DNA from: Candidatus Competibacteraceae bacterium
Lineage (GTDB): Bacteria; Pseudomonadota; Gammaproteobacteria; Competibacterales; Competibacteraceae
DNA length: 63,510 nucleotides
Reading direction: 5' to 3'
Assembly: GCA_016790045.1 (NCBI GenBank)
Contig: JAEUPW010000094.1
Coordinates: forward strand, 1 to 63,510
The position numbers and the translations under genes were made by a program. Positions 1 through 63,510 of this stretch are shown piece by piece (positions within the stretch are counted from its first letter, which is position 1; every line of letters starts with the position of its first letter). The notes under the pieces are model-generated. The model worked only from the letters and a program-made list of their open reading frames with translations, was not told the origin of the DNA and searched no databases.

Positions 1-1
1 C

Positions 2-418
2 CGCCAGGATCACCTGCTCGGTCTGGCGCGCTCGCTGGGGCTGGAAAACGTGCTGCGGGTCACGGTCGAGCGGCACGAGCCGGAAATCGGCTCCACCACG
101 GTGCGCTACGACGGTCACCCGCTCCATCTGCCGCTGTCGGCGCTCCCGCCCGGCTCGCAAACCTGGATCGCGCTGCGCGCCGCCGATGTCGCCCTGGCCC
201 GCCATCCCATCGCCGAGATCACCATTCAAAACCAAGTCTTTGGCCGCATCCTGGGCTTGCGGCGCATCGCCGACCGGATGCTGGCGGAAGTGGATGTCGG
301 CGTCCCCATCCTGGCCGAGGTCACCGTCAAAGCCGTCCGCGATCTCGACCTGCGCGTCGGCGATGAAATTTACTGCCTCTTCAAAGCCCGCGCCTGGCAA
401 TACCTGGGACCGGCCTAA
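2..418 (+). CDS. modC: ModC-like molybdate ABC transporter ATP-binding protein, C-terminal part (5' end outside window)
   Basis: Only the last ~138 residues are present; the frame is open to the left edge, so the nucleotide-binding domain lies outside the window. What remains looks like the TOBE/Mop-type regulatory tail of ModC: a stretch ending in WIALRAADVALA, followed by a second small beta-rich unit (EVDVGVPILAEVT) and VRDLDLRVGDEIYCLFKA, the usual end of a molybdate-binding fold. In ModC this region binds molybdate and tunes the ATPase that powers ModB import at the inner membrane. The call rests on this tail alone; another TOBE-containing ABC ATPase is possible. Confidence 0.72.
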   Translation, partial: RQDHLLGLARSLGLENVLRVTVERHEPEIGSTTVRYDGHPLHLPLSALPPGSQTWIALRAADVALARHPIAEITIQNQVFGRILGLRRIADRMLAEVDVGVPILAEVTVKAVRDLDLRVGDEIYCLFKARAWQYLGPA

Positions 419-430
419 GCGAGTTTCAGC

Positions 431-1018
431 TTATCGCGACAGCGACAACGCCCACGCCAGGAACACGGCCCAAACGGGCACCACATAGTTCGCCAAAGCG
501 GCGATGCGCGCGACGGGCGTGGAACGGGCCAGAGCAACCACCAGCGCCAGCACCGGCAACAACACGCCCATCTCGATGAACAAATTTCGCCAAAGATAGT
601 AGTTCGTCACTTGCAGGCGACCGGCGCTTGGCAGCACGCCCACCGGCAACATCAGTTCGGTCTGGCTAAACGGCCAAAACAGCGGCACGGAATGAACGCC
701 CACCAACAAATCTAAAAACGGATGAGAACAAGAGGCCACCGCCAATAGCGGAAACGGGAAGCGCCCTGCCAGGGCGGGCTCGGCGCGATTGAACAGAAAA
801 CTGACCCCTCCAGCCAGAAGCGCGCAAAAGGCCAAGGAATGGGTCACTCGCGGCGCGAGCTCGACGCCGAACCACCAAAGCGCGAAATAGTCGAAATCGG
901 GCGCGATCGCCAGGAACGCGAGCGCGGGCAACGCCCGCCTCGCGGAACTATCCGACCGGGGACAACGGCACAGGCAAACGCTGACACCCACCGCGAGATG
1001 GCCCACTATCGAAGACAT
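431..1018 (-). CDS. YdjM-like (DUF457) membrane-bound metal-dependent hydrolase family protein
   Basis: 195 residues with several hydrophobic segments. The N-terminus (MSSIVGHLAVGVSV), the acidic PDFD motif (about residue 41), THSL (about residue 79) and SHPFLDLL (about residue 98) are the conserved His/Asp signature of the DUF457/YdjM family, predicted inner-membrane metal-dependent hydrolases. The physiological substrate is not known. It converges with the modC fragment (12-nt gap) and lies just after the flagellar operon on the same strand, 79 nt from fliK, so read-through is possible but no functional link is evident. Confidence 0.8.
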   Translation of the reverse strand: MSSIVGHLAVGVSVCLCRCPRSDSSARRALPALAFLAIAPDFDYFALWWFGVELAPRVTHSLAFCALLAGGVSFLFNRAEPALAGRFPFPLLAVASCSHPFLDLLVGVHSVPLFWPFSQTELMLPVGVLPSAGRLQVTNYYLWRNLFIEMGVLLPVLALVVALARSTPVARIAALANYVVPVWAVFLAWALSLSR

Positions 1019-1097
1019 AACCGATAACCCAACCGGTCGATCAAGCGACAGCCCCCGATTCTGATGGTTTCAGGCCGGGCCCACCGTCGAAACTCTC

Positions 1098-3233
1098 TCA
1101 GGCGTAATCGTCCACGACCCCGTTCAGGCCGCGCGCGCGGGGTCGGGATTCCGCCGGTTCAGCCGCCGGTTCCGCTCCGGGAAGGGAGGGCGGGCGATCG
1201 CGGCCATCGCGCTGGCCGTAAGCCGGTTGCTGCCCCGTCCCGGCCTGCTGGCGAGCCAGCGACGGGTCGGCCACCTGCGTCTGGTTCAAATTGATTCCCT
1301 GGGCGTCCAACAGTTCCCGCAGGCGCGGCAAGGCGGTTTCGAGCGCCTCGCGCACGGCGGCCTCGTGGCTGAAGAAGGTCACGTTGGTTTGCTGGTGATG
1401 CAGCGATACCCGGACTTCGAGCGGCCCCAGATCGGGAGGGTTGACCTTGATTTCAGCTTCCTGCACCTGGTTGTTGATCATCCAGTGCAGTTGCTGGCCC
1501 AGGGTTCGCTCCCAATGCTTCTGATGCAAATTCAAAATGTCGGGAGCGCTCGGCAGCAAGGTCGCGGCAGGTGCTTCGGGACGGTTGGAGGCAGCCAGCG
1601 GTCTGGCTTGGGGCAGCGTTCCGCCGGCGGTCAACGCAACGGGCTCGCTCGGGCGGCCATCTCCGCGATCCGGCGCGATGTCCTCAAAGGTGCCAGGCAC
1701 CGCCACCATCGGTTGCTGGCCTAAAGCCGGCGGTCGATCCGCTGAGGTGAAGTTTTTGGCTGCGGCGACCGTCGGCCGCGAGGCGGCCTCCGGGTCGCCA
1801 TCGGTTTCGGGCGATGGCGCATGGCCGATGGCTCCGGCTTCCGCCGACGCTCCCACCCAAGATGGCGAAGCGGCTCCTGTCGCGGTCGACGCAAGAGATG
1901 CCGGGACCGCCACGGTCGAGGCCGGTGTGGGCGCGTGCATCGCCGCCGCCACGACTTCCGCCGCCGGCGAGCGCCTAATCTCGGCCGGGACGGCGGCGTC
2001 GGCGCGCTCCAGAGCCCACCGTATCGATTGATTGGCCAACAAACGCGCGGCCGGCCAGCGTTCGCTCGCTTTCGCTTTATCTTCGGTCCGGGCTGCGGCG
2101 ACAGCGACGGTGGCGACGGCGGCCGTCGCCAGTTCCAGCCGATCCAGCGGCCGAGGGGTGGCCGCATTCTCAACAGCCAACGGCGCTGGCGCGTTGGCGG
2201 TCGCCCGCACGGGCGTCGCCCCGGCCGCGACGGGTGGAACGCCCGAGGGCGCAGCCGCCTGGGATTGAGGGGGGATTGAAACCGCCGCTCGATCCCGCAA
2301 CGGCGCGTCCGACGGCGGCAGGATCGTCGCATCCACCCCACCGCCCGACACTGCCGGCTCGCTCGATTCGGCGGCCTGCGGCGCCAATCCCGGCCCTGGC
2401 GGATTCGCGGCGACAGCCGTTAACCCGGAAGTCGCTGCGGCGGCCTCCAATCCTTGCGACGGCATCAACGGCGCCGGTGGTTCTTGGCCCCTGCCCGCCT
2501 CCATCAGCGGGCGGAGCGCGGCGTCCAATCCCGTCGGGGGCAATCCCCCCGCAGTTTCGGGCATCGGCGCGACGGCGGTTGCCGCCGGTTTCATGACCGT
2601 TGCGGCGTCGGCGATCGGTTCGCCGTTCGACCTGACCGCCGCGCGTGCGCCCGTCAACCGAGCCGAGGCGGAACTCGACCACAGCAGCGAGCGCAGCCGC
2701 TCGGAATCGCCCGCCGCGATGCCCGCCGTTTCGGTGTCCGTCGCGGAATCGGCGCTCGCGATGTCCTCCTGACGCAGCGCTGCCCGAGCGTCCATGACCA
2801 GCGGCAACCCCAGCCAGGGCGGTTCGGCCGCGAAATCATCGCCGGCATCAGCCAAGCGATCGTCCGCATCGGTTTCGGCGACCGGCTCTTCCACCGCGCC
2901 GGCTTCATCCGCGCTCGCCGCCGCCGCGCCTGCGGTCAAAGTGATGGCGAGCGCGGCAATCTCGGCCTTGCCGGGATCGACCGCGGGCGCGGCGATCGCG
3001 GCGGCTGGCGCAGCCGCAGCCGGAGAAGTCGCGGCGGCCCCGGCAACGTCACCGGGCAGCGCGCCCGCCGCATCGGCCGCCGGATTGGCCGGCGCATCCG
3101 ACTGGAGCCATTGGCTGAACGAAAACGGTGAAACGCCGGCCGGCGCGCCGCCCTCGACGCCGGCTCCCGCCGCGACCGGCTTGGCGGCCGCGCCGTTGGC
3201 CGCTAACACATTAGCGAGTTCAAGCTGGGCCAT
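1098..3233 (-). CDS. fliK: Flagellar hook-length control protein FliK
   Basis: 711 residues. The first ~560 are a low-complexity Ala/Pro-rich region typical of the FliK ruler part, which is poorly conserved. The C-terminal FliK domain (about 575-665) is recognisable: LHWMINNQVQEAEIKVNPPDLGPLEVRVSL is read there, followed by VTFFSHEAAVREALE and LRELLDAQGI. FliK is secreted during hook assembly, measures the hook and switches FlhB export specificity. Start ATG is preceded by a GGAAAGGA ribosome site. It is the last flagellar gene of the fliEFGHIJK operon here; fliL, which often follows, is absent. Confidence 0.93.
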   Translation of the reverse strand: MAQLELANVLAANGAAAKPVAAGAGVEGGAPAGVSPFSFSQWLQSDAPANPAADAAGALPGDVAGAAATSPAAAAPAAAIAAPAVDPGKAEIAALAITLTAGAAAASADEAGAVEEPVAETDADDRLADAGDDFAAEPPWLGLPLVMDARAALRQEDIASADSATDTETAGIAAGDSERLRSLLWSSSASARLTGARAAVRSNGEPIADAATVMKPAATAVAPMPETAGGLPPTGLDAALRPLMEAGRGQEPPAPLMPSQGLEAAAATSGLTAVAANPPGPGLAPQAAESSEPAVSGGGVDATILPPSDAPLRDRAAVSIPPQSQAAAPSGVPPVAAGATPVRATANAPAPLAVENAATPRPLDRLELATAAVATVAVAAARTEDKAKASERWPAARLLANQSIRWALERADAAVPAEIRRSPAAEVVAAAMHAPTPASTVAVPASLASTATGAASPSWVGASAEAGAIGHAPSPETDGDPEAASRPTVAAAKNFTSADRPPALGQQPMVAVPGTFEDIAPDRGDGRPSEPVALTAGGTLPQARPLAASNRPEAPAATLLPSAPDILNLHQKHWERTLGQQLHWMINNQVQEAEIKVNPPDLGPLEVRVSLHHQQTNVTFFSHEAAVREALETALPRLRELLDAQGINLNQTQVADPSLARQQAGTGQQPAYGQRDGRDRPPSLPGAEPAAEPAESRPRARGLNGVVDDYA

Positions 3234-3272
3234 GTTGCCATCCTTTCCGGGATTGACCGCCGGTTCGTCTCG

Positions 3273-3734
3273 TTAACCACCATCTTCCAAATCCGCCTTT
3301 CGGGCGCTCGAACCGCGCAGGTTGCGCTCGTCGCTATCCCGTTGCTCGCGCTGGTCCTCGCGCCGGGCGCAGGCTTTTAGATCGCGCGCCAGCACCTCTT
3401 CCAGCGCCTTGGTCTTGGCGTGGGTCTGGACCCATTCCTGCCGCCGGCGCTGGATTTCTTGCTGGAGCCGCTCCAGTTGATGCCGCGATTGGGTGATGCC
3501 CAAATCCAGGTTGTTCAAAAACGCCGAATAATCCCGAAAGCGGCGCGCCGAAATCCCGCCGCCCTCGTTTTGAAACTGCGTCGCGTACTCGCCCCGGAAC
3601 AGCATCAGTTGCTGCACGCGATGCTGTTGTTCGGCCAGCCGCTGCTGCGATTCCGTCAGCCGCTTGGCCGCTTCTTCCTCGCGCGCTTGCGCGACCTGGA
3701 CCGCCGCCTGCAAAGGATGGGCTTTGCGCGCCAT
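3273..3734 (-). CDS. fliJ: Flagellar export chaperone FliJ
   Basis: 153 residues, almost entirely helical with coiled-coil heptads rich in Gln, Glu and Arg (for example AREEEAAKRLTESQQRLAEQQ near residue 18). FliJ family members stand like a stalk in the FliI hexamer and help couple export to the proton motive force. It lies 11 nt downstream of fliI and 39 nt upstream of fliK, the standard position. Identification rests on size, coiled-coil character and operon position more than on motifs. Confidence 0.92.
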   Translation of the reverse strand: MARKAHPLQAAVQVAQAREEEAAKRLTESQQRLAEQQHRVQQLMLFRGEYATQFQNEGGGISARRFRDYSAFLNNLDLGITQSRHQLERLQQEIQRRRQEWVQTHAKTKALEEVLARDLKACARREDQREQRDSDERNLRGSSARKADLEDGG

Positions 3735-3745
3735 CGGCTAGCGGC

Positions 3746-5128
3746 TCACCGCCCCTTCCCGTCTTTGGGTCGGGGTTGCAATACCTTTTCGAGGGTTTGC
3801 AAGCTGTCGGCCAAGGTCACCCGCTCATCGGTCTTTTGCATCAAAAATTGTTTGAGCAGCGGATAGTAATCGCGGGCTTCGTCCACCGCCGGATCGCTGC
3901 CGGGCACGTACGCGCCGACATTGATCAAATCGCGGTGCTGCTCGTAGGTCGAATAAATGTGCTTGAACCGCCGCGCCAGTTGCTGGTGGCGAGGATCGCT
4001 GATCTGCGGCATCACCCGGCTGATCGAGGCTTCGATGTCGATGGCCGGATAGTGGCCGGATTCGGCCAGGCGCCGCGACAGCACCACGTGGCCGTCGAGA
4101 ATGGCGCGGGCGGCGTCGGCGATCGGGTCTTGCTGGTCGTCGCCTTCGGCCAGCACCGTGTAAAACGCCGTGATCGAACCCCCGACCGCGTCGTTGCCGG
4201 CCCGCTCGACCAAGCGCGGCAGCTTGGCGAACACCGAAGGCGGATAGCCTTTGGTCGCCGGCGGCTCGCCGATGGCCAGGGCGATTTCGCGCTGGGCCTG
4301 GGCGTAGCGGGTCAACGAATCCATCAGCAGCAGCACCTGCCGGCCGGAATCGCGAAAATATTCGGCGATCCGGGTCGCCAGCGCCGCCCCGTACAAGCGC
4401 TTGAGCGGCGGATCGTCGGCCGGTGCCGCCACCACCACCGCGCGGGCCATGCCTTCCGGCCCCAAAATTTCCTGAATGAATTCCTGAACTTCGCGGCCGC
4501 GCTCGCCGATCAGGCCGACCACGACCACCTCGGCGTTGGTGAAGCGGGTCATCATGCCGAGCAGCACGCTCTTGCCGACGCCGGAGCCGGCGAACAGGCC
4601 CATGCGCTGGCCGCTGCCCACCGACAGCAGCGCGTTGATGGCGCGCACGCCGACATCGAGCGGCTCGCGGATCGGTTTGCGCAGCAAGGGATTGATCGGC
4701 TCGCCGCTCAGCGACACCCAATCGAGGCGCTGCGGGGGCGGCAAGCCGTCCAGAAACCGGCCGGAGCCGTCCAGCACCCGCCCGAGCAGGGCGTCGCTCA
4801 CCGGCACCTGGCTGACGCCGCCGGTCGGAATCACCCGCGCGTTCGGCATCAGGCCGTGGATGTCGCTGCTCGGCATCAGAAACAGGCGGCCGCCGGAAAA
4901 GCCCACCACCTCGGCCTCGAACCGGCCGCCGTCGGGGTTGACCACCCAGCAGCGCGCCCCGACCGGGGCCACGCAGCCGGCGGCTTCCAGCGTCAGGCCC
5001 ACCAAGCGGGTCAACTGGCCTTCCACCACCAGGCCCGGCGTTTCGGCGATCCGCGCCCGGCGCTCGGCCAGCCGCACGCTCCAGCGGTGGACGCGCTCCA
5101 CTTCAGGCGCGTTTGCCAGTTTGCTCAC
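3746..5128 (-). CDS. fliI: Flagellum-specific ATPase FliI
   Basis: 460 residues, full length for the F1-ATPase-beta-like export ATPase of the flagellar type III apparatus. The Walker A loop AGSGVGKS is at 180-187, a Walker B stretch ([15 protein letters not shown]) near 266-280, and the family motif [14 protein letters not shown] follows near 289. It energises delivery of rod, hook and filament subunits at the cytoplasmic face of the basal body, with FliH as its regulator and FliJ as its stalk. Its start lies inside the end of fliH (26-nt overlap), consistent with translational coupling. Confidence 0.97.
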
Positions 5129-5891
5129 GCTCGTCTCCCAGCACGGTCGCGATCACCGCGCCCAGCCGCTTTTCGAGGGTCGCGTCGATCCGCGACAGCT
5201 CGGCGTTGACCAGACAGCCGCCCCGGCTCAGGGTCTGATCCTCGACGATCTTCCAGACCGGCTCGCCGTCGCGGCCCAGCGACAGCACTTCGCGGATCAG
5301 TTTGGCGTCGTCGGGATGCAGGCGCACCTGCACGTCGGCGCTGGCCACCGGCAACAGCTTGACCGCCTCGCGCACCACCGCCACGATTTCGCCGGGCGAG
5401 GTCCGCAATTCCCGCCGGATCAGCCGGCGGGCGATTTCGGTGGTCATCCAGGTCAGTTGCTCCTCGACGGCGGCATCGAGCTGTTCCAGGGGCTGGCTCA
5501 GGAAATCCAGAATTTGGTCGAGCTTGCGAACGCGCAACAGCAGATCGTCCCGGCCGCCGGCCAAGCCTTCGGCGTAGCCGCGCTGAAAGCCTTCGGCGTG
5601 GCCTTCCTGCTGGCCCTTTTTGAAGCCCTGATCGCGGCCTTCGCGCCGGCCTTCCTGATAGCCGGCGGCGAAACCTTCCTCGTGGGCATCGCGCTGGATC
5701 GCTTCGATTTCCTCCAGCGTCGGCGCGGTCGCGCCCGCCTTGAGCGGACGCGGCGAACGCGGCGGGCGAATGTTTTCGCCGGTTTCGCCCGCCGGGAGCG
5801 CGGCGGGCGGTTCCGGCTCCTCCGCCTCCACGTCCGGCAGCTCCCAGCGCTGGTAAGCGGTCAATCGCTCGCCGGGGATGATCTTAGACAA
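5103..5891 (-). CDS. fliH: Flagellar assembly protein FliH (negative regulator of FliI)
   Basis: 262 residues. A proline/acid-rich N-terminus is followed by a Gly-x-x-x-Gly repeat helix (about 90-140: [33 protein letters not shown]), the hallmark of FliH, and then the C-terminal FliI-binding domain ([15 protein letters not shown] and [19 protein letters not shown]). FliH binds FliI and docks it on the C-ring. The gene overlaps the fliG stop by 8 nt and the fliI start by 26 nt. Confidence 0.95.
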
Positions 5892-6894
5892 GCTGGTCTC
5901 CCTTGCTGCTCAAGGTGATTTCGCCGGCTTCCGCCAAGCGCTTGGCGGCGGCCATGATTTCCTTCTGCGCGTTTTCGACATCGCTGAGCTTGACCGGCGG
6001 CATCGCTTCCAGATCGTCGCGCAGCAGGTCGGCGGCGCGCTTGGACATGTTGCCCATGATTTTCTGCCGGACCGCTTCGTCCGCCCCGCGCAGCGCCACC
6101 AGCAGCATGTCGGAGGACACTTCGCGCAGCAGCGTCTGGATGTCGCGGTCGCTCAAGCCGAGCAGATTTTCGAACACCACCATGAGGTCTTCGATCTTGC
6201 CGCCGAGATCGGCGTCCACTTCCTTGATGTTGTCGAGGATCTGGCCTTCGATGGCGGCGTCCAGCCGGCCGAGGATTTCGGCCGCCCGCTTGGGGCCGCC
6301 GATCTTGGAAGTGGCGGCGGCGTTGATGTTGCGCATCACTTGCTTCTCGATCAGCTCGTTCAATTCCGCCAGCGCGCCCGCCGGAATCTCGTCCAGGATC
6401 GCCACCCGCAACAGCGCCTCATCGCGCAGCGGCGAGGGCAGCAGGTTGACGACTTCGGCGGCCTGTTCCGGGGGCAGCGAGGACAGCACCAGCGCGACCA
6501 CCTGCGGGTGCTCCTCGCGCAAGCCGCCGGCGATGGCGCTGGCGTCCATCCATTTCAGCGAATCGACCCCGGTCTGTTCCCCGCCGTCGAAAATGTGCTC
6601 CAGGATGCCGCGCGCCTTCTCGCGGCCCAGCGCGCGGGTCAGCACCCCGCGAATGTAATTTTCGCCGTCCAGCGTCAGCGAGCTTTGATTGTGCACTTCC
6701 TCGTTGAAGCCGTGCACGATGTCGCTGATCTGGTCGCGGTTGACGTTGGCCAGATTGGCCATGGCCACGCCGAGCTTGTGCAGCTCGCGCGGGTCGAGAT
6801 GGCGCAGGATTTCGGCGGCGTGGCTTTCGCCCAGCGCCATCAGCACCACCGCCGCCCGTTCGACGCCCTTGAGCGAAACCGTCATCTCCGCCAT
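5884..6894 (-). CDS. fliG: Flagellar motor switch protein FliG
   Basis: 336 residues, the usual FliG length. Visible family signatures include GVERAAVVLMALGESHAAEILRH split over residues 10-32, the EHPQ motif (about 128-131) of the middle domain, and the C-terminal armadillo region with the charged torque helix containing DRDIQTLLREVSSDMLLVAL read around 273-292. FliG couples the MS ring (FliF) to the stator and sets rotation direction with FliM/FliN, which are not encoded in this window. It follows fliF by 3 nt. Confidence 0.97.
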   Translation of the reverse strand: MAEMTVSLKGVERAAVVLMALGESHAAEILRHLDPRELHKLGVAMANLANVNRDQISDIVHGFNEEVHNQSSLTLDGENYIRGVLTRALGREKARGILEHIFDGGEQTGVDSLKWMDASAIAGGLREEHPQVVALVLSSLPPEQAAEVVNLLPSPLRDEALLRVAILDEIPAGALAELNELIEKQVMRNINAAATSKIGGPKRAAEILGRLDAAIEGQILDNIKEVDADLGGKIEDLMVVFENLLGLSDRDIQTLLREVSSDMLLVALRGADEAVRQKIMGNMSKRAADLLRDDLEAMPPVKLSDVENAQKEIMAAAKRLAEAGEITLSSKGDQLV

Positions 6895-6897
6895 CGT

Positions 6898-8661
6898 TCA
6901 ATCCTCGCCGGCCAGCCAGTTGCGGATGACTTGCACCGCGCGCTTGGGGTCCTCGGCCACCAGGGAGCGGGCGAGATCCATGCGCTTTTCCAAATGTTCG
7001 GCCGGTCCGGGCAACATCGCCTTGGGCCGGCCGCTCTCCAGCGCGCCGCCGATGTCGACCTGATCCTCCAACAGCCCCTCGACCCCGTCCTCGGCGGGCG
7101 CGGGCAAGGCCCCGGCGCTGTCCGGGGCGGCGATTTCCGGTTTCGCCTCGACCGGCGCGGCCAGCGCCCGGCGCAGCAGCGGCCGCACCACCAGCAGCAG
7201 CACCGCCAGCGAGATCACCCCGACCACGCCCCATTTCACCAGCTCCAGAAACCAGCGCTGCTCCCAGATCGGCACGGGCGTTTCGTCGAAGCCCGAGGGG
7301 GCGAACGCTGCGTTGAGCACGTTGACGCTGTCGCCCCGGTCGGCGTTGAAGCCCACCGCCTGCTTGACCAGGGCGGTGATGCGCTCGATTTCCTCCGGGC
7401 TGATCGGCTTGCGCACCGGCTGCCCGTTTTCGATGAGGGTCCGGTCGTCCACCACGACCGCCGCCGAAACCCGGCCGATCCGGCCCGGCACGTTGCGGCT
7501 GTGGGTGACGCGCTTGTCCAGCTCGTAGTTGCGGGTCACTTCCTTGCGGCTGGACGCGGCCGAGGCGCTTTGCGCGGCCTGGCCGGCGGCGGGGGCGGCC
7601 GGCGGATTCTGCGCGTTCGGGGCGGTCTGGTTGGGATCGGCCGGCGGTTGCCCGGCCACTTCCGGCGCACTCGCCGCGCCGGGCGGCTGGTTGGACAGCG
7701 CGCCGGGGATGCCGGCCGGATTGGCGCGGGGATTGGTTTCCTCCAGCAATTGCTCGCTGCGCACCGGGCGCGGTTCCTGGCGGGGCTCGTAGCGCTCGGC
7801 GGTTTCCTCGCTGGCGGTGAAATCCACCTCCAGCGACACCTGCGCGCGCACCCGGCCCGAGCCCCACACCGGCGTCAGCAAATCCTCGATCCGGCGGGCG
7901 TAGCGCTCTTCCAGCCGCCGCGCGTATTCCAGTTGATCCAAATTGAGATCGCTGCCGCCTTCCCGCTCCGGCCGGGTCAGCAGATTGCCGGCCTGATCGA
8001 TCACCGAGACCTTCTCGGGGCTTAACTTGGGAACGCTGGAAGCGATCAGATGGACGATGGCCGCGACCTGGCCGAGATCCAGCGTCCGGCCGGCATGCAG
8101 CCGCACCAGCACCGAGGCGGTGGGCGGCTGCTGCTGGCGGGCGAACACGGTTTCCTTGGGAAAGGCCAGATGGATGCGGGCGGCTTCCACCTGGCCGATG
8201 GTCATGATCGAGCGGGCCAGCTCGCCTTCCAGCGCGTGCTGGTAGCGGGCGGTTTCCATGAACTGGCTGACGCCGAAGCTGTTTTTCTGCTCCAGCGCCT
8301 CCAGGCCGTTGACCGTGCCGCGCGGCAGGCCCTGGCTGGCCAGCTTCAGGCGCGCTTCGTGGACCTGCTCCGAGGACACCAGCAACGCGCCGTTGCGGTT
8401 GTCGATCTTGAACGGGATATTCGACTTTTGCAGGGCCTCCATGATCTGGCCGGCATCCGCTTCGGCCAAGCCCCGGTACAGCACATCGTAAGTCGGCGCG
8501 TTGAGCCACAGCGCCCCGGCCACCGCCAGCGCCAACAGCGCCGCAAGACCGGCCAGCAGCCCGAGTTGCGCCGGTCCCGGCCGGCGGAATTTCGCCAGCG
8601 CGCCGCGCCAGTCGATCCGGGCGGGCGGATTCGGGACCGGCGCGTTCTCAGCTTCGGCCAC
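6898..8661 (-). CDS. fliF: Flagellar MS-ring protein FliF
   Basis: 587 residues. A first membrane segment (about 31-51) precedes the YscJ-like ring-building domain (YDVLYRGLAEADAGQIMEAL near 54-74), then a long Ala/Pro-rich variable loop (about 300-370), a second C-terminal membrane helix (about 455-475: WGVVGVISLAVLLLVV) and a cytoplasmic tail ending in the FliG-binding motif (RAVQVIRNWLAGED). The chosen start is GTG, supported by AGAGGA eight nt upstream. FliF is the first structure built in the inner membrane. Gap to fliE is 38 nt. Confidence 0.96.
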   Translation of the reverse strand: MAEAENAPVPNPPARIDWRGALAKFRRPGPAQLGLLAGLAALLALAVAGALWLNAPTYDVLYRGLAEADAGQIMEALQKSNIPFKIDNRNGALLVSSEQVHEARLKLASQGLPRGTVNGLEALEQKNSFGVSQFMETARYQHALEGELARSIMTIGQVEAARIHLAFPKETVFARQQQPPTASVLVRLHAGRTLDLGQVAAIVHLIASSVPKLSPEKVSVIDQAGNLLTRPEREGGSDLNLDQLEYARRLEERYARRIEDLLTPVWGSGRVRAQVSLEVDFTASEETAERYEPRQEPRPVRSEQLLEETNPRANPAGIPGALSNQPPGAASAPEVAGQPPADPNQTAPNAQNPPAAPAAGQAAQSASAASSRKEVTRNYELDKRVTHSRNVPGRIGRVSAAVVVDDRTLIENGQPVRKPISPEEIERITALVKQAVGFNADRGDSVNVLNAAFAPSGFDETPVPIWEQRWFLELVKWGVVGVISLAVLLLVVRPLLRRALAAPVEAKPEIAAPDSAGALPAPAEDGVEGLLEDQVDIGGALESGRPKAMLPGPAEHLEKRMDLARSLVAEDPKRAVQVIRNWLAGED

Positions 8662-8699
8662 AATCGGTTCCTCTCACGCCAGCGCGCCGCTCGACCCGG

Positions 8700-9029
8700 T
8701 CAGATCGGCATGTTCATGATGTCTTGATAGGCGGAGACCAGCTTGTTGCGGGCTTGCAGGGTAGCCTGAAAATTCAGCCTGGCTTTTTGCTGGGCGATCA
8801 TCGCCCCCGCGAGATCCTGCGACTCGCCCCGGTCGAAGGTTTCGGCCATTTCAGTCGCCCGGTTCTGGGATCGATTGACGTCGCCCAGCATGGCCTTGAG
8901 CATCGCCGCGAAGTCGTCGGTGGACGAGGTTGCGGAATCGGCGCCGGCCGGAATGGCGGCCGCGCCGGCGAGCGCGCCCGCCGGGCGGGCAGGGTCGGCC
9001 AGCGGACGATTGGCATTGATCGAATTCAT
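8700..9029 (-). CDS. fliE: Flagellar hook-basal body protein FliE
   Basis: 109 residues from ATG at 9029, chosen over the longer upstream frame because GGAGCAGGA precedes it and the extra residues do not resemble FliE. The C-terminus (ARLNFQATLQARNKLVSAYQDIMNMPI read in two blocks) is the diagnostic FliE ending. FliE joins the MS ring to the proximal rod and is the first substrate of the export gate. It heads the fliEFGHIJK operon, with a sigma-54 promoter about 60 nt upstream. Confidence 0.94.
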   Translation of the reverse strand: MNSINANRPLADPARPAGALAGAAAIPAGADSATSSTDDFAAMLKAMLGDVNRSQNRATEMAETFDRGESQDLAGAMIAQQKARLNFQATLQARNKLVSAYQDIMNMPI

Positions 9030-9088
9030 CGGTTCCTGCTCCCTGAAATAAATGGGATCGCCGCTAAGGCGAAAGACAGAATGGCGGG

Positions 9089-9104
9089 AGCAAAAACTAT
9101 GCCC
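9089..9104 (-). promoter_or_regulatory. Sigma-54 promoter of the fliE operon
   Basis: On the minus strand the sequence reads GGGCAT, five bases, TTGCT, which fits the sigma-54 consensus TGGCAC-N5-TTGCW with the key GG (-24) and GC (-12) at the right distance. It lies 60 nt before the fliE start in the fleQ-fliE gap. FleQ-type regulators activate sigma-54 promoters, so direct control of this operon by the adjacent fleQ product is expected. Confidence 0.7.
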
Positions 9105-9206
9105 TAACTGAAACGGCTTGATTAACAAGCTATTGAGGAGAAATTGCTGGAGCGCGTCAATTACTTGGCGCGAAAAGCGCGAGCGGTGGCCGCCAACGGT
9201 CCGACA

Positions 9207-10685
9207 TCATTCGTCGAGATCGATATCGCCGCGCCGGATGTTGTATTTGCGCATTTTTTCGACCAGCGTGGTGCGGCGCATTTTCAGCAAGGTCGCGGCG
9301 TGCGCCACCACGCCGTTGCTGTCGTCCAGCGCGGATTGAATGAGCGAGGATTCCAGTTCCATGATGTACTGCCGCAGATCCAGCCCCTCCGGCGGCAATC
9401 CGGCCGACTCCGCGCCCGGCAGGCGCGGCAGCGAGGGCGTCTCCGAATTTTCGTCGCCGGCCGCCACCGCTTCTTTGGCCGTTTCCATCGCGACCGCCTC
9501 GACCGGCACATAAGCCCGGAACTTGGCGGGCAGATCGTTGGCCTCCACTTGACCGTGCGGGGTGAGAATGGTCAGGCGCTCCATGAGGTTGGCCAGCTCG
9601 CGGACGTTGCCGGGCCAGGGGTAGTGGCTCAGGCTGCGCAAGGCCGCCGGGCTGAGGCTGACCCGCACCCCCTGCTCGTGCGCCATGCGCTCGATCAGCT
9701 CGTCGACCAGCAGCGGCAAATCCTCGATCCGGTCGCGCAGAGAAGGCATTTCGATGGGGAAGACGTTCAGCCGGTAATACAAATCCTCGCGGAAATGGCC
9801 GGCCCTGATCATGTCCTCAAGATCGCGGTGGGTCGCCGCGATGATGCGCACGTCGGCTTCCAGGCTGCGGTCGCTGCCGACCCGCTCGAAGGTGCGCTCC
9901 TGCAATACCCGCAGCAGCTTGACTTGCATGTTGAGCGGCATGTCGCCGATTTCATCGAGAAACAGGGTGCCGCCCTTGGCCAGCTCGAACCGGCCGCGCC
10001 GGGCGGAAATCGCGCCGGTGAACGAGCCTTTCTCGTGCCCGAACAGCTCGCTTTCCAGCAGGTTGTCGGGAATGGCCCCACAGTTGACCGGAACGAACGG
10101 GCCTTGGCTGCGGCCGGAGAAATAGTGGATGTTGCGGGCCACCACTTCCTTGCCGGTGCCGGATTCGCCCAGGATCATCACGGTCGAATCGGAAGGCGCG
10201 ACCCGCTGGATCATTTCGCGCACCCGCACCACCGCCGGGCTGTGGCCGATCAGGCTGCGAAACAGCTCGGCGTTGCGGCGGATTGAACTCGCGCTGCCGG
10301 CCCGGCTGTCGCGGCTGGCGCTCGCTTGCAGCCGGGAGAGGATCGCGCTCAGTTGCGAGTGGCGGAACGGGCGCGACAAGTGACCGCCGCAACTGGCTTC
10401 CAGCGTGGCGGGCAAACGCACCGGCTGGTCGGCTTCCTCGACCAGAATTAGCGCCGCCCTGGGCGCGAGCGTGCGAATGGCGTGGATGGCGTCGCTGGGA
10501 ATTTGCCCGGCGCTGCCGTAGCGCCCCAGAAAAACGCACCGCAAATCGGCGTTCTGTTCGACCTGCGCCTGCCAGTTGGACGATTCCGCCCGCCCGACGT
10601 GGCTTTCTTCCAGGAACCGCAATAAAAAACACAGTTCTTCGGCCCGTTGGGGCTCATCGTCGATCACGAGCAAAGCGGTCTTCAT
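9207..10685 (-). CDS. fleQ: Sigma-54-dependent flagellar master regulator FleQ (c-di-GMP responsive)
   Basis: 492 residues. An atypical receiver-like N-terminus (1-120, starting [18 protein letters not shown]) is followed by an AAA+ domain with Walker A GESGTGKE (173-180), GSFTGA (220-225; the usual form is GAFTGA) and Walker B LFLDEIGD (241-248), then a Fis-type HTH at the end ([19 protein letters not shown]). Two motifs that bind c-di-GMP in Pseudomonas FleQ are present: LFRS (141-144) and KEVVARN (179-185). This makes FleQ a much better match than a generic NtrC regulator. The FleSR two-component genes that often follow are missing; fliE comes next. Confidence 0.93.
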
Positions 10686-10738
10686 CGGCTCCTATCCTTG
10701 CAAAGATGAAGCGTGCCGCTGATAAATCGGCCAAAGAT

Positions 10739-10756
10739 CGGCAAATTACTTTGCCG
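10739..10756. promoter_or_regulatory. Inverted repeat in the fleQ leader
   Basis: CGGCAAA, four bases TTAC, then TTTGCCG: a perfect 7-bp inverted repeat 54 nt upstream of the fleQ start, in the 179-nt gap after the PilZ gene. No T-run follows it on either strand, so it is not a classical terminator. It may be an operator or a leader hairpin for fleQ. Confidence 0.4.
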
Positions 10757-10864
10757 GAACCCGATCCACCGCGTCACGCTTCCGCGCCGCTGTCGGAACT
10801 GTTTGGAGACAGCCGCAGCGTTGATGGTAGAATTGTAGTGAAGACCGGGCAGGTATCAAAGTAT

Positions 10865-11440
10865 TTAACGCGCGCTGCCGCGTCGGCTGTGCGCCACCGC
10901 GCGGCGGTGCTGGAGAAAAATGTACCGCTCCAGCGCTTCTTCAAGCGCTTCGCTGGGCTGCCGAAACCGGGTTTGGATGCGCCAGCCGCCCGCGTTGCGG
11001 TCGGTTTCGACCGTTTGGGCATGGCAGATCAGCGGTCGGGGATAACTCGGGTTGCAAAACAGCTCGATGCGCAACAATCCGCCGACCGGCGGGGCGAGAT
11101 CGTCTTGCCAGTTCAAACCGCTCACCGACAAAGTCAGCGTGCGTTCCGGCGGGATGTCCTGCTGGCGGGCGTATAGCTGACCCACCAGTTCGAGCAGCAA
11201 CCCGACCTTGAAATCCAGCCGCTTGAGTTCCGAGGCGTTGGCCAGCGCGGTGGGGTCGTCGCCGGAATCGCCGGCGTGAATGTCCAGGGCAAACAGCGTG
11301 TGCAAATGATTGAGATTGGCCCGCTCCAGCTCTTGCAGTTCGATGGCGTCGGGCAAGGCGGGCAGCTCGCGCCAGGCCAGCGGCCGACGGCCGGTGAAGA
11401 CCAGTCCGCCGGACGGAGGATTGGCGGGGTTGACGGTCAT
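10865..11440 (-). CDS. Atypical (tPilZ-like) PilZ domain protein, putative c-di-GMP related receptor
   Basis: 191 residues. The N-terminal half carries a helix of the type IELQELERANLNHLHTLFAL and a second helix with LDFKVGLLLELVGQLYARQQ, followed by a beta-rich part with LTLSVSGLNW and a GGLLRIELF strand. This arrangement, helices inserted before an RxxxR-less PilZ barrel, is the pattern of the atypical PilZ family described from Xanthomonas. Members are thought to control flagella or pili through protein contacts, and c-di-GMP binding is not guaranteed. It sits directly upstream of fleQ on the same strand, so a flagellar role is likely. Confidence 0.75.
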   Translation of the reverse strand: MTVNPANPPSGGLVFTGRRPLAWRELPALPDAIELQELERANLNHLHTLFALDIHAGDSGDDPTALANASELKRLDFKVGLLLELVGQLYARQQDIPPERTLTLSVSGLNWQDDLAPPVGGLLRIELFCNPSYPRPLICHAQTVETDRNAGGWRIQTRFRQPSEALEEALERYIFLQHRRAVAHSRRGSAR

Positions 11441-11470
11441 GTTCGAGCGCGCGCTTCCGGGCGAACGGGC

Positions 11471-11707
11471 TCAAGCTTCGGCCGAGGAGATGGCCGGATG
11501 GCCGATTTCCGTCTCGCCGCGGTTTTTCGAGACGATGCCGGGGAGCAAGTCATCGAGCGCCGAGGAGGTGGGCTCGATAATCACGCGGCCGCGTTCCGCC
11601 CGCACCTGCACCGCTTGTTCGATGTTTAGGCCGGCGTCTTTCATGACCGCCATCGGAATGCGCACTGCCGGGCTGTCTCCCCATCTTTTTATGATTCGCA
11701 ATGCCAT
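11471..11707 (-). CDS. AbrB/MazE-type swapped-hairpin DNA-binding protein (orphan antitoxin-like)
   Basis: 78 residues from ATG at 11707, preceded by a GGAGG site; the longer frame upstream is not family-like. The fold signature MALRIIKRWGDSPAVRIP, then QAVQVRAERGRVIIEP, is the MazE/AbrB DNA-binding hairpin, the WGDS-x-AVRIP form of MazE. No MazF-like toxin gene follows: the next gene is the PilZ protein 30 nt away. It may act as a local transcription regulator inside the flagellar block or be the relic of a lost toxin-antitoxin pair. Confidence 0.82.
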   Translation of the reverse strand: MALRIIKRWGDSPAVRIPMAVMKDAGLNIEQAVQVRAERGRVIIEPTSSALDDLLPGIVSKNRGETEIGHPAISSAEA

Positions 11708-11800
11708 AACGTCCTCCGCTCCAGTCTGGGTTCCGCGCCGAGCGCCTGTTTCATCGGGCAATGATGGTTTCGACTCCAAAGTCACGGAAACGTTGAAATT

Positions 11801-12121
11801 TTAAAATGTCTGATAGGCGTGACGGACGCGCCGGTTCTGGCCGAACGATTTGAGGTAGTCACCCAGTTTGTCCCGTTCTTCGCGCGCCAGTTCCAATAGC
11901 TGGGCGTCGCTATCCAACGCGACGCGGGCGGCGTCTTCGAGCGCGGAGGCCAGCTCGGCCGGCGGCGCTTCCCGGAACAGCTCCTCCAGCAAGGCCCGCC
12001 GTTTGACTTCCCATTCGGTGACCTCTTCCCAGCCGCCGGCCTGCGCCAGTTCGAGCATTTCGAGGCTCATCAGCCGCAGCAGCTTGATCGCCTGGGTCCA
12101 GTCGTCCGCCGCGACGATCAC
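11801..12121 (-). CDS. fliT: FliT-like flagellar chaperone
   Basis: 106 residues, all helical, Leu/Glu-rich, starting with GTG that overlaps the fliS stop (GTGA). Size and position directly after fliS fit FliT, the chaperone of the filament cap FliD, which in enterics also inhibits FlhDC. FliT proteins diverge strongly, so the name rests mostly on position; WEEVTEWEVKRRALLEELF is the type of helix seen in the family. Confidence 0.72.
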   Translation of the reverse strand: MIVAADDWTQAIKLLRLMSLEMLELAQAGGWEEVTEWEVKRRALLEELFREAPPAELASALEDAARVALDSDAQLLELAREERDKLGDYLKSFGQNRRVRHAYQTF

Positions 12122-12549
12122 GCAGGCGCGTCCGCGACGGCGGCGTCTTCCGCTTTCGGCGCGTCGCCGATGGCGTCCCAGGCTTCCTTGACCGGACGCA
12201 GCAGGTCGGCGACTTCGTCGAGCATGGCGACATCCGAACGCAGGTTGGCTTCCAGCAAGCGCTTCTGCAGGTAGGCGTACAGCGCGTCGAGATTGGCGGC
12301 GATTTCGCCGCCCGCGTCATGGTTCAAACCTTCGCGCAATCCGCCGACGATGTCGATGGCCTTGCCGATCTGCTCGCCCTTGCCGGCGATATCTTGGCGC
12401 TGGATGCAGCCCTTGGCGACGGCGATCCGCTCGAACGCCCCTTCCATCAGCATTTGAATCAGCCGGTGCGGGCTGGCGTAGGCCACGCTGCTTTGGGTGT
12501 TGACCTGCTGGTATTGGCGCAGACCTTTGGAAATGTTCGGTGTAGCCAT
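12118..12549 (-). CDS. fliS: Flagellin export chaperone FliS
   Basis: 143 residues from ATG at 12549. The start of the mature family is clear: LRQYQQVNTQSSVAYASPHRLIQMLMEGAFERIA in two runs between residues 9 and 43, with the conserved Tyr-x-Gln-Val and P-H-x-L-I-x-M-L-x-E-G motifs. FliS binds the C-terminus of flagellin and prevents premature polymerisation. The C-terminus is extended by an Ala/Asp-rich tail. A sigma-54 promoter lies 42 nt upstream. Confidence 0.95.
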   Translation of the reverse strand: MATPNISKGLRQYQQVNTQSSVAYASPHRLIQMLMEGAFERIAVAKGCIQRQDIAGKGEQIGKAIDIVGGLREGLNHDAGGEIAANLDALYAYLQKRLLEANLRSDVAMLDEVADLLRPVKEAWDAIGDAPKAEDAAVADAPA

Positions 12550-12590
12550 AGTGAATCCTTGAAGTTCTGGAAATAGTCCACGGGCATGTA

Positions 12591-12606
12591 TGCAACCCGG
12601 ATGCCG
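12591..12606 (-). promoter_or_regulatory. Sigma-54 promoter of fliST
   Basis: Minus strand: CGGCAT, five bases (CCGGG), TTGCA, with the GG and GC pairs at the canonical -24/-12 spacing. It shares the GGCAT form with the fliE promoter at 9089-9104. It lies between fliD and fliS in a 135-nt gap that is otherwise AT-rich near fliD. Confidence 0.6.
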
Positions 12607-12684
12607 GTGTAACATCCGTCTGGCTCTTTTGTGAAAAAAATATCAAATTCAGATAATTAAAAATAAAACTTGAGAATGGTCCAG

Positions 12685-14640
12685 CTAAGCCATGAGCTGT
12701 TGCGTCAGAAAACTGCCGGTGGCGCTGAGTTGGCTGACCAGTTGGTCCATCGCCGTGAATTGGGCGCGGTAGCGCGCTTCCATGACATCCATGCGCCGGT
12801 CGACCGCCTCGCGCTCGTTACCGAGATTCTTCATTTGCTTGTTGAGGCTTTCGGTGCGGCCGCTCAAGGGGCCGTCGCTGGCCAGGATATCGGTCAGCAA
12901 ATTGTCCAGGCGGGAGGCGAGACCGTCGGTCAACGACACCTTGCCGCGATCTCCGACCGCGCCGCCGGACACCTCGATCGCCAGGCCGGCCGCCGATCCG
13001 GTGGCCGTCAGCCGGCGGCCGGAACCGGTCGCCGCCACGCCGCCGACGCTGCCTTGCACGTCTTCGCCGGCCTCGCCCGCGCCGACGCTCGCGCCTATAG
13101 CGCCGCTCGCTCCCGCGCCGACCGCCGTGAATTCGATGGTGGAGCTGGCGCCGTAGCGGTTGGAGCTGAAGGTCAATGCGCTGTTGGCGTAGCTGACGGT
13201 GACGTTCGCCCCCGCCGCCTTCAAAGCGGAATCGCCGTTGATGCGGCTTTGCAGCTCGGCCGCCAGGTCGGTACCGGTATAGGTTCCCGCCGTCAGCGCG
13301 ATGCTGCCGGACGCCACGCCATCCACTTTCAGCGAGAACGCGGCATCGGCAGCGCCGACATTCAGATCTGCGGGAGCGCCCGCGTAGCGGCCCCGGGTCG
13401 CCAGTTTGGCAACCGCGATATCGTATTGGCCGCCTTGGGTTTCGGAGGTCGCGCCGACGTAGCGGATTTGCGGGTCGGTGGTTTGGCCGGAACGGGCGAA
13501 CAGCGCCGCGACATCGCCGGCGTTGCTGGCCACCGCTTCTTGGAGCTTGGCGCTGTTGAGCTTGAGCGTGCCGTCGCGCTCGGTGCTGATCCCGAGATCG
13601 CCCAGCGAGCGCACGCTGCCGGAAAGTCCGGCCACCGCGCTGCCGAGCATGCCCCGCAATTGTCCGGCGACGGATCGCACGCTGGAATCGTTGGCGAGCG
13701 CGCCTTGTTTGCCGCCGTTCGCGCCGCTGGCGGTCAGCGTTTTCACGCTGCCCAGCAAATCGTTATAGCCTTTGACGAACGCCTCGATGCCCTTGGTGAT
13801 TTCGGCGTTGTTCTGCTCCAGGGCCAAGGTGCTGGCCGTCCCAGCCGTCTTGAGATTCAGCGTCACGCCGGGGATGACCTCCTTGAGCGTATTGCTGGCG
13901 CTGCTGACGCTCAAGCCGTCCACCACGATCTTGGCGTCGGCCGCCGCCTGCGTCTGCTTGTCGGTCCGGTCGGCCGCGTTGGTCGGGTCGAAGCTCAGCA
14001 GCGACAAGCTGGGATCGCTGGCCGTGATTTTCAAGCTGTTGGCGGCACCGCTGTCCTTGGAGCCGATGACCAGCCGATAGCCGTTGCCGTCGTTGACGAT
14101 ATTGGCGACCACCCCGACATCCGCCTTGTTGATCGCGTCGCGCGCGCCGGCGAGCGTGCTGTTGGCCGGAATGACGATAGATTGGGTCGATTTGCTGGCG
14201 TTGGCGGCAAACGAATTGGCGGCGCTGTCGTAGGTGCCAAACTGGACGGTCAACGTCCCCGAACCCACCGTCGCGCTGGTGCTGGCGAACGCCTGGGCGG
14301 CGGGAGTCGCCAGCCGGTGCGCCTGCGCCAGTTGGTCGACCTTGATCGCATAGGTGCCGGTTTGAGCGCCGTTGGCGGCGGTAGCGGTAAAGGCTTTTTC
14401 GTCGCTGACCGCCGCCTTCATGATCTGGAAAGCGTCGGTTTTTTTCAGGTTGGACAAGGCATTCTGAAAAGTGGACAACGCGCTCTTGAACGTGCCGAGA
14501 CCCGAAATTTGGGCTTTGAGCTTGGTTTCGCGCGCGCTCAGGCGCTGGTCCATCGGCTGGCGCTGGGCCGCCACCAACTGGGACACCAACCCGTTGATGT
14601 CGATGCCCGAACCCAAACCGGATGCGCTGATGCCTGCCAT
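12685..14640 (-). CDS. fliD: Flagellar filament capping protein FliD
   Basis: 651 residues. The N-terminal FliD domain (ISASGLGSGIDINGLVSQLV near 3-22) and the C-terminal one (with KEVIPGVTLNLKTAG near 250 and a coiled coil ending QFTAMDQLVSQLSATGSFL) are plain. The middle (about 390-540) is Ala/Gly/Thr-rich and likely surface exposed. FliD forms the pentameric or hexameric cap that folds flagellin at the filament tip. It follows flaG by 35 nt in a fliC-flaG-fliD array. Confidence 0.96.
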   Translation of the reverse strand: MAGISASGLGSGIDINGLVSQLVAAQRQPMDQRLSARETKLKAQISGLGTFKSALSTFQNALSNLKKTDAFQIMKAAVSDEKAFTATAANGAQTGTYAIKVDQLAQAHRLATPAAQAFASTSATVGSGTLTVQFGTYDSAANSFAANASKSTQSIVIPANSTLAGARDAINKADVGVVANIVNDGNGYRLVIGSKDSGAANSLKITASDPSLSLLSFDPTNAADRTDKQTQAAADAKIVVDGLSVSSASNTLKEVIPGVTLNLKTAGTASTLALEQNNAEITKGIEAFVKGYNDLLGSVKTLTASGANGGKQGALANDSSVRSVAGQLRGMLGSAVAGLSGSVRSLGDLGISTERDGTLKLNSAKLQEAVASNAGDVAALFARSGQTTDPQIRYVGATSETQGGQYDIAVAKLATRGRYAGAPADLNVGAADAAFSLKVDGVASGSIALTAGTYTGTDLAAELQSRINGDSALKAAGANVTVSYANSALTFSSNRYGASSTIEFTAVGAGASGAIGASVGAGEAGEDVQGSVGGVAATGSGRRLTATGSAAGLAIEVSGGAVGDRGKVSLTDGLASRLDNLLTDILASDGPLSGRTESLNKQMKNLGNEREAVDRRMDVMEARYRAQFTAMDQLVSQLSATGSFLTQQLMA

Positions 14641-14675
14641 AACGACCTCCTACCCCACGCAAAAGCTCCGCATCG

Positions 14676-15203
14676 TTACGCCGTGGCCCGGAGCAACCAG
14701 CCTTCGACTTTTAATCGGCCGCTTTCCTGACCGCCGGGGTGGCGTTCGCCGGGCGGCGCGTGACTGTTTTGGGCTTCCTGCTCATCGAAAAACTTGGCGA
14801 GCGCCAAGGCTTGCTCCGATGGAATTTGCCTCACCACTTCCTGCGTCTGCTTGTCCACGATGCGCACGACCATCTGCTGAGATTTGTCGTCGATTTCAAA
14901 TTGCAGATGGGTGTCGTGTTGCCGCAGCCGCTGGTTGAGGTGATCGAGCGTGTCGCTCAGTTGCCGGCGAGCGGCGGCCGCGTCCTGCGGATGTTGCGGT
15001 TGGGCATGATCGGCGCGCCGTTGCCATTCCGCGTTGCCACCGGCGGGCGATTGCGCGACGGCCGATTGCGGCGCCGTCAGCGGTTGCGCGACCGCGCTTT
15101 GAACGGTGGCCGGCTCGTGCGGCGCGGCCCGTGGCCCGGACAATCCCTTGGACAATAACGCATTGGAGCCGGTTAGGCTGGTTAAGCTACCGATGTCGCT
15201 CAT
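14676..15203 (-). CDS. flaG: FlaG family protein
   Basis: 175 residues. An Ala/Pro/Gln-rich N-terminus precedes the FlaG domain (about 85-145): LNQRLRQHDTHLQFEIDD, MVVRIVDKQTQEVVRQIPSE, LALAKFFDE. FlaG influences filament length in Pseudomonas and Vibrio and typically lies between fliC and fliD, as here. The start is ATG with AAGGAGG seven to eight nt before it. Confidence 0.92.
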   Translation of the reverse strand: MSDIGSLTSLTGSNALLSKGLSGPRAAPHEPATVQSAVAQPLTAPQSAVAQSPAGGNAEWQRRADHAQPQHPQDAAAARRQLSDTLDHLNQRLRQHDTHLQFEIDDKSQQMVVRIVDKQTQEVVRQIPSEQALALAKFFDEQEAQNSHAPPGERHPGGQESGRLKVEGWLLRATA

Positions 15204-15226
15204 GGCGGCCCCTCCTTAACGACTCA

Positions 15227-15262
15227 AGCGAGGTCCGGGCGCGTTTCGGCCTGGACCTCGCT
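15227..15262. other. Stem-loop between fliC and flaG
   Basis: AGCGAGGTCC and GGACCTCGCT form a perfect 10-bp stem around a 16-nt loop, 28 nt after the fliC stop on the minus strand. No T-run follows, so it may act as a leaky terminator or as a 3' stabiliser that raises fliC mRNA over flaG-fliD, which would suit the need for far more flagellin than cap protein. Confidence 0.55.
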
Positions 15263-15289
15263 GTCTTGTCGGGCTGTGACTCGACCGAA

Positions 15290-16084
15290 TTACCGCAGCA
15301 GCGACAACACGCCCTGCTGAGACTGGTTGGCCTGCGACAGCATCGCGATGCCGGCCTGCTGCAGAACCTGCGACTTGCTCATCTTCGAGGTTTCCGCCGC
15401 GAAGTCGGCGTCCATGATCCGCGACCGGGAGGCCGACACGTTCTCGCTGACGTTTTGCAGGTTGGAGATGGTCGACTCGAAGCGGTTTTGCACCGCGCCG
15501 AGCGTGGCGCGGGACTCGGCAACTTCTTTGAGGACGCCATCGACTTCCGTGATCAGCGCTCCGGCATCGGCGGTGGTGCTGCCCGCCACGGCCGTGACTT
15601 TGGCCAGCGCGGTTAGCGTGATCGTGTCGTTCTCGTTCTCGCCGACCTGGATCTTCAGATCGGTGCCACCGAACACGCCCGTGCCGTTGAAACGGGTGTT
15701 GTCGTTGATCCGCGTCATTTCCGCCTTCAGTTCGGTCAGCTCCTTGTCGATCGCGGCGCGGTCATCGGCGCCGTTGGTATCGTTGGCACCCTGGACCGCC
15801 AGTTCGCGCATCCGCTGCAAGATATTGGTGCTTTCCTGCAAAGCGCCATCGGCGACCTGAGCGAAGGAGATGCCGTCGGCGGCGTTGCGGGCGGCTTGGT
15901 TCAGACCGCGAACCTGCGAGGTCATCCGGTCGCTGATCGCCAGACCAGCCGCGTCGTCCTTGGCGGAGTTGATGCGCAGGCCGGTGGTCAGACGCTGCAT
16001 CGCCGAAGTCTGCATGCCCTGAGAGCTGTTCAAACCACGTTGAGCGGTTAAGGAAGGAACGTTGGTGTTGATTCCGAGTGCCAT
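15290..16084 (-). CDS. fliC: Flagellin
   Basis: 264 residues, a short flagellin with only the D0/D1 core: N-terminal MALGINTNVPSLTAQRGLN, then LTTGLRINSAKDDAAGLAIS (about 32-51), and C-terminal ESTISNLQNVSENVSASRSR and QVLQQAGIAMLSQANQSQQ. The variable middle (about 130-185) is small, so the filament should be smooth. Only eight lysines are present, relevant to the adjacent fliB methylase. A sigma-28 promoter lies 95 nt upstream and a stem-loop follows. Confidence 0.97.
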   Translation of the reverse strand: MALGINTNVPSLTAQRGLNSSQGMQTSAMQRLTTGLRINSAKDDAAGLAISDRMTSQVRGLNQAARNAADGISFAQVADGALQESTNILQRMRELAVQGANDTNGADDRAAIDKELTELKAEMTRINDNTRFNGTGVFGGTDLKIQVGENENDTITLTALAKVTAVAGSTTADAGALITEVDGVLKEVAESRATLGAVQNRFESTISNLQNVSENVSASRSRIMDADFAAETSKMSKSQVLQQAGIAMLSQANQSQQGVLSLLR

Positions 16085-16178
16085 GATTGCGTGCTCCGTT
16101 TATTGAGATTTGAGGTTACGTTTTATTTTGGAGTTTTTGGCTTTTTGTATCAAACCTGAACTCCTCGCTTGATCTCAG

Positions 16179-16205
16179 ATATCGGCAACGGAGCACGGAG
16201 CTTTA
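16179..16205 (-). promoter_or_regulatory. Sigma-28 (FliA) promoter of fliC
   Basis: Read on the minus strand: TAAAGCTC, 11 bases, GCCGATAT. The consensus is TAAAGTTT-N11-GCCGATAA, so 13 of 16 bases agree with the exact spacer. It lies 95 nt before the fliC start, in the fliB-fliC gap, leaving a leader of roughly 85-90 nt. Confidence 0.8.
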
Positions 16206-16236
16206 GGGAAATTTGAAAAATTTTGCGCGAGTTCCT

Positions 16237-17517
16237 TCAAGCGGGCGGCAATCCGGCGAGCACGGCCATCATGCCGAGGGTGCCGGCATCCTGCTCGACC
16301 AGTTTTTGGCGGATCGAGGGAATGAATTGGCGGCTGTGCTCGTAACTGCGGCAAAAGGAGTAGATCAGGCGCAACGCATGGTCGCGGCCGAACGTTTCGC
16401 GGTGATAGCCGGCCAAGCCGACCAGATAAAATCGCAACAAGCCCACCTTCACCGCAAGCTCCTGAAAGCTCTCGAACAATCGACCGTCGCCGTTGAAGGG
16501 AAAATGCTGCTGGAACAAATAATTGAGCACGTAGTTTTCCAGATATTGTTCTTCGGTTCCCAACACCGGTCGGTAATAGTCGCGATAAGCCCGGCTGAAG
16601 GCCGCTAGCGCCGCTTCCGCCGCAACGGTTTTTTGGCCGTCGACCTCGCCGGCCCGCATTCCCAAGCCTTCAAAGGCTTGCCCCAATAAGGTCAAGAACG
16701 TTCCGCCTTGCTTGAGCCCGGCGTAGACCCGCGCTTGGCTGATGTCGAACAAAATGCGTAGCATGGTCTGGCGGTAATCGACTTGCAGCGCGCTCAACTG
16801 GCGCTCGCATTCGCCGTTTCCAATCCAGCCGGTGAAGGTCTCGATCAAACCGGGAATCGAATCGCACTGGACTTGCTCGACCCGCTGGTCGATCTGGCGC
16901 AACAGCATTCCCATCGCCACCAGCCGCATCCACAGCGGCAACTCCCGCGTGCAGGTGAGCCGCATACAGAATCCGTTGATAACTTCGAAATATCGGTCTG
17001 GCGCGCCGGGGCGATTCGGTCGCAATTGTTCCGAATAGCGCAGTTTGGCCAACAGGCTGTTGGGCTTGACTTCGACTTGCTCGAATTCGATGCCGCCCTC
17101 GTCCAGGATCGCCAAGCGGGCGATTTCCGGGCAAGACGGTATTCCCGCCACTTGCCGCACCCCGCCCACCAGCGCCGCCGAGCGCGGATAGCTGGCGCAG
17201 GTATAACAAAGCGCTTGCGCGCCGAGCCGGTTTTGAATCGCGCACAGCCCGCCATCGTCCAACAGCCCGCACTGGCCGGTAGCGGATTTCAGGCGGAATT
17301 TGGCGTAAGCGGCATCGCTCGGCTGCTGGCGGATGCGTTCGAGATTGGTTTTCAACAGCGGTTTTAACACCGGATCGGCGACTTGGCGGTAGCGCTTGTA
17401 GGACGCCTTGTCGACGGTGATTCCCCAGTTGGCGCAGCAATGTTCGATGCAATCGCCACCCACGCACTGAAAGCGTCCGAGATAGGTCGGGCGAACGACG
17501 GAGATCGGTTTATTCAT
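16237..17517 (-). CDS. fliB: FliB-like flagellin lysine-N-methylase
   Basis: 426 residues from ATG at 17517 (MNKPISVVRPTYLGRFQC), chosen over a longer frame with a poor N-terminus. The Cys cluster FQCVGGDCIEHCCANWGI, then TGQCGLLDDGGLCAIQNRLG and LCYTCASYPR, matches FliB, which methylates lysines of flagellin in Salmonella and is thought to carry an iron-sulfur cluster. It lies directly upstream of fliC on the same strand, the same neighbourhood as in Salmonella, so flagellin is the probable substrate. The sigma-28 promoter in between separates their main transcription. Confidence 0.88.
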   Translation of the reverse strand: MNKPISVVRPTYLGRFQCVGGDCIEHCCANWGITVDKASYKRYRQVADPVLKPLLKTNLERIRQQPSDAAYAKFRLKSATGQCGLLDDGGLCAIQNRLGAQALCYTCASYPRSAALVGGVRQVAGIPSCPEIARLAILDEGGIEFEQVEVKPNSLLAKLRYSEQLRPNRPGAPDRYFEVINGFCMRLTCTRELPLWMRLVAMGMLLRQIDQRVEQVQCDSIPGLIETFTGWIGNGECERQLSALQVDYRQTMLRILFDISQARVYAGLKQGGTFLTLLGQAFEGLGMRAGEVDGQKTVAAEAALAAFSRAYRDYYRPVLGTEEQYLENYVLNYLFQQHFPFNGDGRLFESFQELAVKVGLLRFYLVGLAGYHRETFGRDHALRLIYSFCRSYEHSRQFIPSIRQKLVEQDAGTLGMMAVLAGLPPA

Positions 17518-17612
17518 GACGGGTTTCCTGCCTGACACATGACCAGAAACCGGCGACAGCAACATTCAAGCCAGACTGATAAGGCCATCTTCGAATGCGA
17601 CCGCACGCGATT

Positions 17613-17627
17613 TTGACAACTTGTCAA
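17613..17627. promoter_or_regulatory. 15-bp palindrome in the fliB/Uma2 divergent gap
   Basis: TTGACAACTTGTCAA is a perfect palindrome around a central C. It lies in the 233-nt gap between the divergent fliB and Uma2-like genes and contains a TTGACA that could be a -35 element for the rightward gene, though no good -10 follows. An operator role is plausible; nothing else notable was seen in this gap. Confidence 0.4.
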
Positions 17628-17750
17628 GAATGGCGTTAGGTTGTGGCAATCTCCGCCGCCGAATCTCATCGCACATGAAAACCATGACTGTCGGCGAATT
17701 CAAAGCGTAAGATCGCCTTCGACACCGCATCGAATCGCCCCGGATCTCTC

Positions 17751-18326
17751 ATGAGCCAAGCACCCGCGCGCACCGCGCCCCCCTGGACCCCGTATGACGC
17801 TCTGCTCGCCCTGCCCGAAAATCAGGTCGGCGAGGTGATCGACGGCCAACTGCATACCCAGCCTCGCCTCAGTGGACCGCATGGCTTGGCCGCGCGCGGC
17901 TTGAGCATCGAGATCGGTGCCCCGTTCGACAAAGGGCGCGGCGGCCCCGGCGGCTGGTGGATTTTGATCGAGCCGGAAGTGCATTTCATCCGCGATACGG
18001 CAGTGGCCGTACCCGATCTGGCGGGTTGGCGGCGGGAGCGAATGCCGCAAATACCGCGAGACCACCGCTTCGAGGTTACACCCGATTGGGTTTGTGAAAT
18101 TCTATCTTCCAGCACCGCCAAAAAAGACCGAGCCATCAAACTGCCGCTCTACGCTCGCCATGGAGTCGCTCACGCTTGGCTGATCGATCCCGAAGCGCAG
18201 ACGCTGGAAGCCTTCGCTTTACGGGAAGACGATTGGCTGCTGCTCGGCGCCTTCAAGGATGACGATCCGATTCAGATCCCGCCCTTTGTGGCGATCAGCT
18301 TTTCCCTGGCCGAGCTATGGGCCTGA
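17751..18326 (+). CDS. Uma2 family (DUF820) putative restriction-endonuclease-like protein
   Basis: 191 residues. Family features are the N-terminal segment TPYDALLALPENQVGEVIDGQ, the PDLAGWRRERMP stretch with its PD-(D/E)xK-fold acid, PDWVCEILSSSTAKKDRAIK split over residues 107-125, and YARHGVAHAWLIDPEAQTLE. Uma2 proteins have a PD-(D/E)xK nuclease fold, are very numerous in cyanobacteria and scattered elsewhere, and have no established function. The gene ends just before the LysE-family gene (20-nt gap). Confidence 0.85.
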   Translation: MSQAPARTAPPWTPYDALLALPENQVGEVIDGQLHTQPRLSGPHGLAARGLSIEIGAPFDKGRGGPGGWWILIEPEVHFIRDTAVAVPDLAGWRRERMPQIPRDHRFEVTPDWVCEILSSSTAKKDRAIKLPLYARHGVAHAWLIDPEAQTLEAFALREDDWLLLGAFKDDDPIQIPPFVAISFSLAELWA

Positions 18327-18345
18327 GTTCGCGCCCCGCTCCGCC

Positions 18346-18975
18346 ATGATGCCCCTCGAACTCTGGCTCGCCTTTGTCGCCGCCTCCATCGTGCTGCTCG
18401 CCATCCCTGGCCCGACCGTGCTGACCGTGATCAGCTACTCGATGGCTCAAGGGCGCGCGGCGGCTCTGCCCCTGATCGCCGCCGTCGCCCTCGGCGATTC
18501 GACGGCCCTGTTTCTGTCTTTGATGGGGCTCGGCGCGCTGCTGGCGACTTCGGCCCTGTGGTTTACCGCGATCAAGTGGGTCGGTGGCTCTTACCTGCTT
18601 TATCTCGGCATCAAGCTGTTTCGGGCGGGGCTGCTGTCGGCGGAACTCGCCTTGCCGCCCGCGCCGGTATCGCGTTGGCGGCTGTTCGCCAACACCTATC
18701 TGGTGACCGCCCTGAACCCCAAGGGCATCATTTTTTTCGTGGCGTTTCTGCCGCAGTTCGTCGATCCCGCCGGCCATGTCCCCCGGCAGCTTTGGCTGCT
18801 GGCGGTCACCTTCGTGGCCCTGGCCACCGCGAACGCCACGCTTTACGCCACTTTCGCGGCCGCCGCGCGCCGCCTGTTGGCGTCCGAAAAATCCCAGCGC
18901 CGTTTCAGCTTGGCCGGCGGGTCGCTGCTGTTCGCGGCGGGCTTTTGGGCCTTGATGGCCAAGCGGCCCGCCTGA
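18346..18975 (+). CDS. LysE/RhtB family amino acid exporter
   Basis: 209 residues from ATG at 18346. Five or six membrane segments with the family N-terminal motif PGPTVLTVISYSMAQGRAAA (about 22-41) and the LNPKGIIFFVAFLPQF motif near 124-139 identify a LysE/RhtB exporter in the inner membrane. Such proteins export homoserine, threonine, leucine or lysine; the substrate cannot be read from sequence. Start codons upstream in the same frame overlap the Uma2 gene and lack homology. Confidence 0.9.
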   Translation: MMPLELWLAFVAASIVLLAIPGPTVLTVISYSMAQGRAAALPLIAAVALGDSTALFLSLMGLGALLATSALWFTAIKWVGGSYLLYLGIKLFRAGLLSAELALPPAPVSRWRLFANTYLVTALNPKGIIFFVAFLPQFVDPAGHVPRQLWLLAVTFVALATANATLYATFAAAARRLLASEKSQRRFSLAGGSLLFAAGFWALMAKRPA

Positions 18976-18988
18976 CCGGGCGAGACTT

Positions 18989-19540
18989 TCAAAAAAACGC
19001 GCCGCGCCGGTAGCCCCAGGGATAAAACGGCCCGTAGCCGGGACCGTACCAAAAGGGGTCGGGAACGTAAATCACGTCGGGCGGGCGTCGCTCCGACCAC
19101 AGGTGGTGGCGTTCCGCCAGCACCACCGGATAGGTGTAGCGGTACTCGCCCACCTGGCCGGGCGCGGTCTCGGTCAGAACGCCCACGACCGTGATCGGCC
19201 GCCCTATCGCGTAAATGGCCGGGTCGAGAAAACCGGCCACCCGCGCCAGAAAACGCCCCCCGCTGTCGTCGCCGGATAGGGGTCGGCCGTTGTCTTGCAG
19301 CGGCTGTTCGACGATTTCCAGCCACGTTTCGTCGCGGCGGTTGTCGACCCGCGCGAGCACCCCGCCCCAGCGGATACGATTGTGCGGAAAGGCGTCGGGC
19401 CGTTCGCGCGCCGCCGTCAGCGTAGGCCCCCGAAAATCGGGGTCGCGGATCGGATCGTAGGCGGGCGGGACCGTCGCGCACCCCGCGAGCCACGCCAGCA
19501 ACAGGAACCCCAAGCAACGGAATGCGACACGCTGAGACAC
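18989..19540 (-). CDS. Slp family outer-membrane lipoprotein
   Basis: 183 residues from a GTG at 19540, chosen because GAGG stands eight nt upstream and the result is a proper lipoprotein signal (lipobox LAGC, Cys 21). The mature part (YDPIRDPDFRGPTLTAARER, VRWGG-like RIRWGGVLARVDNR, GGRFLARVAGFLDPAIYAIG) matches Slp, the starvation-inducible lipoprotein of E. coli. The C-terminus is Tyr/Pro/Gly-rich (PFWYGPGYGPFYPWGY). The gene converges with the LysE-family gene. Confidence 0.9.
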   Translation of the reverse strand: MSQRVAFRCLGFLLLAWLAGCATVPPAYDPIRDPDFRGPTLTAARERPDAFPHNRIRWGGVLARVDNRRDETWLEIVEQPLQDNGRPLSGDDSGGRFLARVAGFLDPAIYAIGRPITVVGVLTETAPGQVGEYRYTYPVVLAERHHLWSERRPPDVIYVPDPFWYGPGYGPFYPWGYRRGAFF

Positions 19541-19763
19541 CGTTCTATCCTCGGTCGTTATCACTGCTGCTTTGACTGCGCGATTCGCTAAAACATTGCC
19601 GGCAGACGCGCTAAATTTTGCCATCGGGCGGCGGATGCGATGGCGCATAATAGAGACTTGCCAGCGGTTAGCGGTGACCGGCGACGCGCCCGCGCGGCCG
19701 GCCCATTCCTGCGGCGCTCAAAATGCCTCAGGGCGTCCCCCATCGCGATGAGAGGAATGCTGG

Positions 19764-20213
19764 ATGAAACCCGAACGCGCGCTGTTTGGCTTTGTGGCCG
19801 GATTCTTGGCGACCTTGATTTTCCATCAGTTGACGCTGGCGGCGTTGTGGGCGGCGGGCCTTGCGCCTTTCGCGCCGTTCTCGCTGGCGGCGACGCAGCC
19901 GTTTGGCGTGCCGGCGGTGCTTTCGCTGGCGTTTTGGGGCGGCGTGTGGGGCATCGTCTTGGCCATGATCGAACCCCGTTTTCCGCCGCGCGGCGGTTAT
20001 TGGCTCGCGGCCTTTCTGTTCGGCGCTCTGGCCCCTTCCCTGGTGGCGTGGTTCGTGGTCCTGCCCCTGAAAGGCCGTCCCGCGGGAGGCGGCTGGCATC
20101 CGCCGCTGCTGGTGACGGCACTGTTGATCAACGGCGCGTGGGGCTTCGGCTCGGCGCTGATTTTCAAATTCCTGAGCGAGCGGTTCGGATCGAAACGGCG
20201 GGCCGGCTCTTGA
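19764..20213 (+). CDS. Hypothetical four-helix membrane protein
   Basis: 149 residues with four hydrophobic segments (about 5-25, 45-68, 80-102, 115-135). The pattern of Gly-rich helices with FHQLTLAALWAAGL and WGIVLAMIEPRFP resembles small uncharacterised inner-membrane proteins found in many proteobacteria. A weak AGGAAT precedes the ATG. No function is assigned; it is separate from the divergent slp gene and from the GH57 gene, whose ribosome site lies 50 nt further on. Confidence 0.75.
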   Translation: MKPERALFGFVAGFLATLIFHQLTLAALWAAGLAPFAPFSLAATQPFGVPAVLSLAFWGGVWGIVLAMIEPRFPPRGGYWLAAFLFGALAPSLVAWFVVLPLKGRPAGGGWHPPLLVTALLINGAWGFGSALIFKFLSERFGSKRRAGS

Positions 20214-20284
20214 CGGCGCAGCCCTTTTAAAAAAGGCGAGGGGCTTTGCCCCATCGCTCACATGATCGTCAATTGAGGAGACGG

Positions 20285-21481
20285 ATGATGCGAGAGATTT
20301 ATCACGCCCTGGTGTTGAACATGCACCAGCCTCCCCGCAATCTGGAAAATTTGCTCGATACCAACGGGTGGGAGGTCAAGGAAATCCTGTTTGCCTACGA
20401 CCGGATGCCGCGCGCGTTGTGGGCCTATCAGGACATCGCCCGCATCCATCTCTCGCTGTCCGGAACTTTGCTGGAAACCCTGTCCAACCCCGATTTTCAA
20501 AGCCGGGTTTACGGCGACGTGGATTGCGGCAAGCTGCTGTGGCATTTCCAAAACCAGCAACTGTTCGAAGTCCTCGGCACCGGCTACTACCATCCGGTGT
20601 TCGCCTTGATTCCGGAAGACGATTGGGACGACCACATCGCGCGCTGGCAGGCCATCGCCGGCCACTTGCTGTGGCGGACCCAGTTCAACGGCTTCTGGCC
20701 GCCGGAAATGGGTTTCGACATGCGCATGATCCCCCATTTGCGCAAGGCCGGCTACCGCTACGTGATGGTGGACTGCGAGTACGTCGATCCGCTGGGTTCG
20801 ATGAACTGGCAAGAGTTGCGCTACCGGCCGCACATCGCCGAATACGACGGCGAGCAGATCGTGGTCGTGGTCCGCGACCGCGAACTGTCGGACGCGCAAC
20901 TGTCGGGCATGAACTACGGCTGGTTTCATCACGAACTGCAAGAGCGCACCAAATGGTGCGATTTCCCGCCGCTGGTGATGACCGCCACCGACGGCGACAA
21001 CGGCGGCTGGTTTCGCAACGTGTCCGAGAAAGCCAACTTCTGGAACTATTTTTACCATGAGGCGCTGGAGGAAATCCGCGCCGAGCGCTCGGCGATGCGG
21101 CCGATTTTCATCAGCGACTACTTGAACCGCTTCGGCGCGCACGGCCAAGTGACGGTGCGGCGCGGAGCCTGGAACACCGACACCCATCACGGCTGGGACT
21201 TCCACCAGTGGCAAGGCTCGTGGATCCAGCGCGACACCCTGGTCCGGGTGCACGATCTGAGCCGGGACTATCATCGGGTGGCGAACGCGGCGCGGGGCGC
21301 GCAGGATTCCAACCCGGAGCTGGCGCGGATCCTCAACGAAGCCCGCTGGCACCTGCTGCGCGCCGAAACCAGTTGCAATTTTTACTGGGGCGAAGCCTGG
21401 GTGCACAAATCCCATAGCGATCTGGACGATGTGGCCTGGCACTTGGGCGAGGCTAAAGCGCTTTTGGGCGACCGGCTCTAG
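20285..21481 (+). CDS. Glycoside hydrolase family 57 protein
   Basis: 398 residues from the ATG behind GAGGAG. The first GH57 motif, MHQP, is at 13-16; GFWPPEMGFD (near 140) probably holds the catalytic Glu, and TDGDNGGW (near 240) the acid Asp, by analogy with the family's conserved regions. GH57 enzymes act on alpha-glucans (amylase, 4-alpha-glucanotransferase, branching enzyme). Intracellular: no signal peptide. It may serve glycogen metabolism, but no other glycogen gene is in the window. Confidence 0.85.
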   Translation: MMREIYHALVLNMHQPPRNLENLLDTNGWEVKEILFAYDRMPRALWAYQDIARIHLSLSGTLLETLSNPDFQSRVYGDVDCGKLLWHFQNQQLFEVLGTGYYHPVFALIPEDDWDDHIARWQAIAGHLLWRTQFNGFWPPEMGFDMRMIPHLRKAGYRYVMVDCEYVDPLGSMNWQELRYRPHIAEYDGEQIVVVVRDRELSDAQLSGMNYGWFHHELQERTKWCDFPPLVMTATDGDNGGWFRNVSEKANFWNYFYHEALEEIRAERSAMRPIFISDYLNRFGAHGQVTVRRGAWNTDTHHGWDFHQWQGSWIQRDTLVRVHDLSRDYHRVANAARGAQDSNPELARILNEARWHLLRAETSCNFYWGEAWVHKSHSDLDDVAWHLGEAKALLGDRL

Positions 21482-21489
21482 CCCGGATT

Positions 21490-21567
21490 CGGCCGGTCGG
21501 CGGCGGCCCTTGAGCCGGCCTCGACCGGCCGCGCCCCTTCACCGAGCGCGCTTTTTTCATCCGACCC
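21490..21567 (+). terminator. Probable transcription terminator after the GH57 gene
   Basis: CGGCCGGTCG (21490-21499) pairs with CGACCGGCCG (21532-21541), enclosing a further GC-rich hairpin, and a run of six T follows at 21562-21567 after a GCGCGC. The distance between stem and T-run is longer than ideal, so efficiency is uncertain. Confidence 0.45.
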
Positions 21568-21622
21568 TCGCCGGGCGCAGTCGCGCGCCCGCCCGGCGCA
21601 ACCGCCCACGGAGGTCTACGCC

Positions 21623-21970
21623 ATGCCCCTGCTCATCCTGCAAACGTCCATGCGCCTGTCCAACCAGGAACGCCACAACCTGCTCGCCCCGCTCTCGCAA
21701 ATCGTCTCCGAATGCATCGGCAAGCCGGAACGCTACGTCATGATCGCCGTCAGCGAAGCCACGATGTTGATGGCCGGCGCGGAAACGCCGTCGGCCCACG
21801 CCGAAATCCGCAGCATCGGCGGGCTCAACGGCGCGGTCAACCGCAAGCTGTCCGAACGGATTTGCGCCCTGCTCAACGACCAGCTCGGCATCTCGCCGGA
21901 CCGGGTCTATCTCGGTTTCAGCGAGGTCAGCGCCGAAAACTGGGGCTGGGACAGCGGCACTTTCGGCTAG
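21623..21970 (+). CDS. MIF/phenylpyruvate tautomerase superfamily protein
   Basis: 115 residues. The N-terminus MPLLILQTSMRLSNQE leaves Pro as the first residue after Met removal, the catalytic base in the MIF family. The C-terminal part (LGISPDRVYLGFSEVSAENWGWDSGTF) is the standard MIF ending. Bacterial members catalyse keto-enol tautomerisation of phenylpyruvate-like substrates; the true role is unknown. A GGAGG ribosome site precedes the ATG. The gene converges with the last mrp-like gene. Confidence 0.9.
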   Translation: MPLLILQTSMRLSNQERHNLLAPLSQIVSECIGKPERYVMIAVSEATMLMAGAETPSAHAEIRSIGGLNGAVNRKLSERICALLNDQLGISPDRVYLGFSEVSAENWGWDSGTFG

Positions 21971-22000
21971 CGCGCGGCCGGGGCGACGCCGGCCCGAGCG

Positions 22001-23695
22001 TTACAGATAATAAAAAATCAGGCAAGCGCCGAGCAGCAACACCGCCCACAGCACCATCCGGGTGGTGGGCCAGGTCGCGGCCATGATCCCCCGTTGGCCA
22101 TGATGCAGGGCCAGCGCCGCGATCAGCCGCTCCACGCTACCCTCCAGCAGGCGGTTGAAGCCTTCCCACGCGCGCAGCGCAGCGCCCCAAGCGCCGGCGG
22201 CGGCGGCGAGCAGCGGCTTGCGATAAAACCAATCGAAATCCAGGTTGACCGAGCGCAGTTCCGGCGGATAAACGCCGGTGCGCACCAGCAGGGCGAACGC
22301 CAAGGCCGACCAGGCGAGCAATTGCAGTTGGGTGATCACGTGGGTCGCGGTGTACGGATCGAAAGCGACCGGATACGGCAGGATGGCGTACAGCGCGCCC
22401 GGAAAAACGCCGATCCCGACGCACAGCGCCGCCGCCAGCCCCATCGCGACCAGCATGTGGCGGGGCGCTTCCTCGCAGCGGATGCCGCTGTCGTGCGCGA
22501 AGAAAGCGAAATAGGGAATCTTGATGCCGGCATGATGGAAAACGCCCGCCGAGGCAAACAGCAAAAACAGAAACGGAATCCAGTGACCTTCCCGCGCCGC
22601 CGCCTCCAAAATCAGCGACTTGGTGGCGAAGGCGCTAAACAGCGGAAACGCGGAAATCGACGCCGCGCCGACCATGCACAAGCCGGCGGTCAACGGCATG
22701 GACTTGTACAGCCCGCCCAGTTCCGAGCCGTTGACCGTGCCCGCGCGCAACAGCACCGCGCCCATGCTCATGAACAGCAGCGCTTTGAATAAAATATCGG
22801 CGAAGGCGTGCGCCACCGCGCCATCCAGGGCCAGCGGCGTGCCGATGCCCACGCCCACGACCATGAAGCCGAGCTGGTTGTTCATGCTGTAGGCCAGCAC
22901 CCGGCGCAGATCGTTCTCGATCACCGCGTAAAAAATCGGAAACATCGCCATAAGAGTGCCGATGGCGACCAGCGATTCGGTTCCGGCGAAACCGCGCGCC
23001 AGGGCGTAGACCGCCATCTTGGTGGTGAAGGCGGACAGCACCACGGCGCCGGTCACCGTCGCTTCGGGATAAGCGTCCTGCAACCAGTTATGCAGCAGCG
23101 GAAACGCGGCCTTGATGCCGAAGGCGACGAAAATCAATCCTCCGCCCGGACTGTCCAGCCCCAAGCCGCCGAAAGCGATCGATCCGGTCGCCCGAAAGCG
23201 AATGATCACTCCGGCCAGCAGCAGCAGGCCCGAGGCGACCTGCGCCAGCAGATAGCGCAGGCCGGCGCGGTAGGCCCGCCGCGTGCGCCGCGCCCAAATC
23301 AAAAACACCGAGGACACGGCGGCCAGCTCCCAACACAAGAACAACGTCACCAGATCGCCCGCGAGCACCGCGCCCACCGCCGCGCCCGGATACAGCAGCC
23401 CCGCCACCTGCTGCACGGGGTCGCGCAGCCCCCAGGCGTAAATGACCGCCAGCAGCGCGGCGATGTGAAACACCAGGGCGAAGGCGAAGCTCAAGCCGTC
23501 GAGCCGCAACGTGGTCAGCGTCAGGCCGAACGCCTCGACCCTGGCGTGCTCGCCGTAAGGCAAACTCCACAGTTGCAGCGCGCCGAGGACCGGCAGCGCC
23601 AGCATGAACAGATTGCGGCTCCGGCCTTGCGGCGCGAGCAGCGCCAGCAACGACCCGCAGACCAGGATCAGCGCCGGATTGAGGCCGTCAATCAC
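22001..23695 (-). CDS. Third MrpD/NuoN-like antiporter subunit of the Mbh-type Mrp operon
   Basis: 564 residues with about 14 membrane helices plus a C-terminal tail longer than in the other two paralogues. The proton-path residues are kept: Glu in FLCWELAAVSS (about 117), Lys in FGIKAAFPLLHNWL and Lys in SAFTTKMAVYA. It is more divergent than the other two D subunits (many substitutions around SMNNQLGF). It starts at a GTG that overlaps the preceding small gene by 8 nt, and ends the operon. It could be an antiporter module or an adapter for an unknown partner. Confidence 0.85.
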   Translation of the reverse strand: MIDGLNPALILVCGSLLALLAPQGRSRNLFMLALPVLGALQLWSLPYGEHARVEAFGLTLTTLRLDGLSFAFALVFHIAALLAVIYAWGLRDPVQQVAGLLYPGAAVGAVLAGDLVTLFLCWELAAVSSVFLIWARRTRRAYRAGLRYLLAQVASGLLLLAGVIIRFRATGSIAFGGLGLDSPGGGLIFVAFGIKAAFPLLHNWLQDAYPEATVTGAVVLSAFTTKMAVYALARGFAGTESLVAIGTLMAMFPIFYAVIENDLRRVLAYSMNNQLGFMVVGVGIGTPLALDGAVAHAFADILFKALLFMSMGAVLLRAGTVNGSELGGLYKSMPLTAGLCMVGAASISAFPLFSAFATKSLILEAAAREGHWIPFLFLLFASAGVFHHAGIKIPYFAFFAHDSGIRCEEAPRHMLVAMGLAAALCVGIGVFPGALYAILPYPVAFDPYTATHVITQLQLLAWSALAFALLVRTGVYPPELRSVNLDFDWFYRKPLLAAAAGAWGAALRAWEGFNRLLEGSVERLIAALALHHGQRGIMAATWPTTRMVLWAVLLLGACLIFYYL

Positions 23696-23960
23696 CGTAA
23701 TAATCCTCGTCTCGCTTCACCAGCTTGCGCATCTGCTTGGCCAGCAGCACCAGCGCGACGCAGCAGATAAAGCCGTACCACGCAAAAAAGCCGAACCAGC
23801 TTTCAAACCCGAAGGTCGCGTGCTTGCGATAAGCCAAATCGCTCAGCAGCAGCAAAACGCAAACCCCGACCAGACCGTAAAAGATCTTATCGACATGGCG
23901 CGGCTCGTCCAGCCAATAGCGTTTTTCCGGTCGGTCGGCGCAGGGCGAGGGATCGGTCAT
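23688..23960 (-). CDS. Small two-helix membrane protein in Mrp-like operon
   Basis: 90 residues: a hydrophilic N-terminus (EKRYWLDEPRHVDKIFYGLV), two membrane segments (about 25-43 and 55-75) and a charged tail ending DEDYYGD. It is squeezed between the second and third D subunits, 9 nt after one and overlapping the other by 8 nt, so it is likely a structural part of the complex. I recognise no named family. Confidence 0.75.
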   Translation of the reverse strand: MTDPSPCADRPEKRYWLDEPRHVDKIFYGLVGVCVLLLLSDLAYRKHATFGFESWFGFFAWYGFICCVALVLLAKQMRKLVKRDEDYYGD

Positions 23961-23969
23961 CGGGGCCTC

Positions 23970-25448
23970 TCAACGATCGGTGATCGGCGCGAGCAGCGCG
24001 TACAAGGAATCGGCGTGAAAAAACAGCAACAGGCAACCGAACGCGGTCAGGCACAAGGGAATCACGCAGGCCAGCGGCGCTTCGCGCACGGCCAGCGCGG
24101 GACCGCCGACCGCCAGCTCGCCGGACGGGGCGGCCACGAAAAACCCGCGCGCCGCCACCGGCAGCAGATAGGCCACGTTCAGCAGCGAACTCAACAGCAA
24201 CACCGCCATCAGCGCCCATTGCTGCGCATCCGCCGCGCCCGCCAGCAGATACCACTTGCTCCACGACCCGCCCAGCGGCGGCAGGCCGACAATGCTGAGC
24301 GCGCCGATCAGAAACGCCCCGAACGTGAACGGCATCACCCGGCCCAAGCCGTCCAGTTGGCTGATTTCGGTTTTGTGGGTGGCGGTGTAGATCGCCCCGG
24401 CGCAAAAGAACAAGGTGATCTTGCCCAGGGCGTGGGTGACGATCTGCATCGAGCCGCCGATCACCCCCATCGAGGTCGCCAGCGCCGCGCCCAACACCAC
24501 GTACCCCAACTGGCTGACGGTCGAATAAGCCAGCCGCGCTTTGAGATTGTCCTGGGTCAGGGCCACCAACGAGGCCAGCAGCACGGTCAGCGCCGCCACC
24601 CACATCAGCCAAACCGACGCGCCGGTCTCGTTCAGAAAATCGACGCCGAACACGTAAACGGTCACCTTCAGCACCGAAAACACCCCGGCCTTGACCACCG
24701 CCACGGCGTGCAGCAAGGCGCTGACCGGCGTCGGCGCGACCATCGCCGCCGGCAGCCAGCGGTGAAACGGCATCAGCGCCGCCTTGCCGATCCCGAACAT
24801 GTACAAGGCCAGCAACACGCTCGCCAGAGGGCCTTCGATCTTGCCGGCCAGAATTCCGCCCGGCGCGAATTCCAAAGAGCCGGCGACGGCCCAGGTCCAG
24901 ACGATGGCCAGCAGCAAAAAGCCGATGGAGGTGCCGATCAGGATGCCGAGATACAACCGGCCGGCCCGCATCGCCTCCGGCGTGCCCTTGTGCGTGACCA
25001 AGGGGTAGGTCGAGAGGGTCAGCGCTTCGTAAAAGACGAACAGCGTCAGCAGATTGCCGGCGAAGGCGACGCCGATGGTGCAGGCGATGGCGACGGCGAA
25101 ACAGACGTAAAAGCGGGTTTGGTGCGATTCCTGGTTGCCGCGCATGTAGCCGATGGAATAGAGCGAATTGAGCGGCCACAGCAGCGCCGCCACGCAGGCG
25201 AAAGTCATCCCCAGCGGCTCCACGGTCAGCCGCAGCGGAAAACCGGGGGCGAACTCCAGCAGTTCCACCGAGGGCCGCGCGCCGCCCGCCACCGCCGGCA
25301 GCAGCGACAGCACCGCACCGAGCAACAGCAGCGACGCCAGCAAGGTCGCGCCCTCGCGCCAGTTGGGCCGCCGGCCGTTGAGGGCGATGAAGAACGCGCC
25401 CAGCAGCGGGATAAAAAGCGCGAGGACCAACAGGCTTTCGGCGCTCAC
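23970..25448 (-). CDS. Second MrpD/NuoM-like antiporter subunit
   Basis: 492 residues from a GTG whose last bases overlap the preceding stop (GTGA); the longer frame upstream is only the shadow of the neighbour. Helices carry LFVFYEALTLSTYPLVTHKG (Glu about 132), GIGKAALMPFHRWLPAAMVA and VVKAGVFSVLKV, the Glu/Lys/Lys set of NuoM/MrpD subunits. This paralogue is closer to the NuoM/MbhH type than the neighbour. Part of the same coupled operon. Confidence 0.9.
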   Translation of the reverse strand: MSAESLLVLALFIPLLGAFFIALNGRRPNWREGATLLASLLLLGAVLSLLPAVAGGARPSVELLEFAPGFPLRLTVEPLGMTFACVAALLWPLNSLYSIGYMRGNQESHQTRFYVCFAVAIACTIGVAFAGNLLTLFVFYEALTLSTYPLVTHKGTPEAMRAGRLYLGILIGTSIGFLLLAIVWTWAVAGSLEFAPGGILAGKIEGPLASVLLALYMFGIGKAALMPFHRWLPAAMVAPTPVSALLHAVAVVKAGVFSVLKVTVYVFGVDFLNETGASVWLMWVAALTVLLASLVALTQDNLKARLAYSTVSQLGYVVLGAALATSMGVIGGSMQIVTHALGKITLFFCAGAIYTATHKTEISQLDGLGRVMPFTFGAFLIGALSIVGLPPLGGSWSKWYLLAGAADAQQWALMAVLLLSSLLNVAYLLPVAARGFFVAAPSGELAVGGPALAVREAPLACVIPLCLTAFGCLLLFFHADSLYALLAPITDR

Positions 25449-26926
25449 GGCGTCGCCCCCAACAGCCCCTGCGCCGCCAGGCGCGCCACGCCCACATTGA
25501 GCGAGGTCTCCAGACCGAAATACAGATTGGCCAAGGCCAGCGCCCACGTGGGCACCAGCAGCGCCAGCGGCGCTTCTTCGACCCTTTGCCCTTCCGGGGC
25601 CGGCTTGAAATAAGCCACTTCCACCACCCGCCCGATATAAATCACCGCCAGCAGCGAGGTCGCCAGCACCAGCGCCGCCACCGGCCACCAGCCTTTCTCC
25701 AGCGCGCCCACGATCAGATACCACTTGCTGACGAAACCGGCGGTCAAGGGGACGCCGATCAGGCTCAAGCCGCCGATCACGAACGCGCCCATGGTCCAGG
25801 GCATCGACCGCCCGACTCCGGCCATCCGCTCCAGCCGGGTCGCGCCGACCCGGTAGGACACGCAACCCAAGGCCATGAACAGCGTCCCCTTCATCAGCGC
25901 GTGATTGAACAGGTGGCTGATGCTGGCGGTCAAGCCGGTCACCGACACCAGGCTGACCCCCAGCATCATGTAGCCGATCTGGGCGACGCTGGAATAGGCC
26001 AGCATCCGTTTGACGTTGGTCTGGAAAATCGCCACCAGCGACGCGCTGGCGATCCCCACCAGCGATAAAGGCAGCAGGATTTTATCCAACTGCATGGTTT
26101 CGAACGAGAATTTCACGCCGAACACGGTAAAGAAAAAGCGCAACATCACGTAAATAGCCACTTTGGTGGCCGTGGCCGCCAAAAAAGCCGTGACGGGCGA
26201 CGGCGCGTAGGCGTAGGCGTTGGGCAGCCAAAGATGCAGCGGAAACAGCGCCAGCTTGATCGCGGTGCCGACCGTCAGAAAGGCGAACGCGGCCCGCACC
26301 GTGCGGGTTCCCGACACCGCCGGCAACCGCGCGGCCAGATCGCCCATGTTCAGGGTGCCGGTCATCACGTACAGCAACCCGATCCCGATCAGGATAAAGG
26401 TCGCGCCCACGGTGCCCATGATCAGATATTGATAGGCGGCGACCAGCGCTCGACGGTCGCGGCCGACGCTGATCAGCACGTAGCTCGACAGCGCCGAGAT
26501 CTCTAGGAACACGAAGACGTTAAAGGCGTCGCCGGTGACCGTGATGCCCAACAACCCGGTCAGGCACAACAGATAGGCGGTGTAGAACCAGGGGTGCTTG
26601 TTGAGCGGCAAACTCAGCCGTTGCTCGACGATGGTTCGCCCGAAACTCGCGACGGCCGCGCCGATGGCCGCGACGATCAACAGCATATAGGCGTTGAGCG
26701 CGTCCACCCGGTATTCGATGCCCCACGGGATCGGCCAGCCGCCCATCAGATAGGAAATCGGCCCGTGAGCCAACACCTGATACAGCAGCAGCGCCGCGAT
26801 CAGAAACGCCAGCCAGCTCGCCGCCATCGCCGCCAGCCACGCCGGCCGGCCGGCCGGCAGCAAGGCGCACAGCGGCGCCGAAATCAGCGGGATGACGACT
26901 TGCAGCGCCGGCAGATGGGCGATCAC
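25445..26926 (-). CDS. First MrpD-like antiporter subunit
   Basis: 493 residues from GTG at 26926, whose GTGA overlaps the mrpC stop. Membrane helices carry FVFLEISALSSYVLISVGRD (Glu about 139), AIKLALFPLHLWLPNAYAYA and ATATKVAIYVMLR, the conserved ion-path residues of MrpD. With MrpC upstream this forms the C-D pair of a Na+(K+)/H+ antiporter. Best conserved of the three D paralogues. Confidence 0.92.
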   Translation of the reverse strand: MIAHLPALQVVIPLISAPLCALLPAGRPAWLAAMAASWLAFLIAALLLYQVLAHGPISYLMGGWPIPWGIEYRVDALNAYMLLIVAAIGAAVASFGRTIVEQRLSLPLNKHPWFYTAYLLCLTGLLGITVTGDAFNVFVFLEISALSSYVLISVGRDRRALVAAYQYLIMGTVGATFILIGIGLLYVMTGTLNMGDLAARLPAVSGTRTVRAAFAFLTVGTAIKLALFPLHLWLPNAYAYAPSPVTAFLAATATKVAIYVMLRFFFTVFGVKFSFETMQLDKILLPLSLVGIASASLVAIFQTNVKRMLAYSSVAQIGYMMLGVSLVSVTGLTASISHLFNHALMKGTLFMALGCVSYRVGATRLERMAGVGRSMPWTMGAFVIGGLSLIGVPLTAGFVSKWYLIVGALEKGWWPVAALVLATSLLAVIYIGRVVEVAYFKPAPEGQRVEEAPLALLVPTWALALANLYFGLETSLNVGVARLAAQGLLGATP

Positions 26927-27282
26927 GGCGAATCGTCCCGATCCTGGGCGAGAATCTCGTCGGCTTCGATGGTGCCGTAGGCTTCTTGGATGCGGACCAC
27001 CAGCGCCAGGCCGAGCGAGGTGGTGGCGACGCCGACCACGATGGCGGTCAGGATCAGGACGTGCGGCAGCGGGTTGCTGTAAACCGCCGCCTTGTCGATC
27101 ACGATGGGCGCGGTGCCGCCGATGATCTTGCCCATGCTGATGTAGAGGATGAACACCGAGGTTTGGAAGATGCTCAAGCCGACCAGCTTTTTGATCAGGT
27201 TGTCGCTGGCGATGACCATGTAAAAACCGCACATCATCAAGACGATGAAAATCCAGTAATTAAAGTGCCCCAGAATCTGCAC
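26923..27282 (-). CDS. mrpC: MrpC (NuoK-like) antiporter subunit
   Basis: 119 residues, three membrane helices, with the MrpC/NuoK features FNYWIFIVLMMCGFYMVIAS and PLPHVLILTAIVVGVATTSL (about 74-93). The start is GTG. MrpC bridges the D subunits to the rest of the complex. The C-terminal acidic tail (DEILAQDRDDSP) extends slightly beyond the family core. Confidence 0.93.
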   Translation of the reverse strand: MQILGHFNYWIFIVLMMCGFYMVIASDNLIKKLVGLSIFQTSVFILYISMGKIIGGTAPIVIDKAAVYSNPLPHVLILTAIVVGVATTSLGLALVVRIQEAYGTIEADEILAQDRDDSP

Positions 27283-27327
27283 GGTTCCCCCCTCGGCCCG
27301 TTTTGGCGAACGCGCGGCCTGACGCTC

Positions 27328-27747
27328 TCACCGTCCCCGGCCAGCGAAGGCGTAGAAAATCGTCACCATGACTGACGACACGGTGATCCCCACGCCCAGT
27401 TCCACCCACAAAATCCCCAGATGCTGGCCGTGCGCCGGATCGCGCGCATCCAGCACGGCGTAATCCAGATACTGCCCGCCCAACAGCGGCCCCAGAAGCC
27501 CCACCCCGGCGTAGATCAGCACCCCCAGCGAAACACCGATGCGCAGCACCCAGGGCGGCATCAGCCGGCGCGCGTTGTCCAGACCGTAAATCAGCGCGTA
27601 CAAAATGAAGCCCGCACCGAAAATCACCCCGGCTTGAAACCCGCCGCCCGGCCCGTAATCGCCGTGAAATTGGACGTAGAGGGCGAACAGGAGGATCAGC
27701 GGCAACAGCAGCTTGGTCCCGACGCGCGGGATGGTGTAGCGCTTCAT
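27328..27747 (-). CDS. mrpB: MrpB (MnhB) antiporter subunit
   Basis: 139 residues, four helices, with the MnhB signature YVQFHGDYGPGGGFQAGVIF (about 24-43) and a conserved end LGVGITVSSVMVTIFYAF. It overlaps the DUF4040 gene through ATGA. It is a free-standing B subunit, unlike the second operon where B is fused to A. Confidence 0.94.
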   Translation of the reverse strand: MKRYTIPRVGTKLLLPLILLFALYVQFHGDYGPGGGFQAGVIFGAGFILYALIYGLDNARRLMPPWVLRIGVSLGVLIYAGVGLLGPLLGGQYLDYAVLDARDPAHGQHLGILWVELGVGITVSSVMVTIFYAFAGRGR

Positions 27748-28298
27748 CGCGCGTCATCCTGGCCGGAAGGCGGGCGGCGCGCGCCGCCGATCAACAGCAG
27801 CACGCCGATGGCGGCGGTGAAGACCACGGTGGTTTCCCCGAGCGTGTCATACCCCCGATAGCTGGCCAACACCGAGGTCACGATGTTGGGAATGCCGATT
27901 TCCTCCGGCGAATCCTCGATAAAGCGCTGCACCAGATGGTGGTGGATCGGGTTGGCCGGATCGCCGTAAGCCGGGATGTCCCACGTGCCGTAGACCAGCG
28001 CCAATCCGGTGACGGTCACCGCCAGCAGCGGCAGCAGCGTCTTGCGGGCGCTTTTGGGCTTTTCCTTGCTGGCGGTCAGCGCCAGCGCGCCCAGCATGAA
28101 CACCGTCGAAACTCCCGCGCCCACCGAAGCCTCGGTGAAGGCCACGTCCACGGCGTCCAGCACCACGAACAGGCTGGCCGACACGAAACTGTAGATGCCG
28201 AACAGCATCACCACGGCGAACAAATCCCGCAGGCGGATGGCGGCCACGGCCACGACGACCAGCAGCGTGAGGAGAAACAGATCGACTAAGGTTTCGAT
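27744..28298 (-). CDS. DUF4040 (MbhD / MrpA C-terminal-like) subunit
   Basis: About 184 residues. The first part (LFLLTLLVVVAVAAIRLRDL, then VVLDAVDVAFTEASVGAGVS at about 45-64) matches the DUF4040 domain that forms the C-terminal unit of MrpA or stands alone as MbhD; the second half (PNIVTSVLASYRGYDTLGET at about 137-156) matches the MbhE-like part. The homologous start coincides with codon ATC at 28298, preceded by CGGGAG; there is no ATG, GTG or TTG nearby, so the start is uncertain (ATC, or an internal CTG at 28280). It overlaps mrpG by 13 nt. Confidence 0.85.
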   Translation of the reverse strand: METLVDLFLLTLLVVVAVAAIRLRDLFAVVMLFGIYSFVSASLFVVLDAVDVAFTEASVGAGVSTVFMLGALALTASKEKPKSARKTLLPLLAVTVTGLALVYGTWDIPAYGDPANPIHHHLVQRFIEDSPEEIGIPNIVTSVLASYRGYDTLGETTVVFTAAIGVLLLIGGARRPPSGQDDAR

Positions 28299-28618
28299 GG
28301 CGGCGGCTCCCGGTGCAGCAGCGGGTCGGGCTGGCCGGGATCGGCCAGCGCCGCCCGCGCCAGGGCGTGGGTGGCGATCGGGCCGGTAAACCACAGAAAC
28401 GCCAGGATCAAAAACAGCTTGACGGTCACCAGGGTCCAGCCTGACTGCAAGGCCAGACCCAACACGATCAGGCCCGCGCCGAGCGTGTCGGTGATGCTGG
28501 CCGCGTGCAGGCGGGTATAAAAGTCCGGCATCCGCAGCAGCCCCACCCCGCCGATCGCGGCGAACGCCACGCCGGCCAGCAGCGACAGCCAACTGAGCAG
28601 ATCGAGCAGCGCAGCCAT
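28286..28618 (-). CDS. mrpG: MrpG (MnhG) antiporter subunit
   Basis: 110 residues, three helices, with the G-subunit motif GVGLLRMPDFYTRLHAASIT (about 24-43) and ALARAALADPGQ. The start is taken as ATG at 28618, which shares its A with the mrpF stop (TGATG); a GTG one codon earlier is equally possible. The end overlaps the DUF4040 gene. Confidence 0.92.
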   Translation of the reverse strand: MAALLDLLSWLSLLAGVAFAAIGGVGLLRMPDFYTRLHAASITDTLGAGLIVLGLALQSGWTLVTVKLFLILAFLWFTGPIATHALARAALADPGQPDPLLHREPPPSKP

Positions 28619-28911
28619 CACAGATCGTCCCGCGATTCCTCGGCGACGTTGCGCGGCCAGCCCATGTCGCCGTAGCGGATGAACTTGAGGACCGCCAAGG
28701 TGCCGATGAAACTGATGAACGCATACACCAGCGCGATGTCGAGAAAATCGGGCCGGCCGCTCATGAAGCCCAGCACCGCGATGAGCAGCACGGTCAGGGT
28801 GCCGAAGGAATTGACCGCCACGATCCGGTCGTAGACCGTAGGCCCCAGCACGGCGCGGGCCATCGCCAAAACCATGCAGACCAACACGCCGAGCGCCGCC
28901 GCCACGAACAT
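28618..28911 (-). CDS. mrpF: MrpF (MnhF) antiporter subunit
   Basis: 97 residues, three helices, with the family motif ARAVLGPTVYDRIVAVNSFG (about 18-37) and DIALVYAFISFIGTLAVLKF (about 58-77). ATG overlaps the mrpE stop (ATGA). MrpF and MrpG together stabilise the Mrp complex and carry Asp/Pro residues needed for transport in studied members. Confidence 0.93.
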   Translation of the reverse strand: MFVAAALGVLVCMVLAMARAVLGPTVYDRIVAVNSFGTLTVLLIAVLGFMSGRPDFLDIALVYAFISFIGTLAVLKFIRYGDMGWPRNVAEESRDDL

Positions 28912-29396
28912 CAGCCGCCCCCTTCCAAGCGGCGCACGCGCCGGTCCATCTCGCCCTCCAGCAAAGCGTCGGCGCCCTCTCGGGTCAGGGCGTGCACCTG
29001 CAAGGTGTCGCCCTTCAAGGCGGTGGTCACCGTCCCCGGCGTCAGGGTGATGGAGTTGGCGTAGATGACCCGGCCCAGATCGCCGCGCTGGCTCGGCTTC
29101 AGGGTGATCAGGGTCGGGCTGATCGGCAGCTTGGGGTCGATGATGCGCTTGGCGATATCGAGATTGGCCCGCACGATCTGCCACAGCAGCCAGGGCCAAT
29201 AGGCCAGGATGGACAGGTTGAGCCGCAACCGCAAAGGCCGCTCTTCCGGGTCGATCACCTCGGCGCGCCAGCCGACGAAGACCACCAGCGCGCAGGATAG
29301 AACGCCGAAGACCAACAGCAGCGGAACGTCGAAATAGCCGGACAGCAACAGCCACAAGCCGAAGCAGAACACCCACGACAGCAGCGCGTGCAGCAA
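28911..29396 (-). CDS. mrpE: MrpE (MnhE) antiporter subunit, first gene of the operon
   Basis: 161 residues starting with TTG (AAGGGG six nt upstream). Two N-terminal helices are followed by a cytoplasmic domain with NLDIAKRIIDPKLPISPTLI and NSITLTPGTVTTALKGDTLQ, the MnhE signature. It heads the nine-to-ten-gene operon that runs to 22001. The 159-nt gap to the divergent biotin ligase gene should hold its promoter, but I could not place one confidently. Confidence 0.92.
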   Translation of the reverse strand: MLHALLSWVFCFGLWLLLSGYFDVPLLLVFGVLSCALVVFVGWRAEVIDPEERPLRLRLNLSILAYWPWLLWQIVRANLDIAKRIIDPKLPISPTLITLKPSQRGDLGRVIYANSITLTPGTVTTALKGDTLQVHALTREGADALLEGEMDRRVRRLEGGG

Positions 29397-29555
29397 GCGA
29401 CTTCCCCTTATGGGTTTGGTCAGTGTTTTTACTTATCGCCGACCGACCGAGATTAAGTTGATAATAGTTTGACCGACGCCGGAATCAAGCCGGGCGGCCG
29501 CACCACCTTCCCGCCGACCGGCGGCCGCGCCCGGCGTATCAGGAACCGCTCTCTC

Positions 29556-30536
29556 ATGTTGTGGCTGACCGATCACCCCGATACCACGGCCGTTTTCCTG
29601 CCCGCCGGCGCGCGCTGGTCCCGCGCGCGCGCGGCCGATCTGCCCGCCGGCCCCGGCGGCGCCTGGGGCCTGCTCGGCGCTGGAGCCGAGTGTTGGCGGT
29701 ATCCGGAACTCTCCCCTCGCGACCCGGAGCGGTGCGCGATCCTGATCGACGACGCGCCTGCCTCGCAGTTCGAAATCCTGCAAACCGCGCCGCGCGCGGG
29801 CCTCGATCCGCCGGACGGCCTGGTCGCCTTGGCCTTGACCGGCAGCCGGTTTCGCGGCCAGCGCCAGCGCGGGTGGACCGCCGCGCGCGGCAACCTCCAC
29901 CTCGTCGCCCATTATCGGCTCGACCTGCCCGCCGCCGCGACCGAGGCCGCCGCGATCATGCTGCCGGCGGTGGCGGCGGCCGAAAGCATCGAACGGATCA
30001 GCGAGGGCCGCTGCGCGCCGGCCATCAAATGGGTCAACGACCTGATCCTGCCCGCCGGCAAGGTGGCCGGGGCGCTGACCTCGACCCAGATCGAAGGCGA
30101 GCGGATCGTCCGCGCGCTGTTTGGCATCGGCATCAACCTGGAGCAAGTTCCGCCGGTTGCCGAAAGCGCTTTTGCCCCCCGCGCCGCCGCGCTGGCCCAA
30201 GTCGATCCGGCGCTGCGCGGCCAGTTGCCGGGCTTGTTCGCGGCGCTGATGGCGGCTCTCGATCACGAGGTTGAGGGCCTGCGCCGGCCGGGCGCGACCG
30301 ATCTTTACGCGCGCTATCGCGCCCGATCCGCCTGCATCGGCCGCGAGGTCGCGCTGTGGCCTTGCGCCTGCGACGATTTGGCGCGCGCGCCGCCGCTGGC
30401 TCAAGGTCGCGTCAGGGATGTGTTGCCCGATCTGTCCTTGGTGCTCGAAGGCCGCGCCGAATCGGTGCGCAACGCCCGTCTGGCGCTGCTTCCGCCATCG
30501 TGCGGGCCGTCGGAAACCCCGGTGCTCCGATTATGA
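29556..30536 (+). CDS. Biotin--protein ligase-like enzyme without DNA-binding domain
   Basis: 326 residues from ATG at 29556. Residues ~95-230 match the biotin/lipoate ligase fold: LALTGSRFRGQRQRGWTAARGNL stands where BirA has its GRGRRG loop, and KWVNDLIL (about 158) and GIGINLEQ are the biotinyl-AMP pocket motifs. No helix-turn-helix is present; ~90 N-terminal residues have no recognised fold. It is immediately upstream of oadGAB, whose alpha subunit needs biotin, so dedicated biotinylation of OadA is likely. The altered loop is unusual and could change catalysis or AMP retention. Confidence 0.75.
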   Translation: MLWLTDHPDTTAVFLPAGARWSRARAADLPAGPGGAWGLLGAGAECWRYPELSPRDPERCAILIDDAPASQFEILQTAPRAGLDPPDGLVALALTGSRFRGQRQRGWTAARGNLHLVAHYRLDLPAAATEAAAIMLPAVAAAESIERISEGRCAPAIKWVNDLILPAGKVAGALTSTQIEGERIVRALFGIGINLEQVPPVAESAFAPRAAALAQVDPALRGQLPGLFAALMAALDHEVEGLRRPGATDLYARYRARSACIGREVALWPCACDDLARAPPLAQGRVRDVLPDLSLVLEGRAESVRNARLALLPPSCGPSETPVLRL

Positions 30537-30595
30537 TATTATTTTATGAAACTCAATTTCAATTTTTTTGACCTTTTGTTTTTCAAGGAGGTGCC
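30537..30595 (+). promoter_or_regulatory. AT-rich leader of the oad operon
   Basis: A 59-nt AT-rich gap in a GC-rich region. It holds TGAAA-N5-TTTCA followed by seven T (a weak terminator for the biotin ligase gene) and ends with AAGGAGG, a near-perfect ribosome site five nt before the GTG of oadG. TATTAT near 30538 could serve as a -10, but no convincing -35 was seen. Confidence 0.4.
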
Positions 30596-30841
30596 GTGGA
30601 GAATCCCAATCTCTTTCTCGTCTGCCTGAACGCCTTCGCGGCGGTGCTCGGCTTGCTTTGGGCGCTGACCTTGGCCCTGCGCGGCCTGATCGAGCTGTTT
30701 CCCGAAAAACCGCCCGCCCGAATCGGGCCGGAACCGGACGCCGCCATCGCCGTCGCCATCGCGTCCGCCGCCAACGCCATCGCGCCCGGCGCGCGCGTCA
30801 CCCGCATCGAAGAAATCCGCCAACCTGTGGAGACCCCATGA
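30596..30841 (+). CDS. oadG: Oxaloacetate decarboxylase gamma subunit OadG
   Basis: 81 residues, GTG start behind a strong ribosome site. One N-terminal membrane helix (about 6-28: LVCLNAFAAVLGLLWALTLA) and a hydrophilic tail rich in Ala and Ile, as in OadG, which anchors OadA to OadB and binds zinc in Klebsiella. The stop overlaps the oadA start (ATGA). The family is poorly conserved; position is strong support. Confidence 0.85.
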   Translation: MENPNLFLVCLNAFAAVLGLLWALTLALRGLIELFPEKPPARIGPEPDAAIAVAIASAANAIAPGARVTRIEEIRQPVETP

Positions 30842-32736
30842 TTTACGCTGCCAGTCCCAAAAAAATCAACGTCATGCTGACCGCGTTTCGCGACGGCCTG
30901 CAAAGCGTGTTCGGCGGCAACGTGCGCGTCAACGACGTGCTGCCGGCGATGCGAGCCGCCGCCGGCATGGGCGTCCGCCATTTCGAGTTCGGCGGCGGCG
31001 CGCGCTACCAGGCCCCGTATTTCTACGCCGGCGAAGATCCGTTCGCCTGCATGGACAAGATGCGCGAGGCGGCCGGCGCGGGGGCCGATTTGCAAATCCT
31101 GACCCGCTCGGTCTCCGGCGTGACCCTGACCACCCAGCGGATCAAGGCGCTGGAGATGCAGGCGCGGCTGATGAAAAAACACGGCACCACCATCGACCGC
31201 AATTTCGACTTCATGAACGATACCGATAACCTGATCAAGACCGGCAAGCCCATCGTGGACGCCGGGATGCACCATCAGGTGTGCGTGGCGCTGATGGGGC
31301 TGCCGTACCAATCGGAAAAGGTCCACACGCCTGAATTTTACGTGCGGGTGATCCAAAAGCTGCTGGACGCCGGGCTGCATTTCGATTCGGTCTGCATGAA
31401 GGACTCCTCCGGCACCACCGACCCGCGCACCTGCTACGAGACCGCCAAGGGCTTGAAGAAAATCCTGCCGCCGGAAGTGCCGCTGGCCATGCACACCCAC
31501 GACACCGCCTCGATGGCGGTGGCCTGCTACATGGCCGGGATCGCCGGCGGCGTGGACCGCATCGACCTGTCGGTGCGGCCGCTGGCCTCCGGCACGTCCC
31601 AGCCGGACGTGCGCTCGATGTGGCACGCGCTCAAAGGCACCGGCTATTCGCTGGACATCGACGCCGCCAAGATGGACGAATTGGAGAAACTGCTCGACGA
31701 GGGCCTGAAGGATTATGCCTTCAACCCGGTCACCACCTCGGCCGACGCCCGCGTGGTGAATTTCCCGATGCCGGGCGGCGCGATCGGCCCGAACGTGCAA
31801 ATGATGGCCGAGGCCCGCATCCTGCACCGCTACGGCGACGTGCTGGCGGAATTCCCCGAAGTCGTGCGCGCCGGCGGCGCGTGGACCAGCGTGACGCCGG
31901 GCAGCCAGCAATACTGGCTGCAAGCGTTCAACAACGTGTTGCACGGCCGCTGGAAGAAGATCGACCCCGGCTACGGCCGCTCGGTGCTCGGCTATTTCGG
32001 CCGCACCCCGGAACCGCCGGACCCGCAGGTGATCGAGATCGCCGCCGAACAGCTCAAGCTGGAACCGTTCGCCGGCGACCCGCTGGAAAAAGCGCCGGAC
32101 AGCATCGCCTTGGCCGAGGAAGCCCTGCGCGAGCGCAATCTGCCGCTGAGCGAAGAGAACATCTTTCTGGTCGCCGCCGCCATCGTGCCCGGCAAAAACA
32201 TGGAACTGAACGAAGGCATCCGGTTGCTGACCGGCAAGGCCAAGGTGAATTTGCCGCTCAAGGCCAAGGACCAGGCCGCCGCTCCCCTGCCATCTCCCTC
32301 GGCCCAAACCTCGCCCGCGGCGGTCCCGGCATCCGCGTCGGCCGCTGCGGCCGCCCCGGCGTTCGCCTCCCCGGTAACCACCCAATGCACGGTGGTCGAA
32401 GGCAACGTCACCCGCACCTTCCGCATCACCATCGAACCGCCGGCGGGGACGAGCGCCGCCGCGCCGGCTTCGGCCCCGACGCCATCCGCGCCCGCGCCGG
32501 CCGCCTCCGGCCAGCGCACGCCGGTGTTTTCGCCGTTCGAGGGCAAGGTCGAACTGGTGGAAATCAACGTCAAGGTCGGCGACGCGGTGCAAAAGGGCCA
32601 AGTGGTGGCGGCGGTCGAGGCCATGAAGGCCAAGCACGACGTGCGCGCGCCGGGCGCTGGAACGGTGGTGGAAATCAACGCCGATCTCGGCTCGGAGGTC
32701 TCCGCCGGCAAGCCCATCCTGACGCTCGGCGGATGA
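30838..32736 (+). CDS. oadA: Oxaloacetate decarboxylase alpha subunit OadA (carboxyltransferase with biotinyl domain)
   Basis: 632 residues from ATG at 30838. The N-terminal TIM-barrel carboxyltransferase (about 1-450) shows FRDGLQSVFGGNVRVNDVLP and the HTHDTASMAVACYMAGIAGG metal-site region; a Pro/Ala linker (about 480-560) leads to a C-terminal biotinyl domain with VEAMKAKHDV, biotin Lys 597. OadA moves the carboxyl of oxaloacetate to biotin; OadB then decarboxylates it and exports Na+. The linker repeats Ala-Pro-Ser and probably swings the biotin arm. Confidence 0.96.
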   Translation: MIYAASPKKINVMLTAFRDGLQSVFGGNVRVNDVLPAMRAAAGMGVRHFEFGGGARYQAPYFYAGEDPFACMDKMREAAGAGADLQILTRSVSGVTLTTQRIKALEMQARLMKKHGTTIDRNFDFMNDTDNLIKTGKPIVDAGMHHQVCVALMGLPYQSEKVHTPEFYVRVIQKLLDAGLHFDSVCMKDSSGTTDPRTCYETAKGLKKILPPEVPLAMHTHDTASMAVACYMAGIAGGVDRIDLSVRPLASGTSQPDVRSMWHALKGTGYSLDIDAAKMDELEKLLDEGLKDYAFNPVTTSADARVVNFPMPGGAIGPNVQMMAEARILHRYGDVLAEFPEVVRAGGAWTSVTPGSQQYWLQAFNNVLHGRWKKIDPGYGRSVLGYFGRTPEPPDPQVIEIAAEQLKLEPFAGDPLEKAPDSIALAEEALRERNLPLSEENIFLVAAAIVPGKNMELNEGIRLLTGKAKVNLPLKAKDQAAAPLPSPSAQTSPAAVPASASAAAAAPAFASPVTTQCTVVEGNVTRTFRITIEPPAGTSAAAPASAPTPSAPAPAASGQRTPVFSPFEGKVELVEINVKVGDAVQKGQVVAAVEAMKAKHDVRAPGAGTVVEINADLGSEVSAGKPILTLGG

Positions 32737-32737
32737 C

Positions 32738-33892
32738 ATGGACACCTTGCTCGAACTGATCGCCCAAAGCGGCTTCCGCGGCCTGAGCTGGCAAAATCTG
32801 GTGATGTTCGTCGTGGCCGGCCTGCTGATTTATCTGGCCGTCAAGAAGAACTTCGAACCGCTGCTGCTGATCCCGATCGGCTTCGGCGCGATGCTGGCGA
32901 ACCTGCCGGAAGCCTTTCTCAGCGCCTCCAGCGATTACCACGCCAAGCCGGGCGAAACGGTGCCGCTGTTGCAGTTCATCTACAACAGCGGGATCAAAAC
33001 CCAACTGCTGCCGCCGGTGATCTTTCTCGGCGTCGGCGCGCTGACCGATTTCCGGCCGCTGCTCAGCCGGCCGATCACCCTGATGCTGGGCGCGTCGGCT
33101 CAGCTGGGAATCTTCGTGGCGGCGCTCGGCGCGTTTTACCTGTTCGGTTTCACCGCCGAGGAAGCGGCATCCATCGGCATCATCGGCGGCGCGGACGGCC
33201 CGACCACCATCTTCCTGACCGCGATTCTCGCCCCGCATCTGATGGGCGCGGTGGCGGTGGCCGCCTACAGCTACATGGCGCTGGTGCCGGTGATCCAGCC
33301 GCCGATCATCAAGCTGCTGACCACCCAGGCCGAGCGGGAAATCAACATGCCGACCGCGCGGCCGGTCTCGCAAACGGCGGTCATCATCTTTCCGGTGTTC
33401 ATCACCGCGATTACCGCGCTGGCGATCCCGTCCTGCGCGCCGCTGGTCGGGATGCTGATGTTCGGCAACCTGCTGCGGGAATCCGGGGTCACCGATCGCC
33501 TGAGCCAAACCGCCGGCCACGCCTTGATCAACATCGTCACCCTGTTTCTGGGGCTGGTGGTCGGCGCGACCATGGAGGGCAACAGCTTCCTGCGCCCGCA
33601 GACCCTGTTTATCTTGATCCTGGGCGCGGTGGCGTTTTCCTTCAGCACCGCCGGCGGGATTTTGCTGGCCAAGCTGCTCAACGTCTTTTTGCCGGAGGGC
33701 AAGAAGATCAATCCCTGCATCGGCGCGGCCGGGGTGTCGGCGGTGCCGATGTCGGCGCGGGTGGTGCAAAAGTTCGTCTCCGACCACACCGAAGGCCGGG
33801 TCAACCCGCTGATGGCGGCCATGGGCCCCAACGTGGCCGGCGTGATCGGTTCGGCGGTCGCGGCGGGGATGTTCCTGGCCCTGCTGCGCTAA
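32738..33892 (+). CDS. oadB: Na+-translocating oxaloacetate decarboxylase beta subunit OadB
   Basis: 384 residues, about nine membrane helices, one nt after oadA. The Na+-site motif GGADGPTTIFL (150-160, Asp 153) and NLLRESGVTDRLSQTAGHAL (about 246) are typical of the beta subunits of biotin-dependent Na+ pumps. It pairs decarboxylation of carboxybiotin with Na+ export across the inner membrane. A relative, the methylmalonyl-CoA decarboxylase beta subunit, would look similar; the OadA type of the neighbour decides for oxaloacetate. Confidence 0.95.
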   Translation: MDTLLELIAQSGFRGLSWQNLVMFVVAGLLIYLAVKKNFEPLLLIPIGFGAMLANLPEAFLSASSDYHAKPGETVPLLQFIYNSGIKTQLLPPVIFLGVGALTDFRPLLSRPITLMLGASAQLGIFVAALGAFYLFGFTAEEAASIGIIGGADGPTTIFLTAILAPHLMGAVAVAAYSYMALVPVIQPPIIKLLTTQAEREINMPTARPVSQTAVIIFPVFITAITALAIPSCAPLVGMLMFGNLLRESGVTDRLSQTAGHALINIVTLFLGLVVGATMEGNSFLRPQTLFILILGAVAFSFSTAGGILLAKLLNVFLPEGKKINPCIGAAGVSAVPMSARVVQKFVSDHTEGRVNPLMAAMGPNVAGVIGSAVAAGMFLALLR

Positions 33893-33909
33893 ACCCGGAG
33901 GAACGTCGC

Positions 33910-34491
33910 CTAATTCAGATCGGGGTCCCGGAAATACCGGGCCCCCAAATTCGACGGCGTGGACACGCCCAGCTCGTTCATCTGATAGACCGTCACATTG
34001 GCCATGGCGGCCGCATCGGCCGGCGATCCGGCGCTGGCGAACTGGCTCAATTGCCGGGCGTCGCGAAACACCAGAACCTGCCAGTAAGGTCTCAGCGTCG
34101 CGCCGGGCCCGATATCGGTGCGCGCCAATTGCATATAGGTGGTTTTGCCGCTTCTTTCCTGAACCACGCCACGCCCGTGCTTGCCGGCCAGCACGGCGTT
34201 CAACCCGTTGATTTCAAAAACCCCGTAACCGGCGGCCTGCTCGATTTCGGCGCGGGTGAGGGGCTTGAGCTTGTAGAGCTGGTTCAGGGTGCCGCTGCGC
34301 ACCTTGAGGATCGACTGGCGCTGTTCCTGTTTGGCTTTCTCGCTCAGCGCGCCGGACGCTGGCGGCGCGACGGCGGGTTTGGGCGGCGGTTTGGGGGGCG
34401 GCGGGCTGGCGCAACCCGACAGCAGCAGAACGGACGCCAGCCCGCCGGCGCGCCATCCGCGCCTGAAACCGGAGAAGTGGAACCATCGCAT
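33910..34491 (-). CDS. SYLF/YSC84-like domain lipoprotein
   Basis: 193 residues with a lipoprotein signal (LLLSGC, Cys 27) and a proline-rich linker, then a SYLF-type domain: AAGYGVFEINGLNAVLAGKH followed by GRGVVQERSGKTTYMQLART. SYLF domains bind lipids; bacterial members are periplasmic or outer-membrane proteins of unknown function. The C-terminus is longer than in the usual SYLF protein. It converges with oadB (17-nt gap) and shares no operon. Confidence 0.72.
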   Translation of the reverse strand: MRWFHFSGFRRGWRAGGLASVLLLSGCASPPPPKPPPKPAVAPPASGALSEKAKQEQRQSILKVRSGTLNQLYKLKPLTRAEIEQAAGYGVFEINGLNAVLAGKHGRGVVQERSGKTTYMQLARTDIGPGATLRPYWQVLVFRDARQLSQFASAGSPADAAAMANVTVYQMNELGVSTPSNLGARYFRDPDLN

Positions 34492-34524
34492 AAGGGTTGC
34501 TGACGAGCGCGGCGGGCGAGGTCG

Positions 34525-35586
34525 CTAAAACAGTTCGACGTCGCCGAAATTGCCTTCGGGCTTGGCCATCGCGCCAGCGTCGATCAAGGTTTCGTAGCAG
34601 CGAATTTGATTGCGCCCGTTGTCCTTGGCGTAATACAGCGCCTTGTCGGCCCGCGCGACCACCACCATGGTCATTTCCGACGTGAGAATTTGGGTGTAAC
34701 CGGCGCTGGCGGTGACTTGGCCGACCTGCGGGAAGCGGTAGTGTTCGACATTGTGCCGGAAACGTTCGAGGACGGTCGCGGCGTCCTCCAGGGCGCGCGT
34801 TCTGAACACCACCACGAACTCCTCGCCGCCGTAGCGGAACAAAAGATCGGATCGGCGGAACGAGCGGCGCATGATATTGGCCAGAAGGATCAGGACCTCG
34901 TCGCCGTACAAGTGACCGTAGGTGTCGTTGATGCGCTTGAAGTGATCGATGTCCAGCACCGCCAGCCAATAATAGCTGCCGTCGTCGCCCTCGCGCCGCT
35001 CCGCGCCCTTTTTGTCCTCCGCTCTGCGGGCTTTGGCTCTGGCCAGAGCGGCGCGCCGGCTGGCTTGGAGGATGTCCATCAGCTTGTCGTCGAAGGTCTT
35101 GCGGTTGAGCAAACCGGTCAGCTTGTCGCGCTCGTTGTCCTCGATCAGTTTCAGGTAATTCCAGTAAATTTGCAGGAAGCCTTCGATCAGGCGGCGGTCG
35201 TCGCGCAGATCGCGGGCGGACACCAGCCGCAAGAAGCCGATCAGTTGCTCCCGGCGCGGAATGGGAAAGGTGTAACGCCGGCCTTCGGCCACCGATTCGA
35301 TCACCATCTCGCGCCCGTGCAAGCAGGCGCGCAAGCCGGTGTCTTGAATGACGGGCACCGCCGCCTCCGGCTCGTCCACTTCGCTGTCCCAAATCCAGCA
35401 GCTCTCGGGGTCGATGCGCACCAGCAGGTTGACCTGCTCGCCGTCGAAACGGTACAGCGCGATGACCTCGACCCCCAGCAAGTCGAACATGGTCTGGGTC
35501 AGACAAATCTCCAGCGACAGCCGGTTGCGTTTCTCGGTCAGCCGCGCGATGGATTCCAGCAGTTTGTCGTGATCGAGTTCGTTCAT
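34525..35586 (-). CDS. Diguanylate cyclase (N-terminal GAF-like sensor, GGDEF domain)
   Basis: 353 residues from ATG at 35586. The N-terminal half (about 15-155) has a GAF-like fold without clear ligand residues; the GGDEF half starts near 165 (DKLTGLLNRKTFDDKLMD) and has an intact active site GGEEF, preceded by the RRSD inhibitory site five residues upstream, so c-di-GMP product inhibition is expected. An Arg/Lys/Ala-rich insertion lies at about 190-215 of the domain. Cytoplasmic; no membrane segment. It follows the SYLF gene on the same strand. Confidence 0.9.
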   Translation of the reverse strand: MNELDHDKLLESIARLTEKRNRLSLEICLTQTMFDLLGVEVIALYRFDGEQVNLLVRIDPESCWIWDSEVDEPEAAVPVIQDTGLRACLHGREMVIESVAEGRRYTFPIPRREQLIGFLRLVSARDLRDDRRLIEGFLQIYWNYLKLIEDNERDKLTGLLNRKTFDDKLMDILQASRRAALARAKARRAEDKKGAERREGDDGSYYWLAVLDIDHFKRINDTYGHLYGDEVLILLANIMRRSFRRSDLLFRYGGEEFVVVFRTRALEDAATVLERFRHNVEHYRFPQVGQVTASAGYTQILTSEMTMVVVARADKALYYAKDNGRNQIRCYETLIDAGAMAKPEGNFGDVELF

Positions 35587-35589
35587 CAC

Positions 35590-36092
35590 AATCCGATGAG
35601 AGGGTCGCTACGCTCCGTCAAGGCCGTCAACCGGCCTGAATCCGGACGGGTTGATGGTATAGTATGCACTGCCAGGCTTCCATACCCAAACCCGACCCAC
35701 CGCCACCGCATGTCAGCCCGCCGAGCCATCGCCACCCTCGCCTTCGCGGGATTTGGCCGCTTTCCGCCGCGCGGGATCGAGCGCGACGCCCCGCTCGTCT
35801 TCCGGTCGAAATGCGCGCGGCGAAAGCCCCGCGCGGTGGCTCTCGCTATCGACAACCGCTGGAACGAGCGCATTGGACCTGAACTGGTCAAGAAGGCGGA
35901 GACGGCGATCGGCCCGCGTTAAGGCCCCATCCAGCGCTTCGCCCCGGCGCAAAACCGGGGCTTCGATTTATGCCATCGCCGGGTCGTCCCCGGCCCCGGA
36001 GGCCGCGCGAGCGCGCTCGCGCTGCGCCGACCCCTTCCGTCACAGCGCCCGACGCTGGCTGGCGACGGGGCTGTTGCTCGGCATCGCGCTCG
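35590..36092. other. Gene-poor gap with weak small-ORF candidates
   Basis: About 500 nt. A TATAGT that could be a -10 is at 35658-35663, without a good -35. A 70-codon plus-strand frame (35710-35922) is followed by a hairpin GCCCCGG (35941-35947) and CCGGGGC (35955-35961), with T-rich sequence after it. Another plus-strand frame ends in a hydrophobic WLATGLLLGIALVILAYG segment near 36100. Composition of both is Arg/Ala/Pro-rich, as in shadows of GC-rich DNA, so neither is called as a gene. Confidence 0.35.
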
Positions 36093-36470
36093 TCATTCTG
36101 GCTTACGGTTAGCGGGCGGCGGGCCGTTTCGTCGGGGTTTTTCGCCCCCTTCCTCCGGCGGCAACGCCGCCAGCGAACGCAACCGCAGGTGCAGCGCCGC
36201 TTTGGACAACAAATGCGCGCTCACCGGCGCGGTGATGAACAAGAACAGCGTCACCAGCACTTCGTGCAGGCTGATCCCGCCGTCGCGCGCGCCGAAATAA
36301 AGCGCCGAGGCGATCAGCAGGCTGCCCACGCCCAGCGTGGTGGCCTTGGTGGGACCGTGCAGCCGGGTGTAGAAATCCGGCAACCGGACCAGGCCGAGCG
36401 AGCCGATAAAAGTGAACGCCGCACCGGCCAGGATCAGCGCTGACAGCAGTGGTTCCAGCATCGCGATCAC
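36093..36470 (-). CDS. mrpG: MrpG (MnhG) subunit, second operon
   Basis: 125 residues, three helices, motif FIGSLGLVRLPDFYTRLHGP (about 22-41) and HLLSKAALHLRLRSLAALPP. Start GTG overlaps the mrpF stop (GTGA). It ends the canonical mrp operon. The second mrpG of the window, only partly similar to the one at 28.3 kb. Confidence 0.93.
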   Translation of the reverse strand: MIAMLEPLLSALILAGAAFTFIGSLGLVRLPDFYTRLHGPTKATTLGVGSLLIASALYFGARDGGISLHEVLVTLFLFITAPVSAHLLSKAALHLRLRSLAALPPEEGGEKPRRNGPPPANRKPE

Positions 36471-36739
36471 TCGATGATGTCGCCGCGCAACAAATACTTG
36501 CAGAAAGCCACTGTGCCGATAAACCCCATCAGGGCGATCAGCAGCGCCGCCTCGAAATAGAGCGCGCTGGACAGGTGGATGCCCAGCAGCACCAGCAGCG
36601 CGATGGCGTTGATATACAGGGTATCCAGCGCCAGAATGCGATCCGGCGCGCTGGGGCCGACCAGCAGCCGCCAGAAGCTGAGCGCGAAAGCGGCGGCCAC
36701 CAAAGCGATGGCGACCGGCAAGGCAAAACTCTTTAGCAT
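36467..36739 (-). CDS. mrpF: MrpF (MnhF) subunit, second operon
   Basis: 90 residues, three helices, motif WRLLVGPSAPDRILALDTLY (about 23-42) and ALLIALMGFIGTVAFCKYLL (about 65-84). It starts inside the end of mrpE (7-nt overlap). Members of this family carry a conserved Asp needed for antiport. Confidence 0.93.
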   Translation of the reverse strand: MLKSFALPVAIALVAAAFALSFWRLLVGPSAPDRILALDTLYINAIALLVLLGIHLSSALYFEAALLIALMGFIGTVAFCKYLLRGDIIE

Positions 36740-37224
36740 GGCTCGAAAATCTCCCGCAATGGCGTCTCGTAACGGCGCTTGATGGTGGCGACCAACTCGC
36801 CGGGATCGGCCGCGTCGAGGGCGTGAACCAGCAAATAGGCGCGGTCCGAACTCAGGCGCGACGCCACCGTGCCGGGCGTCAGGCAAATGGTGTTGGCCAG
36901 CACGCTGATGGCCAAATCCGAGCGCAGCGCCAGCGGCACGCGCACGAAGGCCGGTCGCAGGCGCGCGGGGGCGCCGAGCACCAGCCGCGCCACCGCCAGA
37001 TTCGCCACCGCGATATCGATCAGGACCACGCCGACGAAACGCAACAGCGCCAGCGGCCGGTGAATCCGAGGGACCTGCGGCCAGAACCGCGCGGCGAACA
37101 GGGCGATCGCCCAACCCAACAGCAACCCCAGCGCGATCTGGCCGGGCGCGAGGCTGTTGGCCAGCAACAACCAAACCGCCGCCAGCGTCAGCGCGACCTG
37201 CGGATGCGGCAACAGGCGGGTCAT
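36733..37224 (-). CDS. mrpE: MrpE (MnhE) subunit, second operon
   Basis: 163 residues, N-terminal helices (about 11-45) and a soluble part with FVRVPLALRSDLAISVLANT and ICLTPGTVASRLSSDRAYLL. ATG overlaps the mrpD stop (ATGA). It is only distantly like the MrpE at 28.9 kb. Confidence 0.93.
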   Translation of the reverse strand: MTRLLPHPQVALTLAAVWLLLANSLAPGQIALGLLLGWAIALFAARFWPQVPRIHRPLALLRFVGVVLIDIAVANLAVARLVLGAPARLRPAFVRVPLALRSDLAISVLANTICLTPGTVASRLSSDRAYLLVHALDAADPGELVATIKRRYETPLREIFEPC

Positions 37225-38744
37225 CACGGCGTCCCTCCCCCCTTGAGCACGGCCCGAATATACAGTTGCGGTTGCAGCAGTTGATCGGCGGTGGCGCGCG
37301 TGGCGTCGGTCAACGGGCCGGCCGCGAAGGTCAGCCCCAGCCCCAGCAGCAGCAAGCCGACGATGGGCGCGATCTCCCGCGCCAGCGCCGAGGCCTGTTC
37401 GGGCGCGATGGCGTTTTCCGGCGGTATGGCCCGATAAAACAGCAGACTGCCCGTCCGCGCCAACGCGATCAGGCCGATCAAACCCGCGAGCAGAACGACG
37501 GCCATGACCCAGGGCCACAGCGGATGCGCGAGCGCCGCGCGCAACGTCAGAAATTTGCCGACAAAACCCGACAGCGGCGGCAGCGCGCCCACCGCCACGG
37601 CGGCGACCAAAAACAGGCCGCCCAGCCAAGCCGCGCCGGCGACGGTCGGGCCGGGTTCGAGGCGGTCGCCCATTTCGCCGCGCCGGCGAGCGATGCTGTC
37701 GGCCAGGAGGAACAGCGCGGCGGTGGCGAACGTGGTATGCGGCAGATAATACAAGCCGGCGGCGATGCCGGGCGCGCTGCCGAGCCCGAACGCGACCAGC
37801 AGCGAACCGACCGACGCCACCACCAGATAAGCCGCCTGCTGGCGCAAATGGCGGCTCGCCATCGCCCCTGCCATGCCCGCCAGCAACGTCGCCAAAGCCA
37901 AAGGCAACAGCCAGGGTTCGAGCAGGCGGGAGGCCGCTCCGGCGCGCGCGCCAAACATCAGGCAATCGACCCGCAAAATGCTGTAGGCCCCGACTTTGGT
38001 CATGATCGCGAACAGCGCGACGACCGGCGCGCTGGCGTGCGCGTAAGCGGCGGGCAGCCACAGATAAAACGGCAACAGCGCCGCTTTGAGCGCGAACACC
38101 GCGAACAGCAACAGCCCCGCCGCCCGCACCAGCGGCGCGTTCTCCGGCGGCGCGGCGGCAATCTTGACCGCCAGGTCGGCCATGTTGAGCGTGCCGAGCA
38201 CGCCGTATAGCGCGCCGACCGCGAACAGAAACAGCGTGGAGCCGATCAGGTTGACGGTCACGAAATGCAAGCCCGACCGCGTGCGCCTTCGCCCGCCCCC
38301 GTGCAACAGCAAACCGTAAGAGGCGATCAGCAGAATCTCGAAAAACACGAACAGGTTAAACAGGTCGCCGGTGAGAAACGCGCCGTTCAAACCGAACAGT
38401 TGAAACTGGAACAGGCTATGAAAATGCGCTCCGGCCGCGTCCTCGCCCCGGATGGCGCGAAGCAGCGCGAACAGCGCCAGGAACGCCGTGATCGCCAGCA
38501 TCCACGCCGCCAGGCGATCCACCACCAACACGATCCCGAACGGGGCCGGCCAATTGCCGAGCGCGTAGACCAGCAGCTCGCCTTCGCTGACTTCCGCCGC
38601 CAGCGCCAGAGCCAACCCCAGTTGAACGAAAACGGAAAGCGCGCTCGCGCCGCGCTGCCAAGCCAGATGATTGCGGCCCGCCAACAGCAACAGGATGCCG
38701 GCCAACCACGGCAGCAGCACCGGCGCGATGGCCCAATGGCTCAC
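37224..38744 (-). CDS. mrpD: MrpD (MnhD) antiporter subunit, second operon
   Basis: 506 residues, about 14 helices, FVFFEILLIASYGLLLHGGG (Glu about 136), AALLPFYLWLPAAYAHASAP and AIMTKVGAYSILRV. GTG overlaps the mrpC stop. MrpD with MrpA forms the two antiporter-like halves that drive Na+/H+ exchange. Fourth D-type protein in the window; all four keep the Glu/Lys set. Confidence 0.95.
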   Translation of the reverse strand: MSHWAIAPVLLPWLAGILLLLAGRNHLAWQRGASALSVFVQLGLALALAAEVSEGELLVYALGNWPAPFGIVLVVDRLAAWMLAITAFLALFALLRAIRGEDAAGAHFHSLFQFQLFGLNGAFLTGDLFNLFVFFEILLIASYGLLLHGGGRRRTRSGLHFVTVNLIGSTLFLFAVGALYGVLGTLNMADLAVKIAAAPPENAPLVRAAGLLLFAVFALKAALLPFYLWLPAAYAHASAPVVALFAIMTKVGAYSILRVDCLMFGARAGAASRLLEPWLLPLALATLLAGMAGAMASRHLRQQAAYLVVASVGSLLVAFGLGSAPGIAAGLYYLPHTTFATAALFLLADSIARRRGEMGDRLEPGPTVAGAAWLGGLFLVAAVAVGALPPLSGFVGKFLTLRAALAHPLWPWVMAVVLLAGLIGLIALARTGSLLFYRAIPPENAIAPEQASALAREIAPIVGLLLLGLGLTFAAGPLTDATRATADQLLQPQLYIRAVLKGGGTP

Positions 38745-39070
38745 GGTTCGTGCTTCCCGTCGACATGATCGTTCCCCAGCTCGGCCCGCGCCTTGAGCGC
38801 GAGCACGATGACGAACGCGGTCATGGCGAAACCGATCACGATCGCGGTCAACACCAGCGCTTGCGGCACCGGATCGGCATAGCCCGACGCTTTAGCGGCG
38901 ATCACCGGCGGCTGGCCGACGCTCAGGCGACCCATGGCGAACAGAAACAGGTTGACCGCATAAGACAGGAAGGTCAGGCCCAACACCACCGGAAACGTCC
39001 GGGCGCGCAGCGCCAGATACACCCCGCAGGCGGCGAGCACGCCGATCACTAGCGCGATCAGCAGCTCCAT
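38741..39070 (-). CDS. mrpC: MrpC (MnhC) antiporter subunit, second operon
   Basis: 109 residues, three helices, NuoK-like: LSYAVNLFLFAMGRLSVGQP (about 35-54) and DPVPQALVLTAIVIGFAMTA (about 66-85). ATGA overlap with the mrpA stop. The C-terminus is charged and short (GNDHVDGKHEP). Confidence 0.94.
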   Translation of the reverse strand: MELLIALVIGVLAACGVYLALRARTFPVVLGLTFLSYAVNLFLFAMGRLSVGQPPVIAAKASGYADPVPQALVLTAIVIGFAMTAFVIVLALKARAELGNDHVDGKHEP

Positions 39071-41898
39071 CAGCGCACCGCTTTCGCCGTGTCCGCCGGC
39101 GACTTGGCGCGAGAAGGGAGACGCTCCAGGCGATGCAGCGCGCCCAAATGAACCAAGATCAGCAACGTGGCGCCCACCACCACCAGATAGACGCCCCCAT
39201 CGAAAACCATGGCCGAGGCCAGCTCGAACTCGCCGACCACCGGCCAACGAAAGTGGCCGAAGGCGGAGGTCAGGAACGGATAGCCCAAAGCCAGGCTGGT
39301 CAACCCGGTGAGCGCGGCGGCTGACAGGCCAAGCCCGATCAACCGTTGCAGGTTCCAGGGCAGGCGCTCCCGGCTCCACGCCACGCCGTTGGCCAGATAT
39401 TGCACGATCAGCGCCGCCGCCGCGATCAGGCCGGCGATAAAGCCCCCGCCGGGCCAATTGTGCCCGCGCAGGAAAACGAACGCCGACACCAGCAAGGCCA
39501 GGGGCAACAGCAGCCGGCCGAGCGCGGCCATGATGGCCGGGTGCACGTCCGCATCCCAGGGTCGGCCTTCGGCGTCATGGTCCGGCCCGTCCAGGCGCAG
39601 CCGCTCCAGCATGGCGTAAACGCCGAGACCGGCCAAAGCCAACACGCTGATTTCGCCCAACGTATCGAAGCCGCGGAAATCCACCAGGATCACGTTCACC
39701 ACATTGGCCCCGCCCCCGCCGGGAATGCTGTTGGCCAGAAAATAGCCGGCGATGCTGTCGTAAGGGCGGGTCAGCACCGCCCAGGTCAGCGCCGCCGCGC
39801 CGCCGCCCGCCGCGACCGCCAGCGCCATATGGCCGACCCTCGGCAGCGCGGCCGTTTCGGCCGGGGTGTGCTGCGGCAGGAAGTACAGCGCCAACAGCAA
39901 CAGCACCACGGCCACCATTTCCACCGCCAGTTGGGTCAAGGCCAGATCGGGCGCGGAAAATTTGACGAACGCCAACGCCACCACCAACCCGACCGCGCCG
40001 GTCAAAATCAAGGCGATCAGCCGTTGCCGGTGCAGCGCCGCCGCGCCGACCGCCGCCGCCATCAACCCCAGGGCCGCCAGCCCGCTGACGGCATCCACCG
40101 GCAACAGCGCGCGCCCGCCGGTCAGGGGCGCGCCGGAACCGACGAACCCGGCTGCGCCCAACAGCAAGGCGGAGCCGATGACGACCGCCAGCAAGCGTTG
40201 CAGCGAGCCGGTATCGAGCCATCCGGTCAACCAGCCCGCCAGCGCGAACGCGCCCCCCAACAGCGCGTCGTACAGCCGCCTGGCTTCCAGACGGTCGGCA
40301 TAGCGGTCGTGCCATGCGAACAGCGGCCGGCGGCCCATATAGACCAAAGCGCCGCCGAGCAACGCGATCGCGCTCATCCACAGCGCCGGGCTGAAACCGT
40401 GCCAGATCGCCAGATCGTGATCCGGCAACGGCCCCTGAAGCACCGCCGCGCTCGCCGCCGCCAGGATCGGCTCCACGGTTTGCGCCGGAAACACGCCGAC
40501 CAGCAGGCACATCACCACCAGCGCCTCGATCGGAACCTTCATCCAGCGCGGCGGCTCGTGCGGGGTTTTGGAGAGGCCGACCGGCTCGCCGTTGAAAAAC
40601 ACGTCGTGGATAAAGCGCAGCGAATAGGCCACGGCGAACACGCCGGCCAGCGTCACGCCCGCCGGCAGCCACCACCCCAAATGCAACTGTGTGGCCGCCC
40701 CGAACGCCTCGGCGAAAAACATCTCCTTGGACAAAAAACCGTTCAGCAACGGCACGCCCGCCATGGCCGCCGACGCCACCATGGCCAGCGCGCCGGTGTA
40801 GGGCATGTATTTCCACAAGCCGTTGACGCGGCGCATGTCGCGGCTGCCCGCCTCGTGGTCGATGACGCCGGCGGCCATGAACAGCGACGCCTTGAAGGTC
40901 GCGTGGTTGATGATGTGGAACACGCCGGCCACGGCCGCGAGCGGCGTGCCGATGCCGAACAGCAGCGCGATCAAGCCCAGATGGCTGATGGTGGAATACG
41001 CCAGCAAGCCTTTGAGGTCGTGCTGAAACAGGGAGATAAAAGCGCCCAGGAGCAGCGTGACGAACCCGGTCCCGCCCACCAGCCACGCCCATTCCGGCGT
41101 GCCGGACAGCGTCGGAAACAGCCGCGCCAGCAAGAAGATGCCGGCCTTGACCATGGTGGCCGAATGCAGGTAAGCCGACGCCGGGGTCGGGGCCGCCATC
41201 GCGTTGGGCAGCCAGAAATGGAACGGAAACTGCGCCGACTTGGTGAACGCGCCGAGCAGCACCAGCACCAGCATGGGCGGATACAGCGGGTGGGCGCGGA
41301 CCGCATCACCCGATTTTAAAATGACGGACAGCTCGTAGCTGCCGGCGATCTGGCCGAGCAACAGAAAGCCGCCCAACAGCGCCAAACCGCCCGCGCCGGT
41401 CACGGTCAGCGCCATCCGCGCGCCGTTGCGGGCTTCCTCGCGCCGGTACCAGTAGCCGACCAGCAGAAAAGACGACAAGCTGGTCAGCTCCCAGAAAATC
41501 AAGAGCTGGATCAAGTTCTCAGCCAGCACGATGCCGAGCATCGCGCTCATGAACACCAGCAGATAAGCGTAAAACCGCCCCAGCCGATCCTGTTCCGACA
41601 GGTAATAGCGAGCGTACAGCACCACCAGCAGGCCGATGCCGAGAATCAGCAGGGCGAACAGCAGCCCCAGGCCATCCAGCCGGAACGCCAGATCGAGCCC
41701 GGCGGAAGGCAGCCACGCCAAGCGCTGGATGACGGTCCCGCCGGCGAACGGCTCGCGCGCCAGCGGCAACAAAAACGCCAGGGACGCCAGGGTCGCGGCG
41801 GCGGCGGCCCACGCGGCAAGCGCCCGGCTGACTTGCGACAGGACAGCGGCGAGCGCCGCGCCGAACAAGGGCATGAGGATGACGGACGGTAAACTCAT
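39070..41898 (-). CDS. mrpA: MrpA with fused MrpB domain (MnhA-MnhB), Na+/H+ antiporter subunit
   Basis: 942 residues. The N-terminal NuoL-like antiporter part (about 1-500) shows LLIFWELTSLSSFLLVGYWY, AQFPFHFWLPNAMAAPTPAS and ATMVKAGIFLLARLFPTLSG; a middle DUF4040 part (about 615-700, KFSAPDLALTQLAVEMVAVV) is followed by an MrpB-like end (about 790-930, GHNWPGGGFIAGLIAAAALI). A-B fusion is common in proteobacterial Pha/Mrp sets. It starts the A-C-D-E-F-G operon. Mrp complexes export Na+ or K+ in exchange for H+ and support pH and salt tolerance. Confidence 0.95.
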   Translation of the reverse strand: MSLPSVILMPLFGAALAAVLSQVSRALAAWAAAAATLASLAFLLPLAREPFAGGTVIQRLAWLPSAGLDLAFRLDGLGLLFALLILGIGLLVVLYARYYLSEQDRLGRFYAYLLVFMSAMLGIVLAENLIQLLIFWELTSLSSFLLVGYWYRREEARNGARMALTVTGAGGLALLGGFLLLGQIAGSYELSVILKSGDAVRAHPLYPPMLVLVLLGAFTKSAQFPFHFWLPNAMAAPTPASAYLHSATMVKAGIFLLARLFPTLSGTPEWAWLVGGTGFVTLLLGAFISLFQHDLKGLLAYSTISHLGLIALLFGIGTPLAAVAGVFHIINHATFKASLFMAAGVIDHEAGSRDMRRVNGLWKYMPYTGALAMVASAAMAGVPLLNGFLSKEMFFAEAFGAATQLHLGWWLPAGVTLAGVFAVAYSLRFIHDVFFNGEPVGLSKTPHEPPRWMKVPIEALVVMCLLVGVFPAQTVEPILAAASAAVLQGPLPDHDLAIWHGFSPALWMSAIALLGGALVYMGRRPLFAWHDRYADRLEARRLYDALLGGAFALAGWLTGWLDTGSLQRLLAVVIGSALLLGAAGFVGSGAPLTGGRALLPVDAVSGLAALGLMAAAVGAAALHRQRLIALILTGAVGLVVALAFVKFSAPDLALTQLAVEMVAVVLLLLALYFLPQHTPAETAALPRVGHMALAVAAGGGAAALTWAVLTRPYDSIAGYFLANSIPGGGGANVVNVILVDFRGFDTLGEISVLALAGLGVYAMLERLRLDGPDHDAEGRPWDADVHPAIMAALGRLLLPLALLVSAFVFLRGHNWPGGGFIAGLIAAAALIVQYLANGVAWSRERLPWNLQRLIGLGLSAAALTGLTSLALGYPFLTSAFGHFRWPVVGEFELASAMVFDGGVYLVVVGATLLILVHLGALHRLERLPSRAKSPADTAKAVR

Positions 41899-42014
41899 GA
41901 CGAGGCCATCGGCATCAGGTGCGAAATCCGATCAGCGTTGAGGGCTCAGAGCAGGTGCAATCCGATCAAGGCGGGCCGATCATTCGAGCGCCCGGCCGCG
42001 CGAAGGAGCAACGG

Positions 42015-42049
42015 CAACAAAAAACAAGGGCGACCGCTGTTCGGTCGCC
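42015..42049 (-). terminator. Rho-independent terminator for the minus-strand pair at 42.2-43.0 kb
   Basis: Read on the minus strand, GGCGACCG and CGGTCGCC form an 8-bp perfect stem with a five-base loop, followed by CTTGTTTTTTGTTG. It lies ~107 nt past the stop of the 64-residue protein gene and is the natural end of its transcript. Confidence 0.7.
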
Positions 42050-42155
42050 GCTATAGAGTATTTATCGGAGCCCGGCGGATAGCAAGGTCACCGCGCATGA
42101 CGCGGCGCCCGCCAAACCGCGCGAGCGGTCGGTCGAGCCCCGAGAGCCGGAGCGG

Positions 42156-42350
42156 TCACCGACCTTTGGGCTTGGGACCCGCCGGGGCGCGAACATCGTG
42201 CCGCACCGGACGCGGAGGGCGATTCTTCGCGTCATCGCTGAAGCGAAAGCGGCCGGCCAGCACGCAGCCCTTCATCCCCGGATCGCAGGAGCGTCCCTGG
42301 ACGTGCTGGCAACTTCCATTGAGTTCGTTCGGACAACCCCAGCCGCTCAT
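42156..42350 (-). CDS. Conserved small Cys-rich hypothetical protein
   Basis: 64 residues behind a GGGAGG site. Four Cys (6, 14, 22, 29) in the pattern CPNELNGSCQHVQGRSCDPG, then MKGCVLAGRFRF, look like a small metal-binding protein. The sequence style (not Arg/Ala shadow-like), a clean ribosome site and a terminator downstream support a real gene. No family name or function is known to me. It may share a transcript with the exported protein just upstream (106-nt gap). Confidence 0.72.
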   Translation of the reverse strand: MSGWGCPNELNGSCQHVQGRSCDPGMKGCVLAGRFRFSDDAKNRPPRPVRHDVRAPAGPKPKGR

Positions 42351-42456
42351 GCGCCGCCTCCCTCTGGAGTTCGAGAGTATCGATAAAACCGCTGGCCGAG
42401 CTTAGCTCCCGGCCAGCATCGCGATAAGGCCCGGATCGAACGGATCGGGTCGGCCG

Positions 42457-42960
42457 CTATTGGCCGATGCGACCGGCGGCGCTCGGGCCGAAATGTTTGG
42501 CGGTATGAAAGGGATTGGGCATCCCGGCCGAATAGCAAACCTGCGCCGAACGGATGCAACTGATGCCGGGTCCGGGCGAAAAGGTATCGGCTTGACTGCC
42601 GCCGAGGTTCTGACCGGGATTCGGGCGGCCGCCGCCCTGGTTGCCGCCCGCGTTTTGGCCCTGACCCGGAGGCTGACCGGCGCCCGGACGGCCGCCGCCC
42701 TGGTTGCCGCCCGCGTTTTGGCCGCCGCCCGGACGACCGCCGCCGCCGGCCTGCGCGCCGCCGTCATCGCGCGATTGCCGCCGCTCCAGGCGGCGGGCGG
42801 CGTCATCGCCGTACTTTTGGCGGGTCAGTTCGACGTTGGGTCCGGACTTATCGCGGCACACCTGGTTTTCGTCGTTGCACTTTTGCGCCAGCGCCAGCGG
42901 CGCTTGGCCGGCCAGCATCAACGCGCCTAACGCCATGATCGTCTTGGTCAGTTTCATCAT
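42457..42960 (-). CDS. Exported Gly/Gln/Pro-repeat hypothetical protein
   Basis: 167 residues from the ATGATG at 42960 (GGAGG upstream). A signal peptide (about 1-27, ALGALMLAGQAPLALAQ) precedes CNDENQVCRDKSGPNVELTR, with Lys/Arg/Asp-rich helix DDAARRLERRQSRDD, then a Gly-rich region containing two near-identical 21-residue units (NAGGNQGGGRP), and a C-terminal ISCIRSAQVCYSAG. Two Cys pairs flank the repeat. Periplasmic or extracellular; function unknown. Confidence 0.75.
   Translation of the reverse strand: MMKLTKTIMALGALMLAGQAPLALAQKCNDENQVCRDKSGPNVELTRQKYGDDAARRLERRQSRDDGGAQAGGGGRPGGGQNAGGNQGGGRPGAGQPPGQGQNAGGNQGGGRPNPGQNLGGSQADTFSPGPGISCIRSAQVCYSAGMPNPFHTAKHFGPSAAGRIGQ
42622..42723. repeat. 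63-bp-period tandem repeat inside the Gly-rich gene
   Basis: Two 39-bp copies at 42622-42660 and 42685-42723 differ at one base. They encode the repeated Gly/Asn/Gln unit of the exported protein; the period is a multiple of three, so the frame is kept and copy number could vary. Confidence 0.8.
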
Positions 42961-43417
42961 CAACCTCCAAACGCTTAAAGTCTTCAGTTTAACAAACGCC
43001 GACCATTTAAAGACTATCTGGGCCGACTCGACGGCGATGTTGTGAAATACCTTATTAACATTAGCTGAACATCGTCCCAAGGGGAATCTCGCGGGGCTTG
43101 CGCTCAAGAAGGCTCGACCGCAAACCGCGCCGGGCTATCCCGGTTCGGATCCCGCCGGCGAGCCGGTCGATCCCGGCGACATCAGGCGCCGACCCCAAGG
43201 CCAACGCGGCGGTTGCGCGTGACATTCCATCACTTTTTCGAGGACTGCTATAGTATCGCCCACCCTTTCCGCAGACCCTTATCGGACTCATGGCGACATC
43301 TCGAATCAACCAGCCTCGCGCGCCGACCCCGAAGCGCGCGGACAGCCCTCATTTTCGTGCGAGCGCGATCTCGCGGCGCGCGGCCTTCGCGGTCACGACC
43401 GAAAGCCGTTCTCGTCC
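42961..43417. promoter_or_regulatory. Intergenic region with divergent promoters of the exported protein and patZ
   Basis: 457 nt without a convincing gene. A TATAGT (43249-43254) with a weak TTCCAT 18 nt upstream could serve patZ, giving a leader of about 160 nt. On the minus side, AT-rich sequence around 42975-43060 likely contains the promoter of the exported protein. The 82-codon minus frame at 43061-43309 looks like a shadow. Confidence 0.35.
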
Positions 43418-46066
43418 ATGACCATCCGCAATCTCGATTATCTGTTCAAACCCGACGCGATCGCCTTGATCGCCGATGGCGGCGAGAGCGAGGTCCTGAT
43501 CGCCCGCAACCTGATGAAAAGCGGCTTCAAGGGGCCGATCATGCCGGTCGACCCCAAACGCGACGCCCTGGAAGGCGCGCTCGCCTATCGCGACATCGCC
43601 GGGCTGCCGGTCGCCCCCGCCCTGGCGATCATCACCCGGCCGCTGCGGCAAGCCCCGGCGCTGATCGCGCAACTGGGCGAGCGCGGCGCGCGGGCGGCCG
43701 TGCTCTACAGCGACGCGCGCGGCATTGCGGAAGATGAGCGGGCGAGCCTGTATCAGGCGATTTTGGATGCCGCCAAACCGCATCTGCTGCGGGTGTTGGG
43801 GCCGGGCTCCCAAGGCTTCAACGTCCCGATCACCCAGCTCAACGCCAGCCTCAACCGCCAGCCGCTGCTGCCCGGCCAAATCGCGTTTGTCTCCGAATCC
43901 GGCACCATCGGCCAGACCGCCGTCGATATCGGCAACCATTACAGCTTCGGTTTCAGCCATCTGATCCATCTGGGCGATGGCCTCGACGTCGATCTGGCCG
44001 ACATACTCGATTATCTGGCGGGCGACTACCGGGTCCGGGCGATCCTGCTGTATCTGGAAAACATCGGCGACGCGCGCAAATTCATGTCGGCGGCCCGGCG
44101 CGCGGCCCGCGTCAAACCGGTGATCGTGCTGAAACCGCGCCGCTTTCCCGAGCACCCCGACGATGCGGTGTTCGCCGCCGCGTTCCGCCGCGCCGGCTTG
44201 CTGCGGGTCGACGACAGCGACGAGCTGTTCCAAATGGTCGAGGTGCTCAAAGCCGCCAAGCTGGTCAACAACGACCGCCTGGCCATCCTCAGCAACAGCT
44301 CCAGCATGAGCCTGCTGGCGACCGATGTGCTGTACGATTTCGGCGGGCGGCTGGCGCAGTTTTCCGAGGCGACCCAGCAGGGTTTGGAAACGTTGCTCGA
44401 ACCGAGCGCGCGCCCCAACCCCCTGGACATCGGCGATCAGGCGGACGAAAAAGCCTACGGCAAGGCGCTCGATCTGCTGATGGCCGATCCGGGCGTGGAC
44501 GGCGTGCTGGTCATCAAAACGCCCAGCGCCTTCACCGACACCACGGCGGTCGCCGACACCCTGCTCCAGCGCCCCGCCACCGGCCGTTGCCTCATCGCCA
44601 GCTTTCCGGGGCCGCGCACCGGCGAGGAAGCGCGCCGGCGGCTGGGGCGGAAGATACCGACTTACGAGACCGCCGGCGATGCGGTGCAGGCGTTCATGCG
44701 GATCGTGCAATACAAGCGCAACCAGTCGCTGCTGATGGAAACCCCGCCCTCGCTGCCGGAGGAATTCACCGCCGACATCGCGCTGGCCAAGGCGGTGATC
44801 GCCAAGGCCCTGGCCGGCGGGCGCCGCGCTCTCAACGAGCACGAGGCCCTGCAACTGCTGGGCGCCTACGCGATTCCGGTGGCGGAAACGCTGACGGCGC
44901 GCTCCCCCTACGAGGCGGGGCAACTGGCCGCGCGCCTGAATCAGGCGGTCGCCTTGAAAATCATTTCGCCCGACGTGGCCAACAAATCGCAAATCGGCGG
45001 GGTCGCCCGCTATTTGAACGCGCCCGAGGCGGTGCAGCAGACCGCGACCGCGATGTTGATGCGGCTGCGCACCGTCGCGCCGGCGGCGCGTTTCGACGGT
45101 TTCGTGCTGCAGCCCATGCTCCCCCGCGACGGTTCTTACGAGCTGGTGTTGGGCGTTCGCCCCGGCGGCGGGTTCGGGCCGGTCCTCTATTTTGGGCAAG
45201 GCGGCACCGAGGCCGAAACCATCAACGATTTCACTTACGGGCTGCCGCCGATCAACATGCACCTCGCCCGCGAGATCATGGCGCAAACCCGCATCTACAA
45301 GCGGCTGCGCTACAGCCTGCTGCGCCGCGCCGATCTCAAAGCCTTGGCGCTGACGCTGGTCAAAATTTCGCAGATGGTGGTCGATCTGGCCGAGCTGGCC
45401 GAACTGCACATCAATCCGCTGTGGGTCAACGCGGAGGGCGTGGTGGCGCTGGACGCGCGGGTGCAGCTCGCGCCGGCCGACGCGGGCGCCGCCGCGGCCG
45501 AGCGGCTGGCGATCCGCCCGTACCCGAACGAGCTGGAGGAAAGCATCACGCTGCCCAACGACCGGCGATTGCTGTTGCGCCCGGTGTTGCCGGAAGACGA
45601 GCCGGCGCTGCACGCGCTGGTGTCGCGCGCCTCGCCAGAGGATCTGCGCCGGCGCTTTTTTCAGCCGATCCGCGAGCTGTCCCACGAGATGGCCGCCGGT
45701 TTGACCCAGATCGACTACAACCGGGAAATCGCCCTGGTCGCGGTCGGTCCCGGCCTGCCCGGCAAGGCGGAGATTTACGGCATCGTCAACCTGAGCGCCG
45801 ACCCCAACAACGACCGCGCCGAATACTCGATCCTGGTGGATCGGGCGCTGATCGGGATGCGGCTGGGCAACCTTTTGATGCGCCGGATCATCGATTACGC
45901 GCGCTCGCGCGGCATCGGCGAGATCTACGGCGAGGTGCTGAAGGAAAACAAGCCGATGTTGCAGCTCAATCAGGCTTTGGGGTTTCTGATTCAATCCGAC
46001 GACGATGATCCGTCCTTGAAGCATGTTATCCTGAAGCTCCACCATATCCATTCTTCGGCGGGATGA
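43418..46066 (+). CDS. PatZ-like protein acetyltransferase (ADP-forming acyl-CoA synthetase-like domains plus GNAT)
   Basis: 882 residues. Residues ~1-130 form a CoA-binding fold (DYLFKPDAIALIADGG), 150-450 a succinyl-CoA-ligase-like part, about 475-690 an ATP-grasp domain (LNEHEALQLLGAYAIPVAET at about 470), and about 715-870 a GNAT acetyltransferase (DRALIGMRLGNLLMRRIIDY at about 805). This is the arrangement of E. coli PatZ/YfiQ, which acetylates acetyl-CoA synthetase and other proteins using acetyl-CoA. The gene is followed 16 nt later by a response regulator. Confidence 0.9.
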   Translation: MTIRNLDYLFKPDAIALIADGGESEVLIARNLMKSGFKGPIMPVDPKRDALEGALAYRDIAGLPVAPALAIITRPLRQAPALIAQLGERGARAAVLYSDARGIAEDERASLYQAILDAAKPHLLRVLGPGSQGFNVPITQLNASLNRQPLLPGQIAFVSESGTIGQTAVDIGNHYSFGFSHLIHLGDGLDVDLADILDYLAGDYRVRAILLYLENIGDARKFMSAARRAARVKPVIVLKPRRFPEHPDDAVFAAAFRRAGLLRVDDSDELFQMVEVLKAAKLVNNDRLAILSNSSSMSLLATDVLYDFGGRLAQFSEATQQGLETLLEPSARPNPLDIGDQADEKAYGKALDLLMADPGVDGVLVIKTPSAFTDTTAVADTLLQRPATGRCLIASFPGPRTGEEARRRLGRKIPTYETAGDAVQAFMRIVQYKRNQSLLMETPPSLPEEFTADIALAKAVIAKALAGGRRALNEHEALQLLGAYAIPVAETLTARSPYEAGQLAARLNQAVALKIISPDVANKSQIGGVARYLNAPEAVQQTATAMLMRLRTVAPAARFDGFVLQPMLPRDGSYELVLGVRPGGGFGPVLYFGQGGTEAETINDFTYGLPPINMHLAREIMAQTRIYKRLRYSLLRRADLKALALTLVKISQMVVDLAELAELHINPLWVNAEGVVALDARVQLAPADAGAAAAERLAIRPYPNELEESITLPNDRRLLLRPVLPEDEPALHALVSRASPEDLRRRFFQPIRELSHEMAAGLTQIDYNREIALVAVGPGLPGKAEIYGIVNLSADPNNDRAEYSILVDRALIGMRLGNLLMRRIIDYARSRGIGEIYGEVLKENKPMLQLNQALGFLIQSDDDDPSLKHVILKLHHIHSSAG

Positions 46067-46082
46067 ATTCGGGTAAGACTTC

Positions 46083-46451
46083 ATGAGCGACAAACGACTT
46101 TTGGTCATCGACGACGAGCCGGAGATCGGCGAATTCGTGCGCAAGGTGGCCACCGGCTTGGGTTACGAGGTCCGGGTGACCACCGACGGCCGCGCTTTCC
46201 AAGCGGCTTATCGCGAGCTGCGGCCGACCACTATCGTCATGGATATGGTGATGCCGGAAATGGACGGCAACGAGCTGGTGCTGTGGCTGATGGAACAGCA
46301 CTACGACGCCAATCTGATCATCATCACCGGCTACAATCCCGATTACGCCAAGGACGCTCGCCTGCTGGCCGAATTCAAGGGCCTGCGCTCGGTGATCACG
46401 CTCATCAAGCCGATCCGGCTGGACAAGTTGCGCGAAGTGCTGGGCGGTTGA
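46083..46451 (+). CDS. Single-domain response regulator receiver protein
   Basis: 122 residues, only a CheY-like receiver: acidic pocket Asp10/Asp11, phosphoacceptor Asp54 in TTIVMDMVMPEMDG, Thr82 and Lys109 (LIKPIRL). No output domain. It sits 16 nt behind patZ, likely in the same transcript, with no histidine kinase nearby. It could act through protein contacts with an unidentified partner, possibly linked to acetylation control. Confidence 0.92.
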   Translation: MSDKRLLVIDDEPEIGEFVRKVATGLGYEVRVTTDGRAFQAAYRELRPTTIVMDMVMPEMDGNELVLWLMEQHYDANLIIITGYNPDYAKDARLLAEFKGLRSVITLIKPIRLDKLREVLGG

Positions 46452-46530
46452 TCGGCCCTTCTGGAAGTCGCGTTCCGCCGGTGATCGCGGTTCTTGACCG
46501 AGCCGATTCCAGCCCGAAACGAGGCGCTAT

Positions 46531-47664
46531 ATGCCGCTGATCCGCGCGTTTACCCTGTTTGTTCTAGCGTTCGCCGCCACGGCGAGCGCCGCCGCCGAAT
46601 CCGTCATCCGCAGCCAAGAGCACGCCTTTCGCGTGGTCACGGTCGCGCGGGGTCTGGAATTTCCGTGGAGCCTGGCGTTTCTGCCGGACGGTCGCCGCCT
46701 GGTGACCGAGCGTCCGGGCCGGCTGCGGTTTTTGAACGCCGACTGGGCGCTGGACCCGCAGCCGGTGCAAGGGTTGCCGGAGATCGCGGCAAGCGGGCAA
46801 GGCGGCTTGCTCGACGTCGTCCCGCATCCGCGCTTTGCGGAAAACGAGCTGATTTATTTTTCGTACTCGGCGCGCGGCGCGGGCGGGATCGGCACGGAAG
46901 TGGCGCGCGGCCGGCTGGTGGACCATCGGCTGGAAAACGTGGAAGTGCTGTTCCGCCAGCAGCCCAAGTCCGGCGGCGGACGCCATTTCGGCTCGCGGCT
47001 GGTGTTCGACCGGCAAGGCTTGCTTTACATCACTCTCGGCGATCGCGGCGAGCAGGAGCGCGCACAGAAAATGGACGATCTGGCGGGCAAGATCGTGCGG
47101 CTGCACGACGACGGCCGGATTCCGCAAGATAATCCCTTCGTCAAACGGGCCGGCGCTCGACCGGAAATCTTCTCGCTCGGCAACCGCAACGTGCAGGGCG
47201 CGACGCTGCACCCGACCACCGGCGAACTGTGGACCCACGAGCACGGCCCTCAGGGCGGCGATGAGGTCAACATCATCCGCGCCGGTCGCAACTACGGTTG
47301 GCCGACCATCACCTACGGCGTCGAATACGGGATCGGCACCAAAATCGGCGAAGGCGTGCGCAAGCCGGGCATGGAGCAACCGCTGCACATTTGGGTGCCC
47401 TCCATCGCGCCTTCGGGTCTGGCGATTTATCGGGGCGACCGCTTTCCGCGCTGGCGGGGCGATCTGTTCGTCGGCGCGCTGCGCGGCCAGGAACTGGTCC
47501 GCTTGCGTTTCGACGGCGAGCGCCAAGTCCAGGAAGAGCGTTTGCTGGAAGGCGTGTTGGGCCGCATCCGCGACGTGCGCGCGGGACCCGACGGCTATCT
47601 CTATTTGCTGACCGATTCCGGCGATGGCGTCATCGCGCGGCTGGAGCCCGCGACCGCCCCGTAG
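46531..47664 (+). CDS. PQQ-dependent aldose sugar dehydrogenase (YliI/Asd-like)
   Basis: 377 residues including a signal peptide (about 1-20, FVLAFAATASAAAES). The family beta-propeller motifs are clear: GLEFPWSLAFLPDGRRLVTE (about 38-57), SGGGRHFGSRLVFD, and TTGELWTHEHGPQGGDEVNI with NYGWPTITYG. YliI/Asd oxidises aldoses in the periplasm using PQQ, which must come from the cell or the medium since pqq genes are not in the window. The start has GAGGCG seven nt upstream. Confidence 0.93.
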   Translation: MPLIRAFTLFVLAFAATASAAAESVIRSQEHAFRVVTVARGLEFPWSLAFLPDGRRLVTERPGRLRFLNADWALDPQPVQGLPEIAASGQGGLLDVVPHPRFAENELIYFSYSARGAGGIGTEVARGRLVDHRLENVEVLFRQQPKSGGGRHFGSRLVFDRQGLLYITLGDRGEQERAQKMDDLAGKIVRLHDDGRIPQDNPFVKRAGARPEIFSLGNRNVQGATLHPTTGELWTHEHGPQGGDEVNIIRAGRNYGWPTITYGVEYGIGTKIGEGVRKPGMEQPLHIWVPSIAPSGLAIYRGDRFPRWRGDLFVGALRGQELVRLRFDGERQVQEERLLEGVLGRIRDVRAGPDGYLYLLTDSGDGVIARLEPATAP

Positions 47665-47719
47665 CCCGGTCCGGGATCGGCAGGGCCGGCGCCTGTTGGA
47701 CCCTTGCCAAAGCGCTCGC

Positions 47720-48121
47720 TCACCCGATCCAGCGCTGGGCCAACAGCTTGATGATCTGCGCCGCGTCGCCGAGCACCACGACCAGCCAAACCACCATGAT
47801 GACGGCGACGGCGGCGGCGGCGATGTCTTTGATCGCGCCGATTTGTTCGTGGTGTTCTGGCTCCACGAAATCGCACACGGCCTCAATGGCGCTGTTGAAC
47901 AGCTCGGCCATCAGCACCAAGCCGGTCGCCAGCAGCAGCATTTCCACGTTGACCCATTGCTGAAAGATCAGCGCCAAGACCATGACGACGGCCGACACCA
48001 CAAATTTGTAGGCGACGCTGAAGTCGTACATCACCGCGAAACGCAATCCCGACAAGATGACCTTGAGCTTGCGCAAGGGGCTATAACCTTGAGCGCGAGC
48101 ACCCAAAAATTTATTCGGCAT
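47720..48121 (-). CDS. dgkA: Diacylglycerol kinase DgkA
   Basis: 133 residues, three helices. Active-site region AELFNSAIEAVCDFVEPEHH (about 72-91) and KDIAAAAVAV match DgkA, where NTAIE is usual. The membrane enzyme phosphorylates diacylglycerol to recycle lipid made during membrane glycan synthesis. It is 33 nt downstream of a PAP2 phosphatase, a likely partner in lipid phosphate turnover. Confidence 0.92.
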   Translation of the reverse strand: MPNKFLGARAQGYSPLRKLKVILSGLRFAVMYDFSVAYKFVVSAVVMVLALIFQQWVNVEMLLLATGLVLMAELFNSAIEAVCDFVEPEHHEQIGAIKDIAAAAVAVIMVVWLVVVLGDAAQIIKLLAQRWIG

Positions 48122-48154
48122 GACAGTCTCCCCGGCGTGGCTTCACGCGCGTCA

Positions 48155-48667
48155 TCAGAGCAGTTTGCGGACCAGTAAAACCCAAGCGCAGCCGAGCATG
48201 AAGCCGGCCAGCACGTCGGACGGATAATGCACTTGCAAGTAGATGCGGGACGCGCCCACCAACAGGATCGACAGCGCGGCGACCAGCGCGATCGGCAGCC
48301 CCCATTGCGGCCATATTCGGTAGACGATGAACAGGGCGCACAGCATGAAGGCGGTCGCTTGCATGGTGTGCGCGCTCGGAAACGAGCTGTCCGAGGGAAG
48401 CGCGACCAACCGCTCGCCCACCGCAGGCCTCGGGCGGGCGAAAACGAGTTTAAGCAGATGCACCAACAGCGTGGCGCCGCTCAAGCCGATCAGCAAAAAC
48501 CCCGCTTCCCAGCGCTTTTGCAACTGCGCCAGAAAAGCGGAGAGCGCGAGCGAGAGCGGCGCGAGCACGTACAGCGACCCCAGCCACGTCACGCCCCGAA
48601 ACAACTGGTCCAACCCCTGCGACCGATGCGCCGCCGCAAACCGCAAAATCTCAGTGTCCAACGACAT
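48155..48667 (-). CDS. PAP2 family membrane phosphatase
   Basis: 170 residues, five or six helices with the three PAP2 motifs: KLVFARPRP (about 72), PSAHTMQ (about 96-102) and SRIYLQVHYPSDVLAG (about 140-155). Members dephosphorylate undecaprenyl pyrophosphate, phosphatidate or phosphatidylglycerophosphate; the substrate cannot be read. Upstream partner of dgkA on the same strand. Confidence 0.92.
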   Translation of the reverse strand: MSLDTEILRFAAAHRSQGLDQLFRGVTWLGSLYVLAPLSLALSAFLAQLQKRWEAGFLLIGLSGATLLVHLLKLVFARPRPAVGERLVALPSDSSFPSAHTMQATAFMLCALFIVYRIWPQWGLPIALVAALSILLVGASRIYLQVHYPSDVLAGFMLGCAWVLLVRKLL

Positions 48668-48722
48668 GCGTGATGACCCGATAGAAGGAAAATTTTAAAA
48701 AAATAGCGCCGTCAGCAGCGAT

Positions 48723-49622
48723 TCAAACGGCCGCGAGATCGCGTTCGACCACGGGGACTGGCGGCTTGATCTCGGGACCGAAGCCCTCGCGGATGTAGCC
48801 GGCCAGACACTCCGCCACCGCCGACACCGCGCTGCCCCGGTGCAGCGTGATGCTGGCCGAGGGCAATATCGGAAACCCCTCGTCGATCCCGAGCGGCCGC
48901 ACCCCCGCCGGCAACACGCTGCGGCAGAGCACCGTCACCGCCAGCCCGGCCGTGACCGCCGCCAGCACCCCGCTGATGCTCGCGCTGGTATAGGCGATCC
49001 GATAGGGGCGACCTTGCTCGCTTAACGCGGCCAGCGCCCAATCCCGAAACGAGCAGCCCGGCTGGAACAGCGCCAGCGGCAACGGCTCGTTTTCGTGCGC
49101 CAGATGGCGCTCGGCGGTGGCCCACACCACCGGCTCGCGGCGCAGCACCTCGCCGGTTTCCGCGCCCGGCGTGCAGGTGATCAGCGCCAGATCGAGCCGA
49201 TCCTCGTCCAGCAAGTGCCGCAGGTTAACGCTCGGCTCGCACAATACTTCCACGTGGACGCGCGGAAACGCGCGGGCGAAGCGCGACAAAATTTCCGGTA
49301 GGAACCGGTCAACGTAATCGTCCGGCGTGCCGATCCGCACCAGACCCGACAAATCGGGCCGGGTCAGCGCGGCGAGCGCCTCATCGTGCAATTTCAGCAG
49401 CCGGCGCGCGTAGCCCAGCAGCGCCTCGCCGTCGGGCGATAGCTGCACGCCGCGACCGTCGCGCTGGAACAAGGCCCGATCCAAAATTTCTTCCAGGCGC
49501 CGGACTTGCATGGAAACGGCCGACTGGGTGCGATGGACGTGTTTCGCCGCCTGGGTGAAACCGCCGGCATCGACGATAGCCACAAAGGTGCGCAGCAAAT
49601 CCGGATCGAGTTGAGCCGCCAT
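48723..49622 (-). CDS. LysR family transcriptional regulator
   Basis: 299 residues. N-terminal winged HTH (LLRTFVAIVDAGGFTQAAKH, then VHRTQSAVSMQVRRLEEILD) and the effector domain typical of LTTRs (LSGLVRIGTPDDYVDRFLPE at about 93-112). Divergent from the DUF1127 gene with inverted repeats between them (49646-49678), the usual layout when a LysR regulates its neighbour and itself. Effector unknown. Confidence 0.95.
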   Translation of the reverse strand: MAAQLDPDLLRTFVAIVDAGGFTQAAKHVHRTQSAVSMQVRRLEEILDRALFQRDGRGVQLSPDGEALLGYARRLLKLHDEALAALTRPDLSGLVRIGTPDDYVDRFLPEILSRFARAFPRVHVEVLCEPSVNLRHLLDEDRLDLALITCTPGAETGEVLRREPVVWATAERHLAHENEPLPLALFQPGCSFRDWALAALSEQGRPYRIAYTSASISGVLAAVTAGLAVTVLCRSVLPAGVRPLGIDEGFPILPSASITLHRGSAVSAVAECLAGYIREGFGPEIKPPVPVVERDLAAV

Positions 49623-49645
49623 CAGCCTATCCCGCCATCAATAAA

Positions 49646-49678
49646 TTTGATTGATTATATCAAACTTATTCGTTTGAT
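49646..49678. promoter_or_regulatory. Overlapping inverted repeats, probable LysR operator
   Basis: TTTGAT (49646) and ATCAAA (49659) make one inverted repeat; ATCAAAC (49659-49665) and GTTTGAT (49672-49678) a second that shares its left arm. They lie 24-56 nt from the LysR start and in an AT-rich patch that should also contain the promoters. Confidence 0.6.
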
Positions 49679-49737
49679 GAATTAGTGGGGCCGCAAGATA
49701 ATGGCCTTGTGGATCACGTTTATCGGAGGATGGGCTC

Positions 49738-49956
49738 ATGTACCGCGACGCCAGTTCCTGCCTGGAACTTCCCTCAAGCTCGCCCGTTGGTTTTTCCCTG
49801 CGCGCCCAAAGCGCCTGGCTTAAGCTTTGCGGTTGGCGCGAACTTTACCGCCAGCGCCGCGCCCTGCTCGCTTTGGACGACGCGATGCTGAAAGACATCG
49901 GCATCAGCCGCGTCGACGCGCTCCGGGAAGGCAGCAAACCGTTTTGGCGACCGTGA
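49738..49956 (+). CDS. DUF1127 family small protein
   Basis: 72 residues behind a GGAGG. The C-terminal half (WLKLCGWRELYRQRRALLAL, then DDAMLKDIGISRVDALREG) is the DUF1127 domain, a short basic helical motif. In other bacteria DUF1127 proteins influence RNA turnover, phosphate or carbon metabolism. Likely under the divergent LysR. Confidence 0.9.
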   Translation: MYRDASSCLELPSSSPVGFSLRAQSAWLKLCGWRELYRQRRALLALDDAMLKDIGISRVDALREGSKPFWRP

Positions 49957-49971
49957 CCGGCGGCGTCCGTT

Positions 49972-52900
49972 CTACTCGGCGGCGGATCGCGCGGCGGGCG
50001 GCATTTCAGCGGCAGCCTGGGGCCGCACGGGCTCGCCGTTAAACCAGCCGACAAAGCGCTCGGCCGGCACCGGCGGGCCGAACAGATAGCCTTGCGCCAG
50101 ATCGCAACCCTGCTCCAGCAAAATTTGCCGCTGTTCCTGCGTTTCCACCCCTTCGGCGACCACGGTCAAACCCAGGCTGTGACCGAGCGTCACGATGGTC
50201 GCGGCGAGAATCCGGTCATCGGGATCGGTGACCAGATCGCGCACGAAACTTTGGTCGATTTTGAGCGCCGCGATCGGCAAGCGCTTGAGATAGCCGAGAC
50301 TCGAATAGCCGGTGCCGAAATCGTCGATAGCCAACTCGACGCCCAGTTGCTGGATCGCCAACAGCGTTTCGGTGGTTCGCGCGCCCGCATCGAGCAGCGT
50401 CGATTCGGTCAACTCCAACTCCACGGCCCGAGGCGGCAGGCCGTGCGCCGCCAACAGGCTTTGAATCCGTTCGACGCATTCCACATCGCGGAAATGGCGG
50501 GCGGCGAGGTTGACCGCCACGGTCAACGGCGGGAACCCCGCCTCGCCCCAGGCCGCAAGCTGCCGGCACACCGCTTCCAGCATCCAATCGCCCAGCGCCA
50601 CGATTAAACCGCTAGCTTCCGCCACCGGGATAAAGTGGCCGGGCGGGATCAGGCCCCGCTCGGGATGACGCCAGCGCACCAAGGCTTCGGCCCCGGCCAG
50701 CCGACCGTCGGCCAAATACACTTTCGGCTGGAAATAAGCCACCAACTGCCCGGCTTCGATCCCTTTGCGCAGTTCCGATTCCAGCACCAGCCGCTCGACG
50801 GCGGCGACGTTCATCTCGCGCGCGTAGGCGACCTGGGTGTTGCGGCCTTCCTGCTTGGCGCAATACAGCGCGGTGTCGGCATTCTTCAACAGATCGTCGA
50901 ACGTCGCGCCGTCGTGCGGATAAAGCGCGGCCCCGACCGAAACCGTCACCCGCAGGCTGTGGCCGGCGATGGCGAACGGCTCGCGAAAAGCCGCCAGCAC
51001 CTTGTCCGCCACCCGAGGCGCGCCGGCCCGCCCGGTATCCGGCAACAGCAGCACGAATTCGTCGCCGCCCAGGCGGCAAACCGTGTCCGAATTGCGCAGC
51101 AGGCTTTTCAGCCGCGCCGCGACCTGCACCAGCAGCGCGTCGCCCTCGGCATGACCGAGGGAATCGTTGACGTCCTTGAACCGATCCAGATCGAGAAACA
51201 GCAGCGCCAGTTCCTCGTCCCGGCGCGCCGCCAAAGCGAGCGACAACTCCGCCCGCTGGGCCAGCAGCGACCGGTTGGGCAGATCGGTGAGCGCGTCGTA
51301 ATAGGCCAGGTGCTCGATGCGCCGTTCGGCTTCCTTCTGCTGGGTGATGTCGGTGGCGATGCTCACGTAATGGGTGAGTTCGCCGGCCGCGTCGCGGACT
51401 TGGCTGATCGTGGCCAGCACCAGATACAATTCGCCGCTCTTGCGCCGGTTCCAGAACTCGCCCTGCCAAACGCCTTCCTGGGCCACCGTCTGCCACATGG
51501 CCCGATAATCGGCTTCCGAGTGCCGTTCGGCTTTGAGCAGACGCGGATTTTGGCCCAGCACTTCGGTTTCGGTATAGCCGCTCGACGCGGTGAAGGCCGG
51601 GTTCACGGCGACGATCCGGCTGTCGGCGCCGGTGACGATGATCGACTCCCGCACCGCTTCGAACACCGCCGCCGCGAGGCGTTGCCGCTCTTGCGCGTGC
51701 CGCCGTTCCGTGATGTCGCGCATGGCGGCGTACAAGATCCGCCGGCCGTGCCACGGAATGGGCGTCAGTTGCACCTCAACCCAAAGCTCGGCGCCGCTGG
51801 CGTGGCGGTGCAACCATTCGAAGCGCTGCCCGTTCTCCCGATAAGCCGCGTCCATCAACGCTTGAGTTTTTTCGGTGGACCAGCGGCCGTCCGGCTGACG
51901 CTCCGGCGAGAAATCCTCCGGCCGCGACCCCAGCATTTGCTCGCGCGTCGCGACTCCCAACAGCGCCAGGGTTCGATCGTTGCAGTCGATGAACCGACCG
52001 TTGTCCAACAGCAAAGCGCCGTCGCCCGCCTTCTCGAAGATCGAGCGGAACAACTGTTCCCGCTCTCGCAACTCCGCCGTTCGCGCGGCGACCAGGGCTT
52101 CCGCCCGCCGACGCTGAGAAACGGTGGCGAACAGGTAAAGCGCCGCCAGCAGAGTCGAAAGAGCGCCGACCGCCGGCACCCAGCGGTAAAGCCGGTCGCC
52201 GTTATCCGCCATGAAAGCCGCAGTCGGTCGAATCTCGATCCGCCACACGCGATCCGCCATCGGAAAATCTTGGCGATAGGGCGTCATTCCTGCATCGAAC
52301 GCCGGCTCAGGCTCGGCCAAAAAGGGGCTTGAGAGGTAAAGCGGCTGTCGCTCGGGCGGCGCGGAAAGGTCCGCCAATTTCGCTATCAAACCGCTGGATG
52401 ACTGGCCGAAGACCGGTTCGATGACGGGCGCGATCGCGATCGCGCCCAACACGAAGCCTTCTAATCTGGCCTTGCGCGCTTCTGTTTGCCGGGGCTCTTC
52501 GCCGGCCCGATAAACCGGGGCGAACGCCAGCACCGAAAAGTGCGGTCCGGTTTCCTGCACCAGCTTATAGCGTTCGGTCAGGCTGAGCTGGCCGCTGTTC
52601 CAAGCCCGCAACAGCGCGACCCCGCGCGCCGGGTTGACCGCGTCGGGGCTATAGCCCAAAGCGGCCTCGTTGCCGGCGTAGGGCTCCAGATAATAAACGG
52701 GGAAATACTCGTCGCGCTCGCTTGCCGGCACCAGCCGGCCTTCCGGGTCGCGCTCGGTAAATCGGAATCCGGTCAAACCGTCTCGACGGGCGGCGGCCTC
52801 AAACTCCGCCCGCCGCTCGCGCGTCACTCTCGGCACCCATTCCAGCGCCCGAAACTCGCCGCGATCGAGGATCGGGGTGACAAACTGGCGAAACGCGGCG

Positions 52901-54051
52901 CGGCTGACGGCGGTTGAACCGTTGTAGAAACGCCTGACCGTATCGAGTTCGCGCAGACTGCCCTGGAATCTGGCGATGACCAGCCCGGATCGTTCGGCCG
53001 CGACCGCCTGAAAGCGGCGCTCCAACATCTCCCGGCTGCGCTGGCGAAATTCCAGGAAAACGCCGCTGGTCAGGGTCAACCCGAGCACCGCCACCACGGC
53101 GGCCGTCCCCCAAGCCGCGGCGCCCGTGTTGATTTTCATCGCCAGCGCGGCGGCCCGGCCGAACAACCAGACGCCGCCGAGCAACAGCCCCAGGACGGTC
53201 AGCCCGAATACGCCTATCAGCGCTCGGCTGGTGCTGCGCGCGGTGTTGGAAATGTCTTGCCGGATCGGCGTGCGGATCAAAAAAGCCGGTTTTCCCGCAA
53301 GATCCGCAAAGCTTTCGTAAACGAAGCGAACTTTGTCCGGTCCCGGCTGAAAAGTGGGCTTATTGGGCGGCAAGCCGGCCAGGGCATCGCGCTCATGAGC
53401 CGCAAGGCGCGGATTTCGCTCCCCGAATACCTCGAAGGCCACCTTGGCCTGATCGGCTAAAACTTGCAGTAACGGCGCGTCCAGAAACCGGCCGAAGACC
53501 AGAACGCCGCGGGCCGGACCTTCGCCGCTGGTGGTTAAAATGGGACGGGCGACCAGCAGCAGCAAGCCGTATTCGGTGTTCACCACCCCTTCCACGGCGC
53601 GCTGCGAGTCCAGGGCTGGCCGCAGCAGCGGCCAAATCGCCGGTTTTTCGCCGCCGAGAATCTGCGGGATCGCGGCTTCTTGCAATTTGGAATCGTAGCC
53701 GCCGCTGTAGAGCACCCGACCGTCGCGATCGAAAATCACGCACAGATTCAGACGCGAGCTTTTTTCTAAGGCGCGCCAGTCGCCCAGGTTGGAGCGGATG
53801 AATGCGGGGTCGCGGTGGCTGGCAAAAGCGTAGGCATCGTCCCATTGCGCCCAGTCGCCCAGCTCGTTGCCCAATTGCCGCAACTCGCTCCAAACCGCCG
53901 AGCGGGCGCGAGCGCTGTCTTCAAAGGCTTGGGATTCTTCTAATTTTTGAAACGCGGGTTGGACGATCCAGCGGTCCAAAGCGCCTATCGACAGCCAAAG
54001 CACCACGAATCCAGCCATGGCCATCAACACGATCCGGGTTCTACCATTCAT
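49972..54051 (-). CDS. CHASE4-CHASE-PAS-PAS-GGDEF-EAL membrane c-di-GMP turnover protein
   Basis: 1359 residues. Membrane helix about 8-27, CHASE4-like periplasmic domain about 33-270, helices about 280-305 and 312-334, a second extracellular domain of the CHASE type (about 350-580), a fourth helix near 630-650, two PAS domains (about 665-790 and 800-905), GGDEF (motif GGDEF 995-999 with RNSD inhibition site) and EAL (E1122-A-L, then ELTES, IDDFGTGYSSLGYLKRLP and VVAEGVET). Both catalytic motifs are intact, so synthesis and hydrolysis of c-di-GMP are possible. Two different periplasmic sensors in one protein are unusual. Confidence 0.93.
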   Translation of the reverse strand: MNGRTRIVLMAMAGFVVLWLSIGALDRWIVQPAFQKLEESQAFEDSARARSAVWSELRQLGNELGDWAQWDDAYAFASHRDPAFIRSNLGDWRALEKSSRLNLCVIFDRDGRVLYSGGYDSKLQEAAIPQILGGEKPAIWPLLRPALDSQRAVEGVVNTEYGLLLLVARPILTTSGEGPARGVLVFGRFLDAPLLQVLADQAKVAFEVFGERNPRLAAHERDALAGLPPNKPTFQPGPDKVRFVYESFADLAGKPAFLIRTPIRQDISNTARSTSRALIGVFGLTVLGLLLGGVWLFGRAAALAMKINTGAAAWGTAAVVAVLGLTLTSGVFLEFRQRSREMLERRFQAVAAERSGLVIARFQGSLRELDTVRRFYNGSTAVSRAAFRQFVTPILDRGEFRALEWVPRVTRERRAEFEAAARRDGLTGFRFTERDPEGRLVPASERDEYFPVYYLEPYAGNEAALGYSPDAVNPARGVALLRAWNSGQLSLTERYKLVQETGPHFSVLAFAPVYRAGEEPRQTEARKARLEGFVLGAIAIAPVIEPVFGQSSSGLIAKLADLSAPPERQPLYLSSPFLAEPEPAFDAGMTPYRQDFPMADRVWRIEIRPTAAFMADNGDRLYRWVPAVGALSTLLAALYLFATVSQRRRAEALVAARTAELREREQLFRSIFEKAGDGALLLDNGRFIDCNDRTLALLGVATREQMLGSRPEDFSPERQPDGRWSTEKTQALMDAAYRENGQRFEWLHRHASGAELWVEVQLTPIPWHGRRILYAAMRDITERRHAQERQRLAAAVFEAVRESIIVTGADSRIVAVNPAFTASSGYTETEVLGQNPRLLKAERHSEADYRAMWQTVAQEGVWQGEFWNRRKSGELYLVLATISQVRDAAGELTHYVSIATDITQQKEAERRIEHLAYYDALTDLPNRSLLAQRAELSLALAARRDEELALLFLDLDRFKDVNDSLGHAEGDALLVQVAARLKSLLRNSDTVCRLGGDEFVLLLPDTGRAGAPRVADKVLAAFREPFAIAGHSLRVTVSVGAALYPHDGATFDDLLKNADTALYCAKQEGRNTQVAYAREMNVAAVERLVLESELRKGIEAGQLVAYFQPKVYLADGRLAGAEALVRWRHPERGLIPPGHFIPVAEASGLIVALGDWMLEAVCRQLAAWGEAGFPPLTVAVNLAARHFRDVECVERIQSLLAAHGLPPRAVELELTESTLLDAGARTTETLLAIQQLGVELAIDDFGTGYSSLGYLKRLPIAALKIDQSFVRDLVTDPDDRILAATIVTLGHSLGLTVVAEGVETQEQRQILLEQGCDLAQGYLFGPPVPAERFVGWFNGEPVRPQAAAEMPPAARSAAE

Positions 54052-54255
54052 GGTTTAGGTTGTCGCGGCGCTTCCGAGGGCGCGCCAGCCCATAATGAAT
54101 TTCAGTTGCTGCCAAGGCGATCTCGCGCCCCCGGATCCGATCCCGGCCAACCCGATCCTGTAAGCGGGCGTGCCGGACAGCGGGCGCGAGCGCGATTAAA
54201 CGGCCGCGCTATCGACGGTTTCTTTTAAGCGATATCGGCCGTTCGTCCGAATGGT

Positions 54256-54669
54256 TTAACGCCCCGCCGCTTGAATTCTGACGCGAGCGTTGCCGTCTTT
54301 GATCATGTCGAGCCGTTTTGCGGCCGCGCGCGAGACGTCGATGGAACAATCGCCCACGTGGGGGCCTCGGTCATTGATCTTAACCTGAACCGATTTGCCG
54401 TTATCGAGATTGGTGACTCTGGCGCGCGTTCCAAACGGCAAGCTTTGATGGGCGGCGGTCAGGCGATTCTGGTTGAAAATCTCGCCGCTGGCGGTGATTC
54501 TGCCGTGCAGTCTCGGGCCATACCAGCACGCCCGACCGACCTGATCGTAAGCGCTGGCTTCGAAGGGCATCGCCCCGAGAACGCCCAGGCAACCGAGCGC
54601 CAGAATTCCGGAAACCTTGCTAAAACGCTTGCCCGATAACGAAAAACAGGTAAGACCTACAGTCATCAT
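54256..54669 (-). CDS. rlpA: RlpA-like septal ring lytic transglycosylase (DPBB domain)
   Basis: 137 residues from ATG at 54669 (GGAG upstream). Signal peptide (about 1-38) then a double-psi beta-barrel: ACWYGPRLHGRITASGEIFN, LTAAHQSLPFGTRARVTNLD and VKINDRGPHVGDCSIDVSRA. RlpA cleaves glycan strands lacking stem peptides; here the SPOR domain is absent, so it is the short form. Confidence 0.85.
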   Translation of the reverse strand: MMTVGLTCFSLSGKRFSKVSGILALGCLGVLGAMPFEASAYDQVGRACWYGPRLHGRITASGEIFNQNRLTAAHQSLPFGTRARVTNLDNGKSVQVKINDRGPHVGDCSIDVSRAAAKRLDMIKDGNARVRIQAAGR

Positions 54670-55002
54670 TCCATCTCCGGTGGATTTTGAAGGGGACGGT
54701 TCCACGTGTCGGCGGAAACCATCCCGGTTCACTCTAACGGAAATTCCGAAGAATTCCATCATCGCCGCTTTTGAACTGCGCGCCGACAATGCCGACGATC
54801 TCGCGCCAGCGGGCGGCCGGTTGCTGGCGAGCGCGCTTTTCGGTTAGTTTTGGACATCGGTTGACGGCGCGGGTGGCTTGCGGGCCGCCGCTGATCCCAA
54901 ACCCCATTGCCGGGCCATCGGCGGCGGACGCGGTTGGCGCCATCGGCCGCCGCAGCGCCACACTGCTCCGGTTCAATCCGCCCTTTATCGATCTCAAAAA
55001 TC
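54670..55002. other. Intergenic region between rlpA and crcB
   Basis: About 330 nt. Should hold promoters for both genes, but no clear -35/-10 pair was found. I looked for the fluoride riboswitch that often precedes crcB (GAUGG/CUGAUGGC core) and did not see it. Confidence 0.4.
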
Positions 55003-55398
55003 ATGGGTTTCTACGCTTTTCTCGCGATCGGGACGGGCGCTGCGGCGGGCGCTTGGCTGCGCTGGGCTTTGGGTTTATGGCTCAATCCCGTCCTGCCTAC
55101 CCTGCCGCTCGGCACCTTGGCCGCCAATCTGCTCGGTGGCTTCCTGATGGGCATGGCCATGCAGCTTCTGCTCGAACACGCCGTTTTGCCTCCCGAACTC
55201 CGGCTGGCGATCACCACGGGATTTTTGGGCGGCCTGACCACTTTTTCGACCTTTTCGGCGGAAACCGTGACTTTGTTGCTGCGCGAGGAATATCTTTGGG
55301 CTCTGGCGCTGGTTCTGGTCCATGTGATCGGTTCGATCGCCATGACGCTGTTGGGCATCGCCGCCATGAAAGGCCTGATCGGCTTGGGGTCGCCATGA
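55003..55398 (+). CDS. crcB: Fluoride ion exporter CrcB/Fluc
   Basis: 131 residues, four helices, motifs [20 protein letters not shown] (about 31-50) and [20 protein letters not shown] (about 70-89), with the Asn and Phe-box residues that form the fluoride pore. The last ~10 residues ([10 protein letters not shown]) arise from a 29-bp tandem duplication and are not family-like. DUF190 follows, a frequent partner of CrcB. Confidence 0.95.
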
Positions 55399-55431
55399 AA
55401 GGCCTGATCGGCTTGGGGTCGCCATGAAAGG
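55362..55431. repeat. 2.4 copies of a 29-bp direct repeat at the crcB/DUF190 junction
   Basis: Copies at 55362-55390 and 55391-55419 are identical, and a 12-bp partial third follows (55420-55431). Each carries the CGCCATGAAAGG start region. Since 29 is not a multiple of three, each copy is read in a different frame; the last one supplies the DUF190 start codon. Confidence 0.9.
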
Positions 55432-55765
55432 GTCCTATCTCAAGTTTTATGTCCACGAACACCGCCGCCATCGCGGCATCCTGCTGTACGAATGGCTGTT
55501 GGAGCACGCCAAGCAATCCGGCATTCACGGCGGATCGGCGTTTCGCGCCATCGCGGGTTTCGGCCAGCACGGCGTGTTGCAAGAGGATCACTTTTTCGAG
55601 CTGGCGGGCAACCTGACCGTCGAGGTCGCGTTCGCGGTCAGCGATCTGGAAGCGGACCGGTTGCTGGAAGCGGTCGAGCGCGAAAAGCTGCGCATTTTTT
55701 ACGTCAGGATGCCGGCCGATCACGGGGTGACCTGCGCTGGATCGCCGCCGCCGGGAAAGGCCTAG
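55424..55765 (+). CDS. DUF190 family protein
   Basis: 113 residues. YLKFYVHEHRRHRGILLYEW, then HGGSAFRAIAGFGQHG (about 36-51), is the DUF190 signature, with a PII-like ferredoxin fold. DUF190 proteins are commonly encoded next to crcB and may sense or modulate fluoride transport. The start codon lies in the partial third copy of the repeat. The 3' end overlaps the convergent DUF4105 gene by 4 nt. Confidence 0.88.
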   Translation: MKGSYLKFYVHEHRRHRGILLYEWLLEHAKQSGIHGGSAFRAIAGFGQHGVLQEDHFFELAGNLTVEVAFAVSDLEADRLLEAVEREKLRIFYVRMPADHGVTCAGSPPPGKA

Positions 55766-57726
55766 AAGTACAGGTATAACCCGAGCCCGAACTGGTGCGA
55801 TCCTTCCCCGTAGCGCCAGTCCAGCCCCGCCGCCCAATTCCGATCCAGCGCCACGCGCTGCCGCAGTTCCCAGCGCAGCGCCGTGCCGGTTTCTCCCCGG
55901 CGGTAATCTCGCCATCTGGCTCCCGCCAAGAGTTTCCAAGCCGGTGTCGGTTGCGACAGCAGCCCGGCATCCAGACTCCAACCGACGCGGTGATCGCCCG
56001 CGAAATGGTTTCCCTGTTCGAGCGCTATTCCCGGCAGCGCGAACCAAACCGTGCGCCAGGGCCAGCGACTTTCTGCGGCCATGCCCAACCCGGCGCTTAA
56101 ATCGAGCGCGACGCAATCGCGGCAACCCGTCCGCGAGGAGGCTTCCCAACCGGCGTGAATCCGCCAGGAAGGTCGCGGAATCAGGGTATTGACGGGCGCT
56201 AGCGAGGTGATATCGAGCAAGGTCAGCCGCTCCAGGGCCAGCCGGCCGCCAGACTGATAAAAGCGCACGGCCGCATCCAGGGACTCGATCTGCGCGTGGG
56301 GCGTGTAACCGGCGTCGGCGTCCAACAGATCGTGATAGATGGCCCGCGCGCTGAACTCGACAAATTCCGCGCCGTCGCGTTGGCCGATGCCAAAACCGAT
56401 TCGCCGCGAAGCGTGGCCGCTGTCCGGCCGAGTGGCGTAGGGTTCGACAGGCACCGGTGTCGCGCTGTCCGCGAGACGGCTGCGGGCGATCAGGAGGCGA
56501 TGCGCGCTTTCATCGGGCGGCGGTTCGCGCCCCTTTTCGATCTTGTCGGCGCGCCGATACTGGCGCTCGTCCAGCGCCAGTTCCAGCAGCAGCGCCCGCC
56601 GTTGCGGTTTCAGGCGCGCGAAGGCGGGCGTTTCGGTCAAATCCGGATCAGACCGCAACCGCTGAGCCCAACGCCGTTCCTCGGGAGTTAAAGCCTGATA
56701 GCGGCGAGCGATCACCGTGCCGCGCGCGGGACGGGCGGCCGCTTTCCCCAACCGTCCTTTCTGGTCCAAGCGGCGCAGAGTGTCGGCCGGCAGCGCCCAC
56801 AATGCGAATCGATCGCTCAGCGCCAATGCCGGATCGGCAGCTTCCAACAACGCCAGCATTTGCCAGGCGCAGTTTTCTCGCAAAAAGTAATAATCGAAGT
56901 GGATTTGGCGCAACTCCCAAATGTGTTCGAGCAAGCGCCGGCGTTGCGGCGCATCGAGATTCAAGCGGTATTCCCAGATATCGCGACTCTCCAGATCGCT
57001 GTAGGTGCGGACCAGTTGATCGTAGGGCTGGACGTGGAATTGACCTCTGAATCGGCCGCTGAGCCCGTCCAGCGCGTAGCTCAGCACGGTGCTGCCGGAG
57101 TCGTCGGCGGCGTAGTTGACGGCGTAAGCCAGCAGGCGGGTCCGCTCGGTCTGGCCGCGCCGATCCAGCCGCAGAAAGGTGTGGCCAAACAGCGAGGCGG
57201 GATTGTTGAGATAGGCCGAGGCAAACACCAGGGTCACGGATCCGACGTCCAATTCGCGAAACCACTGGCGAAAACGGGCGCAATCGCGCGCCGGCAGTCG
57301 ACGGCCGTCGAAATTCAGCCGCGATTTCAGCCAGCGGTAGCGAGCGATAAACGCGCACTGGGCCGGTTGGGGATCGCCGCCGACCGGATCGGTCACGAAA
57401 AAAAACCGCAGCGTGGCGGCCAGTTCGGCGCGCGGGTCGGTTTTGCCGTCCGGAGCGAGGAAAAAGCGCGGATCGTCGACATCGCTGACCCATCCGCTGG
57501 CGCCGGACCGGTAATGCAGCAGCGTTTGCCACTCGCGCTGTTGGGCCAGTTCCGCCATGGCCGCTCGGTCCAGCAACTCCTGCAAATAAATCAGGTCAAT
57601 AGCGGCGCGGGCGTCCGCCGCCCAGAGCCACCCGCCGAGCAATAACCCGACTGCGAGTCGCGCGATGGAGATCAGCGGTTTTAGTTCGCGCTCAAGCGCG
57701 GGCCGAATCGCGGATCGGCTCGCCAC
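55762..57726 (-). CDS. DUF4105 domain-containing membrane/periplasmic protein
   Basis: 654 residues. Signal peptide (about 17-41), then a large domain with DSGSTVLSYALDGLSGRFRG and YSDLESRDIWEYRLNLDAPQ and the YYFLRENCAWQMLALLEAA stretch typical of DUF4105 (Lnb N-terminal-like). The C-terminal ~170 residues are beta-rich and could be a barrel. Function unknown; some relatives act on N-acyl or sugar substrates. The start overlaps the preceding lipoprotein gene by 46 nt, consistent with coupling. Confidence 0.85.
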   Translation of the reverse strand: MASRSAIRPALERELKPLISIARLAVGLLLGGWLWAADARAAIDLIYLQELLDRAAMAELAQQREWQTLLHYRSGASGWVSDVDDPRFFLAPDGKTDPRAELAATLRFFFVTDPVGGDPQPAQCAFIARYRWLKSRLNFDGRRLPARDCARFRQWFRELDVGSVTLVFASAYLNNPASLFGHTFLRLDRRGQTERTRLLAYAVNYAADDSGSTVLSYALDGLSGRFRGQFHVQPYDQLVRTYSDLESRDIWEYRLNLDAPQRRRLLEHIWELRQIHFDYYFLRENCAWQMLALLEAADPALALSDRFALWALPADTLRRLDQKGRLGKAAARPARGTVIARRYQALTPEERRWAQRLRSDPDLTETPAFARLKPQRRALLLELALDERQYRRADKIEKGREPPPDESAHRLLIARSRLADSATPVPVEPYATRPDSGHASRRIGFGIGQRDGAEFVEFSARAIYHDLLDADAGYTPHAQIESLDAAVRFYQSGGRLALERLTLLDITSLAPVNTLIPRPSWRIHAGWEASSRTGCRDCVALDLSAGLGMAAESRWPWRTVWFALPGIALEQGNHFAGDHRVGWSLDAGLLSQPTPAWKLLAGARWRDYRRGETGTALRWELRQRVALDRNWAAGLDWRYGEGSHQFGLGLYLYF

Positions 57727-58088
57727 TCCCGCTCCAGCGTGGCCAGCATTTCAACCGCGCTGGTGCGCTCGCTGGGGAACAGCGCGCTGAATTTAGCCTG
57801 CGCCATTTTAAAAAATGCCGGTTGACGGGTCGGCTCGATAGCCATCAGCGTCGCCAGAGAGCTGAGATATTCTCCCCCTCCGGCCGCCATATCGCCGCGC
57901 AGCCGCTCCAGATTGAGCTTGGCGAATTCGACGGTCCGATCCTGGCGGTTTTTGGAGGCGGCAGCGCCCGAACCGCTGGAGCCGCTGCTGGCGGCGCTGG
58001 CCCCGGAACTGGGATCGGAGACGATGGTGCAAGCGCCGAGGGCGAACCCCAGCGCGGCGGTTAAGGCGGCATTAAGCAAAGGTTTCAT
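57681..58088 (-). CDS. DUF3015-like lipoprotein
   Basis: 135 residues with a lipoprotein signal (ALGAC, Cys 20) and Ser/Gly linker, then VEFAKLNLERLRGDMAAGGG and EYLSSLATLMAI, the DUF3015 motif. It is the gene upstream of DUF4105 and overlaps it; this pair recurs in proteobacteria (inference from general knowledge). Function unknown. Confidence 0.75.
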   Translation of the reverse strand: MKPLLNAALTAALGFALGACTIVSDPSSGASAASSGSSGSGAAASKNRQDRTVEFAKLNLERLRGDMAAGGGEYLSSLATLMAIEPTRQPAFFKMAQAKFSALFPSERTSAVEMLATLEREWRADPRFGPRLSAN

Positions 58089-58128
58089 AGCTTTTTCTCT
58101 TAATGGGGTCGGTTATTATGGCAAGGCC

Positions 58129-58239
58129 ATGCTGGCTTTAGACTCGAGGCCCTTGTCCCCGAAACAGTGCTCACCGGTGAATTCGCCTAAGTTTAATAGG
58201 AATCTTTTGCCGCCGGCAGCGTTCCCTGTTCCTTTTTAG
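58129..58239 (+). CDS. Candidate 36-residue peptide ORF upstream of the radical SAM gene
   Basis: ATG at 58129 to TAG at 58239, 14 nt before the radical SAM start. The peptide has one Cys, several Ser-Pro steps (RPLSPKQCSPVNSPKFN) and a Phe/Pro-rich end (PPAAFPVPF). Its position and composition fit a peptide substrate for the enzyme, but only a weak AAGG ribosome site is present two nt before ATG, and no homologue can be checked here. Confidence 0.3.
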   Translation: MLALDSRPLSPKQCSPVNSPKFNRNLLPPAAFPVPF

Positions 58240-58253
58240 TCGGAGCCATCCGC

Positions 58254-59399
58254 ATGAAAAGCCATATCTCGCTGATCCTGCTCTCCACCCTGCAATGCAA
58301 CGCGGATTGCGAATACTGTTTCGAGAACAAAACCACCGATCGGCTGACGCTGGATCGCCTGGGCGAGATGATCCGCAAGGTGCTGGATTACATGGTGGAA
58401 AAGTCGCTGGCGACTTTGAATATTTACTGGCAGGGCGGCGAGGCGATGCTGCTGCCGCCAAGTTGGTACGAGCGGGCTAACGAGCTGATCCGGCGCGAGG
58501 CCGAGGCGCGCGGCAAGCAGGTTTTCCACGGCCTGCAAAGCAACATGCTGTCGTATAGCTCCCGCTGGAACAAGGTCATCGCCGAAATGTTCGGCAACAG
58601 CGTCGGCACCTCGCTGGACTACCCTAACCTTCACCGCAAATTGCTCGGGCAAAGCCCCGATGGCTACAACGAGATTTGGGCGCGGCGGGTGCGCGAGGCG
58701 CGCGCGGCCGGCATCGAAGTCCAAGTGATCGCGGTGCCGAACAAAGCGACCTTGGAGATCGGCGCGGAACGCTTCTACAGCCATTTTGTGGACGAACTCG
58801 GCATCACCGACTTTCAGGTCAACACCCCGTTTCCGGGCGGTGCGGAAACTGCCGCCAAAAAGGAATTGCCGGTGGCGGAAGTGGAAAAACTCAGCCGCTT
58901 TTACCGCGAATTGGTCGACATCTGGCTGGAGCGCGGCTACCGCAACGGCGTGAGGGTCGGCCCGCTCGATGCTTTGTTGCAACACTTCAGCCACCAACCG
59001 ACCACGCTGCCTTGCATTTGGGGCGACAATTGCGCCAACACCATGGTGTCGATCGACGCGCGCGGCTACGTGGCGCAATGCGATTGCTGGGTCACCAGCT
59101 ATCCCGATTACCACTTCGGCAACATCTTCGAGTGCGACAATTTCGGCGAACTGTTGCGCAATAGCCCGGCTCGGCAAAAATTCAACGAGCGGCCGATCCA
59201 ACTGATCCAGCGCGATTGCTTGAGCTGCGATTATTTGTCGCTCTGCCACGGCGGCTGCCCGGTGCGGACTTACACTGTGCATGGTACTCTGTTTGAAAAA
59301 GACCCTTATTGCGGTCTTTACAAAACCATGTTCGGGCGCATGGAGCGCGCCGCGCGGGAACTGGCGCGCGAAGCCGCCTCTCGGAGCGTGGCGGCCTGA
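58254..59399 (+). CDS. Radical SAM/SPASM enzyme, peptide maturase type
   Basis: 381 residues. The radical SAM cluster CX3CX2C is Cys15-Cys19-Cys22; GGE at 61-63. The C-terminal SPASM cluster motif is exact: Cys260-X10-Gly271-X4-Cys276, then Cys322-X2-Cys325-X5-Cys331-X3-Cys335 and Cys353. Such enzymes modify peptides or act as sulfatase maturases; no sulfatase is nearby. Followed by two palindromes and a cupin. Start ATG has GGAG nine nt upstream. Fine substrate class is unknown. Confidence 0.9.
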   Translation: MKSHISLILLSTLQCNADCEYCFENKTTDRLTLDRLGEMIRKVLDYMVEKSLATLNIYWQGGEAMLLPPSWYERANELIRREAEARGKQVFHGLQSNMLSYSSRWNKVIAEMFGNSVGTSLDYPNLHRKLLGQSPDGYNEIWARRVREARAAGIEVQVIAVPNKATLEIGAERFYSHFVDELGITDFQVNTPFPGGAETAAKKELPVAEVEKLSRFYRELVDIWLERGYRNGVRVGPLDALLQHFSHQPTTLPCIWGDNCANTMVSIDARGYVAQCDCWVTSYPDYHFGNIFECDNFGELLRNSPARQKFNERPIQLIQRDCLSCDYLSLCHGGCPVRTYTVHGTLFEKDPYCGLYKTMFGRMERAARELAREAASRSVAA

Positions 59400-59420
59400 G
59401 CATTCCGCCGCGCCGAACGT

Positions 59421-59436
59421 TATTCCACGTGGAATA
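59421..59436. promoter_or_regulatory. 16-bp palindrome, copy 1 (downstream of radical SAM gene)
   Basis: TATTCCACGTGGAATA, perfect palindrome, 22 nt after the radical SAM stop and 91 nt before the cupin start. Identical to copies at 59449 and 60752. Its half-site resembles parS (GTTCCAC) with A at the first position, as in the Noc site. Confidence 0.85.
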
Positions 59437-59448
59437 GCCGCGCCGCTT

Positions 59449-59464
59449 TATTCCACGTGGAATA
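59449..59464. promoter_or_regulatory. 16-bp palindrome, copy 2
   Basis: Same 16 bases, centre 28 nt from copy 1 (not quite three helical turns). In RNA the two copies could also pair with each other around a 12-nt loop, a possible transcript end for the radical SAM gene. Confidence 0.85.
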
Positions 59465-59526
59465 TTCTCCAGCCCTCCAAACCCCTCAAGCTTTTTGCCG
59501 CCCGGACTCCGGCAGGGATCGAAGCG

Positions 59527-59865
59527 ATGTTCAACCCCCAAAGTGACAGCGGCTATCGGCAGTTAGCGGACGGCATCCGGCAAAAGACCCTGAACTTCGG
59601 CGAGCGCACCTTGATGGCGGAATTCAAGCTGGCCCAAGGCAGCCTGCTTCCCGTCCACGCTCACCCCTACGAGCAAACCGGTTACCTGATCTCTGGCCGG
59701 CTTCGGCTCCGGATCGGCGGCGAGGAATTCGCTGCCCGCGCGGGCGATTCTTGGTGCATTCCGGCCGATGTCGAACACGGCGCGCAGGTGCTCGAAGATG
59801 CGGTGGCGATCGAGGTATTCTCGCCGGTGCGCGAGGATTATTTGCCCGCCGATATCCGCTCGTAG
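59527..59865 (+). CDS. Small cupin domain protein
   Basis: 112 residues from ATG at 59527 (AGGGA upstream). The cupin motif LLPVHAHPYEQTGYLISGRL (about 38-57) with two His, Gln/Glu, then IPADVEHGAQVLEDAVAIEV. A single-domain metal-binding cupin of unknown substrate. It stands between two palindromes and the convergent scpB. Confidence 0.9.
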   Translation: MFNPQSDSGYRQLADGIRQKTLNFGERTLMAEFKLAQGSLLPVHAHPYEQTGYLISGRLRLRIGGEEFAARAGDSWCIPADVEHGAQVLEDAVAIEVFSPVREDYLPADIRS

Positions 59866-59926
59866 CGCGCGCTCGGGTCATGCCCGCCGCTGTCGCTCCA
59901 TCCAAAGCGCCGGCCGTTCGCCCGAT

Positions 59927-60706
59927 TCATTCGCCCTTGAACTGGGGTTTGCGCTTTTCCAAAAAGGCGGTCAACCCTTCCTGATAGTCGTGACTGTCGT
60001 AGACGGTGCGCCGCAGGCCCTGAATCCGTTCGAACAGCTCGGGCGTGATCGAGCGGGCGCTGGAAAGCAGCCGCAATTCTTCCTTCATCACGGAAATGCT
60101 CAGCGGCGCGTTGGCGACGATTTGACCGGCGAGCTGATAGACGAACGCTTCGATTTCATCGACCGGTTTGATGTAGTTGATGACGCCCAGATTCAGCGCC
60201 TGCGCCGCCGGAATCGGTTGCGCCGTAAACAGCATCTCTTTGGCCACCGGCAACGGGATCATGTTCATCACCGTTAGCAGGCCGCCCAAATTGTAAGGAA
60301 CGCCCAACTTGGCGGGCGTGATGGCGAAGGTGGCTTCCGGCGTGGCCACCAAAATGTCGCAGGCCATGGCGACCTCGCAGCCCCCGCCCCACACGCCGCC
60401 TTGAATCAAGCCGAGCACGGGTCCCGGATATTCCTGGATCGCCCGGATCAACACGCGCAAGGAATCGCTCCAGCCCAGCGGATCGCGGCCCCGATTCGGC
60501 AGTTCGCTCACATCGTGACCGGCCGACCACACTTTGGCGCCGGATGGAGCCCGCAAAACCACGGTGCGGATATTCTGTTCTTTGAAAGCCTCTAAGGTGG
60601 TGGTAATTTCATCGATCAGGGCCTCGCTCAAGGCATTGCGCTTGGCCGCATGGTTCATGATGATGGTGCCGATGGCGTTCTCGGTTTCGCTGATGATCAG
60701 GGACAC
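59927..60706 (-). CDS. scpB: Methylmalonyl-CoA decarboxylase (crotonase family)
   Basis: 259 residues, GTG start with GAGG nine nt upstream. Close to E. coli ScpB: WSAGHDVSELPNRGRDPLGW, QGGVWGGGCEVAMACDILVA, TPAKLGVPYNLGGL, and a near-identical end YDSHDYQEGLTAFLEKRKP. It converts methylmalonyl-CoA to propionyl-CoA and CO2 in the cytoplasm without pumping Na+. No mutase or CoA transferase is nearby. Confidence 0.93.
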   Translation of the reverse strand: MSLIISETENAIGTIIMNHAAKRNALSEALIDEITTTLEAFKEQNIRTVVLRAPSGAKVWSAGHDVSELPNRGRDPLGWSDSLRVLIRAIQEYPGPVLGLIQGGVWGGGCEVAMACDILVATPEATFAITPAKLGVPYNLGGLLTVMNMIPLPVAKEMLFTAQPIPAAQALNLGVINYIKPVDEIEAFVYQLAGQIVANAPLSISVMKEELRLLSSARSITPELFERIQGLRRTVYDSHDYQEGLTAFLEKRKPQFKGE

Positions 60707-60751
60707 GTTGTGAGCCTCGCTGGTGCGTTAGCGGCGCGGTTGGGGGTCGGT

Positions 60752-60774
60752 TATTCCACGTGGAATAGTATAGT
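60752..60774. promoter_or_regulatory. 16-bp palindrome, copy 3, beside a -10-like TATAGT
   Basis: TATTCCACGTGGAATA at 60752-60767, in the gap between divergent scpB and the PqaA-like gene; TATAGT follows at 60769-60774 and could be the -10 of the rightward gene. A protein bound to the palindrome would cover this promoter, so repression is plausible. Confidence 0.75.
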
Positions 60775-60883
60775 GCGCTCCAACTTTTAAGATTTTTCCC
60801 GTTGCCGGGTCGAGTTCTGGGGCGCTGTTGGCGGGTGATTGAAAGCTTATTTCCATTTCGACGCTTTGGAGCTTAGTAAATCA

Positions 60884-63157
60884 ATGCGCAAAAAATCCAA
60901 CGAATCTTGGCGCTACGCCCCCTGGCTGACAGCGCTGTTGCTCGGGCTGGTCGGAACCTCGTCCCTGGCGGCCGAAACCGCTCTGGATCGCTATGTGGCC
61001 AAACCCGATCCCAGCTATGCCTACCGCCAATACGACGTTAAAAACCGGGGCGGTTATAACGCTTATTTTCTCAATATGACCTCCCAGCAGTGGCGTTCCG
61101 CCGCCGAGGTGGACCGGCCGATCTGGCAACATGAAGTGATCGTGGTCATTCCGCAAGTCAGTCTGGACAGCACCGATACGGCAATTTTGTTGATCGACGG
61201 CGGCGACAATATCGGCGCGCCCATCAGCGATGTGGATCAGAATATCGGCCTGATTTCCGTCGCCACCGGCGCGGTGCTGGCAGTGGTGCGGCAGGTGCCC
61301 AATCAACCGCTGCACTTCACCGACGATTCCGCGCGCGCGCGCAAGGAAGACGAAATTCTCGGCTACAGCCTCGATAAAGCGCTGGACACCGGCGATCCGG
61401 AGTGGGCGGTGCATCTGGCCATGACCAAAGCGGCCGTTCGCGCCATGGACACGGTGCAGGATTTTGCGGCGGGCAGGGGTAAGACCATCAACAAGTTCGT
61501 GGTGATGGGCGGCTCCAAGCGCGGCTGGACGACATGGCTGACCGCCGCCGTGGACAAGCGCGTCAAGGCCATCGTCCCGGCGTCCATCGACATGCTGAAT
61601 CTGGGCCAGCAATTCGTGCACCATTATGAAGCCTACGGCTTCTATGCGCCGGCTTTGCGCGACTACGTGGAATTCGATCTGCCCTGCCGGATGCAAACGC
61701 CCCAAGGCCAGGAATTGTTGCGGGTGGTCGATCCCTATTCTTACCGCGATCGCTACATCATGCCGAAGCTGATTTTGAACGCGACCGGCGACCAGTTCTT
61801 CGTCACCGACTCTTCGCGGTTCTATTACGGCGATCTGCCCGGCCCCAAATGGATGCGCTACACGCCGAACACCGATCACAAACAGAGCGAAGACACCATC
61901 GTCAAAGCGCTGTCGTGGATCGACGACGTGCTGGACAACAAAACCAGCCCGCAGATCACTTGGACCAAGGAGGGCAACGACGCGCTGCGCGTGACGGCCA
62001 CCAGCCGGCCCAAGGAAGTGCGCCTGTGGCAAGCCACCAACCCCAACGCCCGCGATTTTCGGCTGGAGAGCGCGGGGCCGATCTGGACCAGCGAAGTGCT
62101 GGCGGCGCAAGCGGACGGCAGCTACGTCGGCAAAGTGCAGCAACCGGCGAGCGGCTGGAAAGCGTTTCTGGTCGAAGTCACGTTTCCGACCGCCGGCGAA
62201 ATCGAGCCGGATCAAATCTATTCGACCGGCGTTCAAATCGTGCCCGATACCTTGCCGTTCGCCGGTCAAGCCTGCGGAGGCTCGCAGAAATTTTATCTGG
62301 AAAGCCCCCGGCAGACATCGTTTGAAAGCGGCATCGGCTTGATCAGGGGCTGGATCTGTCAGGCTAACAAAGTCGAAGTGCAGATCGATAACGGGGCGCG
62401 GCAACAGATCGCCTACGGCACCACCCGCAAGGACACGGCGGATGCTTGCGGCGACGACAACAACGGATTCGGTTACACTTTTAACTGGAATGCCCTGACG
62501 CCCGGCAACCACAGCCTTCGGGTGTTTGCGGACAATAAAGAGTTCAGCAGCGCCACGTTCACCACCACCAGCTTGGGCGAAGATTTTCTGCGAGGGGTAA
62601 GCGGCGAATACAGTCTGCCCAATTTCCCGCGCGCCGGCAGCAATGTCACGGTGCGCTGGTCCGAACCCCACCAGAACTTCGTGATCGTGGGCGCCACTCA
62701 AATTCAGCCCACCAAAGCCGGCATCACAACCCAGGCCGCCTCCCAAGCGCATCTGGAAAGCCCGTACCAAGGCTCGTTTGAAAGCGGCATCGGCTTGATT
62801 CGCGGCTGGATTTGCAACGCCAACACGGTGGACGTGCAAATCGACGGCGGGGAAAAGCAGCGGGTCGCTTACGGGACCAGTCGCCCGGATACCGCGTCGG
62901 CTTGCGGGGACAACAACAACGGTTTCGGCTACACCTTCAACTGGAACACGCTAGGCGGCGGCAATCACACCCTGAAGGCCTTCGCCGACGGCGCGGAATT
63001 CGCCAGCGTCGGCTTTACCGTGACCACCTTGGGCGTTGAATTCCTGCAAGGCGCGAGCGGCGAATACGATTTGCCGAATTTCCCGCGCCCCGGCAAGAGC
63101 GTGACGGTGCGCTGGTCGGAACCCCACCAGAACTTCGTGATCGTCAACTATCGCTGA
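60884..63157 (+). CDS. Secreted PqaA-like (PhoPQ-activated pathogenicity-related) alpha/beta hydrolase with two C-terminal modules
   Basis: 757 residues from ATG at 60884; signal peptide about 1-30 (ALLLGLVGTSSLAAE). The alpha/beta hydrolase (about 32-460) has the nucleophile elbow FVVMGGSKRGW, ATGDQFF and the His in NTDHKQSED, as in the PqaA family. C-terminal to it are two homologous units (about 474-602 and 623-757), each with FESGIGLIRGWIC, CGDDNNGFGYTFNWN or CGDNNNGFGYTFNWN, and VRWSEPHQNFVIV. Function unknown; the modules may bind polymer or cell surface. A GGAG lies 12 nt upstream of the ATG. Confidence 0.85.
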   Translation: MRKKSNESWRYAPWLTALLLGLVGTSSLAAETALDRYVAKPDPSYAYRQYDVKNRGGYNAYFLNMTSQQWRSAAEVDRPIWQHEVIVVIPQVSLDSTDTAILLIDGGDNIGAPISDVDQNIGLISVATGAVLAVVRQVPNQPLHFTDDSARARKEDEILGYSLDKALDTGDPEWAVHLAMTKAAVRAMDTVQDFAAGRGKTINKFVVMGGSKRGWTTWLTAAVDKRVKAIVPASIDMLNLGQQFVHHYEAYGFYAPALRDYVEFDLPCRMQTPQGQELLRVVDPYSYRDRYIMPKLILNATGDQFFVTDSSRFYYGDLPGPKWMRYTPNTDHKQSEDTIVKALSWIDDVLDNKTSPQITWTKEGNDALRVTATSRPKEVRLWQATNPNARDFRLESAGPIWTSEVLAAQADGSYVGKVQQPASGWKAFLVEVTFPTAGEIEPDQIYSTGVQIVPDTLPFAGQACGGSQKFYLESPRQTSFESGIGLIRGWICQANKVEVQIDNGARQQIAYGTTRKDTADACGDDNNGFGYTFNWNALTPGNHSLRVFADNKEFSSATFTTTSLGEDFLRGVSGEYSLPNFPRAGSNVTVRWSEPHQNFVIVGATQIQPTKAGITTQAASQAHLESPYQGSFESGIGLIRGWICNANTVDVQIDGGEKQRVAYGTSRPDTASACGDNNNGFGYTFNWNTLGGGNHTLKAFADGAEFASVGFTVTTLGVEFLQGASGEYDLPNFPRPGKSVTVRWSEPHQNFVIVNYR
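62302..63148 (+). repeat. Duplicated ~130-residue module
   Basis: The two C-terminal units, about 447 bp apart, share long identical DNA runs (for example ACCCCACCAGAACTTCGTGA), so the duplication is recent or kept uniform by gene conversion. A shorter linker separates them. Confidence 0.75.
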
Positions 63158-63183
63158 CCGGCGATCCGTCGGGGATACCCTGA

Positions 63184-63213
63184 CCCTCTCCCGTTCGCGG
63201 GAGAGGGTTTTTT
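63184..63213 (+). terminator. Rho-independent terminator of the PqaA-like gene
   Basis: CCCTCTCCCG, loop TTCG, CGGGAGAGGG, followed by six T: a 10-bp perfect stem with a stable tetraloop, 27 nt after the stop. Confidence 0.95.
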
Positions 63214-63251
63214 AACGTTCGAAAATAAGAGCCTTTTCCCTCATGTCGCCA

Positions 63252-63510
63252 TCAGGCGGCCAGATTCTTCGCGGCGAATTCCCAGTTGAGCAGATTGTCG
63301 ATCACGGCGGCGACGTAATCCGCCCGCCGGTTCTGGTAATCCAAATAGTAGGCGTGCTCCCACACATCGATGGTCAATAGCGGTTGTTGGCCGCGAGCGA
63401 TAGGCGTATCGGCGTTGCCGGTTTTGGTCACGGCCAGCTTGTCGCCGTCCTTGACCAACCAAGCCCAGCCGCTGCCGAATTGGCCGGTCGCCGCTTTAGT
63501 CAATTCAGCC
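63252..63510 (-). CDS. sodB: Superoxide dismutase (Fe/Mn type), C-terminal part
   Basis: The frame is open to the right edge, so the N-terminal domain lies outside. The remaining 85 residues contain [20 protein letters not shown], the metal-ligand motif [19 protein letters not shown] and the final [14 protein letters not shown], as in SodB. Residues before it suggest an Fe-type enzyme. It detoxifies superoxide in the cytoplasm. Confidence 0.93.

Follow-up and report, generated by a model that had tools for sequence, protein, structure and literature searches.

A radical SAM/SPASM maturase of Competibacteraceae and its probable glycine-rich W-x-N precursor peptides at unlinked loci

The locus described here raises the question of what an orphan peptide-modifying radical SAM enzyme modifies. 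The window, i.e. the whole stretch of 63,510 nucleotides that was analysed, is the complete contig C73 of assembly G000, a Competibacteraceae MAG of 2.76 Mb that is 75.8% complete and whose relatives are Competibacteraceae, the glycogen-accumulating bacteria of wastewater plants. A sequence-only reading had proposed a peptide-modification locus made up of a 36-codon Cys/Ser-Pro precursor frame, the enzyme and a small cupin. The enzyme kept its place in a peptide-modification system, whereas the proposed substrate and the cupin did not. We consider it likely that the window maturase belongs to a dispersed RiPP system, in which it modifies Gly-rich W-x-N precursors encoded at unlinked loci into cyclophanes. 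The features that bear on this reading are collected in Table 1.

Table 1. Features of the window and of the unlinked loci in the same genome (G000). Positions without a contig name are those of the window.
Feature	Position	Strand	Remarks
Radical SAM/SPASM peptide maturase, 381 aa, the system's enzyme	58254..59399	+	Intact clusters, orthologs, dN/dS
36-codon frame, proposed precursor, judged a non-gene	58129..58239	+	Relatives keep neither start nor stop; no W-x-N
Palindrome TATTCCACGTGGAATA copy 1, just past the maturase	59421..59436	.	Three copies only in the G000 assembly
Palindrome TATTCCACGTGGAATA copy 2	59449..59464	.	
Palindrome TATTCCACGTGGAATA copy 3, between an enoyl-CoA hydratase-like gene and a PhoPQ-related gene	60752..60767	.	
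Small cupin, 112 aa, neighbour, probably outside the system	59527..59865	+	Cupin_2, 52.9 bits
DUF3015 protein, lipoprotein-like N-terminus, divergent conserved neighbour	57681..58088	-	PF11220; syntenic in most orthologs
Large Lnb_N/DUF7840 protein (Lnb), adjoins the DUF3015 protein	55762..57726	-	Family-wide synteny with the maturase
Precursor, SnoaL-like gene beside it	contig C78, 2375-2686	-	Genome G000
SnoaL-like gene beside the C78 precursor	contig C78, 2703-3353		Genome G000
Precursor, partner beside it	contig C138, 13402-13770	-	Genome G000
Partner protein, after the C138 precursor	contig C138, 12544-13368	-	Genome G000

The three open reading frames of the earlier proposal are all present. 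In the 36-codon ATG frame there is a single Cys along with three Ser-Pro, and 14 nt separate its stop from the maturase ATG; the maturase has complete SAM and SPASM clusters, and the cupin matches its family model. The single Cys and the position directly before the enzyme are what speak for the frame as the precursor, with the cupin as a helper. However, when the interval was aligned with six relatives (the same-genus G002, G004 and G005, the named MAG L035, and the same-family G031 and G023), 36-68 of the 111 positions were identical, with gaps, and none of the six kept either the start or the stop. The frame therefore fails as a precursor, as relatives do not preserve it. It forms the end of a longer open frame (57913-58239) and is one of 37 ORFs of at least 20 aa within 2.4 kb, which is not above chance, and no W-x-N motif was found in it. 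Other maturase orthologs have unrelated upstream sequence, and no precursor was found at the position of the frame in the Competibacteraceae orthologs, with the exception of the differently ordered G011 operon. The cupin, for which no PHROG family was found, adjoins the enzyme in just one of the neighbourhoods compared, that of the window. The chance that frame and cupin are precursor and helper is almost negligible; the real precursor family is very probably a Gly-rich W-x-N-R repeat peptide that is encoded on other contigs in the window's genome.

The maturase itself is real, intact and strongly conserved. Its radical SAM motif CX3CX2C is formed by C15, C19 and C22, and an alignment of 14 orthologs shows no variation at the auxiliary cysteines C254, C260, C276, C322, C325, C331, C335 and C353 or at C278; dN/dS was 0.053 against G004 (one pair). 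The enzyme passed the generic SPASM model TIGR04085 (52.1 bits, cut-off 27) and, among the best 25 NCBIfam families listed, no named-enzyme cut-off. The best of these by E-value was the anaerobic sulfatase maturase (anSME) model TIGR03942, which the enzyme matched at 133.5 bits, below the cut-off of 349.45; scores were likewise below the cut-offs for DynA (NF041298; 123.5 bits, cut-off 450), DarW (121.9 bits, cut-off 650), DarE (95.8 bits, cut-off 650) and GrrM/OscB (TIGR04261; 86.9 bits, cut-off 310). The nearest folds in the PDB to its predicted structure (pLDDT 74.5) were anSMEcpe and then peptide maturases, e.g. a sactipeptide enzyme (5why) and ChlB. These results agree with the sequence-only reading in placing the enzyme among the peptide-modifying radical SAM/SPASM proteins, outside the named families and, by the NCBIfam cut-off, apart from the sulfatase maturases.

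An alternative is that the enzyme is an anSME and generates the formylglycine of a sulfatase whose gene lies elsewhere in the genome. The anSMEs (TIGR03942; anSMEcpe 4K36-4K39) give both the closest profile score and the closest fold, their cluster layout is the same, the C276-D277 pair of the maturase aligns with the anSME C-D pair and, as G000 is 75.8% complete, a sulfatase could be missing from it. However, the profile score is far below the cut-off and the two sulfatase-fold proteins that were found in G000 both lack the C/S-x-P-x-R motif, and for these reasons sulfatase maturation is unlikely. Furthermore, the cluster of the Geobacter contig L046 that contains its maturase ortholog also encodes a separate TIGR03942 protein, which scores above the cut-off at 485.8 bits, and, unlike anSMEs, the maturase co-occurs with W-x-N precursors. 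We leave the sulfatase reading only a slim chance.

Searches of related genomes located maturase orthologs in 26 of 59 relatives, all of them Competibacteraceae (E ≤ 1e-30), with full-length matches of 78-92% identity within the family. Orthologs with 57-59% identity were present in two Geobacter MAGs; within the order of the Geobacter MAG the maturase was found in 2 of 141 genomes, and it was absent from the other genomes among the 398 Pseudomonadota sampled (both at E ≤ 1e-60). Viral contigs gave no match to the maturase, its relatives on plasmids were all below 60% identity (28% for the best among the matches listed), and its PHROG matches were a generic radical SAM family and one unknown family only. 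Two contigs titled Phycisphaerales (L030) and Synechococcaceae (L042) carry maturase orthologs of 85-88% identity; these titles look misassigned, because the matching contigs belong to the same-family genomes G031 and G035.

Of the 26 Competibacteraceae genomes that encode the maturase, 15 have a precursor-type gene next to it, as does one of the two Geobacter MAGs. In 14 of these 26 the precursor lies at most 2 kb downstream on the same strand, and in one more (G011) it lies upstream. Among the other 11, the neighbourhood is ended by a contig edge in three (G004, after 532 nt; G031; G036), and in eight, including G000, no precursor was found near the maturase with the downstream sequence present, which speaks against the link. 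The Geobacter cluster has a different gene order, i.e. an anSME-like radical SAM protein, a SnoaL/SgcJ-like protein, a repeat peptide of 114 aa in which AWANR/AWVNR occurs seven times, a protein of 292 aa matching no family and, last, the maturase ortholog (57% identical). Precursor, partner and maturase are here contained in one operon. The second radical SAM protein of this cluster (L046, positions 2862-4142), which scores above the anSME cut-off, may be a peptide maturase itself rather than a sulfatase maturase.

The genome of the window encodes two precursors, on contigs C78 and C138, both off the maturase contig. Each precursor of this family has a conserved leader, RRxFLxxLGKWSxxVIGG, followed by Gly-rich W-x-N-R repeats; over 13 aligned sequences the leader consensus is ERRxFLxSLGKWSKAVIGGVLLGG, with the R, R, L, L, G, W and S positions invariant. 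The precursors were first detected via W-x-N patterns, and the density of the motif was determined on a later set of 42 that had been gathered solely through their leader pattern. In these 42 cores (3349 aa), 458 Trp are followed by at least two residues, and 358 of them are in W-x-N; 1000 shuffles gave a mean of 56.8 (sd 6.6) and a maximum of 76. The third residue after the remaining Trp was G in 29 cases, W in 27, D in 20 (W-x-D being the other OscB-type pairing), P in 8, E in 7, Y in 5, S in 2, and Q and A in 1 each, and Cys makes up 0.1% of core residues. One of the 42 (G035, L067) seems degenerate, with W-x-N at 1 of 3 W. Eight precursor pairs, picked from across the genomes, gave dN/dS values of 0.05-0.17, which indicates purifying selection. 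No NCBIfam, Pfam or PHROG family matched them above its cut-off; the best score against GrrA/OscA1 (TIGR04260) was 15.4 bits, below the cut-off of 31, and the AmcA cyclophane-RiPP model was matched weakly, far below its cut-off.

The composition of these cores bears on the chemistry. OscB is described, in a passage of PMC11002830, as a SPASM radical SAM enzyme that joins Trp C7 to the C-beta of Asn or Asp (i, i+2), and a passage of PMC9062424 uses Aro-x-Asn as a mark of three-residue cyclophanes. Because W-x-N is the OscB/GrrM-type substrate motif, we infer that the maturase is an iterative cyclophane (triceptide-like) maturase, and the repeated W-x-N spacing, the Gly-rich spacers and the near absence of Cys make a Trp-Asn cyclophane the most likely reaction. 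The precursors could instead undergo another reaction, e.g. the formation of darobactin- or dynobactin-type Trp-Trp, ether or C-N links, epimerisation or hydroxylation. Since the DynA and DarE models outscore GrrM, other Trp crosslinks are possible; the DynA, DarW and DarE models score just behind anSME, and some cores have W-x-W stretches, which account for the 27 W-x-W given above. On the other hand, the periodic occurrence of isolated W-x-N-R units between Gly-rich spacers fits the OscB i, i+2 pattern, and thioethers are unlikely because of the low Cys content. Altogether a reaction other than Trp-Asn crosslinking is unlikely, although it keeps a real minority share of our expectation.

Co-occurrence links the maturase to precursors that are not its neighbours. 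Among 37 Competibacteraceae, 25 had both maturase and precursor, one had the maturase only, four had the precursor only and seven had neither (Fisher p 2.3e-4; p 1.8e-11 for all 59 relatives), where some of the genomes searched had also supplied precursors for the search profile and related genomes are non-independent samples. For maturase and partner the corresponding numbers were 23 with both, three with the maturase only, four with the partner only and seven with neither (p 0.0026; 2.2e-9 for the 59 relatives). Neither maturase, precursor nor partner was found in the 22 relatives outside the Competibacteraceae. Against the link, four genomes (G001, G006, G016 and G027) have precursors and the partner with no match to the maturase, even by profile at E ≤ 1e-10. 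Three of the four also lack the conserved neighbour Lnb, a pattern that fits a gap; in G006 (C299, L149) Lnb and the DUF3015 gene are kept, with no maturase in 12 kb at the usual site.

These data also bear on the possibility that the Gly-rich W-x-N proteins have a structural or metal-binding role after export and lie beside the maturase by shared synteny only. Their long repetitive cores and Tat-like leader would suit such a role, and the Lnb/DUF3015 side of the maturase locus is likewise conserved by synteny. However, the adjacency of precursor and maturase recurs in Geobacter in a different gene order, and the co-occurrence holds also where the genes sit on different contigs. We regard this explanation as quite improbable and retain the precursors as probable substrates of the maturase.

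The second component of the proposed system is the partner, which adjoins a precursor in most partner loci of other genomes. All 14 aligned members share a C-terminal Cys motif, C-x2-C-x5-C, followed by a C after YFKWP, and no radical SAM CX3CX2C was found in this alignment. A profile comparison with the maturase was weak (probability 35) and aligned the C-terminal Cys region of the partner with the SPASM end of the maturase. The partner reached no family cut-off in Pfam, NCBIfam or PHROG and had no convincing relative in the PDB and no plasmid relative; an AlphaFold model from a two-row alignment had a pLDDT of 42. Its dN/dS was 0.236 (one pair), and it was found in three of 369 Gammaproteobacteria sampled, all Competibacteraceae. 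The SPASM-like motif suggests that the partner probably acts as a recognition or redox subunit. The other gene found with precursors encodes a SnoaL-like protein whose N-terminal part includes a signal-peptide-like stretch, and SnoaL-precursor pairs recur at further unlinked loci. Profile searches gave up to seven precursor matches per genome, some of these matches being several pieces of one repetitive gene.

The leader of the precursors resembles a Tat signal. The C138 precursor scored 10.5 bits against the twin-arginine model TIGR01409, below the cut-off of 16.7, and RR is invariant in 13 of 13 aligned precursors. At the border between leader and core, 35 of the 42 have an A-x-A with a W no more than four residues after it. 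The product is probably periplasmic, because the Tat-like leader is found together with a SnoaL-like protein with a signal-peptide-like N-terminus that is co-encoded with precursors. Taken as a whole, the proposed mechanism would begin with the maturase recognising the conserved leader of precursors encoded elsewhere (C78 and C138), aided by the C138 partner, and acting iteratively on the W-x-N units of the cores. By analogy with OscB, each repeat would acquire a C-C bond from the Trp ring to the Asn beta-carbon and so become a three-residue cyclophane, and the cyclophane product would be exported to the periplasm via the Tat-like leader ending in A-x-A.

The closest known systems differ from this one in several respects. 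GrrM/OscB triceptides with GrrA/OscA1 (TIGR04261/TIGR04260) share the SPASM radical SAM enzyme, a Gly-rich multi-repeat core and aromatic-x-Asn units, and by analogy the same Trp-Asn i, i+2 pairing would be expected here. In contrast to those systems, the present one has the Tat-like leader RRxFLxxLGKWS, a partner with a SPASM-like motif and a SnoaL-like gene, its maturase and precursors are often unlinked, and both profile scores stay below their cut-offs. DynA, DarW and DarE are Trp-centred crosslinking enzymes with the next best profile scores after anSME, but the maturase reaches 123.5 of 450 bits or lower, and the cores here are Gly-rich with many W-x-N repeats. The AmcA/AmcB RiPP also has a multi-cyclophane precursor, to which the weak profile match corresponds; however, precursor and maturase are both far below the respective cut-offs.

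A literature search, whose coverage left out most subscription papers, returned no description of a system of maturase, W-x-N precursor and partner. According to a passage of PMC9765116, the biosynthetic potential of Ca. Competibacter was among the highest of the glycogen-accumulating organisms. The analysis matches an orphan peptide-modifying radical SAM enzyme to probable substrates outside its neighbourhood by way of genomes that have kept the genes together. If the proposed chemistry is true, the Competibacteraceae would contain a new family of cyclophane peptides with many Trp-Asn units per genome, the system would add an unnamed partner protein, and it would be a plausible case of the Tat export of a crosslinked ribosomal peptide. 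A further-reaching version, which we hold only tentatively and with somewhat more doubt than belief, is that this is a distinct class of poly-cyclophane RiPP. In such a class an orphan radical SAM enzyme would serve several unlinked precursors in trans, an undescribed partner with only a SPASM-like cluster would be required, the leader would double as a Tat signal, and the folded, multiply crosslinked Gly-rich product would be exported whole to the periplasm.

A separate observation concerns the perfect palindrome TATTCCACGTGGAATA, all three copies of which in the 2.76 Mb assembly lie at most 1.4 kb from the 3' end of the maturase gene. The form TATKCCACRTGGMATA occurs in 25 of the 59 relatives, all Competibacteraceae, at 0-7 copies per genome. 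Because other copies adjoin varied genes, often as close pairs, we claim no role for TATTCCACGTGGAATA as an operator of the system. A similar palindrome site lies 3' of the maturase in 17 of the 24 genomes with downstream sequence.

Follow-up and report, generated by a model that had tools for sequence, protein, structure and literature searches.

Palindromes and genes at the locus

The stretch of DNA analysed, referred to here as the window, was 63,510 nucleotides long and constitutes contig C73 of its own genome (G000), a 2.76 Mb draft in 179 contigs that was 76% complete. Near its end, a radical SAM gene (PF04055; 58254..59399, + strand) was followed by a cupin gene (PF07883; 59527..59865, +), an enoyl-CoA hydratase/isomerase gene (PF00378, 6e-46; 59927..60706, -) and a PqaA-like gene (PF10142; 60839..63157, +), homologues of which were present on G024:C5 and G053:C54. 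The third of these genes had been called scpB in the original prediction; it encodes a methylmalonyl-CoA decarboxylase-like enoyl-CoA hydratase, unrelated to the condensin ScpB.

Three exact copies of the 16-bp palindrome TATTCCACGTGGAATA, for which no strand is assigned and which are called parS2 below, were present among these genes, as had been predicted: site 1 at 59421..59436, site 2 at 59449..59464 (28 bp from site 1) and site 3 at 60752..60767. The intergenic location of all three was borne out by the distances to the neighbouring genes. Sites 1 and 2 lie 22 and 50 bp past the radical SAM stop and ahead of the cupin start, and site 3 lies 46 bp upstream of the divergent enoyl-CoA hydratase gene, between this and the PqaA-like gene. 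The cupin gene is therefore between the sites, and the radical SAM gene is an upstream marker of sites 1 and 2 that stands outside the mechanism proposed below. The window had been said to hold no other copy, and no further match was found in it at up to three mismatches, for which the chance expectation was 0.05; none of the shuffled sequences reached three matches. A -10 element, TATAGT, had also been proposed beside site 3, a claim left without support by a promoter search of 60752-60800, which detected nothing sigma-70-like. The original reading of the bases was right, in that position 1 is A, as in Noc sites, and position 6 is A, as in parS.

A search of all 179 contigs returned the same three exact copies and no more, together with two matches at three mismatches that were non-palindromic. 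As for the suggested check, the clustering around the origin and parAB that was to be looked for would apply to a probable second replicon, because the cognate protein would be ParB2 (see below) and not the ParB of the chromosome.

Distribution of the site in relatives

Other members of the family also carried the palindrome TATTCCACGTGGAATA, usually as groups of two or three copies, and the site class in the Competibacteraceae can be written as TAT[T/G]CCACGTGG[A/C]ATA. The number of exact sites in 39 family genomes ranged from 0 to 7 per genome, tightly clustered on few contigs. A scan for tandem pairs in 257 billion bases of named genomes returned 18 places, of which 15 were in Competibacteraceae records (pairs 34-69 bp apart) and three were in Bacteroidota. 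Among the 15, two MAGs that had been submitted under the names Phycisphaerales (GAO1) and Synechococcaceae (SM1_2_3) seem to belong to the Competibacteraceae (G041 and G044). The Bacteroidota contigs (L107, L111 and L112, from Tannerellaceae and Bacteroides records) carried TATCCCACGTGGGATA or TATTCCACGTGGAATA in tandem, possibly as an unrelated partition-like array. The canonical parS, TGTTTCACGTGAAACA, was also found in six family genomes on contigs other than the palindrome contigs, so that one cell holds both kinds of site.

A second ParB that accompanies the site

Two ParB proteins are encoded by G000. ParB1, on C19, is in the context rsmG-parA-parB-atp and has R173, N178 and G201 (Caulobacter numbering), while ParB2, on C71 (12266-13144), has Q173, K178 and G201; the register of these specificity residues was confirmed against solved ParB structures. 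In G000 and G024, parB2 is directly preceded by the gene for ParA2 (AAA_31), which bears an N-terminal MerR-like extension. ParB2 of G000 exceeded the TIGR00180 cut-off, and its G024 orthologue contained PF02195, PF17762 and PF23552 (the ParB_N, HTH_ParB and ParB_C/dimerisation domains). The ParB2 clade was separate from that of ParB1 (SH-aLRT 97). In PLSDB, no near relative of ParB2 was present among the matches listed (ParB <50% identity), with one further match at 60-80%.

ParB2 orthologues (72-86% identity) were found in 25 of the 39 Competibacteraceae genomes, and all 25 had Q173, K/R178 and G/S201. The pattern TATKCCACGTGGMATA was present in 22 of the 25 genomes with ParB2 and in 1 of the 14 without it (Fisher p = 8.6e-7); its reversed-pattern control was present in none of the 39. 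The three ParB2 genomes lacking TATKCCACGTGGMATA were G009, G053 and G052, the last covered by the loose pattern count only. Sites with a degenerate centre were found on the contig with parB2 and rep in both G053 (TATGCCACATGGCATA twice, and TATGCCATGTGGCATA) and G009 (TATGCCACGCGGCATA). In G043, whose assembly is 90% complete with Rep cut at a contig end, the site was present and ParB2 was not found.

Site and gene were also physically close. In G024 a site follows parB2 at a distance of 10 bp, and a copy differing in one base is present farther along; in G017 two sites are located 22 and 64 bp behind parB2; site and parB2 shared a contig in G002, G020, G046, G047 and G049. These observations bear on the suggestion that the palindrome is an operator through which a nearby regulator controls the radical SAM, cupin, enoyl-CoA hydratase and PqaA genes. 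Two of the positions beside these genes are indeed conserved in other genera: G047, G053 and G009, like the window, retain a site behind the radical SAM gene, at 26-31 bp in these three genomes, and in G053:C54 a site (9355, TATGCCACATGGCATA) adjoins the orthologous hydratase gene, ahead of it, in the same arrangement as in the window. However, the sites of G024 and G017 flank parB2 or unrelated genes, so that no shared regulated function is apparent, sites 1 and 2 are at the 3' end of the radical SAM gene, site 3 had no promoter match, and the presence of the site tracked ParB2 genome-wide. A local operator is consequently very unlikely.

The residues of ParB2 agree with the bases of the site. 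Jalal et al. (2020) reported that Q173 recognises A at site position 1 and that R201 recognises C at position 6, and that the mutants QKAG, QTKG and QKKG, which combine Q173 and G201 with a permissive lysine, prefer hybrid parS/NBS sites (PMC7383237). As judged from sequence, a palindrome with A1 and A6 should be exactly the site expected for a Q173 and G201 protein such as ParB2. ParB2 has no K at 179 or 184, which the laboratory Q173 mutants need, and has a basic residue at 178 instead; K/R178 probably plays the permissive role.

Two other readings of the palindrome can be weighed against this code. As a variant of the canonical chromosomal parS read by ParB1, it would differ from TGTTCCACGTGGAACA in one symmetric G/A and C/T pair only. 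Against this, both site types occur on different contigs of the same six genomes, ParB1 retains R173 like the ParBs that read parS, and nearly all ParB1 genomes without ParB2 also have no sites, which makes recognition by ParB1 highly improbable. A Noc-like site for nucleoid occlusion, which was among the original suggestions, is favoured by A1 in the site and Q173 in the protein. Yet the sites are few and clustered, where many scattered copies would be expected, ParB2 is paired with its own ParA, residue 201 is G (G/S in the clade) and not R, and position 6 is A and not C. A role in nucleoid occlusion is thus hardly credible.

A probable secondary replicon

The contig used as reference, G024:C5 (250,712 bp; GenBank RXIV01, isolate CPB_P15), carries parA2B2, all four exact sites of G024 and a Rep_3 initiator gene at 112697-114106 (PF01051 5e-16, PF21205). 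The Rep_3 initiator was linked to the parB2 contig in five genomes (G000, G009, G013, G024 and G053), its orthologues in G000, G009, G013 and G053 were 71-90% identical, and the genes behind rep were kept across genera. Four Contendobacter-type genomes had a divergent Rep_3, which was on the palindrome contig in G046 and G047. No near relative of Rep was found in PLSDB, the best matches being at about 36-43%.

The gene content of these contigs differed from that of the chromosome. Of the best hits of thirty contigs with the site, parB2 or rep, 212 fell on G024:C5 and 43 on C1, despite samples of 201 genes for G024:C5 and 738 for C1; a ParB1 control contig gave 0 and 7, respectively. No tRNA gene was present on the 250 kb of G024:C5, compared to 13 on 836 kb of C1. 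In G024, G049, G006 and G023 the sole full murI gene (glutamate racemase) was located on a rep or site contig, which in G024 is C5. Composition was chromosome-like, with a GC content of 57.7% for G024:C5 and 55-63% for the C1 samples. The cumulative GC skew of G024:C5 had its minimum at 102.7 kb, and the skew around rep fitted in G024, G009, G013 and G000; it did not in G053, and for this reason GC skew is regarded as supporting evidence only.

Taken from fragmented assemblies, the rep, parB2 and site contigs point to a conserved secondary replicon (chromid), which would be a separate closed molecule and whose gene pool differs from that of the chromosome. The same system could instead be part of the main chromosome, having been integrated there as a second par locus or as an old plasmid. 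This would accord with the fragmentation of every assembly and with the single tRNA gene found on each of G046:C43 and G047:C7, and the codon-usage correlation of 0.993 between G024:C5 and C1 would fit a single chromosome and a chromid alike. It agrees poorly with a Rep_3 initiator and rep neighbourhood conserved across genera, with a skew minimum near rep (112.7 kb) in G024, and with 250 kb devoid of tRNA genes and a gene pool unlike that of C1. A location on the main chromosome is therefore possible but unlikely.

In G000 itself, parA2B2-rep is on C71 and the sites are on C73, the two being joined solely by synteny with relatives. In G053, parB2 ends at 58056 and directly adjoins the orthologues (G053:C54 58154-63935, 70-82% identity) of a Mrp-type Na+/H+ antiporter cluster located at 22001..29396 (-) in the window. 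Orthologues of the radical SAM gene (78-88% identity) were on the site or parB2 contigs of five genomes, and those of DUF4105-like and SOD genes of the window (named by eye) were on parB2 contigs. On these grounds the window is most likely a fragment of the proposed ParB2 secondary replicon, as read from the sequence.

Three further observations were made on these assemblies. A flagellar cluster (fliF to fliK, fliC and fliD, by eye) at 1098-16084 of the window, on the parS2 contig, was without homologues on the remaining replicon contigs of the comparison. Contig G024:C1 contained two complete rsmG-parA-parB-atp regions, one near 80 kb and one near 858 kb (L211, L212), through duplication or chimeric assembly. 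On G000:C127 (L189) there was another Rep_3 orthologue (75% to the query) besides that of C71, from a second replicon or from contamination of the bin.

The palindromes are, with high probability, the parS-type sites of a ParA2-ParB2-parS2 system that partitions a conserved Rep_3 secondary replicon of the Competibacteraceae, of which the window is a fragment. The original suggestion of a partition-site variant was thereby strongly supported, by co-occurrence with ParB2, adjacency and the residue code, at the expense of the Noc-like and operator readings. Sites, co-occurrence, linkage, residues and the shared gene pool were computed, and from them we infer DNA binding, partition function and a separate circular replicon. 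ParB2, as a dimer, would recognise the palindrome with Q173, which reads A1, and G201, which keeps A6, and K/R178 would probably serve as the permissive basic residue. Bound ParB2 would load onto the flanking DNA and activate ParA2, and the sister replicons would be separated. By combining A1, as in Noc sites, with A6, as in parS, the hybrid specificity would bar ParB2 from canonical parS and ParB1 from parS2, and ParB2 would be expected to prefer TATTCCACGTGGAATA and TATGCCACGTGGCATA over TGTTTCACGTGAAACA and TATTTCCCGGGAAATA.

CTPase motif and related ParB types

The P-motif 2 of ParB2 departs from GERR, the form present in ParB1: it was GHMR in 24 of the 25 orthologues (e.g. L005:1402-2283 +) and GHLR in one. 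In the ParB of Caulobacter, the substitution E102A impairs CTP hydrolysis and locks the clamp, and with R103A or R104A the binding of CTP is lost or weakened (PMC8367383). The occurrence of H and M at 102-103 across the whole ParB2 clade suggests altered nucleotide handling. Judged by sequence, GHMR is a deviation inside the ParABS family and does not exclude ParB2 from membership. A more far-reaching possibility, which we advance tentatively and consider rather less probable than its opposite, is that the Competibacteraceae have a chromid, so far undescribed, that is inherited vertically, bears essential genes and is served by a ParB of natural parS/NBS hybrid specificity. Since this ParB would lack the catalytic glutamate and one of the arginines that bind CTP, partition would proceed with altered or no CTP hydrolysis.

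A ParB2-like protein of G008 (54% identity) had E173 and the motif GEMR, and was accompanied by a palindrome of its own, CTTGCCACGTGGCAAG, of which the genome has eight copies, three of them immediately behind parB (G008:C92 (L221) 5144, 5243, 5341 and 7845; also G008:C206 and C350). Set beside Q173 and the A1 site, this third pairing of residue and base indicates that the residue-173 types go with different position-1 bases. A further parAB type, with A173, GERR kept and an N-terminal extension of ParA, was seen at L220:5944-8043 (G016:C18) and L224:3413-5506 (G023:C100). In G016 the Rep_3 gene was kept and ParB2 was absent, suggesting a swapped partition system.

Comparison with known systems

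Systems of this kind are already known from the Bsr replicons, secondary replicons of the Burkholderiales (PMC5450999), where related, replicon-specific ParBs are likewise matched to 16-bp palindromes with a central CG that are distinct from chromosomal parS. The Competibacteraceae system belongs to another bacterial order and has the site TATKCCACGTGGMATA, and its likeness to Bsr is one of system layout. With the chromosomal Spo0J/ParB-parS system (TGTTNCACGTGNAACA) it shares the ParB_N, HTH_ParB and ParB_C domains, the palindrome length and a CACGTG core. In contrast to that system, parS2 has A:T for G:C at position 1 and is located away from rsmG-atp, ParB2 has Q173, K/R178 and GHMR for GERR, and ParA2 is extended at its N-terminus. 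Noc and its site, NBS (TATTTCCCGGGAAATA), have A1 and Q173 in common with parS2 and ParB2, and differ in C6, R201, the want of a cognate ParA and the abundance of sites. The laboratory intermediates QKAG, QTKG and QKKG (PMC7383237) resemble ParB2 in Q173, G201 and hybrid sites, whereas ParB2 is natural and clade-wide and has its basic residue at 178 rather than at 179 or 184.

In the open-access literature searched, neither a Competibacteraceae chromid nor this site was described. The family is missing from a survey of secondary replicons in Gammaproteobacteria (PMC10272867), which cites an earlier study in which gammaproteobacterial chromids were, rare exceptions aside, limited to Vibrionaceae, Pseudoalteromonas and Rahnella. 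Apparently new are the Competibacteraceae replicon, the hybrid site together with a natural ParB that fits it, and the GHMR motif.

The Competibacteraceae are key glycogen-accumulating organisms in wastewater treatment, and they probably carry an undescribed secondary replicon that is conserved over at least eight genera. As ParB2 would be a natural, clade-wide counterpart of the ParB-to-Noc intermediates, with genomic sites of its own, the residue-base code becomes testable by evolution. The GHMR change, in turn, raises the question of whether partition needs CTP hydrolysis.
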